NCBI GenBank assembly: GCA_020725625.1
Contig: DYET01000106.1
Coordinates: forward strand, 1-46,730
Length of the DNA: 46,730 nt
Source: Desulfovirgula sp.
Lineage (GTDB): Bacteria > Bacillota > Desulfotomaculia > Desulfotomaculales > Desulfocucumaceae
Direction of reading: 5' to 3'
Shown: one piece after another, positions 1-46,730 of the stretch
Position numbering within the stretch: the first letter of the stretch is position 1
Layout: each line of letters opens with the position of its first letter
Notes under the pieces: generated by a model
The model's database searches: none
What the model saw: only the letters and a program-made list of their open reading frames with translations
Told to the model about the DNA's origin: nothing
Made by a program: the position numbers and the translations under genes

Positions 1-229
1 CTATCTCTAAATACAATAGAAAAAATACTGGGAGTTCTACCTACTAAATCTTGACGCAGACGGAAGTTTTGCAGCAGGTTGCAACGCTGCCCGGATTGGT
101 GTATATTTTGGAAAGGTCACAGAAATCTATCTTTAAAAATAAGGAAGGTGGCAGTCATGATAAAATGCGCATAAATCCCGCAACCAACCTGCCTGCAAGG
201 AAAAACTTGTTAAATTAGGAGGTTATAGT

Positions 230-1003
230 ATAAACACCAAGGTTGACCTGAACTGTGATATGGGAGAAAGTTTCGGTGCTTACAAAATCGGTCTGGATGA
301 AGAAGCGGTAAAATACATATCCTCGGCCAATATAGCCTGCGGATTTCATGCCGGGGATCCGCAGGTGATGGCGCGAACGGTGGACCTGGCCGCAACCCAC
401 GGTGTAGCCGTGGGAGCGCATCCCTCGTATCCCGATTTAATGGGTTTTGGAAGGCGCAACATGGAAGCAACGCCGGGAGAAATCAAAAACTACATTATTT
501 ATCAAACCGGGGCACTGCAGGCGTTTGCCCGGGCCAGGGGAGCCGGGCTGCAGCACGTCAAACCCCATGGGGCATTGTATAACACCGCGGCCGTCGATAA
601 AAAAGTCGCCAGGGCCGTAGCCGAGGCCATTTATACTCTGGACAAAAACCTGATTTTCATGGTTCTTGCCGGTTCGGAAATGGAAAGGGCCGCCCGGGAA
701 GTCGGCTTAAAATACGCCAGTGAAGTATTTGCCGACCGCCATTACAACGGCGACGGGACTCTGGTTTCCAGGAGCCACCCCGGGGCTGTGATTACGGATA
801 CGGTCGAAGCGGCGGCAAGGTTGACTGAGATAATCACAACCGGCCGGATTAAGGCCATCGACGGCACCAGTTTTCCGGTCAGGGCCGATTCGATATGTGT
901 TCATTGCGATACTCCCGGAGCCGTCGAACATATCATTGCCCTGCGCCGGGCCCTGAAAGGAGCGGGGATTGAGGTTGCGCCGATGGGTGAATTCATAAAG
1001 TAA
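230..1003 (+). CDS. pxpA: LamB/YcsF family protein (5-oxoprolinase subunit A-like)
   Basis: Protein reads (MNT)[18 protein letters not shown]...[12 protein letters not shown]...VKPHGALYN, typical of LamB/YcsF. The ORF track starts at the internal ATG 260, but the conserved KVDLNCD lies upstream in frame; GGAGG (218-222) is followed 7 nt later by ATA at 230. Confidence 0.88.
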
Positions 1004-1070
1004 CAAAAATCCAAAAAAACGGTTTACAACCGGTACCAACAGGGGTTATTATTTACTATGAAGGACGGAT

Positions 1071-1210
1071 CGGCTCAACTGAAAAGGCAGAACAGTTGAA
1101 CGGTAGGAATAGGAACAGCGGTTTTCCGGTAAGTATGCCGGTGTCAATGCGGCACGCCTTCATGTACCCCGGGTTTTCCGCAGTCTTTAGGCTCCTACGG
1201 GGGTTTTTTT
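1071..1210 (+). promoter_or_regulatory. Candidate structured 5' leader / attenuator ahead of the TRAP operon
   Basis: Hairpin TCAACTG(1075-1081)/CAGTTGA(1093-1099), further GC-rich segments, then CCCCG(1157-1161) paired to CGGGG(1198-1202) followed by T7 (1204-1210); dctP RBS GGGAGG follows. Confidence 0.4.
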
Positions 1211-1248
1211 GTTTTTTCAAATCAAATTAAGGGAGGACGGTAGAAAAA

Positions 1249-2304
1249 ATGAGAAAAAAAGGGATTCTGCTGCCGCTGGTAATCGTCCTGGCGACGGCCC
1301 TGCTACTGGCTGCGGCAGGCTGCTCGCCGCCGCCGAAAACCAAGGAAGACAAACCGGCACCGGTTGAAATGAAACTGGCGCACTTTTTCCCTGCCACGCA
1401 CCCCGCCGAAACACAGTTAATACAGCCCTGGAAAAAGGCAGTTGAGGAAGCAACAAAAGGCCGGGTCAAGATCACCAGTTACCCCGGCCAGACCCTGCTG
1501 CAGGCGGATGCCATTTACGACGGGGTCGTCAACGGAATCGCCGACCTGGGCCTTTCCTGCTTCTCATACACCCGGGGGCGCTTCCCGGTACTGGAAGCCT
1601 TCGAACTGCCCGGGATTACGTATAATAGCTCAAAAGCGGCCAGCCAGGTGGCCTGGGAGGGTATCAGGCAGCTTAATCCCAAGGAAGTCCAGGACACCAA
1701 ACTGATGATGGTTTTCTCCACCGGCCCCGGGGACCTGTTCACCAAGGTTCCGGTGAGGAATCTGAACGACCTGAAAGGGCTCGAGATCAGGGCTACCGGG
1801 CTGAGCGCCAAGACGCTCAAGGCCCTGGGGGCAAATCCGGTCGCCATGCCTCAGTCCGACGCCTATGAAGCCCTGTCCAAGGGAGTAGTCAAGGGCAATC
1901 TTTCGCCCGTCGAAGTGTTGAAGGGCTGGAAGCACGCCGAGGTCACCAGTTATTTAACCAGGACTCCCTTCCTTTACAACACCCTGTTCTTTATAACCAT
2001 GAACCTCAACAAGTGGAATTCACTGCCCCCGGACGTGCAAAGGGCTGTTGAAGAAGTCAATGAAAAGTTCTTTAAAGAAGTGGCCAGCGGCCTGTGGGAC
2101 AAGCAGAACGAGGATGCGCTTAAGTGGGCGGTCGAGACAAAGGGCATGAAAGTCATCACTCTCCCCAGGGAGGAAGCGGACCGCTGGATTAATCTTGTCA
2201 AGCCCATTCAGGACGAGTTTATAAGCAGTGTGAATGCAAAGGGGCACAACGGGCAGTTGGTCCTCGATACAGTAAAGAAGCTCGCAGAAAAATACAACCA
2301 GTAA
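1249..2304 (+). CDS. dctP: TRAP transporter substrate-binding protein (DctP family), lipoprotein
   Basis: Signal peptide with lipobox (LLAAAGCS); DctP-like body (AHFFPATHPAETQLIQPWKKAVEEATKGRVKI...); followed by DctQ and DctM. Confidence 0.9.
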   Translation: MRKKGILLPLVIVLATALLLAAAGCSPPPKTKEDKPAPVEMKLAHFFPATHPAETQLIQPWKKAVEEATKGRVKITSYPGQTLLQADAIYDGVVNGIADLGLSCFSYTRGRFPVLEAFELPGITYNSSKAASQVAWEGIRQLNPKEVQDTKLMMVFSTGPGDLFTKVPVRNLNDLKGLEIRATGLSAKTLKALGANPVAMPQSDAYEALSKGVVKGNLSPVEVLKGWKHAEVTSYLTRTPFLYNTLFFITMNLNKWNSLPPDVQRAVEEVNEKFFKEVASGLWDKQNEDALKWAVETKGMKVITLPREEADRWINLVKPIQDEFISSVNAKGHNGQLVLDTVKKLAEKYNQ

Positions 2305-2333
2305 GCTAAATACCGGCGGAGGTATAACCGGCA

Positions 2334-2825
2334 ATGAAAAAATTCTCGGGCCTGGTTGAAGGTCTCAGCCGGGTGCTTGACAGGATATCGGGGTTCTGCA
2401 TGGTCTCCGTGATGGCACTTGTTGCAGTCAATATACTGCTGCGGGCACTCTTCAACCGGCCCATTCTGGGCACCTACGAATACGTCGGCTTCATAACCGC
2501 GGCAACGATTGGCCTTGCCCTGGCGAACTGCGCCGTACAGAAAGGCCATATCGCCATAAGCATCGTGGTGGACCGGCTGGGACCAAGGGTACAGGCGGTA
2601 ATCGACGCCTTCACCTGCGCCGTCTCCCTTTCTTTCTGGGGACTGTCGGCCTGGTACACCTGCAAGTACGCCAAAAGCCTGTTAAACAACGGGGTGGTCT
2701 CGCCGACCACCCAGACGCCGTTTTATCCTTTTATGTACCTGGTTGCTTTCGGGCTGCTGGCGCTCTGCCTGGTTTTGCTGGTCAGGCTGATAGAATCCAT
2801 AAAGAAGGCGGCCTTTAACAGATGA
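2334..2825 (+). CDS. dctQ: TRAP transporter small permease (DctQ)
   Basis: 163 aa, about 4 TM segments, between dctP and dctM; 4-nt overlap with dctM. Confidence 0.88.
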   Translation: MKKFSGLVEGLSRVLDRISGFCMVSVMALVAVNILLRALFNRPILGTYEYVGFITAATIGLALANCAVQKGHIAISIVVDRLGPRVQAVIDAFTCAVSLSFWGLSAWYTCKYAKSLLNNGVVSPTTQTPFYPFMYLVAFGLLALCLVLLVRLIESIKKAAFNR

Positions 2826-4132
2826 GTTCACTCCTTGTCGGCCTGACAGGCATACTGGCTTTTTTTGCGCTCCTGGCCCTGCGCATGCCGATTGCTTTTG
2901 CCATGGCTTTCGTGGGCTTTGCCGGGTTCAGCTACCTGACCTCGCCGTCCGTGGCGCTGAACATGGTGGCAAAGGAAATATTTTCCACCTTTTCTTCTTA
3001 TTCACTGAGCGTCATCGCCATGTTTGTCTGGATGGGCTTTCTGGCCTATTACTCCGGAATCGGTTCCAGGCTGTACGTTTTTGCCTACAGAATGATCGGC
3101 CATTATCCCGGCGGGCTGGCCATAGCCACGCAGGCGGCGTGCGCCATATTCGGCGCCATCTGCGGTTCCAACACGGCCACTGCGGCCACAATGGGCGCCA
3201 TTGCCCTGCCGGAAATGAAAAAGTACAAATACGACTCCTCCCTTGCCACTGCCAGCGTGGCTGCCGGAGGGGTTCTCGGCATTTTGATACCCCCCAGTGT
3301 GATCATGATTATTTACGGCATGGCCACGGAACAGTCAATCGGCAAACTGTTCATGGCCGGCATCGCACCGGGAATTCTCCTCACGCTTTTGTACATGGCG
3401 GCCATCTTTTTTGTCACCGTGCGCCAACCCTCTCTCGGACCCGCCGGGCCCAGGGCCGCCTGGAGAGAAAGACTCGAGGCGCTCCGCGGAGGGCTGGGCG
3501 AGGTAATCCTGGTATTCCTCATATCCATGGGCGGCCTGTTCGCCGGGTGGTTTACCCCAACTGAAGCGGGGGCTGTCGGGGCCGCCGGCGTTCTGGCAGC
3601 GGCTTTAATCTGGAGGCACCTTACCTGGGAGGGTTTTAACAAATCCCTATTGGATGCCACCAGGACAACGGCCATGATCATGCTGATGGTCGCCGGGGCA
3701 ATAATTTTCGGGCGCTTCATGGCCATAAGCAGGGTTCCCTTCGAACTGGCCAACTGGGTCAGCGGGCTGGATCTTCCCCCGTTCGTTGTTTTGATTATGA
3801 TTTTGCTTATTTATTTGATACTGGGCTGCTTTATCGACGCCCTGGCCCTGGTATTGCTTACAATACCGATATTCTACCCCGTGGTGGTGAATACCCTGGG
3901 ATACGACCCGATCTGGTTCGGGGTAATCATTGTCCTGGTGGTGGCCATGGGCGTAATTACGCCGCCCGTGGGCATGAACGTTTACATTATCAAGGGAGTA
4001 GCCCCGGAAATCCCCCTTGAGTTGATATTCAAGGGAATATGGCCTTTCCTGCTGGCCATAGCCGCCTGTACCGCGATACTGATCGCCTTCCCGCAAATAG
4101 CCACATACCTGCCGGGCATTCTGATAAAATGA
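2822..4132 (+). CDS. dctM: TRAP transporter large permease (DctM)
   Basis: 436 aa polytopic protein; motifs GAICGSNTATAATMGAIALPEM and GILIPPSVIMIIYG. Confidence 0.93.
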   Translation: MSSLLVGLTGILAFFALLALRMPIAFAMAFVGFAGFSYLTSPSVALNMVAKEIFSTFSSYSLSVIAMFVWMGFLAYYSGIGSRLYVFAYRMIGHYPGGLAIATQAACAIFGAICGSNTATAATMGAIALPEMKKYKYDSSLATASVAAGGVLGILIPPSVIMIIYGMATEQSIGKLFMAGIAPGILLTLLYMAAIFFVTVRQPSLGPAGPRAAWRERLEALRGGLGEVILVFLISMGGLFAGWFTPTEAGAVGAAGVLAAALIWRHLTWEGFNKSLLDATRTTAMIMLMVAGAIIFGRFMAISRVPFELANWVSGLDLPPFVVLIMILLIYLILGCFIDALALVLLTIPIFYPVVVNTLGYDPIWFGVIIVLVVAMGVITPPVGMNVYIIKGVAPEIPLELIFKGIWPFLLAIAACTAILIAFPQIATYLPGILIK

Positions 4133-4162
4133 AGCTTCAAACTCAATGCGGGGTAGGACATT

Positions 4163-4267
4163 TTGAAACTGCAGCAAAACAGTGAAATCAGCCCGTGGTA
4201 TCCGCCAAATTTCGGGGAAACGCTGACCACGCCCGAATGGATTTCTATAAAGAACCCTGTAATATAA
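4163..4267 (+). CDS. Small ORF, 34 aa, TTG start, unknown function or gene remnant
   Basis: TTG at 4163 after GGGGTAGG; reads MKLQQNSEISPWYPPNFGETLTTPEWISIKNPVI*; absent from the ORF track. Confidence 0.35.
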   Translation: MKLQQNSEISPWYPPNFGETLTTPEWISIKNPVI

Positions 4268-4321
4268 ACGCCCTTTTCCTTATATTATTAAGAAGGTGTT
4301 GTTGGTCCTTGCAGGGGGTAA

Positions 4322-4774
4322 TTGCCTTTGCTTTCACCGAGCCTCGAAGATTACCTTGAAGAAATTTACCGTATCAGCGAAAGCGGCGAGTTGATCAGGG
4401 TGACCGACGTGGCCGCCTGCCTCAATGTCAGCCTGCCCTCGGTCACCAACGCACTTAAAAAACTGGCTGAAAACAATTATATAAAGTACCGTCCCTACAA
4501 GGACATCGTTCTGACCGACAAGGGAAAGGACCTGGGGCGCTTCCTGGTGGAAAGAAACCGGATCATCAGGGAATTTTTAAACCTTATCGGGTCCGAATGC
4601 GACCCGGCCGCCGAAGCCGAGGCCATGGAGCACTACCTTTCCCTGCCGACCCTGACGGCCATCATCAATTTCGTCAAATTCACCGAACAGTACCCGCTAT
4701 GGCTGGAGGAGTACAGGAAGTTCTGCCGGATAGAAAAACACCGGACCTTTCCGCCGGATCCCGGCACGTTCTAG
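4322..4774 (+). CDS. DtxR/MntR-family metal-dependent transcriptional regulator
   Basis: SLEDYLEEIYRISESGELIRVTDVAACLNVSLPSVTNALKKLAENNYIKY is a DtxR-type winged helix; convergent with feoAB. Confidence 0.88.
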   Translation: MPLLSPSLEDYLEEIYRISESGELIRVTDVAACLNVSLPSVTNALKKLAENNYIKYRPYKDIVLTDKGKDLGRFLVERNRIIREFLNLIGSECDPAAEAEAMEHYLSLPTLTAIINFVKFTEQYPLWLEEYRKFCRIEKHRTFPPDPGTF

Positions 4775-6165
4775 GCCAGTCCCAACAGAACGGCCGACCG
4801 GGCCGCCAGAAAACAGACGAAACAGGCGATGCCCAGGGGAATGAGAAACGAGAGGGCGGTCCACTTGACACTGCCGGACTCCCGCCGGATGGTCCAGAGG
4901 GTGGTGCCGCAAGGATAGTGCAGAAGGGAAAAAAGCATCATGCAGACGGCAGTAAGCCAGGTCCAGCCGTGTTCAACCACAAACAGCATGTGCAGCGACT
5001 CAAGGCTGTCCAGGCGGGTCATTGAGCCTGTGGCCAGGTAACTCATAATCAGTATGGGAAGCACGATCTCGTTAGCCGGAAACCCCAGTAAAAAAGCGAC
5101 CAAAATAAACCCGTCCATTCCCAGAAGCTTACCGAAGGGGTTCAACCAGGCGGCGGCATGCCCCAGCAGGCTCAATCCGCCCGCGTAAACGTTGGCCAAA
5201 ATCCAGGTCAGCCCGCCCGCAGGCGCGGCCACGCATACCGCCCGGCCAAGAACGAACAAGGTACGGTCGAACACCGACCGGATAACAATCCTGCCGACCT
5301 GGGGCCTCCGGTAGGGAGGCAGTTCCAGGGTGAACGAAGACGGAACGCCCTTCAGCAGGGTCTTTGAAAGGACCCAGGACACCGCCAGGGTCATGCCTAT
5401 CCCGAAGATCACCATCCCCGCCACAACAAGCGTGGCCGCCGGGGATCCGGACGCCCCCAGGACCATCAGGCCGGCCAGGACTATCAAGGTGGGAAACCGG
5501 CCGTTGCAGGGAACAAAATTATTGGTCAGGATTGCAATCAGACGTTCCCTGGGCGACTCTATTATCCTGCAGGCAATTATTCCGGCCGCGTTGCAACCGA
5601 AGCCCATGCTCATGGTAAGGGACTGCTTGCCGTGAGCCCCCGCCTTTTTGAAAAGACGGTCAAGATTAAAGGCCACCCTGGGCAGGTATCCCATATCCTC
5701 CAGCAGGGTAAAGCAGGGAAAGAATATTGCCATGGGCGGCAGCATTACCGAAACAACCCAGGTCACGCAGCGGTACACCCCGTCCACGAAAAAGCCTTTC
5801 GCCCACCAGGGGACGTTAAGCCGGAGGCAAAGGTCCGCCAGGTACTCCTGGCCCCGGAAAAGAAGCGCAGCCAGCAATTCGGACGGGTAGTTGGCCCCGG
5901 CCAGGGTAATCCAAAAAACGGCCGATATAAGCAGGATCATGGAAGGAAAGCCGAACATCCTTGACGTTAAGATATCATCAAGCCTTTTGTCCCAGTCAAT
6001 TTTCGGTCTTTCCTTTTGGCTGACAACCTTACGCGCGATACTTTCCGCCCTCGCGTAAATATGGCCCACCACCTGGTCGTTAAAGTCCCGCGCCACAATA
6101 GGCCTGACCCTTTCAACCTCCCGGATCAATTCCTCAAGGCCGGCGGCCAAAGGTGCCCGGCTCAT
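4771..6165 (-). CDS. feoB: FeoB membrane (C-terminal transporter) domain protein, split FeoB
   Basis: Two Gate-type halves, e.g. ...MGFGCNAAGIIACRIIESPRERLIAILTNNFVPCNGRFPTLIVLAG; no G domain. ATG at 6165 overlaps the upstream stop (ATGA). Confidence 0.9.
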   Translation of the reverse strand: MSRAPLAAGLEELIREVERVRPIVARDFNDQVVGHIYARAESIARKVVSQKERPKIDWDKRLDDILTSRMFGFPSMILLISAVFWITLAGANYPSELLAALLFRGQEYLADLCLRLNVPWWAKGFFVDGVYRCVTWVVSVMLPPMAIFFPCFTLLEDMGYLPRVAFNLDRLFKKAGAHGKQSLTMSMGFGCNAAGIIACRIIESPRERLIAILTNNFVPCNGRFPTLIVLAGLMVLGASGSPAATLVVAGMVIFGIGMTLAVSWVLSKTLLKGVPSSFTLELPPYRRPQVGRIVIRSVFDRTLFVLGRAVCVAAPAGGLTWILANVYAGGLSLLGHAAAWLNPFGKLLGMDGFILVAFLLGFPANEIVLPILIMSYLATGSMTRLDSLESLHMLFVVEHGWTWLTAVCMMLFSLLHYPCGTTLWTIRRESGSVKWTALSFLIPLGIACFVCFLAARSAVLLGLA

Positions 6166-6953
6166 GCCAGAATCTCCCCTCCTGTAACTCTGCCGGCCTT
6201 TTCTTCCCTTGCCAGCCACCGGTTCACGGCGGAAATCACTGCCCTGTCCCCGTCCAGCAGCCTTAAGGCCAACCAGCGGCTGCTGAACTCACTTCCCACC
6301 AGCTCCCTTATTCGGGGCTCGATTTTTAAAACGGCCTCTTCAATCGCCCCGCTGTACCTTACAACGCAGGGAGAAGTCCTGATGCGGCCGGAGGCCACGT
6401 CCGCCACCGCTGATACCAGCCTGTCTAGGCCGTGCCCGTCCCTTGCCGCGGTTGCCACCGCCGGAACACCCAGTTCCTCCGCAAGGGATTTTATGTCGAG
6501 GTGTATTTTCTTCCTCCTGGCCTCATCCACCAAGTTGACGCAAATCACCACCCGCGGGGTTATTTCAAGCACCTGCAGCGCCAGGTTGAGGTTTCTTTCC
6601 AGGCAGGTGGCGTCCACCACCACCACCGTGGCATCTGGTTTTCCGAAGCAGAGGAAATCCTTGGCCACCTGCTCCTCTACGGAACCGGCAAGAAGGGAAT
6701 AGGTCCCGGGGAGATCCACCAGTTTAAAAACCATTCCCCGGTAGATATACCTTCCTTCGGCGCGCAGGACGGTCTTGCCGGGCCAATTGCCGGTGTGCTG
6801 TTTTAACCCGGTCAAGGCGTTGAAAACCGTGCTTTTGCCGGTATTGGGATTTCCTGCCAGGGCAACCACAAAATCGGCCTTGGTTGAGCTTCCCCTGAAA
6901 AAATCCGTCCTGTTGGTCCCAAACCCGCTGGACCTGTATGTCAGACCCATCAA
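6162..6953 (-). CDS. feoB: FeoB N-terminal G-protein domain, split FeoB
   Basis: Walker A/G1 GNPNTGKST, G3 DLPGTYSL, G4-like NLVDEA; ends before any TM region. Confidence 0.9.
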   Translation of the reverse strand: MMGLTYRSSGFGTNRTDFFRGSSTKADFVVALAGNPNTGKSTVFNALTGLKQHTGNWPGKTVLRAEGRYIYRGMVFKLVDLPGTYSLLAGSVEEQVAKDFLCFGKPDATVVVVDATCLERNLNLALQVLEITPRVVICVNLVDEARRKKIHLDIKSLAEELGVPAVATAARDGHGLDRLVSAVADVASGRIRTSPCVVRYSGAIEEAVLKIEPRIRELVGSEFSSRWLALRLLDGDRAVISAVNRWLAREEKAGRVTGGEILA

Positions 6954-7228
6954 TCCCGCTCCTCTCTCATCTCCACCAGGACCTTTTCGGCCTCTTCCCT
7001 CCTGAAGGCGATAACGGCGCCCCGGATTTTAAAAGCCTTGGGGTCACCCGCAGGGCTGTGCCTTAAGGCATGCACCATCGTTCCGGGGACAAGCCCCAAG
7101 TCCATCATCCTTCGCCTTGTCAACCCGTCGGCATGAATGGAGCTGACCACTCCGGACCTGCCCACCGGCAAGTCGTACAGGCTGATTATACCGTCCGGCA
7201 TCGCCGGATTACGGCTCCTTTCACGCAA
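6950..7228 (-). CDS. feoA: FeoA family protein
   Basis: SLYDLPVGRSGVVSSIHADGLTRRRMMDLGLVPGTMVHALRHSPAGDPKAFKIRGAVIAFRREEA is FeoA SH3-like; 4-nt overlap with the downstream feoB G domain. Confidence 0.92.
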   Translation of the reverse strand: MRERSRNPAMPDGIISLYDLPVGRSGVVSSIHADGLTRRRMMDLGLVPGTMVHALRHSPAGDPKAFKIRGAVIAFRREEAEKVLVEMREERD

Positions 7229-7301
7229 ATACCATCACTCCCCGCTATTAATAAAAAGTCAGTCACGGCCGGCAGCAGGCCGGGTAAACACTGCCGTTAA
7301 T

Positions 7302-7333
7302 CTGCAGCCGGCGCCGGGTTCAACCGGCTGCAG
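7302..7333. repeat. Perfect inverted repeat CTGCAGCCGG-N12-CCGGCTGCAG
   Basis: 10-bp arms 7302-7311 and 7324-7333, in the region upstream of feoA. Confidence 0.75.
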
Positions 7334-7373
7334 ACCTGCCCGGCACCGGTGTTTCCCAAAAAGTTGCGCAAAG

Positions 7374-7386
7374 CTAACATAGTTAG
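7374..7386. promoter_or_regulatory. Candidate DtxR-type operator (CTAAC-ATA-GTTAG) upstream of feoA
   Basis: Perfect 5-bp palindrome with 3-bp centre, flanked by AT-rich DNA with further TTAA-type half-sites. Confidence 0.4.
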
Positions 7387-7543
7387 TTAAAACAAACTGT
7401 CTTAACCGACACTATATTCTACGGTGGAGCAGTGTTCTTTGCTACAATCCACATTATGGAAGGTAAATTTATACAGGCCAACGTCAAGCATTAAAAGGGT
7501 CTAATTTTTTCTTGCAAAATTCTCTCAATAGTTGTTTAATATT

Positions 7544-7636
7544 ATGGCCGAGATAAATGAGGCGGAGGTGAATGAGACATACCGCATCCGGGCGGTGCTG
7601 GAAGGCCTGGCCGCCAGGATGGCGGCGGAAAAATAA
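7544..7636 (+). pseudogene. Remnant of a GntR-family (FCD domain) regulator
   Basis: 30-aa ORF MAEINEAEVNETYRIRAVLEGLAARMAAEK* resembles the start of GntR FCD domains (compare YFLRSLLEGAASELAA in the 43199 gene). Confidence 0.5.
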
Positions 7637-7655
7637 AGCCGGCTGACTTGAAAAG

Positions 7656-7683
7656 AAGGGAGCCTGACCCCCAGGGGTCCCTT
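7656..7683 (+). terminator. Weak terminator-like hairpin
   Basis: AAGGGA/TCCCTT outer stem with CCTG/CAGG inner stem; short T run only. Confidence 0.35.
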
Positions 7684-7841
7684 TAAAACAACAAATTGTC
7701 CTGATTTCCGGGATGTGCCTCCGCCGCCCTTTACGTCCCTGAAAAGCGGACAAATCGGCGGGCCGTTTGAAGGATAATAAGGAAGTGCCGTTTAATTCTG
7801 ACTGCAAGAAGATTAAACAGCCCTTATAAGGAGGATTGATC

Positions 7842-8366
7842 ATGAACGACATCCTGGTGACGGTGGCAAATCTCATGGCCCTGGCGGCCCGGACCGCACC
7901 CAAGGCCCACGGCCACGACTGTATCGAGACAAAGGTGATTACGGGCGAACAGCTGGGCCTGCTGGCCGACGAAATGGTCAGGTACGGGAAGGAAACCGGC
8001 AAAATCAATTTTGACCGGGACGGTGAAAATGTCCGGCGGTCCGACGCCGTCCTGCTCATCGCCCTCAAGGAGAACAAGAAGGTGGGGCTGAACTGCGGGG
8101 CCTGCGGCCAGGACAGCTGTTCCGAGGCAGACGAGCGGGAGGGCAGGGAATTCCCCGGTCCTCTCTGCGCCTGGCGAATTATCGACCTGGGCATAGCCGT
8201 AGGTTCGGCAGCCAAGACAGCCAGCATTTTAAACGCCGACAACCGGGTTTTTTACCGGGCCGGGGTGGCGGCCCGGAAAATGGGTCTGATCGACGGCCTT
8301 CTGGTCATCGGTATACCCGTTTCCGCATTTAGCAAGAATATTTACTATGACCGCCCCACCTCCTGA
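7842..8366 (+). CDS. DUF2148 (ferredoxin-like domain) protein
   Basis: MNDILVTVANLMALAARTAPKAHGHDCIETKVITGEQ...VGLNCGACGQDSC; ATG at 7842 after AAGGAGG. Confidence 0.82.
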   Translation: MNDILVTVANLMALAARTAPKAHGHDCIETKVITGEQLGLLADEMVRYGKETGKINFDRDGENVRRSDAVLLIALKENKKVGLNCGACGQDSCSEADEREGREFPGPLCAWRIIDLGIAVGSAAKTASILNADNRVFYRAGVAARKMGLIDGLLVIGIPVSAFSKNIYYDRPTS

Positions 8367-8487
8367 ATCCGCGACGAAAGTGACCGGGTCACCCCGGGCA
8401 GGCAGGCAGTTGCTTTAGCATCCACTGGAAGAAGTTGAATTTTCAGGCTGCGTATAATCTCTATTATGGAAAACGGGGGATTCCGAT

Positions 8488-9717
8488 TTGCAGTTTAGAT
8501 TAAACGCCGTGTGGGTTGCGATCATCGCACTGGCCTTTGTGTTCAGCCTGGCCTACCTCTGGTTTGCCCTGTTTCCCGGCCGGGCGGCACCGGAAGCCGG
8601 GCAGTATTTCAGCGCCGAACAGGTGAACCGGGGCCGGGAGTACAACCGGGTAATGCGGCTGGTCTTTATCGGGAGTTTTGCCTCCCAGGCGGCCTTCCTG
8701 GCCTGGCTGTTGTTCCGCGGCCAAGGGGCCGAACTTTCCCGCTGGATCCAGCAGTTGACCGGCGGAAGCTACTGGGGAAGCTTGTTCCTTTTTTTTCTGG
8801 CGGTCTGGCTGTCCCTGCGACTAATCAATCTCCCCTTCACCCTCTTCGGAAGCTATTTCTGGCAGCACCGCTGGGGTTTTTCCACCCAGACCATGTCGTC
8901 CTGGTGGCTGGACTACCTCAAGGGTACCGGGCTGGACCTGGCCTTGTCGGCCGCCGGCGTGCTTCTGCTATTCTGGATCATGAGCCGCTGGCCCGGCGCC
9001 TGGTGGGTCGCGGGGGCCGCCTTCTTCTCTCTCTGGCTGGTAATCCAGACCCTGATCTGGCCGGTGGTGGTGTCTCCTCTTTTCAACCGGTTTGTCCCAG
9101 CCAAAGACCCGGCGGTTACGGACATGGTCCGCCAGCTCTCCCGGAAGGCCCGCCTGCCTGTCGGACAGGTGCTGGTGATGGACGCCAGCCGCCGCACCAC
9201 CAAGGCCAACGCCTATTTTGCCGGCCTGGGCCCGACCAAGCGCATCGTCATCTACGACACCCTTTTGAACGATTATCCCCCGGACCAGGTGGAGGCGGTG
9301 CTGGCCCACGAAATGGCCCACTGGATCAGGGGCCATATCTTCAAGGGGCTTGCCCTGGGCATCCTGGGCAGCTTCACGGCCTGGGGCCTTCTGTTTCTGC
9401 TGCTGCGGGGGGCCGTTCCGTTACCGCCCGGGCTGCCGCCACCGCACCTCTGGGTAGCGGTACTGCTGTTCTTTTTGCTGCTTTCCTTCGCCGGCAGCCC
9501 CGTGGAAAACCACATTTCCAGGGCCATGGAAAAGGAGGCCGACCGGGTGGCGGTGGAGCTGACCGGAAATGTCCCGGCGGCCGTCCGCCTGCAGGTCAAC
9601 CTGGCCTGCAAAAACCTGTCCGACGTTTCACCGCCGGCCTTTATCCAGTGGTTCAGCTACAGTCACCCGCCGGTACTGACCAGGATCGAGCTAATCCAGC
9701 AGGCAGGCAGGCCTTAG
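8488..9717 (+). CDS. M48 family (Ste24/CAAX protease-like) metallopeptidase
   Basis: Multi-TM protein with zinc motif HEMAH (AVLAHEMAHWIRGH) and downstream EKEAD; TTG start. Confidence 0.9.
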   Translation: MQFRLNAVWVAIIALAFVFSLAYLWFALFPGRAAPEAGQYFSAEQVNRGREYNRVMRLVFIGSFASQAAFLAWLLFRGQGAELSRWIQQLTGGSYWGSLFLFFLAVWLSLRLINLPFTLFGSYFWQHRWGFSTQTMSSWWLDYLKGTGLDLALSAAGVLLLFWIMSRWPGAWWVAGAAFFSLWLVIQTLIWPVVVSPLFNRFVPAKDPAVTDMVRQLSRKARLPVGQVLVMDASRRTTKANAYFAGLGPTKRIVIYDTLLNDYPPDQVEAVLAHEMAHWIRGHIFKGLALGILGSFTAWGLLFLLLRGAVPLPPGLPPPHLWVAVLLFFLLLSFAGSPVENHISRAMEKEADRVAVELTGNVPAAVRLQVNLACKNLSDVSPPAFIQWFSYSHPPVLTRIELIQQAGRP

Positions 9718-9786
9718 GCGGCATGCCGGCCAGGCGGGCAATTCCCTCAAATCGATATTAAAACCGGCGAAGGAGGAGATGGATGA

Positions 9787-10110
9787 ATGTTTGCCAAAAG
9801 CGGACCCGGCGGCTACCTGCACATGGCCGACGGGGTAAAAAGGAAAACCCTGGTCTTCGGTAAAAACACCCTGATGACCGAGTTCCGCCTGGAAAAGGGA
9901 AAAGTCCTTCCGTTACATAAACATCCCCAGGAGCAAACGGGCTACCTGGTTTCCGGGAAAATAGTTCTTTTTATCGGCGGTGAAAAATACGTGGCCGGCC
10001 CCGGGGACAGCTGGGCAATCCCGGGAAACGTGGAACACCGGGTGGAAACTGTTGAAGACTCGGTGGCGGTGGAGGTCTTCGCCCCGGTAAGGGAGGATTA
10101 CCTGCCTTGA
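9787..10110 (+). CDS. Cupin domain protein
   Basis: EKGKVLPLHKHPQEQTGYLVSGKIVLFIGGEKYVAGPGDSWAIPGNVEHRVE matches cupin motifs 1 and 2. Confidence 0.88.
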   Translation: MFAKSGPGGYLHMADGVKRKTLVFGKNTLMTEFRLEKGKVLPLHKHPQEQTGYLVSGKIVLFIGGEKYVAGPGDSWAIPGNVEHRVETVEDSVAVEVFAPVREDYLP

Positions 10111-10171
10111 AAATAGAGCTGGCCGGTTGACCTGCAGCCTTCTGCGGCCGAGAGATTGCAGGGCCGGCCGG

Positions 10172-12094
10172 TCATTGCCCCTGGGAACAACCAAGGATGC
10201 TCTTTTTAAGCTCAAGGTACCGGGAGGTAAAGTACGGGCCGTTCTGCGCCTCCCGGTGGTCAAACCCGAACACCCTCCTGCTCACGGCCAGGACCGGGGG
10301 GGCCTGAATCCTTTTGGCCACGGCCATGCCGGTATAAGCCTTCCACCAGCGCTCCAGGTCCTCGACAAACTCCCGCGGGCTACCGAACAGCCTTTTCACC
10401 AGCCCGGGCCGGCAGCCTATGTTCTCCTCCAAAACGCCCCGGCGGTACCAGTCCAAAATGTCCTCGGGGGTTGCCCTGTTCCAGTTTTCCACGAAGGCCC
10501 GGAACAGGTAGTCATGGTAGGGGTAGACAATGGGATCGCCCTTTCCCTGGTCCACTGCCTGGTCGAAGGAAAGCTCGGCGCTGGGTACCAGGCCGATGAT
10601 TTCACGGGGGATGACCTCCCATTGATAAACCTGCCGGTTGAGATATTCGGCCAGGTCATAGACCTGGTGCTTCCAGAGGTCGGCCAGGGCCGCGAAGAAC
10701 CCGGCCTGGTCCCCGTAAAGGGTGGAGTAGCCCACCGTCATTTCACTCTTATTGGCGTTGCAGGTGAACCCGCCCCCGAAGGCCGCCGCCAAAGCCGCCA
10801 GAATGCGGGCGGACCGGTCCCGGGCCTGGATGTTTTCGGCCATGAGAGGGGTCACCCCGAGACTGAACTGCCGGCCGTCCCTGAGGTTCACAACCGGGGT
10901 CCGGCTGATCTGGCCGATGGTGAACTCCACCGCCCCCTGGACGGGAACGACGGCGTACGGGCAGCCCAGGTTGCGGGCAAGCTGTTCGGCCAGCCTCCTG
11001 GTGGTCGGCGAGTTGTATATGCTTGGCATGTTCACCAGCAGTACGTTATCGGGCCCCAGCACCCTGGTGTACAGAGAGGCGCTCACGGCCGAGTCGATTC
11101 CCCCCGAGACCCCGATGACCACTCTTTCTATGCCGATTGAAGGCAAGAACCTGCTTATGCCGTAGCTCAAGGCCCGGTAAATACTGCCCGTGTCCCTGTC
11201 GTCCGGAACCCCGACGGGGGAAAGACCGGCGCCTCCGGAAGCCAGGTCGAGGTCGACTACTTCCAGTACGGGGGAAAATGGGGGACAGCAGGCCACGGTA
11301 CGGCCCCCGGCATCGTACACGGTGCTGCAGCCGTCGAAGGTGAAAACGGTCTTGCCGTTGTTTTGGATGCCTACATTGTTGACGTAAACCAGTGGAACAC
11401 AGGCGTCCTTGACCTGCCTGGAAAAAACCCGGTTTCGCTTGTTGTTTTTACCCAGGGTGAATGGCGAGCTGGATATGTTGACGAAAAGGTGCACCGGCCC
11501 GTTGCGGCTGATGGCGGCCATGGGCTTGAAGGAGTAGTCCTCGCTCCACCCGTCTTCGCACAGGATGCAGCCGATCCTCAACTCGTTCCCGGCGACATTC
11601 ATCACCACCGGCTGAAGGAGGTCCTCCACCTTTTCGCCGAGTTCCAGCGCCAGCTTGCGCAGGCTGTAAAAATGCCGGTCGTCTTCAAACTCCCGGTAAT
11701 TAGGCTGCAGGGACTTAACCCTGAAAGGGTAGGGGAAATTGTCGCCGCCGCACAGCCTTCCGTCCCGGGCCGCAAAAAACGAGTTGTACTTCCGGACCCT
11801 GCCGTCGTCGCCTATCCTGTCCCAATCCACACCGACATTGCCGAACAGCACGCAAATGCCCTCAGAGGCCGCAACAACCCGGCGGCCGTACTCCTCACAG
11901 TCTCTCAAAAAGGCGCGCTGTTCCCAGGTGTCGCCCAGCAGGTAACCCGGTACGGCCATTTCCGGGAAAACTATCATATCCGCGTTCAACCTGCGGGCCT
12001 GGCCGATCATCTCCAGCATCGTGCGGGTGTTCAAATCCGGCCGGCCGGGAATCACTTCCATCTGGGCCAGGGCTATTTTAAGAGAAAATGCCAT
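10172..12094 (-). CDS. nadE: Glutamine-dependent NAD+ synthetase
   Basis: N-terminal nitrilase domain (KIALAQMEVIPGRPDLN...GCILCEDGW) plus ammonia-dependent synthetase domain (VIGVSGGIDSAVSASLY). Start at internal Met 12094 judged likely. Confidence 0.93.
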   Translation of the reverse strand: MAFSLKIALAQMEVIPGRPDLNTRTMLEMIGQARRLNADMIVFPEMAVPGYLLGDTWEQRAFLRDCEEYGRRVVAASEGICVLFGNVGVDWDRIGDDGRVRKYNSFFAARDGRLCGGDNFPYPFRVKSLQPNYREFEDDRHFYSLRKLALELGEKVEDLLQPVVMNVAGNELRIGCILCEDGWSEDYSFKPMAAISRNGPVHLFVNISSSPFTLGKNNKRNRVFSRQVKDACVPLVYVNNVGIQNNGKTVFTFDGCSTVYDAGGRTVACCPPFSPVLEVVDLDLASGGAGLSPVGVPDDRDTGSIYRALSYGISRFLPSIGIERVVIGVSGGIDSAVSASLYTRVLGPDNVLLVNMPSIYNSPTTRRLAEQLARNLGCPYAVVPVQGAVEFTIGQISRTPVVNLRDGRQFSLGVTPLMAENIQARDRSARILAALAAAFGGGFTCNANKSEMTVGYSTLYGDQAGFFAALADLWKHQVYDLAEYLNRQVYQWEVIPREIIGLVPSAELSFDQAVDQGKGDPIVYPYHDYLFRAFVENWNRATPEDILDWYRRGVLEENIGCRPGLVKRLFGSPREFVEDLERWWKAYTGMAVAKRIQAPPVLAVSRRVFGFDHREAQNGPYFTSRYLELKKSILGCSQGQ

Positions 12095-12254
12095 TCCCCC
12101 AAACCACACCTCCCATAGCTTATTCTACCACATAAATCACCCGGTCAAAACCTTCACCGTTTGCCGGGGCGTGCACCGGTTGAAGCAACAGTGGAAGGAA
12201 GGCCGGGGGGGAGGGGCTGGTAGGCGATTGATGTATGCAATGGAAATACTGCAT

Positions 12255-12288
12255 AAAAAAAGAGTCAGAATGATTAATATCCTGACTC
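12255..12288 (-). terminator. Intrinsic terminator of the UPF0173 gene
   Basis: On minus strand: GAGTCAG-N13-CTGACTC followed by T7. Confidence 0.75.
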
Positions 12289-12313
12289 CCGGTTAATTGC
12301 GTCCCTGGAAAGG

Positions 12314-13054
12314 TTAAATCTCGACTTCCTGGCCGGGCTTGATCACCACCACTTCGGTCTCGGGCGCCCTTGTGCGGGCAAGGTTGACGAATTCCCCGGC
12401 GTCCTGGACAAGGATGGGGAAAGTGCCGTAATGGATGGGAACGGCTTTTTTGGGCTTAAGAAGGGTAAGGCTGAAGGCCGCCTGCACCGGGTCCATGACA
12501 AATACGCTGCCGATGGGCAATAGGGCCAGGTCTATGTTGTAAAGCTTCCCGAAAATCTCCATATCGGCGAATATACCGGTGTCTCCCGCGTGATAAACGG
12601 TCTTCCCGTCCTCCAGGACGACGATGTAACCGACCGCGTTCCCCGCGGTCCCGGAATGGAAGGCCTGGGTCATGATCACCTTGATTCCCGCCACTTCAAC
12701 CTGCCCGCCGATGTTCATTCCCATGCCGAAAATGATATTTTCCTGGCTTACCCCGGACTGCTGCAGGGTATTGGCCAGTTCAGGCTGGGCAATTACCACG
12801 GCGCCGGTTGCCTTCACCAGGTCCGGTATATCGCTGCCGAGATGGTCAAAGTGGTCGTGGGTAACCAAAATCAGGTCGGCTTTCCCGATCTCCTCCCTTT
12901 TCACGGGGCAGCTGGGGTTGCCCGTAATCCAGGGGTCGACGAGAACCACTTTCCCCCCTTCCGATGTGATTGCACAGGCGGCGTGACCGAGCCACTTCAC
13001 GCTGTTGGCCACGGCGAATCCCTCCTCCAGTTTTTTTATTGCCAATTTCTGCAA
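12314..13054 (-). CDS. UPF0173 metal-dependent hydrolase (beta-lactamase fold)
   Basis: VKWLGHAACAITSEGGKVVLVDPWITGNPSCP...LVTHDHFDHLG...YHAGDTGIFADM...IPIHYGTFPIL-type motifs. Exact start uncertain. Confidence 0.9.
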   Translation of the reverse strand: MQKLAIKKLEEGFAVANSVKWLGHAACAITSEGGKVVLVDPWITGNPSCPVKREEIGKADLILVTHDHFDHLGSDIPDLVKATGAVVIAQPELANTLQQSGVSQENIIFGMGMNIGGQVEVAGIKVIMTQAFHSGTAGNAVGYIVVLEDGKTVYHAGDTGIFADMEIFGKLYNIDLALLPIGSVFVMDPVQAAFSLTLLKPKKAVPIHYGTFPILVQDAGEFVNLARTRAPETEVVVIKPGQEVEI

Positions 13055-13137
13055 TGTTTTAAATTTTCCTGCCGGCTAAAAAACACTGCCAGGGAAAATA
13101 CAGTCGCCGGGATGGGAAACCGGCAGGTTGCTGAGAA

Positions 13138-13404
13138 TCAAGACTCCTGTCTGTGGTGATGGGGACGGGCTGAGACCCTGGCTATGGCTTTTTCAAGCTC
13201 CTGCTGCACGTCGATCTTGAGTTGGGGGTTAACCGCCCTGATCACCTCCCCTTCGGTGGAAACCACGTAGTTCGGGGGCAAATTGTTCAGAACGATGGCG
13301 GCGACGTCAAGCCTGCACCTCTCACACTTGCAGATATCCCTCTGGTGAAGAATCCTGTTGATCTGTTCAAATACGGCTATTTCCGCAGCATTGACCAGGC
13401 GCAT
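13138..13404 (-). CDS. Late competence development ComFB family protein
   Basis: NAAEIAVFEQINRILHQRDICKCERCRLDVAAIVLNNLPPNYVVS is a ComFB signature with Cys motifs; GGAGG before ATG 13404. Confidence 0.85.
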   Translation of the reverse strand: MRLVNAAEIAVFEQINRILHQRDICKCERCRLDVAAIVLNNLPPNYVVSTEGEVIRAVNPQLKIDVQQELEKAIARVSARPHHHRQES

Positions 13405-13649
13405 AAAACAACCTCCCGTCAAGGTTGGTTCCTTTTGACAATGTCACCTTTTTTATCTTCTCCCTGTCCGGCACTATTCCTTCCCCGGCTCCGCTCCCGG
13501 CGGAAATATTTTCTTTCCAGGGCAGCCGGACTGAAGACCGCTCAGAGTTGCCCCGGCACCGCCCGCGGCAAGGCCGCAGGGTATGCGCCCGGATCCGGCG
13601 GGGCACCGGGGACGGCACGGGACATGAAAACCGGGTATTGACTTTCAGT

Positions 13650-13681
13650 AAAAAACCTGCTGTGATTTCAGCAGGTTTTTT
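13650..13681. terminator. Intrinsic terminator, symmetric A/T tracts (bidirectional-type)
   Basis: AAAAAACCTGCTG-TGATTT-CAGCAGGTTTTTT, just downstream of sspH. Confidence 0.88.
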
Positions 13682-13694
13682 GCTTAAACCGCTT

Positions 13695-13874
13695 TCAACC
13701 CGGGTGGGACTCAGACAATTCCTCCACCGGAACGGTATAGGTGTCCCCGCCGGCGGACACGCTGGCCGTTTCACCGTCGGGATTGAGTCTCTCAATCCAT
13801 ACGGGCCTGCCCCCGTGCAACACCTCTATGGTTTCCTCGGACGCCACAATTTCCCGGGCTCTTTCGTAATTCAC
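13695..13874 (-). CDS. sspH: H-type small acid-soluble spore protein (SspH family)
   Basis: GTG start with GAGGAGG RBS; MNYERAREIVASEETIEVLHGGRPVWIERLNPDGETASVSAGGDTYTVPVEELSESHPG* (59 aa). Not in the ORF track. Confidence 0.87.
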   Translation of the reverse strand: MNYERAREIVASEETIEVLHGGRPVWIERLNPDGETASVSAGGDTYTVPVEELSESHPG

Positions 13875-14166
13875 GAGACATCCTCCTCTTCTTTGTCATC
13901 GGTACTATTTTTCCACGGATTACAAAGTCTAGCCGCAGAGAGCCCGGTTTTCTGCAACGGGCGTTTCAGGAAAAATACGGCGTTCGTCCAGGCAAGGCCT
14001 GTTTTAAACCGGCCCTTCCCGAAAAAAAATATGCAAATTTTTTCTTTATCCCCGGAAGGGTTTGGCCGCTTTATATAAAATCACTAGATCAATGTTGTAG
14101 GGCCGCCTAACGGAAACGGCCCTTCGACGGCCCACCCAAAATGTTATTATGAGGAGGTCAACCGGT

Positions 14167-15333
14167 ATGAGAAAAGTAGCTGTGGCCGGAGTGGGTATGA
14201 CCAAATTCGGAAAAACGGACAAGAGCCTGGTGGAACTGTTCAGCGAGGCCGCCATGGAGGCGATAACCGAATCAAACATCAGGCCCGGGGACATTCAGGC
14301 GCTGTTTGTCGGCAACTGCCTGGGGGATTTTGCCGAGGGCCAGGCCAACATAGCCGGCTTTATCGCGTCGGAACTGGGACTGCCGCCTTCCGTGCCGGCC
14401 ACCAGGTTCGAAGGGGCCTGCGCCACGGCCAGTGTGGCCATCCGCGACGCCTTCATGTGGGTGGCCTCGGGCTTTTACGACACCGTGCTGGTGGGAGGCG
14501 TCGAGAAAATTCTGCACATGGGAACCCCCCTGGCCACCCGGACCTTCGCCATGGCGTCCGACAGCAGGTACGAGGAATTCAGCGGCCTGACCTTCCCCGG
14601 GGTGTTCGCCATGCTGGCGCACATGTACGCCCACAAATACGGCATCCCGCTGCCGGTGCTTAAGGAAAGAATGGCCCTGGTGGCGGTAAAAAACCACAAG
14701 AACGGGGCTAAAAACCCCCTCGCCCAGTTCCAGAAGGAAATTACCGTGGAAACCGTGCTGAACAGCTTCATGGTGGCTGACCCTCTCCAGCTGTTCGACT
14801 GCTGCCCCTTTTCGGACGGCGCTGCGGCCCTGGTCCTGACCACCGAGGAAAAAGCCAGGAAGATGGTGCAAAAACCGGTCTACGTCCTGGGAATCGGCCA
14901 GGGGTCCGCAGGTTCCCTGTGCAGGCAGAAAGATTATACCGTGATGCAGTCCCGGGTCGCCTCGGCCCGGCAGGCATACGAAATGGCGGGAGTGGGCCCC
15001 GGGGACATAGATGTATGCGAGCTGCACGACTGCTTTACCATCGCCGAGATCGTGGCCAGCGAGTGCCTGGGGTTTTTCGAGTTCGGCAAGGGAAGCGAAG
15101 CCCTGGAGACCGGTGAAACAGCCATTGGGGGGAAAATACCGATTAACCCGTCCGGCGGCCTGAAGGCCAAGGGACACCCCATCGGGGCCACCGGGGCCGC
15201 TCAGGCCTATGAAATAGTCAAGCAGCTCCGGGGAGAGTGCGGGGACAGACAGGTAGACGGCGCCAGAATAGGCATGACCGACACTCTGGGCGGAGATGCC
15301 AGCACCATTGTCAATCTGATACTGGGAGTTTAA
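14167..15333 (+). CDS. Thiolase family protein (acetyl-CoA acetyltransferase/SCP2-thiolase type)
   Basis: RKVAVAGVGMTKFGK...GGVEKI...VCELHDCFTIAEI...NPSGGLKAKGHPIGATGAAQ; ATG at 14167 after GAGGAGG. Confidence 0.93.
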   Translation: MRKVAVAGVGMTKFGKTDKSLVELFSEAAMEAITESNIRPGDIQALFVGNCLGDFAEGQANIAGFIASELGLPPSVPATRFEGACATASVAIRDAFMWVASGFYDTVLVGGVEKILHMGTPLATRTFAMASDSRYEEFSGLTFPGVFAMLAHMYAHKYGIPLPVLKERMALVAVKNHKNGAKNPLAQFQKEITVETVLNSFMVADPLQLFDCCPFSDGAAALVLTTEEKARKMVQKPVYVLGIGQGSAGSLCRQKDYTVMQSRVASARQAYEMAGVGPGDIDVCELHDCFTIAEIVASECLGFFEFGKGSEALETGETAIGGKIPINPSGGLKAKGHPIGATGAAQAYEIVKQLRGECGDRQVDGARIGMTDTLGGDASTIVNLILGV

Positions 15334-15345
15334 GGAGGGTTATAA

Positions 15346-15750
15346 ATGTCCTTTTATAAACTGACCCACAGGGAATACTTTGACGCCCTGAAGGAAGGAC
15401 GGCTGTTGGGCCTGAAGTGCAGGCAGTGCGGCGGCTACACCGTCCCGCCCAAGGCCTGCTGCGACGGGTGCGGTGGAACGGACACCGAGGTGGCCGGGCT
15501 AAGCGGCAAGGGTGAAATAAAAACCTTCACCGTTGTCAGGGTAGCCCCCGAAGGCCTGCAGGCCCCCTACATCGTGGCCATGGCCGAACTGGAAGAAGGG
15601 CCCTGGCTGATGGGGAACCTCCTGGATGTCGACCCGGACAGGGCCGGAATGGACCTGATCGGGAAAAAGGTCTCGGTGGGACACAGGGTGGTCCAAATGA
15701 ACTACACCGCCGGAGAAGGGGTCACCCCGGTATTTAAAATAATACCCTGA
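15346..15750 (+). CDS. Zn-ribbon/OB-fold (DUF35-type) thiolase partner
   Basis: GLKCRQCGGYTVPPKACCDGCGG then OB-fold; directly downstream of the thiolase. Confidence 0.88.
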   Translation: MSFYKLTHREYFDALKEGRLLGLKCRQCGGYTVPPKACCDGCGGTDTEVAGLSGKGEIKTFTVVRVAPEGLQAPYIVAMAELEEGPWLMGNLLDVDPDRAGMDLIGKKVSVGHRVVQMNYTAGEGVTPVFKIIP

Positions 15751-15852
15751 GAGGTCAGACTCCGAAAGCCTAATTGTAAGATATATCAGCCCCTGGCTAT
15801 GATTTCCGGTAATCTGTAACCACCCCCCTGGCAATATTAAATATTTGAAGTT

Positions 15853-16767
15853 TTGATCAGATCGGGGGTGATACCAGTGGGATATGAAAAACTCTCCAGG
15901 ACCCGGCTGAGAGAAAAAATTGACCACGCTCTTTCCCTGCTTGAAAGCTGCCGGGTATGCCCCCGCAGCTGCGGGGTGAACCGCCTGGAAAACAAGCCCG
16001 GGGTGTGCCGGGGGGGAAGGAACGCCCGCATCAGCAGCTACGGACCGCATTTCGGCGAGGAAAGCGTACTGGTGGGCAGAAACGGGTCGGGAACGATTTT
16101 TTTTGCCAACTGCAACCTGGCCTGCGTGTTCTGCCAGAACTACGACATTTCTCACGGCGGGGAGGGGTGGGAAGTCACCCCGGAAGAGCTTGGAAAAGTG
16201 ATGCTGAACGTGCAGAACGATGGTTGTCACAACATCAACCTGGTATCCCCGACCCATTACGTCCCGCAAATCATGGAAGCCCTGATTACCGCGGTGGAAG
16301 GAGGACTGAAGGTACCCCTGGTATACAATACCGGAGGTTACGACCCGGTGGAACTGCTGCAAGTTCTGGACGGCGTGGTGGACATATACATGCCCGACAT
16401 TAAGTTCGGGGAAGACTCCGCCGGGGAAAAGTACCTGGGCGTCAAGGACTATTTCACGGTGGCCAGCCGGGCGGTTAAGGAAATGTACAGGCAGGTTGGA
16501 GACATGGAGGTGGACGCCCGGGGTATCTCACGCCGGGGCCTTCTGGTGCGCCACCTGGTTCTCCCGGGCAACCTGGCCGGTACCGACCGGGTGTTGAGGT
16601 TTGTGGCTGAAGAAATTTCAAAGAACACCTACATCAACATCATGGACCAGTACTACCCCGCCCACCGGGCCTTCCGGTACGAGGAGCTGAGCAGGCGGAT
16701 AACCCCGGGGGAATACAGGGATGCGCTGTCCCTGGCCCGGAGCCTGGGATTAAAAAACCTGCTGTAA
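15853..16767 (+). CDS. Radical SAM protein, PflA/PflX-like (COG1313 type)
   Basis: CNLACVFCQNYDIS plus N-terminal CRVCPRSCGVNR...GVCRGG. Start codon uncertain. Confidence 0.88.
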   Translation: MIRSGVIPVGYEKLSRTRLREKIDHALSLLESCRVCPRSCGVNRLENKPGVCRGGRNARISSYGPHFGEESVLVGRNGSGTIFFANCNLACVFCQNYDISHGGEGWEVTPEELGKVMLNVQNDGCHNINLVSPTHYVPQIMEALITAVEGGLKVPLVYNTGGYDPVELLQVLDGVVDIYMPDIKFGEDSAGEKYLGVKDYFTVASRAVKEMYRQVGDMEVDARGISRRGLLVRHLVLPGNLAGTDRVLRFVAEEISKNTYINIMDQYYPAHRAFRYEELSRRITPGEYRDALSLARSLGLKNLL

Positions 16768-16795
16768 AAGTTAAAGTCCCGGCAGCCGGCGGTCC

Positions 16796-16827
16796 GTGCC
16801 CGGGAAAGGCAATCCGTCCCCGGGCAC
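16796..16827. terminator. Strong hairpin GTGCCCGGG-N14-CCCGGGCAC between convergent genes
   Basis: 9-bp perfect stem between the radical SAM gene and cotF; followed by ACAAAAAA rather than T on the plus strand, so terminator function is uncertain. Confidence 0.45.
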
Positions 16828-16890
16828 GACAAAAAACCACCGGCGGCCGCTAGCGGCGGGGACGAATTTGCAGGCCGCCCCCCTTTGGAA

Positions 16891-17496
16891 TCAGGTCATG
16901 TAATTCGGATTGGGCCCCTGAACGGGCGCGGCCTGGCCGGTTATGTTACCGGTCTGGTAGGTCCCGAGAAAATTGCTTTCCGTCCTCATCGGCATGGTGG
17001 GAACCTGGTACATCCCCCGCTGATTCATGTAGCTGAAGGTTTCATAGGCCATTTCGGCGCTGGATACGGCGCCCTGGATGACCATTCGCCTGAGCTGCGG
17101 GTCGGCGCACTCCAGGCCGGCGGCCATGCGCAGAACGGCGGACGCTTTGGCGCAGCCGAGCATTCCGGATGCCACGTCGCGGTCATTTAGCTGCCGGGCC
17201 GACTCGTGGGGGGTAACCGGGGAAGGATTGCGCAGCCCGTATTTGATACTGGCATTGATCCGGGACTGGTAGGGCTCCACCGAGACTCCCCGCTGCTGGG
17301 ACAAAAGGGTCACCATGTTCTGGTATTCCTGCTCCATGTAGTTGACCTGCTTGTCCAAGATCTGCTGCAGCTGCTGATCCCTGATATGGGGGCGGTAAAG
17401 CGTGAACTGGTTGATGCCGTCGATGATGTCCGTCAATACCTCGTGGGCTTCCATGATTTCGTGGGCTCCCAGCTGGTGATGCATAAATCGTTTCAC
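16891..17496 (-). CDS. CotF-type spore coat protein
   Basis: GAHEIMEAHEVLTDIIDGINQFTLYRPHIRDQQLQQILDKQVNYMEQEYQNMV. Confidence 0.85.
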   Translation of the reverse strand: MKRFMHHQLGAHEIMEAHEVLTDIIDGINQFTLYRPHIRDQQLQQILDKQVNYMEQEYQNMVTLLSQQRGVSVEPYQSRINASIKYGLRNPSPVTPHESARQLNDRDVASGMLGCAKASAVLRMAAGLECADPQLRRMVIQGAVSSAEMAYETFSYMNQRGMYQVPTMPMRTESNFLGTYQTGNITGQAAPVQGPNPNYMT

Positions 17497-17754
17497 TCCT
17501 CCGGATTTTTTTTACCGGAAAATAGTATTCCGCCTTCCCGTCCAAAATATAAGCCGACAGGGGAAAAAAAGCTGCCTCCCATGTGCGGCAGCCCCTGCGT
17601 TAAAATGGCCGGCGTATTGAAAGCAACCGGCCCTTATCCGGTTGTAGTTGCCTGCGGTTTGAGTTTAGGTGCCCTGCCCGGATTTGTTCGCCACGACCTT
17701 GATAAGCTTCATCAGCACATCAATGATTTCCCCGGCCGCGCCGGCCAGGTTAAT

Positions 17755-18279
17755 CTAAACAACACTGCGCCCGGCGCCGCCATCCCCCCCGCTCCGGTCA
17801 TGGAAGCGCCCCAGCTTGCGGGCTGCCAGCCGCACCGCATCCACGAACTGGACGTAGCCCGTGCAGCGGCAGAGGTGCCCCGACAACTCTGTTTTAATCT
17901 CCTCCTCCGAGGGCAGGGTCACCCTGTCCAGTAATGACTTGGCTGACAGCACCACGCCGGGCGTGCAGAAGCCGCACTGCACTGCACCGGCCTCGATGAA
18001 GGCCTGCTGGATGGGGTGCAGTTCGCCGGAGGCGCTGATTCCCTCTATTGTCACCACAGCCTTTCCATGGGCCTTCATGGCCGGGACCAGGCAGGAATTT
18101 ACCGGCTTTCCGTCCAGCAGGACGGTGCAGGCACCGCACTCTCCCTCTTCACAACCCCTTTTGGTGCCGGTCAGCAGCAGCTTTTTCCTGATTACGTTGA
18201 CCAGGGTCTCGGCGGGATCCACCAGTACTTCCACCTGTTCCCCGTTGAGAGTGAAATTCAAAACCTGGCCGGTTTTCAT
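17755..18279 (-). CDS. Molybdenum hydroxylase small subunit, (2Fe-2S)-binding (XDH/CoxS type)
   Basis: GCEEGECGACTVLLDGKPVNSC and QCGFCTPGVVLSAKSLL...LCRCTGYVQFVDAV. Confidence 0.93.
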   Translation of the reverse strand: MKTGQVLNFTLNGEQVEVLVDPAETLVNVIRKKLLLTGTKRGCEEGECGACTVLLDGKPVNSCLVPAMKAHGKAVVTIEGISASGELHPIQQAFIEAGAVQCGFCTPGVVLSAKSLLDRVTLPSEEEIKTELSGHLCRCTGYVQFVDAVRLAARKLGRFHDRSGGDGGAGRSVV

Positions 18280-19169
18280 TGCGGCATCCCCTCCTTGCAG
18301 GCGTCAACCCGGCCGGCGGCCTCTTCCAGGGCCCGCCGGACCAGAACCTTGACCAGGTGGCGGCGGTAGTCTGCAGACCCACGCAGCAGGCTGTCCCTGG
18401 GACTGGATTCCCGGCCGGCCATCCCGGCCGCTTCGGCAAAGGCGCCCGGGTCCCCGACCGGCACTCCGGCCAGGAATTTTTCCGCCCCTTCCGGCCGGAA
18501 AGGCCTGTCGGCCACCGGCCCGATGGCGATGCGGGCACCGGTGATTAAGCCGCCGGCGGTGGAAATTACAACCGCCACGTTAATTACCGGCAGGGCCAGG
18601 GCCTGGCGGGGTGCTATCCGCATGAAGGCGCTGCCACTTCCCGGGCCGGGTGCTTTTACCACTATCCTGCTGACTATTTCCCGGGTGCTGTCAATAATGC
18701 TCCGTCCCACTCCGGCGTACAACTCCTCCACCGGAAGGGTACGCCGCCCGTCGCGGCTTAAGATTTCCGTTCCGGCCCCCAGGGCCACCAGGGCTACCGC
18801 CGCGTCCGCCGCCGGCTGGGCGCTGACCACGTTTCCCACCACGGTGGCGATGTTCCTAATCTGCGGCGACCCCACGCTGGCACAGGCCTCGGCCAGCACC
18901 GGGACCAGGCTCCTTATCCCGCCGTCCAGGGCCACCTCGGCGTGGGTCAGTGCGGCGCCGATGACCAGGCTCTCCCCGGTAAACTCCAGCCGCCGGAACT
19001 GATCGATACCGGTGATGTCAATCAGGACCCTGGGAGTGTATTTCTTCCGCTTCAACCAGATCATCAGGTCGGTTCCGCCGGCGATCAGGCGGGCCTCTCC
19101 GCCGTAGCGCCCCAGCTGTTCCAGGGCCTCTTCCGCAGTCCGGGGCGTCAAATAGGCCTGTACGTTCAT
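18276..19169 (-). CDS. Molybdenum hydroxylase FAD-binding subunit (CoxM type)
   Basis: ARLIAGGTDLMIWLKRKKYTPRVLIDI...IRNIATVVGNVVSAQPAAD; 4-nt overlaps with both neighbours. Confidence 0.92.
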   Translation of the reverse strand: MNVQAYLTPRTAEEALEQLGRYGGEARLIAGGTDLMIWLKRKKYTPRVLIDITGIDQFRRLEFTGESLVIGAALTHAEVALDGGIRSLVPVLAEACASVGSPQIRNIATVVGNVVSAQPAADAAVALVALGAGTEILSRDGRRTLPVEELYAGVGRSIIDSTREIVSRIVVKAPGPGSGSAFMRIAPRQALALPVINVAVVISTAGGLITGARIAIGPVADRPFRPEGAEKFLAGVPVGDPGAFAEAAGMAGRESSPRDSLLRGSADYRRHLVKVLVRRALEEAAGRVDACKEGMPQ

Positions 19170-21490
19170 TTCCCCGCCTCCTTTAGCTGCGGATTGACCG
19201 CCCGGAATATTTTCTCCGGGGTAAAGGGCAGATCCCGGAGGCGAACCCCGACTGCATCTTCAATGGCATTGGCAATAGCCGGCGGCACGGGGATCAGCGT
19301 GGGCTCACCGACCCCTTTGGCGCCATAAGGCCCCACCGGGTCGTCGGTTTCCACGATAATGGGTTTTATTGAAGGCATGTCCTTGATGGTCATCAAAATA
19401 TAGCTACTGAGACTGGGATTCTGCAAAACTCCTTCTTTCAAGACCAGGTTTTCGCACAGCGCCCAGCCGGTTCCCTGGGCGACGCCGCCGCTGATTTGCC
19501 CCCGCACGCCCTTGGGGTTGATGGCGAATCCCACGTCGTGGGCAGCCGCCACGCGCAGCACCCGGACCTGTCCGGTTTCGGTGTCCACCTCCACCTCCAC
19601 CCCGTGGGCACCGTAATTGTACGCGCTGGAGTAATCGCCGTAATAGTCGCTGTCGGTCCCCTCGGTGGGCGGGTCGTAGGTGACGTAGGCGGTAAGTTCG
19701 GCGGCCTGCCTGGTCCGGATGCCGGCCCGGCAGGCCTCGGCCACCGTCATCCGCCTGCCCGGGTCCAGCCGGTCGAAGATTACCCCGTCCCTGATTTCCA
19801 GCCTGTCCGGACTTTCATTCATCAGTTTACCGGCCAGCTTCAGCAGCTGATCCCGCACCTGCCGGGCCGCCAGCAGCACCGCCTTGCCCCCCACGGTGGT
19901 CACCCGGCTGGAATAGGAACCGTAGCCGAAGGGGCTGACGTCGGTGTCGACCGGCATTACTATAACGTCACTCAGAGGTATTCCCAGGGCTTCGGCCGCG
20001 ATCTGGGCAAACACCGTGCGGGCCCCCTGTCCCATGTCGCTCTCCCCGGAATAAACCAGCAGCCTGCCGTCCTCCTGGAAGCGGACCATGGCCGAGGATC
20101 CGTCGAAATTGTCGCCGCCGCGGTTGCCCGAAACGTGGGTCATGCAGGCAACCCCCACACCCCGCCTGATCCTGCCCCCCGCTTCCTCCCCGGGCAGCCT
20201 GCCCTCCTTGATGGCGGCCGCAGCCTTATCTATACACTCGCTTAGGCCGCAGCTGCGCAGCTTCCAGCCGTGCAGGGTGGTGTCGCCGCTGCGGACGGCG
20301 TTTTTCAGCCTGACCTCCACCGGGTCAAGGCCCATTTTTCGTGCGCAGATGTCCACCATTGACTCCAGGGCGAAATGCATCTGGGCGTTACCGTAACCCC
20401 GGAAGCCGCTGGTGGGCACGTGGTTGGTGTATACCAGGCGGGACACTGTTCGGCTGGACCTGAACCGGTACAGGCAGTCCGTCCGCATGGACATGTTCAG
20501 AAGGATCTTGGGGGCCGCCCAGGAATAGGCGCCATTGTCGGCGATTATCTCGGCCTCCTTGCAGACCATGGTACCGTCCCGCATCATGCCCAGCTTTAGT
20601 TTGATACCGGCAGCCACCCTGGCCCGGGAGGCAATAAATTCCTCCTCCCGGGAAAGAACGATTTTAACCGGCCGGCCTGTCTTTCGGGCCAGCACCGCAG
20701 CGATGGGGTGGAAGTTGCGAATCCAGATTTTGCCGCCGAAACCGCCTCCTATGTAAGGCACCTTGACGGTGACCGAACTGGGGTCGATACCCAGGGCCTT
20801 GGCAATTTCGGCCCTGGCGTGAAAGGCGGACTGGATGCCGGTCCAAATGGTCAGCCGGCCGTTGGGCTCCCAGTCGGCGATCACGCCGAAGGGCTCCAGG
20901 TAGCAGGGCTGCACCAGAGAGGTGCCGAACTCCTCCTCAAATACACAGTCGCAGGAGGCGAAATCCTCGTCCACGTTGCCCCGTACTATTTCGTAGATTT
21001 TTGCTATGTTCCCCGGCTTATCCTCATGAACCAGGGGAGCCCCCGGAACCATGGCCTCCGCGGGATGGTAAACGGCCGGAAGGGGTTCGTACTCAACGTC
21101 GATAAGGGACAGCGCCTCTTCGGCGGCCTCCTCGCTGACCGCCGCCACCGCCGCCACCTCGTCGCCCGCGTAGCGGACTTTGTCCACCGCCAGCATGTAC
21201 ACGTCGGGGTTATCCAGGCCGAAACGGATGCCTGGGCAGTCGGCCGACGTAATCACCGCCTTCACCCCCGCCAGGGAGGCCGCCCGGGAAATGTCGATGC
21301 CTTTTATCCTGGCGTGGGGGTAGGGAGATCGCAGTATTTTCCCGTGGAGCATCCCGGGAAAGCTGAGGTCGTCCAGGTATCTGGCCCGTCCGGTGACTTT
21401 TTCCGCGGCATCGATAAAATCGGCGTCCCGGCCGACGGCCGAATGTTTGGTTTGCACTGTTCCACCTCCCCTAGTCAGGCCGAATGTCAT
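19166..21490 (-). CDS. Molybdenum hydroxylase large, molybdopterin-binding subunit (XDH family)
   Basis: GGGFGGK, GFRGYGNAQMHFALE and C-terminal GAKGVGEP. No CODH AYXCSFR motif. Confidence 0.93.
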   Translation of the reverse strand: MTFGLTRGGGTVQTKHSAVGRDADFIDAAEKVTGRARYLDDLSFPGMLHGKILRSPYPHARIKGIDISRAASLAGVKAVITSADCPGIRFGLDNPDVYMLAVDKVRYAGDEVAAVAAVSEEAAEEALSLIDVEYEPLPAVYHPAEAMVPGAPLVHEDKPGNIAKIYEIVRGNVDEDFASCDCVFEEEFGTSLVQPCYLEPFGVIADWEPNGRLTIWTGIQSAFHARAEIAKALGIDPSSVTVKVPYIGGGFGGKIWIRNFHPIAAVLARKTGRPVKIVLSREEEFIASRARVAAGIKLKLGMMRDGTMVCKEAEIIADNGAYSWAAPKILLNMSMRTDCLYRFRSSRTVSRLVYTNHVPTSGFRGYGNAQMHFALESMVDICARKMGLDPVEVRLKNAVRSGDTTLHGWKLRSCGLSECIDKAAAAIKEGRLPGEEAGGRIRRGVGVACMTHVSGNRGGDNFDGSSAMVRFQEDGRLLVYSGESDMGQGARTVFAQIAAEALGIPLSDVIVMPVDTDVSPFGYGSYSSRVTTVGGKAVLLAARQVRDQLLKLAGKLMNESPDRLEIRDGVIFDRLDPGRRMTVAEACRAGIRTRQAAELTAYVTYDPPTEGTDSDYYGDYSSAYNYGAHGVEVEVDTETGQVRVLRVAAAHDVGFAINPKGVRGQISGGVAQGTGWALCENLVLKEGVLQNPSLSSYILMTIKDMPSIKPIIVETDDPVGPYGAKGVGEPTLIPVPPAIANAIEDAVGVRLRDLPFTPEKIFRAVNPQLKEAGK

Positions 21491-21491
21491 A

Positions 21492-22388
21492 CTAATCCCG
21501 GGACAGCCGCCGGACCAGCCCTTCGGGCCACATCACGGCCCGCCCCTGGACGAAAAGCACGGCCCCTTTGATCATTCCCTCCCGGTTCAGCTTCCGGGCC
21601 CTTTCCAGTCCCCCGGCCAGGGCCTCCTCCACGCTCTCATCCGGCAGGGGGCCGACCCCCCGGGTAACCAGGTGGCCCCGGATATCCGTCAGGTGGTCCA
21701 GTTCCTCGGCCAGGCACCTGTCCACGTTGGGGTGGTCGCAGCTGGCGGCGTTGGCGACGGCGGTGGCGGCGGCGTCGGCCAGGCCGGCGGTGTCCGCCAT
21801 CACCGTTACTGCCGAGGCCACGCCCTTGGTCAGGCTTCGCCCCCCCAGCCCGCTGGTGGCCACACCGCAGATTCCCGTGCCCGGCCCGATGTCGATGGCA
21901 TGGGTTACCCTGCCCTCGGCGAGGTCGCTGATGATTCCCACCCGGAAGGGGGGGCCGCCCGGACCCGGGTGCAGGGCGATATCCCCGCCGTTGTTCACCA
22001 CGGCCCGGTCGGACCCGGCGGCCACTACCGCCTCCATGACCAGGTCGGAAAAAGTGCCTGCCACCGCCGCCATGGGGGTGAAGTCGGCCTCTCCCAGCCT
22101 CCGCACCGAAAGGATCATCCGCCGCAGGACCTCCGGAAAGCGTTGATCCGCTGCCGGGTCCAGATCCCCCACCGGCCTGCGGGCCTGGGAAAGGAATTCA
22201 ACCACCTGGTTCAGCAGGACCGGCACCAGCTCAGCCCCGGCAACCGCACCTTCCGTGAAGGGAGCGCCCATCCGGCCGGCCTCGATGGTCATGGTCACCG
22301 GACCGTGGTCCACCAGCACCTTTCCCGGCCGCAGCACGCGGAAGAATTCAGTCGGATCCCCCACCGGCTTGTCATTCCGGTATCTCAT
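21492..22388 (-). CDS. UPF0280 family protein (ApbE-like fold)
   Basis: MTPMAAVAGTFSDLV-type region, VVNNGGDIAL and TSGLGGRSLTKG motifs. Confidence 0.8.
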   Translation of the reverse strand: MRYRNDKPVGDPTEFFRVLRPGKVLVDHGPVTMTIEAGRMGAPFTEGAVAGAELVPVLLNQVVEFLSQARRPVGDLDPAADQRFPEVLRRMILSVRRLGEADFTPMAAVAGTFSDLVMEAVVAAGSDRAVVNNGGDIALHPGPGGPPFRVGIISDLAEGRVTHAIDIGPGTGICGVATSGLGGRSLTKGVASAVTVMADTAGLADAAATAVANAASCDHPNVDRCLAEELDHLTDIRGHLVTRGVGPLPDESVEEALAGGLERARKLNREGMIKGAVLFVQGRAVMWPEGLVRRLSRD

Positions 22389-22501
22389 CGGTTCAAAACG
22401 GCCTCCCCGAAAACACCGCTTTGTCTTGCGGATACCGAAGGGCCCTTCGGCCAGCCTTCGAGCCCGCTATGAAGATAATACCACGCCCCGGGCCCTGAAG
22501 G

Positions 22502-23509
22502 CTATTTACCCAGGGTGGCAATAATATCCTTGAACTTTTCGGCCCCTTCCAGGGTTTTCATAACCTCGGCATTCAGTTTGTCACCGCTGAGCGGGGCCGG
22601 CGGGTACTTGGCCTTGTCCATCTGATCCTTCCACTCCTGGTCATTGAAGACCTTGTTCATGGTTTCTTCCCAGATTTTCTTAATCTCTGGAGAAACACCG
22701 GCGGGGGCGGTCAGTATATGGGAGTACCCCAGCACGGATTCTTCAAGGTTCAATCCCAGGTCTTTCATGCTGGGTACATCCTTAATCTGGGGAACCCTCT
22801 CCGAGGCGGCAACAAACATCGGAACCAGCTTGCCCTCGTTGGCGTTCACCGCGCGCATGGCGCTGCTCCAGTTGACCACAAAGGCGTCGATGTCTCCCTG
22901 GGCAGCGGCAATGGAAGCCGGGCTGGTGCCGTCATAGCTGATAAACTTGGGTTCCACACCGAGCCCCTTGGCGATTACGGCACTCCTGAAGGCCACCCCG
23001 GACCCGATGGAAGCAAACCTCACTGTCTTACCCTTCATGTCGGCGGGGGTTTTAAAACCCGACTTCGCGCTCACCGTCAAAAGATCGGGAAGTTTGTCAA
23101 GACGTCCCAGCCAGGTAAGCTTCTTTAAGTCTACACCTTCCAGCTGCCCGCCTACCTGCAGGATAGCCACGTCGGCCGGGTCAATCACCGCAATGGTATG
23201 GCCGTCGGGCTTGGCCCTGACCATTTCCATCAAGCCGATTTTGCCGCCGGCGCCGGGAACGTTTTTCACCACCACGTTGACTTTTTTCGGAAGGTGTTTC
23301 TGGATATAGGGGGCGGTCGACCTGGCCACGACGTCGTAACCGCCGCCGGCCGCATAGGGCACAATCAGGGTTATGTCCTGCGCCGGCCAGTCCGGGGCCT
23401 TGGACTGCTGCTTGGCGTCACCGCCCCCGCCGCAGCCGCCGGCCAGCACCAACATGGCCAGAATTAGAGCCGGTGCGAACAGTTTTCTCAAGTCGGCCAA
23501 TCTTAACAT
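22502..23509 (-). CDS. tctC: Tripartite tricarboxylate transporter substrate-binding protein (TctC/BugT)
   Basis: Lipobox (VLAGGCGG); DITLIVPYAAGGGYDVVARSTAPYIQKHL. ATG 23509 preceded by GAGGAGGG. Confidence 0.92.
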   Translation of the reverse strand: MLRLADLRKLFAPALILAMLVLAGGCGGGGDAKQQSKAPDWPAQDITLIVPYAAGGGYDVVARSTAPYIQKHLPKKVNVVVKNVPGAGGKIGLMEMVRAKPDGHTIAVIDPADVAILQVGGQLEGVDLKKLTWLGRLDKLPDLLTVSAKSGFKTPADMKGKTVRFASIGSGVAFRSAVIAKGLGVEPKFISYDGTSPASIAAAQGDIDAFVVNWSSAMRAVNANEGKLVPMFVAASERVPQIKDVPSMKDLGLNLEESVLGYSHILTAPAGVSPEIKKIWEETMNKVFNDQEWKDQMDKAKYPPAPLSGDKLNAEVMKTLEGAEKFKDIIATLGK

Positions 23510-23659
23510 AACAAACCCTCCTCGTTTTTTTAGCCTGGAGAAACACACAAGCCGCCCCTGCCGCGACTTGCGGGCCTTCATGAAAAGTACCATTTTTTAT
23601 TTTTTCCGACAAACGTGATCGTGCAGGTTATGCTATTTCCATCCAATCCCCCCTCCGTG

Positions 23660-25636
23660 TTAAAACCTTATGCCTATCAACCCCGCAGGCAGGATCAAGT
23701 GAACCGCCTTGGCCATCAGCAGGACGCTCAATGCAACCAGGAAGCCGGCTAAAACGGCGTGCTTCAACTTTTGCCGGCCGGTCAGCAAAATGATACCGCC
23801 CGTAAAAACAGCGCTCGTCAATACAAAACCCAGAATATTCACCAGGACGGCGAACACGGCCATGGCGGAGACGGACCAGTGCCAGGTCAGGCTCCCGCTG
23901 AAAAGGAGGCCGGGCCGGGTGAACTTCCACCTTGCCGTCCCCAAACACCTCAGTACGCCTAAAATCCGGTATGCAACCAGGGCCATCCCGGTCGCGGAGA
24001 CCAGGTCGGGGAACATCCGGACCTGGGAGCCGTATCCCCGCGCGGTAATCAGGAATACCGCCAGGATAACCGCCATGAAAGCCAGGGCGATCAGTTCACC
24101 CTTGCAAAGCTGCTGATCCCCGGCACCGGCGGACGCAGTTTCCCCCGGCGTCCCGGCAGCTCCCCAGCGGCTGCGGACAAATTCCGCGAGGTAGGGACCG
24201 AACAGGAAAAGGAGGGTAACCGCCAGGAAGATTACGGCAATGGGACGGGTGAAGAATATATCGTAGGACCCGTAGCTGATTCCCAGGGACCGGTGAAAGT
24301 TGGCTTCCACCAGCGGCCCCAGGATCAGCCCCAGCACCAGGCAGACCACCGGGTATCCCAATTTCCCGAGGGCATAGGCAAATACTCCGAAAGCCAGGGC
24401 CAGCCAGATGTCAAACTCGTTGTTTCGCTCCGCAAAGGCTCCCAGAAAAATCAGCACTACGATTGTCGGGGCGATGATGTAATTGGGAACGTAAATGATT
24501 CGTGAAAACCACCGGGCCAGGATTACCCCGCTGATTAAAAAAGTGGCCTGGGCCAGGACAAGGCCGGCAAATATGGTGTAGGGCAGCGATCCGGCCAGCA
24601 GGAACCGGGGTCCCGGTTCAATTCCCTTGATAATCAGGGCCGCCATGAGAATTGCGCCGGTGACCGACCCCGGAACGCCGAGGGCGAAAGAAGGAATCAG
24701 GTCTCCCACCACGCAGGCTCCCTTGCCCACCTCCGCCGCCACCAGCCCGGCCGGGGCTCCCCGGCCGAAGCGGGAACTTTCCTTTGAATACTTCTTCTCC
24801 ACCAGGTACGACGCTATGCCGGCCAGCGACACGCCCATTGCAGGCAGGATGCCTATAAACCAGCCCACCGCCCCGGAGCGCAGCACCGTAAGGGGCCTTT
24901 TTACCACCTCCGGAAACCCCGACAACACGCTGTCCTTCACCTGCATCACCTTGGCTACCGTTCCGCCTTCCTCCATCAGGACAATGGCCTGGGAGATGGC
25001 GAAGACCCCCAGGGTGGAAACCACGATGGGAATCCCGGCCTCCAGGGACGGCACGCCGAAGGCAAAACGATAGGTAAGGCCGGTTACCTCGTCCTGTCCG
25101 ACCGTGGAGAGAACCAGGCCGAAGCAGGCCATGATCAGCCCCTTCATGGTTTCTCCCCTGGAGGCCACCGAGATCAGGCCCAGGGCCATCACGCCCAGGG
25201 CAAAATACTCGGGGGCGCCGATGGACAGCGCCAGCTTTGTCACCGGTCCCACCATCAGGGCCAGGAACAGCCAGGTTCCCACCCCTCCGATAAATGAGCT
25301 TAAAGTGGCTATCCCAAGGGCCTTTCCGGCTTTGCCCTGCCGCGCCATCGGGTACCCGTCCCAGCAGGTGGCCACGGTACCGGGGCCGCCCGGGGTGTTC
25401 AGGAGGATTGAGGCGATTGAATCGCCGTAGTTGCACGCGGCATGAATGGCACAAAGAAAGATGATGGCCGTGGCGGGGTCCATGCCGAAGGTAAAGGGCA
25501 GCATCAGGGCCACCCCGAAATTTGCTCCCAAAGCCGGGAGCGCCCCCACGATCAGCCCGATGCCCGTTCCGATCAGCAGCCAGATCAGGTTGGTACCGCT
25601 AATGGCGTTTAAAAATCCTTCAAACCACACGTTCAC
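23660..25636 (-). CDS. Fused TctA-TctB tripartite tricarboxylate transporter permease
   Basis: N-terminal ~490 aa TctA (GIGLIVGALPALGANFGVALMLPFTFGMDPATAIIFLCAIHAACNYGDSIASILLNTPGGPGT) then linker and ~150-aa TctB-like 4-TM domain. Confidence 0.88.
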   Translation of the reverse strand: MNVWFEGFLNAISGTNLIWLLIGTGIGLIVGALPALGANFGVALMLPFTFGMDPATAIIFLCAIHAACNYGDSIASILLNTPGGPGTVATCWDGYPMARQGKAGKALGIATLSSFIGGVGTWLFLALMVGPVTKLALSIGAPEYFALGVMALGLISVASRGETMKGLIMACFGLVLSTVGQDEVTGLTYRFAFGVPSLEAGIPIVVSTLGVFAISQAIVLMEEGGTVAKVMQVKDSVLSGFPEVVKRPLTVLRSGAVGWFIGILPAMGVSLAGIASYLVEKKYSKESSRFGRGAPAGLVAAEVGKGACVVGDLIPSFALGVPGSVTGAILMAALIIKGIEPGPRFLLAGSLPYTIFAGLVLAQATFLISGVILARWFSRIIYVPNYIIAPTIVVLIFLGAFAERNNEFDIWLALAFGVFAYALGKLGYPVVCLVLGLILGPLVEANFHRSLGISYGSYDIFFTRPIAVIFLAVTLLFLFGPYLAEFVRSRWGAAGTPGETASAGAGDQQLCKGELIALAFMAVILAVFLITARGYGSQVRMFPDLVSATGMALVAYRILGVLRCLGTARWKFTRPGLLFSGSLTWHWSVSAMAVFAVLVNILGFVLTSAVFTGGIILLTGRQKLKHAVLAGFLVALSVLLMAKAVHLILPAGLIGIRF

Positions 25637-25711
25637 ACATCCTTACCAAAACTAGGCGACGAGAAGCACCCCGGTGGGAAACGCGTAAACCGTTGCGGGA
25701 ATCACTTTTTT

Positions 25712-27232
25712 CTATCTCCTGGGATACCACTGAAAGCGTCCTTCTCTGATTACTTCGCTCAGCGGCCTGATTGAGGAAATATGGCCGCCAATCCCGGCGT
25801 ACTTATGGCGCAGGATGGTGTATTCGACCGGAGCCACCACGGCCGGGGAGGTGGTGTAGGTAAACGGCTTTTCCACCATCTGTTCCACGTCGGCCAGAAA
25901 GGTAATCCCGCCGCCGGGCATCACGTAGGCCGGCGCGCCGGCTATGCTCAGCACCGCGTCGCCCCGGTGCACGGCCCGGGTAAGCTCAATGGGATTGACG
26001 GTCACCCCGGCCCGGGCGCTGCCGCCCACCCCGGCGTAGTACACGGCCGAAACCCGGGCCTCCTCACAGTTGGAGGCCAGCATCCGGCGAAGTTCCTCCA
26101 CCTCTTCGGGCAGGGGTGCCCGCACAGGCTCCCCGTCCGCATTGACCACGAACAGAGCCACATTGCGCCAGGTGGTCTCGGCCACCAGGATTTTCATGCC
26201 CGGCCTGGCGTAATTCATGTCTACGGACTTTATGGCCTGCCGGGGATCCTCGATGTTGGTGCCGCCCCAGCCGCTGCCGTGGTCGAAGAAATAGCGTCCC
26301 GGCGTGGCCGGCCGGCCCACCGGCTCGACGCCGCTATACGGAAGAAGCTCCGCTCCGGCTGGGTGGCGGGTCAAAAGTCCGGTAATGTGGTGGTCCAGGA
26401 TGATGGCCTCGTCCACCACCCCGGCCAGGAGGCCTGCAAAGAGGCCGCAGCAGGCTCCACCGCAGCCCACCCGCATTTTTTCGTCCAGGCTGCCGTTCAC
26501 CACCGGCGGCCTGCCCACCTGCAGGTCCAGGACGGATCCGCCGTCGATTTTGAGGCGGACGGGTTCCCGGTTGCCCAGTTCCACCATAGTCCTGACCACG
26601 GTCAGGCCGTGGGGGCCCTTCACCCGGTTGACGCCTCCCAGCAGCAGAACGTGGGACCCGTACTGCTCGGCGGTGACCATGCCCACCGCCTTTCCGTCCC
26701 TTTTGACCAGGGAACCCTCGTCACCTATATGCAGATTCGTGTCGATCTTTACAATCATGGAGCTATAGGAAATTGGCGCCTCCGTAACCACCGTGACCAC
26801 GTCGAAGTCCCCAACCCGGTCCTGGACAATGTACGGAGCCGGATGACAGTCGGGGTAGCTGGCGCCGGCCCCCACGGCGGTAATCAGCGGCCGGCTTAAA
26901 ACGGCCCTTTCCATGTCCGGGGGTAAGGGCTCCGGGATTTGCAGCGGCCTGTTGCGGACAAGATCCCCCCCGGTGTTGGTAAATCGCTTGCACGCACCGG
27001 TAAGGCCGGGCGGTATTTCACACCGGACGCCGCAAAAAGTGCAGGTCACGCTCCCGGGAACCGGTTCTCCCAGGGTCAGCGCCCCGGTCCTGCAGACCTT
27101 CAGGCAGGCCTGGCAGGCCGAGCAGCCGGCACCCGCCACAGCCTTTTTCCCCACCACCCTCACGGCGCCCAGTGGGCAGTTTTTTTCACATTCCCTGCAG
27201 CCGCTGCATTTCTCCGCATCAACCCTGATCAA
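25712..27232 (-). CDS. 6-hydroxynicotinate reductase-like iron-sulfur protein (Hnr family)
   Basis: N-terminal 2x[4Fe-4S] (CSGCRECEKNCPLGAV; CSACQACLKVCRTGAL), additional CTFCGVRCEIP, long C-terminal domain that I recognise as resembling Eubacterium barkeri Hnr. Recognised from memory. Confidence 0.62.
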   Translation of the reverse strand: MIRVDAEKCSGCRECEKNCPLGAVRVVGKKAVAGAGCSACQACLKVCRTGALTLGEPVPGSVTCTFCGVRCEIPPGLTGACKRFTNTGGDLVRNRPLQIPEPLPPDMERAVLSRPLITAVGAGASYPDCHPAPYIVQDRVGDFDVVTVVTEAPISYSSMIVKIDTNLHIGDEGSLVKRDGKAVGMVTAEQYGSHVLLLGGVNRVKGPHGLTVVRTMVELGNREPVRLKIDGGSVLDLQVGRPPVVNGSLDEKMRVGCGGACCGLFAGLLAGVVDEAIILDHHITGLLTRHPAGAELLPYSGVEPVGRPATPGRYFFDHGSGWGGTNIEDPRQAIKSVDMNYARPGMKILVAETTWRNVALFVVNADGEPVRAPLPEEVEELRRMLASNCEEARVSAVYYAGVGGSARAGVTVNPIELTRAVHRGDAVLSIAGAPAYVMPGGGITFLADVEQMVEKPFTYTTSPAVVAPVEYTILRHKYAGIGGHISSIRPLSEVIREGRFQWYPRR

Positions 27233-28190
27233 CCCGGTTTCCCTCCCGGCAGCTTACTGGGCCAAGGGCTTGCCCCGCCGGATCGGGCCGGGGAAAAAGC
27301 CCCGCCCGCCTTACGATTTCCGGCACCCTTTCCTCCAAGGCTATGGCCATAATGTGCACCCCGGCCACGCCCTTTACGTTCCTCATCCGGTCGATGGTCT
27401 CGACGCAGATTTTAACACCTTCTTCCTCGGGGTCCGGGGCCAGTTCCAGGCGCCTGACCACCTCCTCGGGAACAGTCACGCCCGGCACTCTTTCCTGCAT
27501 GAAGCGGGCGGCCCCGGCGGACCTGAGCAGGGAGACTCCGGCCAGGATGCCGACCTCCCGGTCCAGGCCGGCTTCCCTCACTCTTTCCATAAACCGGGAA
27601 AACCGTTCCAGGTCGAAAACGCACTGGGTCTGGACGAACCGGGCCCCCGCCCGGGCTTTTTTCTTAAGCTTGATTACCTGGAGGTCCACGGGGTCGGCAA
27701 AGGGATTGACCACCGCCCCGACATAGGCCTCCAGGGAAACCTCCATCTTCCGTCCCCCGGGGAACAGGCCGCGGGTCATGTCAGCCGCCAACCTTACCAA
27801 CTGCACCGAATCCAGGTCGAAAACGCTTTTGGCCTGGGGGTCGCTGCCGAAACGCTGGTGGTCGCCGGAAAGGCAAAGTATGTTGCGCACCCCCTGGGCC
27901 ACCGCCCCCAGGATGTCGCTCTGTATTGCAATCCGGTTCCGGTCCCGGCAGGTAACCTGGAAGACCGCGTCTATACCCATCCGGGCCAGTTCGCCGCAGC
28001 AGGCCTGGCTGGAAAGGCGGGCGACGGCGGACTGGTTGTCCGTGATATTGACGGCGTCCACATACCGGCGCAGCAATTCGGCCTTTTGCCGCAACGGCGC
28101 GAAGTCGGCAAACCTGGGCGGGCCCACCTCCGCAGTAACGGCGAAGTGCCCTGCTTCCAGCACTTTCCGGAGATTGCTAGGCTTAGACAA
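27219..28190 (-). CDS. metF: Methylenetetrahydrofolate reductase (MetF)
   Basis: FAVTAEVGPP...YVDAVNITDNQSAVARLSS...GVRNILCLSGDHQRFGS; follows metV. Confidence 0.87.
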   Translation of the reverse strand: MSKPSNLRKVLEAGHFAVTAEVGPPRFADFAPLRQKAELLRRYVDAVNITDNQSAVARLSSQACCGELARMGIDAVFQVTCRDRNRIAIQSDILGAVAQGVRNILCLSGDHQRFGSDPQAKSVFDLDSVQLVRLAADMTRGLFPGGRKMEVSLEAYVGAVVNPFADPVDLQVIKLKKKARAGARFVQTQCVFDLERFSRFMERVREAGLDREVGILAGVSLLRSAGAARFMQERVPGVTVPEEVVRRLELAPDPEEEGVKICVETIDRMRNVKGVAGVHIMAIALEERVPEIVRRAGLFPRPDPAGQALGPVSCREGNRVDQG

Positions 28191-28863
28191 TTGGCATGTC
28201 CTCCCTCTCCAGTCTTCTGGGCCCGCCCCAGTGCCCCCTGGACCAGTCTTTTGGCGGGCGGTATTCTTCCAGCAGGTTCAGTTCCCCCCGGGCGGCAAGC
28301 CGGTCGTAAATAATCTGCCAGGCGCAGTGATTTTCGGTGTTTGCCTCGCACCGGCCATTCCGGGACCCGCCGCAGGGGCCGTTCAGCAAACCCTTGGCGC
28401 AGCGGGTGATGGGGCATACCCCCGCGGTCTGGTCCAGCAGGCAGTCCCCGCAGCCCAGGCAAACCTCCTCCCAGAGGCCCTGCCTTACCGGCAAGCCCGA
28501 CCCCAGGGTATCCAGGCCGGGCAGAATCAGCTTTCCGGGCCGGAAAAGGCTGTAGCGCTGGACTCCCACGCCGCAGGCCAGGGAAAGCACCACCTGGAAG
28601 TGGGGCAGATCTGCGTCCAGGGTCTCCAGGAATTCGGGTTCACACTGGCGCTCCACCACCCGGGCCCGCACCTCTACCGGCCTTCCCTCCGCCTGCCTGT
28701 GCAGCCTTAAAACGGCTGCGGTCTCCTCGGCTTCCTTTAGCCCGCCTGACATGCACACCGTCACGCAGGACCCGCAGCCGGCGATGAGAATCCGGTCGTA
28801 TGGATCAAGCATTTCAAAGATCCGCTTAAGCGGTTTCCTCTGGCCGATGATCATCGGCTTCAC
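28183..28863 (-). CDS. metV: MetV-like methylenetetrahydrofolate reductase C-terminal domain protein
   Basis: MIIGQRKPLKRIFEMLDPYDRILIAGCGSCVTVCMSGG...C-terminal CLGCGDC..CPITRCAKGLLNGPCGG. Confidence 0.87.
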   Translation of the reverse strand: MKPMIIGQRKPLKRIFEMLDPYDRILIAGCGSCVTVCMSGGLKEAEETAAVLRLHRQAEGRPVEVRARVVERQCEPEFLETLDADLPHFQVVLSLACGVGVQRYSLFRPGKLILPGLDTLGSGLPVRQGLWEEVCLGCGDCLLDQTAGVCPITRCAKGLLNGPCGGSRNGRCEANTENHCAWQIIYDRLAARGELNLLEEYRPPKDWSRGHWGGPRRLEREDMPIV

Positions 28864-30520
28864 CTACCCTATTGTTCACTTCCAGGCCGTTTAAAAAGTT
28901 CCGGGTCACACCCGCCAGGTCAAGGGCCTCAAGGCCGGTCAGGCTGATATGGGCGATTACCTTATGGCTTAGCCCGGCTTCCTCCAGGATCCTCCCGGCC
29001 CGCCTGACCCTGTGGGGAGCCCAGGGATGATGGTGCCGGTACTTGCATTCCGGATTTTCCTCACTCCTGCAGCCGGCCAGCAGGATCCCGTCCACCCCCA
29101 GCTCCAGGATGCGGATCATCTGCACGGTCTCCACCCGGCCCGGGCAGGGCACCCTGACCAGCGCGGCGCTGTGAGCCAGGCCGCCGGGCAAAAATTTATC
29201 GTCGCAACGGTACGGGCCGGAAGCGCAGGTGATCACCAACACCCGCCGCTGCCCGGGGCTTAACTTTTTAACCGCCGGTTCCACCTGCCGGGACACCCAG
29301 TCGTACTGGGGGTCAGCCTGAAACCGCACCACGCGGGCCGGGCACAGCCCGGCGCACATGCCGCACTCGTCGCACCACTCATTCCCGAACTCCAGCCTGC
29401 CCTTTTCATTGATGAAGGGCAGGCGGTACGGGCAGTTGCGCAGGCAGGCCAGGCAGCGGGCGCACTCCCTCTCCATGCACCGGATGGGGTCGTCGGGGTG
29501 GCGGCGCTTGTACAGGCAACTGTTGCAGCAGACGCAGGTCCTGACCAGATCCGGGCGGCCGGCCTGGACTTTTTTCACCCACTTGTCGTCGGCCAGCAGC
29601 GGCCGGGCCATGGCCACCATGTCCACCCTGCCCTGCTCTATAACACTGGCGGCAAACTCCGGGTTGCCCAGCTTGCCCACGGCGATAACCGGCACGCCGA
29701 CGTGCCGCTTGATATCCTCGGCCAGGTACAGGTTGGGGCCGTCCTCGTACTCCACGGTTGGCTTGCCCCGGAGGTCGCTGTACCCCTTCAGGCCGCCGTC
29801 GTCGAAGCGCACCCCCACGGTGACGTCGATGCAGTCGACGCCCATTTTCTCCAGTTCCCCGGCGATAACCCGGCTTTGCTTGAGAGTGTTTCCGCCGATC
29901 ACAAACTCGTCGGCGCAAATACGGGCAAACAGCGTCACCTCCGGGCCCATCATCTCCCTGATGCCGTTGATTATTTCCCGATGGGCCTTCATCCGCCCGT
30001 ATACATCCCCGCCGTACTCGTCCAGTCTTTTGTTGGTGCGGCGGGAAAGGAGATCGGCCATGGTGTACGTATGGGCAAAGTGCAGCTCCACCACGTCGAA
30101 GCCTGCTTCGTAAGCCCGCCGTGCCCCCTCGATGAACTCCCGGATCATTTCCAGGATTACCCTTTTAGGCAGGTCTTCCGGCTTCAGCCCCACGCCGTGG
30201 ATGGAATGGGCAATCTGCAGCCCGGCGGCGGCGCCAGCCTCCTTGATTACCCGGGCCAGCCTGGCCAGGCCGGGAACGTGCAGGTCCGTGGAAATCTGGA
30301 GGCGGTTGCCGCCGTGGATGTAATAGCCGCTCACGCCGGTATGTTCCACCATGACCAGCCCCACCCCGGCAGCCGCCCTCTTCTGGTAATGCCTTAAGGT
30401 CCAGTCGGTGACGAACCCCCCCGGGGCGGCCGAGTTGGAAAAGGCCGGAGACATCATAATGCGGTTTTTCAGAACCAGCTTGTTAATCTTAATCGGCGTA
30501 AACAGCCCCACTTTTTCCAA
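28826..30520 (-). CDS. OYE-family FMN oxidoreductase fused to 4Fe-4S domain and MvhD-like domain
   Basis: OYE barrel (LFTPIKINKLVLKNRIMMSPAFSNSA...MADLLSRRTNKRLDEYGGDVYGRMK), then CARCLACLRNCP and CDECGMCAGLCP, then MvhD-like CASGPYRCDD...VPCPGRVETVQMIRILELGVDGILLAGC. Confidence 0.85.
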   Translation of the reverse strand: MEKVGLFTPIKINKLVLKNRIMMSPAFSNSAAPGGFVTDWTLRHYQKRAAAGVGLVMVEHTGVSGYYIHGGNRLQISTDLHVPGLARLARVIKEAGAAAGLQIAHSIHGVGLKPEDLPKRVILEMIREFIEGARRAYEAGFDVVELHFAHTYTMADLLSRRTNKRLDEYGGDVYGRMKAHREIINGIREMMGPEVTLFARICADEFVIGGNTLKQSRVIAGELEKMGVDCIDVTVGVRFDDGGLKGYSDLRGKPTVEYEDGPNLYLAEDIKRHVGVPVIAVGKLGNPEFAASVIEQGRVDMVAMARPLLADDKWVKKVQAGRPDLVRTCVCCNSCLYKRRHPDDPIRCMERECARCLACLRNCPYRLPFINEKGRLEFGNEWCDECGMCAGLCPARVVRFQADPQYDWVSRQVEPAVKKLSPGQRRVLVITCASGPYRCDDKFLPGGLAHSAALVRVPCPGRVETVQMIRILELGVDGILLAGCRSEENPECKYRHHHPWAPHRVRRAGRILEEAGLSHKVIAHISLTGLEALDLAGVTRNFLNGLEVNNRVGEADDHRPEETA

Positions 30521-30611
30521 TAACCTGTCACCCCTTCGGTTTACTGTCCCGGGTGGGACCGGGGGGCCCCGGGGGCAATGCGTTTAAAGCTGCATTACCG
30601 TCCCGGGCCCG

Positions 30612-31862
30612 TCAAATCAGGCCCCGCTTCTTGGCCCTCAGGATGGCCAAAATCCTTTCCTGCTCGTTGTACACCGTCATGACCCCCTCGTCCACGCCCA
30701 TTCCGGGCTTGCCGGCCATGGCGAAGGGCTGGGTGGCGACGGCCAGGTTGACGCATACCCGGGCCGACTTGTCGGTTTCGTTGCAGGTACCGCCCTGATA
30801 GGCCAGCACCCCGTTCCGCTTGCAGTAGAGCACCGCCTCCACGATGTTGGTGATACCGCCCAGGTCGATGGTCTTCACCTGGACCATGTCGGCCCCCTTG
30901 GCGTCGACCCAAACCCTGATCTCCTCCAGGGTGTTGGCGTACTCGTCGATGATCAGCTTCAGCCCTGACCCTGCTTCGTCAAGCCGGCGGCGCAGGTACT
31001 TCATCCCCTCCAGTTGGGCCTCACCGGTCTTCAGGTCAATGGGCATTTCAATAAAAACCTCGAAGGGAGAGCATACTTTCTCAACCTTGATCAGGTAGTC
31101 CACCACCCTGTCCAGGTCGTTGTTGAAGGCCTTGCCGATGCAGCCGTACACATCATACCGGAGGGTGGGCCGGTAATCCGGGGACCCGATGTCCAGGATG
31201 CGGTTTTTCACCCAAGCCGCGTACTCCAGGAAAATCTCGCCGTTTTTACCCAGCTTTTCCTCCACGTTGTTGATCAGGCCGTGGGGCATCATCCCCACCT
31301 GCTTGAGAATCATCTTGTCGACGTTGGTGTACCGATCGTCGCCGGACTGGGCGTTGATTTTCACCGGCTGCGGAACCAACTCAAGGCCGTACTCATCGGC
31401 CACCACCTCGGCCATGGTCAGCCGCCGCTCCCGGGCCACCGCCTCCAGGATAGCCTGGGTGACACCGTAGCGGATGGAGGCCGGCAGGTGCTCCCCGTTC
31501 ACCTCCAGGCGGTCAAACTCGCCGGCGTCCTTACGGAAACTGGTCAGGTCCCTCCCTTCCAGCCAAGGCACCACATCCCTTTCAATAATTTTGATCAGGT
31601 CCCCGGCCCTGACGGGGACCTCCCGGCCGCCGCTGGCTGCATACTGGGCGACCGCGCAGTCGCCGTAAACAACCTCGCCGCTCTCCATGACCAGGATTAC
31701 CGAAACGGCCTCGCCGGTCTGCCTGATTGTGCTGAATCCGGGAGTCAGTGGCCGGCCCCGGTAGATGAAACCGTCCTGCCTGGCGCCTTCCCTGATGGCT
31801 TCCTTGTCGTCCATGTAAAAGCCGGTCAGGCCGGCGGCGCACAGTACTCTCCTGACCTTCAT
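30612..31862 (-). CDS. mal: Methylaspartate ammonia-lyase
   Basis: KVRRVLCAAGLTGFYMDDKEAIREGARQDGF...INAQSGDDRYTNVDKMILK...HGLINNVEEKLG...YQGGTCNETDKSA...KPGMGVDEG, near full-length match to the remembered Clostridium MAL. Start at internal Met. Confidence 0.92.
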   Translation of the reverse strand: MKVRRVLCAAGLTGFYMDDKEAIREGARQDGFIYRGRPLTPGFSTIRQTGEAVSVILVMESGEVVYGDCAVAQYAASGGREVPVRAGDLIKIIERDVVPWLEGRDLTSFRKDAGEFDRLEVNGEHLPASIRYGVTQAILEAVARERRLTMAEVVADEYGLELVPQPVKINAQSGDDRYTNVDKMILKQVGMMPHGLINNVEEKLGKNGEIFLEYAAWVKNRILDIGSPDYRPTLRYDVYGCIGKAFNNDLDRVVDYLIKVEKVCSPFEVFIEMPIDLKTGEAQLEGMKYLRRRLDEAGSGLKLIIDEYANTLEEIRVWVDAKGADMVQVKTIDLGGITNIVEAVLYCKRNGVLAYQGGTCNETDKSARVCVNLAVATQPFAMAGKPGMGVDEGVMTVYNEQERILAILRAKKRGLI

Positions 31863-31934
31863 TTTTCTCCGATGCACCTCTGACTTTCTCTGTAAATTTG
31901 ACAAATGGTTTGAAATACCTTTGAGTAATTCTTG

Positions 31935-33281
31935 TTACGACACCCGCCGGCCGTCCCGGGCCACCAGCCGGCCTCCGATGAAGATGGCTTCCACCTTTGA
32001 GATTTCCGGGTAGGCGGTGATGATCACATCGGCGGTATAGCCTTTCTGCAGCAGGCCGAGGTTGGGTGCGATGCCGGGAATGGCCCCGGCTACATTTTTG
32101 GTCCCCAGGGCGACGGCTTCTGCCAGGCCGATGAGCTTCCGCTCCACCCCATGCTGCATGGCCTCCAGCATGGAATCGAAGCTGCCGGCGGCGAAATCGG
32201 TGGAAATGACATCGGCCAGGCCCTCCTTGAAGAAGGCGAACAGGTTGTCGGGAACGGTCACCAGCCGCTTGGCTCCGAAGGGGTCGTGCACGGCGGCATC
32301 GATAATCACCCCGGGGTACTGGCGCAGCTTTTTAGTGTTCTCCACCGCCTCCTCAGTGGTGAACAGGTAGTTGGAGTGAGCGGCGATGAGGCGCTGCACC
32401 CCCATTTGGGCCACCTCGTGGACCGTTTTCATGGAGGTGGGGGCGTTGTGGATGAGAAGGGGGACGTTGAGCTTTCTGGCCAGCTCCGCAGCCTCCCGGT
32501 ACGCTTCCAGGGCCACCTTCACCGAGGCCATGGTGGTCTGCAGGACGATTTCCCGGGTCTGCTCCGGGGTGAGAAAGCCGTCCAGACCGTGTTCTTTAAG
32601 GGCTTGGGCCACCCGGTCCCGGTCATAGTACGACTCTTCCATGTACCGGCCCAGCACCGATAGCTTCATGGCCCGGGCCTGCAAGTAGTCGATGTCGCGG
32701 CCGGTAGCCTTTTTCACCGCCCGGGGAATGTACAGGTAGTCCTGGCCACCCCCTCCCAGGGTGTGCCCGCCGCCCACCTCGCCGATACAGATGGCACCCT
32801 CCTCCAGCATTTTTTCCACTGTCATGGCTTGATGCTTTTCTTCCAGCCCGGCCCCGTCGCAGCGGAATGCCGCCTCAAAATTGACCGGGGTGTGGGTGGT
32901 GGCAGTTTTGATCCGTATGGGGTGAGCCTTTTGGGTCTCCCTGACCTCGTCCATGGTTGCGAAGCCGTCAACGTTCATCACCGTGGTGTGGCCCTGAAGC
33001 AGGTTCCTGTCCAGCAGTTCCATCACCCGCTGCCGCTCGTAGGGCTTCGCCCCGCTGGCAAACACCGGCCCGAAAACCACCCCGTGCTGGTGGTGGTTGA
33101 TCATGCCGGGCAAAATGGCCTTTCCGGCACAGTCAAAAACCTCGGCGGCGTAATTTTCCACCGACGGGTCAAGGCAGTCGGTCACCTCGGCAATCCGGTC
33201 GCCCTTGATGATCACCGAGGCCTTCTCCATTATCGTCTTCCCGTCCCCGGTTACGACGGTGCCGTTTTTCAGAAGCAGCAT
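31935..33281 (-). CDS. Amidohydrolase family protein (enamidase-like candidate)
   Basis: HxH metal motif GMINHHQHG; GEVGGGHTLGGGG; VISTDFAAGSFDSMLEAM; C-terminal KGYTADVIIT. Confidence 0.82.
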   Translation of the reverse strand: MLLLKNGTVVTGDGKTIMEKASVIIKGDRIAEVTDCLDPSVENYAAEVFDCAGKAILPGMINHHQHGVVFGPVFASGAKPYERQRVMELLDRNLLQGHTTVMNVDGFATMDEVRETQKAHPIRIKTATTHTPVNFEAAFRCDGAGLEEKHQAMTVEKMLEEGAICIGEVGGGHTLGGGGQDYLYIPRAVKKATGRDIDYLQARAMKLSVLGRYMEESYYDRDRVAQALKEHGLDGFLTPEQTREIVLQTTMASVKVALEAYREAAELARKLNVPLLIHNAPTSMKTVHEVAQMGVQRLIAAHSNYLFTTEEAVENTKKLRQYPGVIIDAAVHDPFGAKRLVTVPDNLFAFFKEGLADVISTDFAAGSFDSMLEAMQHGVERKLIGLAEAVALGTKNVAGAIPGIAPNLGLLQKGYTADVIITAYPEISKVEAIFIGGRLVARDGRRVS

Positions 33282-33314
33282 CTGTTATGAGCCTCCTTAG
33301 AAAATACCATGATT

Positions 33315-34112
33315 TTATCTTTCCGGACTGTTAATTCTCCACAGCTTCCGCTCCGCCGGCCCGTCATACTGGTGGTCGGCGGGGCTGATTATGCGCATGG
33401 GCTTCTGGGTGGTCATCTCCTCGTAAACGTGGGCGGTCAGGCCGGGTATCCTGGCAATAATGAACACGGCGTTGGCCAGTTCCACGGGAAAATCCATCTC
33501 GCACAGCAGTGCGGCGATGGCGCCGTCCACATTGATGGGCAGTTCCTTTCCGGTTTCCCGGGCAAAGGCCTCCTGAATGGCCTGGGCCATCTCCACGAAT
33601 TCACCCGCCACCCCTGCCTCCCGGGCTATGCTGAACAGCTTGGCGGTGCGGGGGTCGTTGGTGTGCACCCGGTGTCCGTATCCCGGCAGTTTCAGCCCCT
33701 TCTGGCGCCGGAATTTGACCAATGAGGCGGCCGCCTCGCCGGCAGTTAGCCCCCCGTCCCGCTTTTGTTCCACGGCCTCCTTCAGCACCTGCATGCAGTT
33801 CTCTATGGCCCCGCCATGATGCCTGTTGATGGAAAGCACCCCGGCAGCCAGGGAAGCGTTGAGGGAAGCCCCGGTGGAAGCCACCGTCCGGGCCGCCAGG
33901 GTTGAGGGCGGGGTGGCTCCATGATCGATGGAGGAAACAAGGATGGCGTTCAGCACCTGCGCCACCGCCGGCGGCGGCAGTTCGCCTTTGAGAATCAAAT
34001 AAACCACCTCGGCGAAAGACAGCCTGCCCATCAGCTCATCCAGCCGATAGCCGCGGATCAGCAGCTTGTTGGGCTCCACCTTGGTGATGGCGGTTTTCCA
34101 TTTTTCCGACAT
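33315..34112 (-). CDS. Citrate synthase superfamily, citryl-CoA lyase-like short form
   Basis: 265 aa; KTAITKVEPNKLLIRGYRLDELMGRLSFAEVVYLILKGELP...PGYGHRVHTNDPRT...NVDGAIAALL. Confidence 0.85.
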   Translation of the reverse strand: MSEKWKTAITKVEPNKLLIRGYRLDELMGRLSFAEVVYLILKGELPPPAVAQVLNAILVSSIDHGATPPSTLAARTVASTGASLNASLAAGVLSINRHHGGAIENCMQVLKEAVEQKRDGGLTAGEAAASLVKFRRQKGLKLPGYGHRVHTNDPRTAKLFSIAREAGVAGEFVEMAQAIQEAFARETGKELPINVDGAIAALLCEMDFPVELANAVFIIARIPGLTAHVYEEMTTQKPMRIISPADHQYDGPAERKLWRINSPER

Positions 34113-34158
34113 GACTTACACCTTCTCCTTAAAAATCAATTCCGTTAACGGCGTTATT

Positions 34159-35076
34159 TCATCCGGCCTTCCCCGCTTCCAGGTCCTCCATGACCGCCCC
34201 GGCGGCGGCCGGAATATCGCTGAACGCTTCAACCACCAGGGCTCCGGCGTCCCTCAGCGCCCGCACCTTGCCTTCATACGTGCCGAAGCCGCCCTCGATT
34301 ATTGCCCCGGCATGGGAAAAGCGGGTGCCGGACCTGGCGGCCCTGCCGCCGATGTAGGCTACCAGAGGCTTGGTGAACCCGCCGTTCCTAATCAGCCCGG
34401 CCACCTCTTCCTCCTGGTTGGTTCCGATTTCACCGAACAGCACCACCATCGCGGTCTCCTTATCGGCTTCAAATTCCCTCAGCACGTCGGCTTCCCGCAT
34501 GCCGATGATGGCGTCGCCGCCGACGTGAACGATGGTGCTCAGGCCAAGGCCGGCCTTGCACAGGTAGTATGAAATGGCCGAGGTCATGCCACCGCTCCTG
34601 GATATTACCCCCACATTGCCCGGCCGAAACCACTCCCTGGCCGCCTGGGCCCGCCCCCCAATCATGCCCAGAACAGCCTGGCCCGGGCTGATCAAACCCA
34701 GGGTATTGGGGCCGATAAAACGCGCCTTCTTCTCCCTGGCAAAGGCAGCAATTTCCATGACGTCATAAATGGGCACCCGGTCCGGCACCAGTACCGCCAG
34801 CTTTACCCCGGCGTCGAAGGCTTCCAGGGCGGCGTTCTTAACCAGCGGGGCGGGTACGAAAATTACGCTGACATCAATGTGGCCCCGATCTTCCCGGGCC
34901 TGAACCACTGAATCGTAGACCGGGATTCCGTGCACCTCGTCTCCCCGCCGGCCGGGGGTAACCCCGGCCACCACGTTGGTGCCGTAGTCCTTCATCAGCT
35001 TGGCCCGGGCCGACCCCTCCCGGCCGGTTATGCCCTGAATCAGAACCCGCTTGCTTGCATCTATCAAAATGGCCAT
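34159..35076 (-). CDS. Succinyl-CoA ligase alpha-like subunit (CoA-binding, phosphohistidine SHAGAII)
   Basis: RVLIQGITGREGSARAKLMKDYGTNVVAGVTPGRRG; GVISRSGG; FSHAGAIIEGG. Confidence 0.88.
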   Translation of the reverse strand: MAILIDASKRVLIQGITGREGSARAKLMKDYGTNVVAGVTPGRRGDEVHGIPVYDSVVQAREDRGHIDVSVIFVPAPLVKNAALEAFDAGVKLAVLVPDRVPIYDVMEIAAFAREKKARFIGPNTLGLISPGQAVLGMIGGRAQAAREWFRPGNVGVISRSGGMTSAISYYLCKAGLGLSTIVHVGGDAIIGMREADVLREFEADKETAMVVLFGEIGTNQEEEVAGLIRNGGFTKPLVAYIGGRAARSGTRFSHAGAIIEGGFGTYEGKVRALRDAGALVVEAFSDIPAAAGAVMEDLEAGKAG

Positions 35077-35093
35077 TTGAAGCCACCCCCGTC

Positions 35094-35360
35094 TTAGTCA
35101 ACTTGCGGCAGGGGAAGGGAAAAAGTCAGGCCCCCCTTGCCCCGGTAATGACACTCCAGTTCGCAGGCCAGGCACTCGATGCACTTCCCCCTGGCCACCT
35201 CCCCGGGTTCCATGGCCAGACTGGGCCGCCCGTCTTCTTCCTTGAGGACTTTTGGGGCACAGGCCGCAATGCAAGGTTTCTCCCGGCAATCCCGGCATTT
35301 TCCGGTATCCACGGTTACCTCACCGGTAAGGGTTTTAAACTTATACAACACGAATCTCAC
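35094..35360 (-). CDS. Small ferredoxin-type 4Fe-4S protein
   Basis: CRDCREKPCIAAC and CIECLACELECHYRGKGG; lies between the two CoA-ligase subunit genes. Confidence 0.82.
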   Translation of the reverse strand: MRFVLYKFKTLTGEVTVDTGKCRDCREKPCIAACAPKVLKEEDGRPSLAMEPGEVARGKCIECLACELECHYRGKGGLTFSLPLPQVD

Positions 35361-36597
35361 CAGCCCTTCCCGCCTTCTTTTTTTGCTCCTCGACCAGTGT
35401 TCTCAGCCGCTCCACGCAGTAATCCACACTGGTGTCCCGGCCATAGGCCTCTACCGGGGCAGGCAAGTCCCTGGTATACCTGGTAAGGATGTCTATGGCC
35501 AGTTCCTCCCCGTTACCGCCCACCCTGATGACCGCCGGGATGGAAAGGTTAACCTCGCGGAAAGCCTTCACCAGGCCCCGGGCAGTGTGATACTGCTCCT
35601 GGCTTGCCACTCCGGACCCCGAATAGAAATACCCTTCCAGGTTTGCCTGGGAAAGTATGATTTTGGCCGCCCGGTAAATCTTTGAGGCCGGCGGGTTGCC
35701 GCTGGTATCGACAAAATTGGGAATTTTGAATCCGCCGCGCTGGAGTGCGTCCATGGCCATCATCGACCCGCCCCCCCCGGCACCGTGAAACCCTATGTAC
35801 CCGCCGCCGCTGGTATCCATCTCCAACTGCATGAAATAGAATGTTCCGCGGTAGTCGCCGGCCTCAACCAGATAGGCGATCCGCTCAAGCTTTGTTGGGG
35901 GATGGTCGAATTCCCTGGCCACCTCGATACCGATCTCGGGATGGCGAAAAACGGCGTTGTCGTCAACGGTAATCCGGCCGTCCAGGGCGTAGAACCTTCC
36001 GTCCCTAGACAGGGCAACGGGGTTTATTTCGGCTGACCTGGCCTCATACTTCCGGGCCGTCCGGTAAAGTCTGACGAGCAAATCCGCCAGTCCGGGCAGT
36101 TCTCGGCTGGGAACGCCGAGGCGGATCAGCAGGTTTCTGGCCGTGAACTCCTGCAGACCAACCCTCACGTCGATGGGGTAAGAAATCATCTTGCCCGGAT
36201 GGCCCTTGGCCAGTTCCTCGATGCCGCTGCCCCCCATGGAACTAAATACCAGCATCGGCGCCCGGCTGGCGTCATTGACGATGATGCTGGCGAAATACTC
36301 CTTGACCACCTCTTTCCTTTCCTCGACCAGCACCTTCTCCACCCTGACCCCGTTGAAGGTCAGGCCGAACATTGTTTCGGCCGCCAGTTCGGCCTCGGCC
36401 GGAGTGTCGGCAAACTTTATTGCTCCCTTGTCGGCCCGCCCGGTTACCAGGGCCTGGGCCTTGACCACAACCGGGCAGCCCAGCCTCTCGGCCGCCTGCC
36501 TCGCCTGGCAGGCGTTGACTACCACCTCTCCCAGGCAGACGGGTATTCCCTCGGCCCTGAACAATTCCTTGCTCTGGTGTTCAAAAAGCTTCGTCAT
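35341..36597 (-). CDS. Succinyl-CoA ligase beta-like subunit (ATP-grasp)
   Basis: MTKLFEHQSKELFRAEGIPVCLGEVV...VVKAQALVTGRADKGAIKFADTPAEAE; divergent C-terminal half. Confidence 0.87.
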   Translation of the reverse strand: MTKLFEHQSKELFRAEGIPVCLGEVVVNACQARQAAERLGCPVVVKAQALVTGRADKGAIKFADTPAEAELAAETMFGLTFNGVRVEKVLVEERKEVVKEYFASIIVNDASRAPMLVFSSMGGSGIEELAKGHPGKMISYPIDVRVGLQEFTARNLLIRLGVPSRELPGLADLLVRLYRTARKYEARSAEINPVALSRDGRFYALDGRITVDDNAVFRHPEIGIEVAREFDHPPTKLERIAYLVEAGDYRGTFYFMQLEMDTSGGGYIGFHGAGGGGSMMAMDALQRGGFKIPNFVDTSGNPPASKIYRAAKIILSQANLEGYFYSGSGVASQEQYHTARGLVKAFREVNLSIPAVIRVGGNGEELAIDILTRYTRDLPAPVEAYGRDTSVDYCVERLRTLVEEQKKKAGRAGEIRVV

Positions 36598-36754
36598 AAT
36601 GCCTACCTCCCCCTGAAAGCTGCTGGCCGCCGGCAGACCTCAACATGACTGATTTTTGCAACGAATTTATTAAAATCAAATAGTTGTGTGTAAATTTTAA
36701 ACACGCGATCCCTTGCCGGAGTCGGTCAGGCCTTTTTTGTTTGATTTTTAAACA

Positions 36755-37612
36755 TTACAGTTCAACCGTCGCCCTGCGCGGGTCGAAACAGCACCCCACC
36801 CGAAGGGAGACAATGCGCACCCCGCTGGCCCTCTGGGGGCCTACCCTGACAAAGGAGGCCAGGGCCGTGGTTTTCCCCCCGAGGCCCAGGGGGCCGATCC
36901 CGGTCCGGTTAATCTCGGCGGTGATGTGCCGCTCCAGGGGGCTCTGCAGGGTAAAATCGCCGTTCTTCATGGCCTCCAGGGCCAGGGAGGCGGCCTCCAG
37001 GTTTGTCCGCCCGATGCCGAAAGCCGGCACGCAGGGCAGGCAGCCCAGCCTGGCCGCCCCTTCCGCAGCCCAGCGGACCATCTCGGCCAGCACCGCCTCC
37101 AAGGAGTGCTCGTGGAACACGCGCATCGTGCGGCCTCGGATTTCCGGCCCGCCGCCCAGCATCAGCACGGTGATTTTCAACCGGTCCCCGGGCATCCTCT
37201 TAATCTGGAACGGGGCAGGAACCAGGGCTCCGGGGTCTTCCGCCAGCCCTGCCGACTGCGTAATGCGCTGGGTTTCGTCACCCAGCACGGCCATGGGGCG
37301 GCCCGGAAGCCGCCGCAGGCCCCTGGCGATACCCTCCCCGACCGCCTCCAAAAAGCCCGCCGGCAGTTCAGCCCGGTCGCCCACCTCCAGGAAAACGTGG
37401 GGAACCCCGGTGTCGTCGCACAGGGGGACTTGCCTGTCGGCGGCCACCCTGAAATTTTCAAAAATCGCCTCAAGCACCCATCGGGCGCTGTCGCTGTCTT
37501 CGTTCCGGATGGCCTCCTGATAGCGCTGCTGCTGGTCCGGGCGCCAGGTGGTGCTGGCCCTGATCAGGGCTTCCTGCACCGCCTCAACAATCTGATTGAA
37601 GCTTACAGCCAT
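36755..37612 (-). CDS. Class I fumarase/tartrate dehydratase-type hydratase, alpha (N-terminal) subunit
   Basis: VPLCDDTGVPHVFLEVG...GCLPCVPAFGIGRTNLEAASLALEAMKNG. Confidence 0.9.
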   Translation of the reverse strand: MAVSFNQIVEAVQEALIRASTTWRPDQQQRYQEAIRNEDSDSARWVLEAIFENFRVAADRQVPLCDDTGVPHVFLEVGDRAELPAGFLEAVGEGIARGLRRLPGRPMAVLGDETQRITQSAGLAEDPGALVPAPFQIKRMPGDRLKITVLMLGGGPEIRGRTMRVFHEHSLEAVLAEMVRWAAEGAARLGCLPCVPAFGIGRTNLEAASLALEAMKNGDFTLQSPLERHITAEINRTGIGPLGLGGKTTALASFVRVGPQRASGVRIVSLRVGCCFDPRRATVEL

Positions 37613-38139
37613 CCCCGGTCACCTCCCCGGCCGGCCAAGTCAAAGACGGATTCCCCCCGGGCAATGGCAACTATGGCCGGAATACCCCTTACCTCCAGTT
37701 CGTACAGGGCCTCCATTCCTTCCTCGGGAAAGGCGGCTACCCGGCGGGAAACGATTTGGGATGAGAGCAGGGCGGTTACCGGCGGCGTGACGGCGAACAC
37801 CGAACCGTGATCCTTCAGGGCCGCCGCCGTTTCTCCGCTGAGACTGCCCTTGCCCAGGTGTATCTTGACCCCGGCAGCCGAAAGAACTGGTATGGAGGAT
37901 TCGATGTCCACCTTGTTGCTGGAAGTTGGCCCGATTCCGGCTGGGCTCACCGCAGTGTGAAAAACAACGCTTCCTTTAAGGTCAATGCCCAGTTCCGCCA
38001 GGCGGCTTTCCCGAATGTATTTGACCAGCTTGGGCAGAACCGCGTCCCGCCCGGCGAACACCTTCCCGCAAATAATGATTCTGTCGTAAATTTTCAGCCG
38101 GTCAATGTCGTCCTGAAGAAGCGGCGTTTCTAGTTTCAT
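37603..38139 (-). CDS. Class I fumarase/tartrate dehydratase-type hydratase, beta (C-terminal) subunit
   Basis: IIICGKVFAGRDAVLPKLVKYI...VVFHTAVSPAGIGPTSSNKVDIESSIPVLSAAGVKIHLGKGSLS. Confidence 0.9.
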   Translation of the reverse strand: MKLETPLLQDDIDRLKIYDRIIICGKVFAGRDAVLPKLVKYIRESRLAELGIDLKGSVVFHTAVSPAGIGPTSSNKVDIESSIPVLSAAGVKIHLGKGSLSGETAAALKDHGSVFAVTPPVTALLSSQIVSRRVAAFPEEGMEALYELEVRGIPAIVAIARGESVFDLAGRGGDRGWL

Positions 38140-38209
38140 CAGATCGATTCTCCGTTTTTAAAAGTCGCCGGCAACCGGCCGGCAAAACCAGGTTTCCGAC
38201 ACTAAAAAG

Positions 38210-38225
38210 AGCAATAATCGTGCCA
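38210..38225 (-). promoter_or_regulatory. Sigma-54 (-24/-12) promoter, TGGCACG-ATTA-TTGCT
   Basis: Exact match to TGGCACG-N4-TTGCW, ~70 nt upstream of the fumarase beta gene; an EBP gene is adjacent. Confidence 0.88.
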
Positions 38226-38232
38226 GTAAAGC

Positions 38233-38252
38233 AAAAAGCCCCGCTCAGGGGC
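38233..38252 (-). terminator. Intrinsic terminator of the sigma-54 activator gene
   Basis: On minus strand GCCCC-TGAGC-GGGGC-TTTTT. Confidence 0.85.
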
Positions 38253-38312
38253 AAGAACCTTTTTCCACAATTTTGGGGGGAATTTGTCCCATAAAACAGG
38301 CGATGAATTTCA

Positions 38313-40265
38313 TCATTTACGGCGCCTGCCGGCCTTCTTCGTCCCGGCATCGCCCTGCCTTTCCAGCTCCTTCAGCTTGCTCCACAGGTTGGACCGGCTG
38401 ATTCCCAGCATCTGGGCCAGGGTGGATTTGTCCCCGGCAAAACGCTGGCGCAGCTTCTCGATCAGCTGCAATTCCATTTCTTTGAGCGTGCCCGGGGTTA
38501 CCGCGAGAATACCCCCGGCCGGGTCTCCGGCACGGATTTCAAAGTGCTGAAGGTCCTGGTAAAGCTGGTCCAGCAAGTAAAAGACGTCGGTTTCATCCCG
38601 GGACAGGATGGAGAACTTTTCGGCGAAATTCTCCAGTTCCCTGACATTTCCCGGCCAATGGTACTTCTTCAGCCTGCTCATGAAAATATCGGGGATGTCC
38701 AGGATCCCTTCTTTTAAACCGTGCTTTTTCAGGAAATAATCCATAAGCTCCGGGATGTCCTCCTGGCGGTCCCTCAGCGGCGGAACCCTCAGGTTGAGCA
38801 CGTTCAGGCGGAAATAAAGGTCTTTCCGGAACTGCCCGGCCTTAACCTTTTGCGGAAGATCGGCGTTGGTGGCGGCTATAACCCTCACGTCCACCGGGAT
38901 AATCCTCTCCCCGCCAACGCGACGGATAACCTTTTCCTGAAGCACCCTAAGCAGCCGGGCCTGGGTGGACGGGGGGATTTCGGACACCTCGTCCAGAAAG
39001 ATAGTGCCGCTGTGGGCCAGATCGAAAAGTCCCGGCTTGCCGCCCTTTCTGGCTCCGGTGAAGGCCCCCTCGTCGTAGCCGAACAACTCGCTCTCCAGCA
39101 GGCTTTCGGGCAGGGTGGCGCAGTTGACTGCCACGAAAGGCCCCCGGGCCCGCAGGCTGGCATTGTGAATGCTGTTGGCAAAAACCTCCTTGCCGGTGCC
39201 GCTTTCACCGGTGATTAATATGGTGGAGTCGGACCTGCTGTAGCTTTTTGCCCTGGATATACATCCCTGGATGACCTGGGACCGGCCAACTATGTCGTTA
39301 AAGGTGTAGCGGGCCACCAGGCCCTTGGCGTAAAACTCCTTGCGGATTTTATCCTCCAGCACCTGGATTTTTTTCCGGTTCTCCAGGGTGACGGCGGCAC
39401 CGATACGCCTGGTGCCGCTGGTAAGGTAAAATTTTGCGGCCACCACCTGGTGCCGGCCGATCACTCCGACCCGGGATCCGCTGCTGCCGGCCATAACATC
39501 CCTTAAAAACGGCGCCTGGATCTCCTCGGCCTTTTTACCCTGCAGCGCGCCGGCATCCACGCCCAGCACCCGGGCGGCGGAGGCGTTGACGTGAGTGATT
39601 ACGCCTTCCCCGTTGAAGATAACAACACCTGTATTCAGGTGGTCCAGCACCGAGGTCAGGTGATCGGAGACATCCCGGTTGCGGTTGCGGACCTGCAGGA
39701 TATCCTCCGCCTGCTTAAAAGCGTTGTAGATGGCCTCTCTGGTGGAGTGCACCATGACTGTTTTCATTCCCAGGGCCCTGGCCATGTCCAGCACAAAGGC
39801 GCCGGTCGCCACCACCACGTCCTCCTTTTTGGCGCAGGCCTCAGCCACCTTTTCCTTGAGCTCCTTTTCATTCCTGTACTGGTAAATGGTCAGGGCCTCT
39901 TCGTTGAGGGCCAGGATTTGGCGAATGGCCTTGAAGTCGTAGTAGCCCTTGCTGTGTACGTAATGAAAATAAGACAGCTTGTCACCTATTCTCCTGGCCC
40001 GGTAGAGGGTGCGCAGGATATCGAAATTGGTAATCTCCACCAGGATTACAGGTATGGACACCGCCCTCTGGATAAGGGTCCCGGTGGCGCCCCTGCTGAT
40101 AATCAGGTCAAACCCGTCGGCCTCGTACTTCCTGGCCATGCGGACGGCCTCGTCGAAGACACAGACCTGAACTTCCACGTGGTATCCCTTTTGTTTGATG
40201 AGTTCATGGGCGGCCTCGGAAATTTCGGGATAGGCGGAGTAAATCACAGCAATCTTGTAAGGCAT
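38313..40265 (-). CDS. Sigma-54-dependent activator with PrpR N-terminal sensor, PAS, AAA+ and Fis HTH
   Basis: PrpR_N-like N terminus ([28 protein letters not shown]), AAA+ [14 protein letters not shown] loop, C-terminal [21 protein letters not shown]. Confidence 0.93.
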
Positions 40266-40375
40266 AATTGGCCTCCCTCCCGCCTGTTATTTCGTCAAGC
40301 ATCCGGCAATCCCCTGCCTAAGCAGCCGGTCCGGCCGGATCGGGGCCGGTCTCGTGAAAAAAATTCTTATAGAAA

Positions 40376-40391
40376 TGGCATCGTCTTTGCA
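40376..40391 (+). promoter_or_regulatory. Sigma-54-like promoter, TGGCATC-GTCT-TTGCA, upstream of korDABC
   Basis: Canonical GG-N10-GC spacing; mismatches only in CG of TGGCACG; ~60 nt from the kor ferredoxin start. Confidence 0.7.
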
Positions 40392-40449
40392 AGTATAATG
40401 TATATAAGTGATTATATAATTAGAGTATATTCCGGGAGGGGACCTCAAA

Positions 40450-40683
40450 TTGGCCGCGGAAACTAATACAGTGCCCATTCCCCAGGGATTCCTGGAGATT
40501 AAAAAAAGCTGGTGCAAGGGGTGCAGCCTGTGTGCCGACGCCTGCCCGAAGGGATTGATCGCCGTTGATGAACTGGGGAAAGTATTCCTCAAAGACCCGG
40601 AAAACTGCCTGGGCTGCGGCCTGTGCGAGGCCATCTGCCCGGACTTTGCCATAAGGGTGGAAAAGAATGCGCAAACCAATTGA
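40450..40683 (+). CDS. korD: 2-oxoacid:ferredoxin oxidoreductase delta (ferredoxin) subunit
   Basis: CKGCSLCADACP and CLGCGLCEAICP; TTG start after GGGAGGGG. Confidence 0.88.
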   Translation: MAAETNTVPIPQGFLEIKKSWCKGCSLCADACPKGLIAVDELGKVFLKDPENCLGCGLCEAICPDFAIRVEKNAQTN

Positions 40684-41806
40684 AATACGGCTTATGCAGG
40701 GCAACGAGGCCTGCGCCCAGGCCGCCTTGGACGCCGGCGTACGCTTTTTTGCGGGCTACCCCATTACCCCCTCGACGGAGATAGCCGAATGGATGGCCAG
40801 GGAACTGCCCGCCCTGGGAGGTAAATTTATCCAGATGGAGGATGAAATAGCCAGCATATCAGCGGTCATAGGGGCTTCCCTGACCGGGGCCAAGGCCATG
40901 ACCGCCACCAGCGGCCCGGGTTTCTCCCTGATGCAGGAAAATATAGGGTACGCCTGCATGATTGAGATTCCCTGCCTCATCGTCAATGTTCAGCGCGGGG
41001 GCCCCAGCACCGGGCGTCCCACCGCGCCGGCCCAGGGCGACGTCATGCAGTCCCGCTGGGGCACCCACGGGGACCACCCGGCCATCGTGATCACCCCCTG
41101 GTCGGTGGACGAAACTTACTACCTGACCGTAAAGGCGGTCAACCTGGCTGAAAGGTTCCGGACGCCGGTGATCCTTCTGCTTGACGAGGTTATCGCCCAC
41201 CTGAGGGAAGACGTCAGGAAACCGGACCCCAGGAAGCTGAAGCTGCTGGAAAGGCCCAGGCCCTCCCGCGACCGCAACCGGTTCAGGCCCTTCGGGGGGG
41301 CGCTGGATGAAGTCCCCCCCATTGCCGACATCGGAATGGGGTACCGGTGCAATTACACCGGGCTGGTCCACGACGAGGCCGGCCATCCCAGCAACAGCCC
41401 TGAAGTAACCGATCAGCTGATCCGGCGGCTGGTGGGCAAGGTGGAAGCCCGCAGGGAAGAAATCGTCCACTGGGAAGAAACCTTCATGGAAGATGCCCAG
41501 GTGGTTGTTTTAGCCTACGGCTGCTCCGCCCGGTCGGCCATGCGGGCCGTAAAAACGGCCAGAACCCAGGGGCTCAGGGCGGGAATGATCAGGCCCACCA
41601 CGCTGTGGCCCTTCCCCGACAAGGCGGTAGAGAAAGCCGCCGCCATGGGCCTTCCCGTCCTGGTTCCGGAAATGAACCTCGGACAGATCGTCCTGGAGGT
41701 GGAGCGGCTGGCTGCCGGCCGGGTGCCGGTAAAAAGACTCTCACGGGTGGACGGCCAGCTGTTCACCCCGGACGAAATACTGGCCGCGCTGAAGGAGGGA
41801 TTTTAG
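40667..41806 (+). CDS. korA: 2-oxoacid:ferredoxin oxidoreductase alpha subunit (2-oxoglutarate type)
   Basis: LMQGNEACAQAALDAGVRFFAGYPITPSTEIAEWMARELP...TATSGPGFSLMQE...RGGPSTGRPT. Confidence 0.9.
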   Translation: MRKPIEIRLMQGNEACAQAALDAGVRFFAGYPITPSTEIAEWMARELPALGGKFIQMEDEIASISAVIGASLTGAKAMTATSGPGFSLMQENIGYACMIEIPCLIVNVQRGGPSTGRPTAPAQGDVMQSRWGTHGDHPAIVITPWSVDETYYLTVKAVNLAERFRTPVILLLDEVIAHLREDVRKPDPRKLKLLERPRPSRDRNRFRPFGGALDEVPPIADIGMGYRCNYTGLVHDEAGHPSNSPEVTDQLIRRLVGKVEARREEIVHWEETFMEDAQVVVLAYGCSARSAMRAVKTARTQGLRAGMIRPTTLWPFPDKAVEKAAAMGLPVLVPEMNLGQIVLEVERLAAGRVPVKRLSRVDGQLFTPDEILAALKEGF

Positions 41807-42622
41807 GTGCCTTCCGATATCATCCGGTACTTCAGGGAAGAAATGCTCCCCCACATCTGGTGCCCGGGCTGCGGGAACGGAATCGTCCTGCGCGATATCG
41901 CCGTGGCCCTGGAGAGGCTAAACCTTCCCCGGGACAAGGTGGTCATCGTGTCGGGAATTGGCTGTTCCTCCCGGGCCGCCACCTACCTGGACTTCGATAC
42001 GGTGCACACCACCCACGGCAGGGCCCTGCCCTTTGCCACCGGGATTAAAATGGCCAAGCCAGACCTGCACGTGTTTGTCATCATGGGGGACGGGGACGCC
42101 AGCGCCATCGGAGGCAATCACCTCATTCACGCCTGCCGCCGCAACATCGATCTGACGGCCATCGTGTTCAACAACAGTATATACGGCATGACCGGGGGAC
42201 AGTATTCCCCCTTGACCGCCATGGGCAAAAAGGCCACCACCGCCCCCTACGGGATGTTCGAGCCGTCCTTCGACATCTGCCGGGTGGCTGAAGCCTCCGG
42301 GGCAACCTTCGTGGGCAGGTCCACCACCTACCACAACCAGTTGCTCATCCGCCTCATCGTGGAGGGAGCCGAAAACAAGGGATTTTCCCTCATCGAGGCG
42401 GTGACCCACTGTCCCACGTCCTACGGGAGGCGCAACAAGCTGCCCGCCCCGTCGGACATGGTACGCTGGCAAAAGGAAAACGCCGTTTTGATTAACAAGA
42501 TCCGGGACGGAGCGGCACAGCTCAAAGAAGGGCAGTTCACCATCGGTGTGCTTCACCGGCACGAAGCCACGGAGTTTACCGAGGCGTACATGGAGGTGGT
42601 CAGACGTGCCCGCAAGCAGTAA
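41807..42622 (+). CDS. korB: 2-oxoacid:ferredoxin oxidoreductase beta (TPP) subunit
   Basis: WCPGCGNGIVLRDIA...GIGCSSRAATYLDFDTVHTTHGRALPFATGIK...GDGDASAIGGNHLIHACRRN. Confidence 0.92.
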   Translation: MPSDIIRYFREEMLPHIWCPGCGNGIVLRDIAVALERLNLPRDKVVIVSGIGCSSRAATYLDFDTVHTTHGRALPFATGIKMAKPDLHVFVIMGDGDASAIGGNHLIHACRRNIDLTAIVFNNSIYGMTGGQYSPLTAMGKKATTAPYGMFEPSFDICRVAEASGATFVGRSTTYHNQLLIRLIVEGAENKGFSLIEAVTHCPTSYGRRNKLPAPSDMVRWQKENAVLINKIRDGAAQLKEGQFTIGVLHRHEATEFTEAYMEVVRRARKQ

Positions 42623-43202
42623 CCAGGCCTTGAAGTGGCCCGATCCCGTCCAGATCCGGCTGTCGGGGTCCGGCGGCCAGGGGCTGATTCTGGCCGGAAT
42701 AATCCTGGCCGCAGCCGCCATCAGGGACGGATATCACGTCATCCAGACCCAGTCCTACGGCCCGGAAGCCCGGGGAGGAGCATCGGTGGCCGAGGTGATC
42801 ATAGGGTCCGACCCCATTGACTATCCCCACGTGGAAAAGGCCGACATCCTGCTGGCCCTGACCCAGCAGGCCTGTGACAAATTCCTTCCCGGGGTCTCGG
42901 AAAAGGGGCTGGTCGTTCTGGACTTACAATTGGTGGAAACCGTCCCCGAGACCGGGGCCGCGGTACTGAGGCTGCCCATAGTGCAGACCGCCAGGAGTGA
43001 GGTCGGCAGAGAAATGGTGGCCAACATCGTCGCCCTGGGGGCACTGAACAGCGCCGCAGGCCTGGTGACCTGGACTTCACTGGAAGAGGCAGTCGGGGAA
43101 AGGGTGCCCGCCGAGTTCTTCGAGTTGAACAAGAGGGCCCTGGAGGCCGGCCGGATCCTGGCAACCAGGGAACAGAAAAAAAACAGGGGGGAACAGGCTT
43201 GA
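42606..43202 (+). CDS. korC: 2-oxoacid:ferredoxin oxidoreductase gamma subunit
   Basis: IRLSGSGGQGLILAGIILAAAA...QSYGPEARGGASVAEVI; GTG at 42606 preferred over the ORF-track start. Confidence 0.9.
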   Translation: MPASSNQALKWPDPVQIRLSGSGGQGLILAGIILAAAAIRDGYHVIQTQSYGPEARGGASVAEVIIGSDPIDYPHVEKADILLALTQQACDKFLPGVSEKGLVVLDLQLVETVPETGAAVLRLPIVQTARSEVGREMVANIVALGALNSAAGLVTWTSLEEAVGERVPAEFFELNKRALEAGRILATREQKKNRGEQA

Positions 43203-43930
43203 AAAATTTGCTGGAAAAATACAGCGGTCACCTGACGGTTACCGGCAAGCCTTCACCGCTTATTACCGACGACCCGTCGACATCGGTCCCGGACCAGGTA
43301 TACGAAAAAATCCGGAATAATATTCTGTCCGGCGTGCTGATCCCCGAACAGAGGCTTTTACCGGAAGACTTGGCCTCCGCCATGGGCGTCGACCCTCTGT
43401 ATGTGCGGGAAGCCCTGCTGCGCCTGGAAGGGGAGGGCCTGGTCAACCACCAGCCTTATAAAGGTTTTTCGGTGGCCAGATTCACCCTGGATGACCTCAG
43501 GGAAATATACTTCCTGCGCAGCCTGCTGGAGGGCGCGGCCAGTGAACTGGCGGCCAGAAATCTCACCGACAAGGAACTTGACGAATTGGAATCCCTCTGT
43601 AAAAAAATGGAGGAATGCCTTGCCCATGACGATTTGACCGAAATGCCCAAGTACAACGCCAGCTTCCACGAGATCATCTATCAGGCGGCCAAATCCCCGC
43701 GCCTGTACAATATGATCGTCAAGCTGTGGAACGGCTTCCTCAAGTCGAGCCTCAGCGCCCTGACCCTGAGGGCCAGGGAGACGGTGGAGGAGCACAAGGC
43801 CATGTACGAGGCCCTGCGCAGCCGCGACCCGGACCAGGCCAGGGCCAGGACCCAGGAGCACATCGTCAGCGTCCTGGGCGACCTGTCGGAGTACTGGAAG
43901 GACTGGCTGACCCCGGTGGATGAAGATTAA
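43199..43930 (+). CDS. GntR-family regulator (FCD type)
   Basis: VYEKIRNNILSGVLIPEQRLLPEDLASAMGVDPLYVREALLRLEGEGLVNHQPYKGFSVA; overlaps korC by 4 nt. Confidence 0.9.
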   Translation: MKNLLEKYSGHLTVTGKPSPLITDDPSTSVPDQVYEKIRNNILSGVLIPEQRLLPEDLASAMGVDPLYVREALLRLEGEGLVNHQPYKGFSVARFTLDDLREIYFLRSLLEGAASELAARNLTDKELDELESLCKKMEECLAHDDLTEMPKYNASFHEIIYQAAKSPRLYNMIVKLWNGFLKSSLSALTLRARETVEEHKAMYEALRSRDPDQARARTQEHIVSVLGDLSEYWKDWLTPVDED

Positions 43931-44034
43931 TGAATTCTGAATTTCGCCTCCTGGGAAATGTCCCACATATGCTTTACATTATTTTCCTCATGCAAAAAAT
44001 AAGTTCGAGGGAATAATAACCTCGAGGTGGTTCT

Positions 44035-44217
44035 ATGTTCAACTTGCTTTTCCGCAGGACAACCCGGAAGAAGCCGGGAAACACCGCCGCCATAGGAGGG
44101 GCGGTATCCCTGGCCGCCGTTCTGGGCGGGCTGATTACCTGGTACACCGCCAGAAGGATGAAGCGCGGCAGGGACAACGAATTTCTTTACAAGCAGGATG
44201 AAGAAAGCCAGCCTTGA
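44035..44217 (+). CDS. Small single-TM hypothetical protein (60 aa)
   Basis: MFNLLFRRTTRKKPGNTAAIGGAVSLAAVLGGLITWYTARRMKRG... Confidence 0.6.
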   Translation: MFNLLFRRTTRKKPGNTAAIGGAVSLAAVLGGLITWYTARRMKRGRDNEFLYKQDEESQP

Positions 44218-44231
44218 AACGGCTGGCTTTC
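44203..44231. terminator. Hairpin GAAAGCCAGCC-TTGAAAC-GGCTGGCTTTC overlapping the stop of the small ORF
   Basis: 11-bp perfect stem between convergent genes. Confidence 0.75.
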
Positions 44232-44274
44232 TTGACTGCGCTGACTTTGCGATTCCCGTACTCCCGTACTTTAG

Positions 44275-45048
44275 TTATTTCGGCGCCATCCGGATGGCCC
44301 CGTCCAGCCTGATGGTTTCCCCGTTCAGCATGACGTTTTCCACAATTTGCCCGACCAGCATGGCAAATTCCTCGGGTCTGCCCAGCCTGGGAGGGAAAGG
44401 CACCTGCCTGCCCAGGGAGGCCTTGGCCTCCTCCGGAAGGGCGGCCATGAGCGGAGTGTCAAACAGGCCGGGGGCAATGGTCATTACCCTTATGCCCAGG
44501 CTGGCCAGGTCCCTGGCTATGGTCAGGGTCATGCCGACAACGCCGGCCTTGGAGGCCGAGTAGGCCGCCTGCCCGATCTGCCCGTCAAAGGCCGCTACCG
44601 AAGCGGTGTTCACGATTACCCCCCGCTCGCCCCACTCGTTCGGCTCATTTTTGGCCATTTTTTCGGCCGCCAGTCTGATCACGTCGAAGGTCCCGATCAG
44701 GTTGATGTCAATCAGTTTCCTGAACAGGTCGATATTGTGCGGTCCCGACTTGGACAGGGTCCTGATGGCCAGCCCGGTTCCGGCACAGTTAACGGCAATG
44801 TCCAGCCGGCCAAATTTGCTTACGGCCAGGTCGACCGCCGCCTGTACCTGCTGGGTGTTGGTCACGTCCATAAAGGCAAAGGCTGCGCGATCCCCCAGTT
44901 TTTCGGCCACGGCCCTGCCCTTTTCCTCGTTGAAGTCCGCCAGCACCACATTTGCTCCCTCGTTGCAAAGCTTAACCGCCGTGGCCTCACCCAGTCCCGA
45001 CGCCCCACCGGTAATCAGCGCGGTGGCATTTTTTATTTTCAAAACCAA
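44275..45048 (-). CDS. SDR family, 3-hydroxyacyl-CoA dehydrogenase type-2-like
   Basis: [19 protein letters not shown]...NCAGTG...[20 protein letters not shown]...[10 protein letters not shown]. Confidence 0.88.
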
Positions 45049-45159
45049 TCCCCCCCGATAAATTTAAAATTATAAACACTTTTTCTATATTCTTTTACCC
45101 AACTCCTTCAGGGATTAAAATATTCAGGCGATAAATTTATAAGGGAGCCGGGCGCCTGG

Positions 45160-45175
45160 TGGCATGAAAAATGCA
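45160..45175 (+). promoter_or_regulatory. Candidate sigma-54 promoter, TGGCATG-AAAA-ATGCA, upstream of the MFS gene
   Basis: GG-N10-GC spacing preserved; two deviations from TGGCACG-N4-TTGCA; ~60 nt from the MFS start. Confidence 0.55.
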
Positions 45176-45237
45176 ACGTAAATTTTACGGGCTGTAATTA
45201 ACTGTAATTAATAAAGAAAAGAAACGGGATGACCTAG

Positions 45238-46581
45238 GTGAAACAATCCCTCACCCTGCGCTGGGTGGCGCTGGTTATTCTTTTGCTGGCCTATTTTCTC
45301 TCTGTTTTCCATAGGGTTACCATTGCCATGATGGCCGACCGGCTCATGGAAGATCTCTCCTTGAATCCCGCCCAGATTGGCCTTCTGGCGGCAGTCTATT
45401 TTTATCCCTATGCCTTCATGCAGCTTCCCGCCGGCATTTTTGCAGACCGCTTCGGCCCGAGGCAGCTGGTTTCTTTCATGCTCCTGCTGGCCGCCCTGGC
45501 CTCCATAGCCTTCAGCCAGTCCCATTCCTACTCCCTGATGCTGGCTTCCAGGCTCCTGGTGGGACTCTCTGTGTCCTGCATATTCGTGCCCACCCTGAAA
45601 TTCATGGCCACCTTTTTTCCCGCCTCGATGTTCTCGACCCTGGCCAGCATCCTTACCTTTACCAATGTCCTGGGGCTGCTGGCCGCATCCGCCCCCCTGG
45701 CCGTCCTGATCGAAACAATGGGCTGGCGCAACAGCTTTCTGGCCATCGGCATCACCACGGCGGCCCTGGCCGCGGCGGCCTGGCTGTTGATCGCAGATAA
45801 CCCGGAGAAGGGGCAGGAACGCGCTGCCGCTCCGCCCGTCCCCGGCGATCCCCCGGGAACACCCGGGTCCGGACCCCCCGGTTTTTTCGAGTCCATCAAA
45901 ATGGTCTGCCGGGAGTCCGGGCTGTGGCCCATCTCCATCAGAAACCACCTGAACTACGGGTCCCTGATGAACTTCCAGAGCATCTGGGCCGGCCCCTACC
46001 TGATCAGCATCATGGGGATGGACCGGGTGGAAGCCGGGACGCTGATTATGTTTCTTTCCCTGGGCGGGCTGGTGTCTCCCCTGGGAGGCTATCTCTCCGA
46101 CTGGGTCTTCAAATCCAGGAAGATTCCCACGGTATTGTCGACATACGCCCTGGTGCTGTTCTGGGTGCCCTTCGTCCTTTTCCCCGACAGGCTTACACCC
46201 GGTTTGATTGCCTTTCTTTTCATCGCCAACGGGGTGCTGAACGGGCTGTCCATGGGGGCCAGCCTGACCATGGTGAAGGAGCTTTACCCAAGCCACCTGT
46301 CTGGAACGGCCATCGGCCTGAACAACTTTTTCACCACGTCGGGTCCCGCAGTGGTTCCGGTGATAATCAGCGCGGCCATGTCCGGCCACACCCTGGACGG
46401 GGCAATGACGGCGGACACCTTCGCCGTCGGTTTCGGCTACTCAATGGCAGCAGCCGCCCTGGCAGCAGTGGCCATCTCATTCTCCAAGGAAACCTTCGAC
46501 GCCTCAATTTTTCACAGGACGGAGTCGCGAAAGACCGCACCGGGCAGGAATACAGGAGGCGGGAGACAGGAGACAGACTAA
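45238..46581 (+). CDS. MFS transporter
   Basis: 12-TM-like protein; FHRVTIAMMADRLMEDLSLNPAQIGLLAAVYFYPYAFMQLPAGIFADRFGPR; GTG start. Confidence 0.9.
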   Translation: MKQSLTLRWVALVILLLAYFLSVFHRVTIAMMADRLMEDLSLNPAQIGLLAAVYFYPYAFMQLPAGIFADRFGPRQLVSFMLLLAALASIAFSQSHSYSLMLASRLLVGLSVSCIFVPTLKFMATFFPASMFSTLASILTFTNVLGLLAASAPLAVLIETMGWRNSFLAIGITTAALAAAAWLLIADNPEKGQERAAAPPVPGDPPGTPGSGPPGFFESIKMVCRESGLWPISIRNHLNYGSLMNFQSIWAGPYLISIMGMDRVEAGTLIMFLSLGGLVSPLGGYLSDWVFKSRKIPTVLSTYALVLFWVPFVLFPDRLTPGLIAFLFIANGVLNGLSMGASLTMVKELYPSHLSGTAIGLNNFFTTSGPAVVPVIISAAMSGHTLDGAMTADTFAVGFGYSMAAAALAAVAISFSKETFDASIFHRTESRKTAPGRNTGGGRQETD

Positions 46582-46597
46582 GCTGATTAATCGCTTA

Positions 46598-46613
46598 TGC
46601 CGCTAAAGCGGCA
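46598..46613 (+). repeat. Perfect hairpin TGCCGC-TAAA-GCGGCA downstream of the MFS gene
   Basis: Read directly; not followed by a clear T run. Confidence 0.5.
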
Positions 46614-46730
46614 CCATGGACAATAAAAATAGATGCAGATTTTTCTCCTGTTTCCTGTATTTACATTTAGGACATTTGTCCGGCTAAAAAACTCTTGATT
46701 TCGTAGTGTTTCATAAATTTTGGGCATCCC

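Follow-up and report, generated by a model that had tools for sequence, protein, structure and literature searches.

An old yellow enzyme–MvhD fusion encoded with MetV and MetF in a putative pyridine-dicarboxylate catabolic gene set of Desulfovirgula sp.

The 46,730-nucleotide stretch of Desulfovirgula sp. DNA analysed in this study (the window) encodes an old yellow enzyme (OYE) fused to an MvhD-like domain beside MetV and MetF, and we put the probability at roughly 40% that the fusion assembles with MetV2 and MetF2 into a redox complex serving an operon for the anaerobic catabolism of a pyridine dicarboxylate, most likely quinolinate, by the route proposed below. The oye–metV–metF–hnr block is part of one ~20 kb gene set behind a sigma-54 promoter, and this set resembles an undescribed oxygen-free route for the breakdown of a pyridine dicarboxylic acid, probably quinolinate; the literature searched held no account of the genes by which quinolinate is degraded anaerobically. 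The sequence itself shows the domains and cluster motifs, the conserved order of the genes, the promoter and the pocket changes, and from these we infer the substrate, the intermediates, the complex and the direction of electron flow.

The OYE fusion and its MetVF partners

The oye gene (28826..30520, minus strand) codes for a 564-aa protein, predicted to act as an ene-reductase and electron wire, in which an OYE barrel is followed by a [4Fe-4S] motif of the 2,4-dienoyl-CoA reductase (DCR) type, two further [4Fe-4S] motifs and the MvhD-like part. The original prediction had described such a fusion in a trio at 27219-30520; the coordinates proved exact, and Pfam confirmed the domains (Oxidored_FMN, E 7.6e-51; FlpD/MvhD, E 7.1e-14 over residues 450-546, with the N-terminal 25 positions of the FlpD model unmatched). 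The CxxCxxC-type clusters it named are present, but there are three [4Fe-4S]-type motifs (C329/332/335/348, C353/356/359/363 and C383/386/389/393) and not two. The first of these has the CxxCxxCx12C spacing of the DCR/TMADH type and, together with the Oxidored_FMN barrel and an HxxH motif (H147/H150/Y152 are retained), places the protein in the DCR/TMADH branch of OYEs, where DCR, TMADH and BaiCD likewise have the barrel followed by this cluster. Unlike those enzymes, the fusion has Fd and MvhD domains instead of a C-terminal NAD(P)/FAD domain, would be wired to MvhD and MetVF, and has an active-site loop past residue 110 that lacks ~25 of the residues present in OYEs of solved structure. Residues C432, C459, C484 and C492 align with canonical MvhD, as for an MvhD/FlpD [2Fe-2S] cluster, and in a profile comparison the last part of the fusion matches the C-terminal Fd+MvhD segment of HdrA2 (model positions 576-768 of 777). 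These C-terminal domains are common to the fusion and to HdrA2 of the M. acetivorans type, whereas the N-terminal FAD (TrxR-like) domain of HdrA2 is replaced by the OYE barrel. No match for MvhD combined with an old yellow enzyme was found in the literature searched.

The fusion is not a product of chance or misassembly, since an independent and distant genome, PH28_bin88 (G112), encodes a 79%-identical orthologue in the same gene order and purifying selection acts on the folded domains (NG86 dN/dS ~0.10 for the barrel and ~0.28 for the MvhD part). Within the FARICADEF stretch, the window has R where the PH28_bin88 copy has V. An AlphaFold2 model of the fusion from a four-sequence alignment (mean pLDDT 56.5) was too poor to assess the pocket.

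The gene metV2 (DUF5981; 28183..28863, minus strand; 226 aa), for the [4Fe-4S]/Zn subunit, gives a DUF5981/MetV match at E 2.7e-33 and 48% to the canonical MetV encoded on contig C185 of the source genome (G000), and metF2 (27219..28190, minus strand; 323 aa, full length), for the FMN methylene-THF reductase subunit, gives an MTHFR match at E 1.3e-41 (both Pfam) and 52% to the canonical MetF of the same contig, with which it shares AE(V/I)GPP, SGD and QTQ motifs. With an intact MetF and MetV encoded together, methylene-THF reductase activity is predicted. As had been anticipated, oye overlaps metV (38 bp) and metV overlaps metF (8 bp); metF also overlaps hnr (14 bp), which the original prediction had not mentioned. 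Contig C185 carries a separate canonical HdrA-MvhD-MetV-MetF set, and because a canonical methylene-THF reductase thus exists elsewhere in the genome, the view that the trio acts mainly as the methylene-THF reductase of acetogenesis is unsupported. An apparent lack of acetyl-CoA synthase in the source genome was an artefact, the gene being cut at the start of contig C63.

The suggestion that the OYE stands in HdrA's place as the neighbour of MetVF agrees both with the HdrA2 C-terminal alignment and with the 28 other metV loci read, none of which has an OYE before metV; the usual neighbour there is HdrA(-MvhD), MvhD or an AcsE-type methyltransferase. No HdrA or Rnf gene is present among the window ORFs read, including an adjoining rnfC2, and no second FlpD match was found on the window's contig. 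The trio resembles the type IV (Hdr-type) MetVF of Moorella thermoacetica and Sporomusa ovata (PMC8760232, PMC9430772) in having MetV, MetF and an MvhD module with an Fe-S wire, but it lacks HdrCBA, has an OYE barrel for the HdrA flavin domain, combines these parts in one protein and lies in a catabolic operon; the sole counterpart of the adjacent hdrCBA and mvhD genes is the MvhD-like domain fused to the OYE. With the type III MetVF-RnfC2 of Acetobacterium woodii it shares MetVF and one adjoining flavin/Fe-S module, which here is OYE-MvhD and not RnfC2.

The surrounding gene set and a proposed route

All genes of the set are on the minus strand. Downstream of metF lies hnr (25712..27232), encoding a homologue of 6-hydroxynicotinate reductase (HNR; 42-43% to annotated HNRs, with similarity over the domain), followed by genes assigned by sequence reading to a TctA-like transporter subunit (23660..25636) and a TctC-like substrate-binding protein (22502..23593), and by UPF0280 (21492..22388), a weakly ApbE-like usual neighbour of HNR, and a three-subunit molybdenum hydroxylase (17755..21490). 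Upstream of oye are a methylaspartate ammonia-lyase (MAL) homologue (30612..31904), an amidohydrolase not of the Eubacterium barkeri enamidase type (31935..33281), a citryl-CoA-lyase homologue (33315..34112; best match 6hxp, E 5e-65), SucD-like (34159..35076) and SucC-like (35341..36597) acyl-CoA ligase alpha and beta subunits with a small Fe-S protein encoded between them (35094..35360), and the alpha (36755..37612) and beta (37603..38139) subunits of a class I fumarase-like hydratase. The single sigma-54 promoter of the set, TGGCACGATTATTGC (38211..38225, minus strand), is a perfect match to the consensus used, of which 0.10 would be expected by chance in the window, and it adjoins the gene for a PrpR-type sigma-54 activator (38313..40265, minus strand). 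A 2-oxoacid:ferredoxin oxidoreductase (Kor alpha, beta and gamma; 40667..43202, plus strand), whose beta subunit is closest to the 2-oxoglutarate type, is encoded divergently.

The OYE fusion was found in 2 of 399 genomes of the phylum; PH28_bin88 has the same gene set in the same order (66-85% identity gene by gene), and in the genomes searched the fusion occurs only with this catabolic set. In PH28_bin88 the promoter has a counterpart in the same place with one mismatch. The TctA-like and TctC-like proteins are unmatched in the PH28_bin88 set, and the Kor genes are not beside it. Proteobacterial HNR loci on plasmids have other gene neighbourhoods, and the amidohydrolase has relatives in rhizobia (39%), for which the one locus opened was uninformative.

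In the proposed route, the molybdenum hydroxylase would form 6-hydroxyquinolinate, the HNR homologue would carry out the first ring reduction (C4=C5), and the OYE barrel would reduce C2=C3 to give 6-oxopiperidine-2,3-dicarboxylate. The amidohydrolase may then open the lactam to 3-(2-carboxyethyl)aspartate, from which the MAL homologue would remove ammonia, yielding homoaconitate; the fumarase-like enzyme would convert this to homocitrate, and the SucCD-like ligase with the citryl-CoA-lyase homologue, as a putative homocitryl-CoA lyase, would release acetyl-CoA and 2-oxoglutarate. This would be the methylaspartate pathway with a carboxyethyl group replacing the methyl group. The co-occurrence of the HNR-family member with the molybdenum hydroxylase, the 2-oxoglutarate-type oxidoreductase nearby and the best match of the lyase to a citryl-CoA lyase are consistent with quinolinate. 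The set shares its molybdenum hydroxylase, HNR and UPF0280 with E. barkeri-type nicotinate clusters but has another amidohydrolase, with MAL and citryl-CoA-type cleavage replacing the lower pathway; with the methylaspartate pathway it shares an ammonia-lyase, a class I hydratase and cleavage to an acetyl unit and a 2-oxoacid but has a polar, enlarged pocket, a CoA ligase and lyase, and no glutamate mutase.

In the MAL homologue, the residues for catalysis, for metal binding and for the alpha-carboxylate are all retained, but the residues F170 and L384 of the methyl pocket, found in 29 of 29 others, are N and A, with the further changes P168K and H236R. Replacement of L384 by alanine or glycine opens MAL to substrates with large C2 substituents (PMC4517298). 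This ammonia-lyase has acquired naturally the L384A change that was engineered into MAL to broaden its substrate range.

The catabolic operon, absent from the original prediction, provides a probable substrate for the OYE, and the earlier idea that an unsaturated intermediate is coupled to methylene/methyl-THF is plausible because a ring-reducing operon requires ene-reduction. The wire between the FMN of the OYE and that of MetF would consist of the DCR-type cluster, two [4Fe-4S] clusters, the MvhD [2Fe-2S] cluster and MetV. Methyl-THF has an E0' of -200 mV (PMC9430772). Electrons would more likely pass from methyl-THF to the ring C=C, in which case C1 oxidation would help to drive ring reduction. 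A ring C=C with a potential well below -200 mV could not be reduced by methyl-THF, which would count against the main reading. In addition, NAD(P)H is the usual direct electron donor of OYEs, and if it were so here, the ring could be reduced without MetVF. The shortened active-site loop, the R/V difference in the FARICADEF stretch and the location of the Kor genes away from the PH28_bin88 set also weigh against the main reading. The full proposal, a methyl-THF:enoate oxidoreductase in which the OYE reduces a partly reduced pyridine ring via MetF, MetV and MvhD, with ring reduction thereby coupled to one-carbon oxidation in an undescribed anaerobic pathway for quinolinate whose last step is the cleavage of homocitryl-CoA, is doubtful when taken as a whole.

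Alternative explanations

It is conceivable, if on the unlikely side, that the OYE barrel serves solely to oxidise NAD(P)H. NAD(P)H oxidation is common among OYEs, the fusion occupies HdrA's place beside metV, and MetVF, which does not bind NADH, recruits the NADH modules RnfC2 and HdrA in acetogens (PMC8760232, PMC9430772). However, the operon requires an ene-reduction for which it offers no other candidate enzyme, the genome already has an HdrA-type MetVF, and the OYE fusion is found only with this catabolic set. Flavin-based bifurcation or confurcation that would couple methyl-/methylene-THF, the ring substrate and ferredoxin or NADH is improbable: complexes proposed to bifurcate do include MvhD and MetVF (PMC9430772, PMC6085437), but the OYE barrel stands where HdrA has its flavin domain, the site proposed for bifurcation, and the block encodes no third redox partner. 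The bifurcation raised in the original prediction gained no support beyond analogy. We know of no OYE that has been shown to bifurcate.

Two readings assign the set to another substrate. Nicotinate, our first idea, was demoted and now has little chance of being correct; the OYE would reduce 1,4,5,6-tetrahydro-6-oxonicotinate, the amidohydrolase would yield 2-(aminomethyl)glutarate, and this would be converted by the MAL homologue to 2-methyleneglutarate. The HNR family favours this variant, whose electron balance equals that of the E. barkeri route. Nevertheless, both genomes have a second HNR at a separate locus near an MMSDH-type dehydrogenase and an enamidase-like amidohydrolase, and the window set is therefore probably not for nicotinate. 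The enamidase-like protein of the source genome (contig C45) matches the E. barkeri enamidase 2vun (E 5e-163), which is absent among the matches listed for the window amidohydrolase. Methylitaconate isomerase (PrpF/Mii) was not found in the source genome, and citryl-CoA-lyase chemistry would call for further steps. Moreover, 2-(aminomethyl)glutarate has no alpha-carboxylate, whereas MAL needs one and did not act on a substrate that lacked it (PMC7241714). That the operon simply ferments glutamate through methylaspartate, and that its redox genes are unrelated to this, is very improbable and was rejected: the MAL homologue does reach 506 bits against a TIGRFAM cut-off of 286 bits, but glutamate mutase E was not found in the source genome, the methyl pocket is changed, and HNR, molybdenum hydroxylase and amidohydrolase are co-conserved. 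The B12-binding proteins of the source genome are mostly encoded beside acyl-CoA-mutase-like genes.

Implications for MetVF and ring degradation

Acetogen methylene-THF reductases are known in four arrangements (PMC8760232, PMC9430772), and which electron partner MetVF uses physiologically has yet to be settled in the field. If the proposed complex is real, the pairing of MetVF with a flavoenzyme that reduces a substrate would add a fifth arrangement, and MetVF could work with an organic redox partner beyond NADH and ferredoxin. The operon provides a concrete set of candidate genes for the anaerobic degradation of a pyridine dicarboxylate, and the presence of the OYE fusion with metVF inside this apparently ring-degrading set suggests a possible connection between one-carbon chemistry and the reduction of the ring.

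Architecture of the OYE fusion and the neighboring MetVF

The genes oye (28826-30520, 564 aa), metV2 (28183-28863) and metF2 (27219-28190), all on the minus strand, were confirmed in the window with the location and domains given in the original prediction, including the OYE barrel and MvhD-like part of the fusion; where the prediction counted two clusters, the sequence has three motifs of [4Fe-4S] type in addition to the MvhD site. The barrel (residues about 6-324) retains HxxH and the following tyrosine (H147, H150, Y152), and is followed by a DCR/TMADH-type cysteine cluster (329/332/335/348), two CxxCxxCxxxC motifs (353-363 and 383-393) and an MvhD-like part (Pfam match, 450-546), with C432, C459, C484 and C492 aligning with canonical MvhD. 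Purifying selection acts on the folded domains. The best HdrA-type match is HdrA2, with an alignment confined to the C-terminal Fd+MvhD end (576-768 of 777), so the fusion looks, from its sequence, like an HdrA2 in which an OYE barrel has replaced the flavin domain.

MetV2 and MetF2 are full length (48% and 52% identity to the canonical MetV and MetF on contig C185 of the same genome); the C185 pair is preceded by HdrA and a probable selenocysteine MvhD, whereas the window pair is preceded by the fusion. Three MvhD copies in this genome (C185 1821-2189, C91 2239-2607 and C119 1651-2019) carry an in-frame TGA that probably encodes selenocysteine; two sites are used among them, one reading HYU and the other SGU/GGU.

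Operon organization and distribution

A sigma-54 promoter (TGGCACGATTATTGC, 38225-38211) matching the consensus perfectly (0.10 expected by chance within the window) occupies the gap that separates a PrpR-type activator gene from the first operon gene. From there the minus-strand order is fumB-fumA-like, sucC-like, small Fe-S protein, sucD-like, citryl-CoA-lyase-like, amidohydrolase, methylaspartate ammonia-lyase (MAL) homologue, OYE fusion, metV, metF, 6-hydroxynicotinate reductase (HNR), TctA-like, TctC-like, UPF0280 and a three-subunit Mo hydroxylase, with intergenic gaps of 157 bp at most. Each gene of oye-metV-metF-hnr overlaps the next, which suggests translational coupling. Elsewhere in the window, FeoB reads as two ORFs, a GTPase and a membrane part (4771-6953), and the 5-oxoprolinase subunit PxpA lies beside TRAP-transporter-like genes (260-4132).

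A survey of 399 genomes of the phylum detected the fusion in 2 of them. Clostridiales bacterium PH28_bin88, from another family, shares both the fusion and the order of genes (66-85% identity gene by gene, about 22 kb), with a one-mismatch sigma-54 site in the corresponding gap; one scan of a species-level genome collection returned a single further full-length copy, this same locus. No OYE lies upstream of metV in 28 other metV loci, the relevant-strand ORF picture being unclear in a few; the usual neighbor there is HdrA(-MvhD), MvhD or an AcsE-type methyltransferase. In the PH28_bin88 locus (L012, contig C88), a second Mo hydroxylase, a single chain of 932 aa (7262-10060), stands between HNR and UPF0280 instead of TctA/TctC, and a protein reading like DUF1989 (1536-2177) comes after the set.

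Proposed substrate and pathway

The HNR homology (42-43% identity to annotated HNRs), together with UPF0280 and the Mo hydroxylase, suggests that the substrate is a hydroxypyridine acid. It is probably not nicotinate itself, since each of the two genomes has another HNR gene close to those of an enamidase-like amidohydrolase (in Desulfovirgula matching E. barkeri enamidase 2vun, E 5e-163) and an MMSDH-type dehydrogenase. Judged from reading sequences, HNR loci elsewhere in the phylum mostly have an enamidase-like neighbor of about 387 aa with UPF0280; the window amidohydrolase (31935-33281, minus strand) is distinct from it, and 2vun is not listed among its matches. At the second loci (L070, contig C45 4173-8639; L071, PH28_bin88 contig C47), the CoA-acylating MMSDH-type enzyme stands where Hgd/Hmd would be, and a shortcut in nicotinate breakdown from 2-formylglutarate to glutaryl-CoA and CO2 is suggested. 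A UbiD-family decarboxylase and UbiX-type prenyltransferase lie near the second HNR locus (L070 15386-17416).

The MAL homologue (30612-31904, minus strand) is the most informative member of the operon on the pathway question. Its catalytic, metal and alpha-carboxylate positions all align as retained, and its methyl pocket has N170 and A384, with K168 and R236 close by, where 29 of 29 other MALs compared have F170 and L384. The natural L384A (plus F170N) matches the change in an engineered broad-scope mutant. Because L384A/G admits large C2 substituents (PMC4517298) and 3-aminobutanoate, which lacks the alpha-carboxylate, is not a substrate (PMC7241714), this pocket should accept an aspartate bearing a large polar 3-substituent. 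Methylaspartate itself is unlikely, as a search of the Desulfovirgula genome found no glutamate mutase E.

The operon also encodes a class I fumarase-like hydratase and a SucCD-like ligase, as well as a lyase that, among proteins of solved structure, best matches citryl-CoA lyase; in the adjoining 2-oxoacid:ferredoxin oxidoreductase (KOR), the beta subunit most resembles the 2-oxoglutarate type. With individual steps drawn from known reaction types, 6-hydroxyquinolinate, once its ring is fully saturated and the lactam hydrolyzed, would yield 3-(2-carboxyethyl)aspartate, which would proceed through homoaconitate, homocitrate and homocitryl-CoA to acetyl-CoA and 2-oxoglutarate: the methylaspartate pathway, but with carboxyethyl replacing methyl. 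Quinolinate as the substrate has roughly even odds.

Proposed electron flow through the trio

Between HNR and lactam hydrolase, one further two-electron reduction would be needed, of a C=C carrying two carboxylates and the ring nitrogen, for which the OYE barrel is the obvious candidate. The Mo hydroxylase and KOR would each release two electrons and HNR and OYE each consume two, so that the route would be redox-neutral. The Fe-S motifs could form an unbroken wire from the OYE FMN to MetV and MetF. With E0' of -200 mV (PMC9430772), methyl-THF would be able to reduce the C=C only if the latter's potential lies above -200 mV. The main rival is NAD(P)H-driven methylene-THF reduction by the trio. 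Bifurcation, also raised in the original prediction, may occur, but the fusion lacks the flavin domain of HdrA, the proposed bifurcation site. Ring reduction driven by methyl-THF is favored on this redox reasoning and because the genome keeps a separate HdrA-type MetVF set (C185) and has acetyl-CoA synthase (gene cut at the contig start, C63 3-344, and missed by PF03598).

The proposed coupling of an OYE to MetVF is supported in part, and is recast as a specialized MetVF arrangement inside a catabolic operon. It is likely that the trio serves this operon and not general C1 metabolism; the full account, in which it would be a fifth, specialized MetVF arrangement within an undescribed anaerobic pyridine-dicarboxylate operon, is more tentative (probability about 0.42).

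What the first reader, a model, noticed from the sequence alone, without database searches (positions are those of the whole stretch)
30612..38139. Mesaconate to citramalyl-CoA module: MAL, class I hydratase, SucCD-like ligase and short citryl-CoA-lyase-like protein
MAL makes mesaconate from 3-methylaspartate; class I fumarases can hydrate mesaconate to citramalate; a SucCD-like ligase plus a Ccl-like lyase could make and cleave citramalyl-CoA to acetyl-CoA and pyruvate. That would be an ATP-dependent, CoA-ester alternative to clostridial citramalate lyase. Assignment to citramalate rather than citrate or malate is inference from the neighbouring MAL gene.
Basis: partly seen in the sequence, partly recalled or inferred. 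Interest (0 to 1): 0.7.

Follow-up and report, generated by a model that had tools for sequence, protein, structure and literature searches.

The report
Probable anaerobic quinolinate-degradation operon
This is an operon with which an anaerobic bacterium probably breaks down a pyridine dicarboxylic acid, most likely the vitamin precursor and neurotoxin quinolinate, ending in a citrate-cleavage-type reaction; the methylaspartate-lyase look-alike in it has lost the pocket for methylaspartate, so the pathway seems new.

Summary
It also encodes a molybdenum hydroxylase, a 6-hydroxynicotinate-reductase-family protein (HNR), an OYE-type ene-reductase and a ring-opening amidohydrolase.

The core (FumBA, amidohydrolase, MAL, HNR, UPF0280, Xdh) recurs in 10 other genomes of two phyla. 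The ligase and lyase occur in only one of them. In the genomes without them, 6 of 7 carry citrate-lyase alpha, twice beside the cluster.

The MAL is not an ordinary methylaspartase. All 11 orthologues carry F170N and L384A in the 3-methyl pocket, against 0 of 31 controls. Catalytic residues are kept, and the host genome has no detectable glutamate mutase.

HNR homologues elsewhere sit in Eubacterium barkeri-type nicotinate clusters, which share no MAL, FumAB or ligase/lyase genes with these.

Best explanation (0.5): quinolinate -> 6-hydroxyquinolinate -> saturated lactam -> 3-(2-carboxyethyl)aspartate -> homoaconitate -> homocitrate -> homocitryl-CoA -> acetyl-CoA + 2-oxoglutarate, with KorABC next door. 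The sum to acetate, succinate, CO2 and NH3 is redox-neutral.

Mesaconate/citramalate as substrate is not. No enzyme activity was tested.

The parts
38313..40265 (-). Reg: PrpR_N/PAS/AAA+/Fis sigma-54 activator, likely operon regulator
   Evidence: PF06506, PF00158 and TIGR02329 matches; upstream of FumB also in L024 and L026
38210..38225 (-). sigma-54 -24/-12 promoter TGGCACGATTATTGCT
   Evidence: perfect match to the pattern TGGCACRNNNNTTGCW, the only site in the window with up to 1 mismatch (0.83 expected at that tolerance); about 71 bp before FumB
37603..38139 (-). FumB: hydratase beta subunit, diverged; GPTSSNK in place of GPTTSxRM
   Evidence: PF05683 76 bits; TIGR00723 74 bits against cut-off 145; motif change in 10 of 10 orthologues
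36755..37612 (-). FumA: hydratase alpha subunit ([4Fe-4S] type); proposed homoaconitate hydratase
   Evidence: PF05681 183 bits; the three putative cluster cysteines kept in 5 of 5 orthologues checked
35341..36597 (-). LigB: CoA-ligase beta subunit (SucC/CcsA-like) with the CcsA-type SGNPPA loop; proposed homocitrate-CoA ligase
   Evidence: SucC 3ufx 207 bits, CcsA 6hxq 140 bits; PF16114 Citrate_bind just over its cut-off (27.4 against 26.8) in the window protein and just under (26.0) in PH28
34159..35076 (-). LigA: CoA-ligase alpha subunit (SucD-like), phospho-His motif SHAGA
   Evidence: TIGR01019 288 bits against cut-off 353; motif
33315..34112 (-). Ccl: citryl-CoA-lyase-like; proposed homocitryl-CoA lyase giving acetyl-CoA + 2-oxoglutarate
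   Evidence: PRK06224 295 bits; 6hxp E=5e-65; CS-type His, Asp and three Arg aligned
31935..33281 (-). Amh: amidohydrolase; proposed lactam hydrolase opening 6-oxopiperidine-2,3-dicarboxylate
   Evidence: PF01979 32.5 bits; H64xH66, E168, H278, H302, D362 invariant in 18 sequences; amidohydrolase fold, pLDDT 92; only 31% over 108 aa to an enamidase
30612..31904 (-). MAL-like ammonia-lyase with changed 3-substituent pocket; proposed 3-(2-carboxyethyl)aspartate ammonia-lyase
   Evidence: TIGR01502 506 bits; F170N, L384A, A385G in 11 of 11 orthologues against 0 of 31 controls; separate clade, 100/100 support
28826..30520 (-). OYE-type flavin ene-reductase with ferredoxin and FlpD domains; proposed second ring reduction (C2=C3)
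   Evidence: PF00724 174 bits, PF02662 52 bits; OYE also near the cluster in at least 7 other genomes, no clear homologue in 13 nicotinate-type loci
28183..28863 (-). MetV-like protein, probable electron-transfer partner of the OYE
   Evidence: PF12225 114 bits
27219..28190 (-). MetF-like flavoprotein
   Evidence: PF02219 143 bits
25712..27232 (-). HNR: 6-hydroxynicotinate-reductase-family Fe-S protein; proposed 6-hydroxyquinolinate reductase
   Evidence: 46-57% identical to HNR homologues in 12 enamidase-linked loci, 36% in a thirteenth
23660..25636 (-). TctA: tripartite tricarboxylate transporter, large subunit
   Evidence: PF01970 405 bits
22502..23593 (-). TctC: solute-binding protein
   Evidence: PF03401 59 bits
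21492..22388 (-). UPF0280 protein, regular companion of HNR
   Evidence: PRK04334 231 bits; near HNR in 11 of 13 nicotinate-type loci and in the MAL-type loci whose contig reaches that far
19166..21490 (-). XdhA: molybdenum-binding hydroxylase subunit; proposed quinolinate 6-hydroxylase
   Evidence: PF02738, PF20256
18276..19169 (-). XdhB: FAD subunit
   Evidence: PF00941, PF03450
17755..18279 (-). XdhC: [2Fe-2S] subunit
   Evidence: PF01799, PF00111
40667..43202 (+). KorA, KorB, KorC: 2-oxoacid:ferredoxin oxidoreductase, best beta-subunit match 2-oxoglutarate type
   Evidence: PRK08659 561 bits against cut-off 411; PRK09628 286 bits against 364; KorABC also near the Formimonas cluster

Best explanation
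A sigma-54-controlled operon for anaerobic degradation of a pyridine-2,3-dicarboxylate, most likely quinolinate. (1) Xdh hydroxylates C6. (2) HNR reduces the ring to the 1,4,5,6-tetrahydro-6-oxo compound. (3) The OYE (with MetV/MetF) reduces the remaining C2=C3 bond. (4) Amh opens the saturated lactam to 3-(2-carboxyethyl)aspartate. (5) The MAL-like enzyme removes ammonia to give homoaconitate. (6) FumAB hydrates it to homocitrate. (7) LigAB forms homocitryl-CoA with a nucleotide triphosphate. (8) Ccl splits it to acetyl-CoA and 2-oxoglutarate. (9) KorABC oxidises 2-oxoglutarate to succinyl-CoA and reduces ferredoxin, which HNR could use. Shown here: gene content, operon layout, conservation, pocket and motif changes, mutual exclusivity with the nicotinate route, CitF/LigAB-Ccl alternation, and element and redox balance. 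Inferred: every substrate and every individual activity.
For: Conserved core in 11 genomes of two phyla. HNR homologues lie beside enamidase in 13 of 13 nicotinate-type loci, with Hgd, Hmd, Mgm, Mii, DmdA or Dml in most; one locus was anchored to the solved E. barkeri enzymes 2VUN (E=2e-169), 3CKY (8e-97) and 3G7K (7e-150). Those loci have 0 of 13 MAL, FumA, FumB, Ccl or Lig genes, and the MAL-type loci have none of the nicotinate markers. The window's HNR therefore very probably acts on a 6-hydroxypyridine carboxylate. MAL pocket changes in 11 of 11 against 0 of 31, catalytic residues kept; own clade, 100/100. No glutamate mutase E detected in the host. A 2,3-dicarboxylate is the only pyridine dicarboxylate pattern that gives, after reduction and lactam opening, the aspartate unit that MAL chemistry needs (chemical reasoning). 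The pathway needs one more ring reduction than the nicotinate route, and an OYE gene is found here and not there. CcsA-type features in LigB and the three CS arginines in Ccl suggest a tricarboxylate and a dicarboxylic 2-oxo acid. KorABC beside the cluster in the window and in Formimonas. CitF in 6 of 7 cluster genomes that lack LigAB/Ccl. Quinolinate to acetate + succinate + CO2 + NH3 is redox-neutral, 22 = 8 + 14. 6-Hydroxyquinolinate is a reported bacterial metabolite (PMC6644310).
Against: No enzyme of the set has been assayed, and no quinolinate hydroxylase sequence was available for comparison. Lutispora has the core but neither CitF nor LigAB/Ccl. PH28 and one Synergistaceae MAG have glutamate mutase E, though without MAL beside it, so 3-methylaspartate use there is not excluded. 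No new Arg or Lys has been shown to face the MAL pocket and bind the extra carboxylate (H236R is only a candidate; no structure of this MAL was made). LigB is overall closer to SucC than to CcsA. Hydration and cleavage regiochemistry are inferred. MetV/MetF in the window and UbiD/UbiX in Formimonas have no assigned step of their own.
Confidence: 0.5

Rival explanations
1. First reader's module: 3-methylaspartate -> mesaconate -> citramalate -> citramalyl-CoA -> acetyl-CoA + pyruvate, as an ATP-dependent alternative to citramalate lyase.
For: MAL equivalog score; class I fumarases can hydrate mesaconate (established knowledge); Ccl-like lyase; other cluster genomes carry CitF, and citramalate lyase belongs to that family.
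Against: 3-methyl pocket rebuilt (F170N, L384A) in 11 of 11 orthologues; no glutamate mutase E detected in the host or in 6 of 8 others; gives no role to Xdh, HNR, Amh and OYE in the same operon; three citrate-type arginines kept in Ccl.
Confidence: 0.1
2. Same logic one carbon shorter: a pyrrole-2,3-dicarboxylate-type substrate gives 3-(carboxymethyl)aspartate, aconitate and citrate, which true citryl-CoA synthetase/lyase splits to acetyl-CoA + oxaloacetate.
For: Ccl is closest to real citryl-CoA lyase; LigB shares CcsA features; CitF and CitD score as citrate lyase in Formimonas, though CitE falls below its cut-off.
Against: HNR belongs to a pyridine (6-hydroxynicotinate) reductase family by synteny; KorABC next door fits 2-oxoglutarate better.
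Confidence: 0.08
3. Quinolinate pathway as proposed, but the hydratase adds water the other way to give homoisocitrate, and the CoA ester is cleaved to glyoxylate + glutaryl-CoA.
For: Explains the upstream enzymes equally well; hydration regiochemistry cannot be read from sequence.
Against: CS-fold lyases release an acyl-CoA enolate from a tertiary alcohol, in known members acetyl- or propionyl-CoA (established knowledge); KorABC then has no obvious role.
Confidence: 0.08
4. A different 2,3-dicarboxylated N-heterocycle (a substituted quinolinate or a 5-substituted orotate) is the substrate; the ring-opening, ammonia elimination, hydration and CoA-cleavage logic is the same but the 2-oxo acid product differs.
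For: PH28 carries two further Mo-hydroxylase sets and Formimonas carries UbiD/UbiX beside the cluster, so the funnel may be wider.
Against: Quinolinate is the common natural member of this class (general knowledge); the core is conserved without such extras in most genomes.
Confidence: 0.2

Closest known systems
Eubacterium barkeri nicotinate fermentation (Ndh, Hnr, Ena, Hgd, Hmd, Mgm, Mii, Dmd, Dml)
   Same: Molybdenum hydroxylase, 6-hydroxynicotinate-reductase-family protein with UPF0280, amidohydrolase ring opening, hydratase, final C-C cleavage.
   Different: Amh only distantly related to enamidase; added OYE reduction; MAL-type ammonia elimination in place of aldehyde reduction, dehydration and B12 mutase; fumarase-type hydratase in place of DmdAB; CoA ligase plus CS-fold lyase in place of dimethylmalate lyase.
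Hydrogenobacter citryl-CoA synthetase (CcsAB) + citryl-CoA lyase (Ccl)
   Same: Two-step nucleotide-dependent CoA activation then CS-fold cleavage; LigB shares the SGNPPA loop and PPT...DxRG insertion with CcsA; Ccl aligns over its length with 6HXP.
   Different: LigB scores higher to SucC overall; catabolic operon context points to homocitrate, not the reverse TCA cycle.
3-Methylaspartate ammonia-lyase (MAL) of glutamate fermentation
   Same: Fold, metal and catalytic residues (K331, H194, Q329, Q172, T360, C361, D238, E273, D307) kept.
   Different: 3-methyl pocket changed (F170N, L384A, A385G), separate clade, usually no glutamate mutase in the genome.
Citrate/citramalate lyase (CitDEF)
   Same: Probably does the same terminal cleavage in sister clusters (Formimonas, a Synergistales MAG).
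   Different: Acyl-carrier-protein complex, unrelated to LigAB + Ccl; not found in the host genome beyond one 28-bit partial match.

Membership tests
3-methylaspartate ammonia-lyase (methylaspartate pathway) | Enolase-superfamily MAL fold and catalytic residues | tested here: met
   TIGR01502 506 bits; catalytic set conserved
3-methylaspartate ammonia-lyase (methylaspartate pathway) | Hydrophobic 3-methyl pocket F170/Y356/L384 | tested here: not met
   N170, Y356, A384 in 11 of 11; pocket role from PMC7241714
3-methylaspartate ammonia-lyase (methylaspartate pathway) | Glutamate mutase present to supply 3-methylaspartate | tested here: not met
   No PF06368 match in the own genome, 97% complete
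E. barkeri-type nicotinate pathway | 6-hydroxynicotinate-reductase-family gene | tested here: met
   46-57% identity to enamidase-linked HNR homologues in 12 loci
E. barkeri-type nicotinate pathway | Enamidase, Hgd, Hmd, Mgm, Mii, Dmd, Dml in the cluster | tested here: not met
   No marker at E<=1e-10 in the window or the other MAL-type loci and flanks searched
Two-step ATP-citrate cleavage (CcsAB + Ccl) | SucCD-fold ligase with citrate-type loop plus stand-alone CS-fold lyase | tested here: met
Two-step ATP-citrate cleavage (CcsAB + Ccl) | Activity on citrate | not testable with these tools
   Needs assay
Class I fumarase | GPTTSxRM motif of the beta subunit and equivalog-level score | tested here: not met
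   GPTSSNK in 10 of 10; PRK06246 129 bits against cut-off 276
Anaerobic quinolinate degradation | Turnover of quinolinate by Xdh/HNR or growth on quinolinate | not testable with these tools
   Needs assay or culture

The most novel reading that the evidence does not exclude
A previously undescribed anaerobic route from quinolinate to acetyl-CoA and 2-oxoglutarate that runs lysine-biosynthesis-type intermediates (homoaconitate, homocitrate) catabolically. It would use four new activities: 3-(2-carboxyethyl)aspartate ammonia-lyase, an Fe-S homoaconitate hydratase of the fumarase family, homocitrate-CoA ligase and homocitryl-CoA lyase (elsewhere a CitDEF-type homocitrate lyase).
Probability: 0.45. 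Interest if true: 0.85.

Novelty: new variant of a known kind. Interest (0 to 1): 0.74.

Why it matters
I know of no described gene set for anaerobic quinolinate breakdown, and the literature searches made here in an open-access library (5.4 million papers) found none. Quinolinate is the universal NAD precursor and a neuroactive tryptophan metabolite. Published gut-microbiome studies score a 'quinolinic acid degradation' function, which as far as I recall rests on NAD-synthesis genes, and one cluster here comes from a ruminant Synergistes.

The case also shows how a strong equivalog score (methylaspartate ammonia-lyase) can mislead when two pocket residues have changed. It makes defined new enzyme activities directly testable.

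Tried and rejected
- Glutamate-derived methylaspartate route: rejected on glutamate-mutase absence and pocket residues.
- Nicotinate as substrate: it lacks the 2-carboxylate MAL needs, and the whole nicotinate gene set is absent from the MAL loci; the own genome has a separate enamidase-type HNR locus on C45.
- Enamidase identity of Amh: no enamidase hit in the PDB at E<=0.01 and only a 31%, 108-aa match to an enamidase homologue. Fold search gave only generic amidohydrolases such as dihydroorotase, isoaspartyl dipeptidase and triazine hydrolase, not specific enough to name a substrate.
- Fold search with HNR: no significant match.
- Other amidohydrolase relatives at 38-45% (L003-L010, L013-L023) lie in unrelated neighbourhoods and did not help.
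- C357Q in MAL was dropped as evidence because ordinary MALs also vary there.
- Literature searches for quinolinate pathways, homocitrate lyase and homocitryl-CoA found nothing relevant.

Full report
OBSERVATION. The interval holds, on the minus strand, FumB, FumA, LigB, LigA, Ccl, an amidohydrolase (Amh) and a MAL, with gaps of -10 to 264 bases. Family assignments are far above chance. The same strand continues with an OYE/ferredoxin/FlpD protein, MetV, MetF, an Fe-S protein (HNR), TctA, TctC, UPF0280 and XdhABC down to 17755. A PrpR-type sigma-54 activator precedes FumB. The 173-bp gap between them holds a perfect -24/-12 box, TGGCACGATTATTGCT. At up to one mismatch it is the only site in the window, where 0.83 are expected by chance. 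KorABC lie divergently on the other side of the regulator.

CONSERVATION. A scan of 84,980 species genomes with Amh found ten loci. They come from Bacillota (Clostridiales PH28_bin88, 'Ca. Formimonas warabiya', Lutispora saccharofermentans) and Synergistota (seven genomes). Amh, MAL and HNR are adjacent in all ten, FumB-FumA in nine (the tenth contig ends before that place), and UPF0280 and Xdh in the eight whose contig reaches that far (in PH28 partly read from its genome). An OYE lies near the cluster in at least seven of them. LigA, LigB and Ccl occur only in the window and PH28. So the core is a pathway of its own and the ligase/lyase is an exchangeable end module.

THE MAL IS NOT A METHYLASPARTASE BY ITS POCKET. 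The host genome (3.15 Mb, 97% complete) has no PF06368 glutamate mutase and only this MAL. Six of eight other cluster genomes also lack PF06368; the two exceptions have no MAL beside it. Aligned with C. tetanomorphum MAL and 30 MALs from the same phylum, all 11 cluster MALs keep Q73, Q172, H194, D238, E273, D307, Q329, K331, Y356, T360 and C361. They have N170, A384 and G385, where 31 of 31 controls have F170, L384 and A385. They form one clade with 100/100 support. F170, Y356 and L384 line the pocket for the 3-methyl group, and L384A lowers CaMAL kcat 1760-fold (PMC7241714). The enzyme should therefore act on an aspartate with a larger or polar 3-substituent. The C. tetanomorphum reference row was assembled from the PDB alignment and memory; the 30 genome controls do not depend on it.

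THE PATHWAY CONTEXT. HNR homologues were found in 15 of 399 phylum genomes. Thirteen loci from this search were read out; each has an enamidase homologue, and most have several of Hgd, Hmd, Mgm, Mii, DmdA and Dml. In one locus the enamidase, dehydrogenase and isomerase match the solved enzymes 2VUN, 3CKY and 3G7K at E=2e-169, 8e-97 and 7e-150. This is the Eubacterium barkeri nicotinate gene set (pathway from established knowledge). None of the 13 loci has MAL, FumA, FumB, Ccl or Lig, and only one weak 73-residue OYE match was seen. None of the MAL-type loci has a nicotinate marker. The two sets are mutually exclusive but share HNR, UPF0280 and a molybdenum hydroxylase. The host and PH28 also have a second HNR locus of the enamidase type. 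The operon thus most likely handles a different pyridine carboxylate.

CHEMISTRY (inference). MAL chemistry needs HOOC-CH(NH2)-CH(R)-COOH. Among pyridine dicarboxylates, only the 2,3-acid gives this unit after C6 hydroxylation, full reduction of the ring and lactam hydrolysis, with R = CH2CH2COOH. That needs one reduction more than the nicotinate route, and an OYE is the extra gene found. Loss of ammonia gives homoaconitate, hydration homocitrate, CoA activation homocitryl-CoA, and cleavage acetyl-CoA plus 2-oxoglutarate. Degree-of-reduction bookkeeping gives quinolinate 22 = acetate 8 + succinate 14 + CO2 0 + NH3. With KorABC the sum is redox-neutral and yields the reduced ferredoxin that HNR could use. 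6-Hydroxyquinolinate is a reported bacterial metabolite (PMC6644310).

END MODULE. LigB scores best to SucC but shares with CcsA, and not with two SucC proteins, an SGNPPA loop (GGNPPA in CcsA) and a PPT...DxRG insertion. Pfam Citrate_bind is marginal: 27.4 bits against a 26.8 cut-off in the window, 26.0 in PH28. Ccl aligns with citryl-CoA lyase 6HXP and keeps the CS histidines, the aspartate and three arginines. CitF is over its cut-off in six of the seven cluster genomes lacking LigAB/Ccl, is absent from PH28, and is only a 28-bit partial match in the host. In Formimonas CitD, CitE and CitF lie just downstream of the OYE, one short gene further on; in a Synergistales MAG CitE and CitF follow what look like molybdenum-hydroxylase maturation genes. 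CitD and CitF exceed the NCBIfam equivalog cut-offs but CitE does not. This suggests that LigAB+Ccl and CitDEF are alternative ways to cleave the same 2-hydroxy-2-substituted succinate. With nine genomes the pattern is suggestive, not proven; Lutispora has neither.

HYDRATASE, AMIDOHYDROLASE, HNR. FumB orthologues carry GPTSSNK in place of GPTTSxRM (10 of 10), and FumA keeps its putative cluster cysteines, so a substrate other than fumarate is likely. Amh models confidently (pLDDT 92) as an amidohydrolase with invariant H64, H66, E168, H278, H302 and D362, and it is only distantly related to enamidase. HNR models well (pLDDT 89), but outside its ferredoxin part nothing in the PDB matches.

VERDICT. 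The module idea stands, the mesaconate/citramalate assignment does not. Substrate identity is inferred from chemistry and context, hence confidence 0.5 for the specific route, against about 0.85 for the broader claim (N-heterocycle catabolic operon with a non-methylaspartate MAL). Novelty claims are limited to the literature searched here and my own knowledge.

Noticed in passing
L115 (own genome contig C45, HNR at 7089-8639): A second HNR cluster with enamidase, Mo-hydroxylase subunits, aldehyde dehydrogenase and a UbiD/UbiX pair; probably a nicotinate route, possibly with an unusual downstream branch.
   Followed up: partly
window 21492-22388; L117-L126: UPF0280 travels with HNR in both pathway types; it could be a maturation or cofactor-attachment factor for HNR.
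   Followed up: partly
window 25712-27232: The HNR catalytic region has a confident model but no PDB fold match at E<=0.001; possibly an unrepresented fold.
   Followed up: partly
L025:4002-8199: Formimonas carries UbiD, a FrdA-like flavoprotein and a UbiX-like flavoprotein directly before FumBA; perhaps a funnel for another carboxylated ring.
   Followed up: no
L076: Formimonas has two CitEF sets in tandem downstream of the cluster, the first with CitD; the CitE tested scores below the citrate-lyase equivalog cut-off.
   Followed up: partly
L011:800-6176 and 11261-14059: PH28 has two further Mo-hydroxylase sets, an alpha/beta hydrolase and a further unidentified gene inside or beside the operon, suggesting a wider substrate range.
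   Followed up: no
L015, L018, L021: Amh relatives at about 38-42% lie beside octopine/opine-dehydrogenase-like genes; L021/L022 also have branched-chain amino-acid-type ABC transporter genes. Function unknown.
   Followed up: no
window 27219-30520: OYE-ferredoxin-FlpD protein with overlapping MetV and MetF genes: possible multi-flavin electron-transfer complex for the ring reduction, seen in this form only in the window and PH28.
   Followed up: no
L128 and L129: Glutamate mutase E genes without an adjacent MAL in PH28 and in a Synergistaceae MAG.
   Followed up: partly
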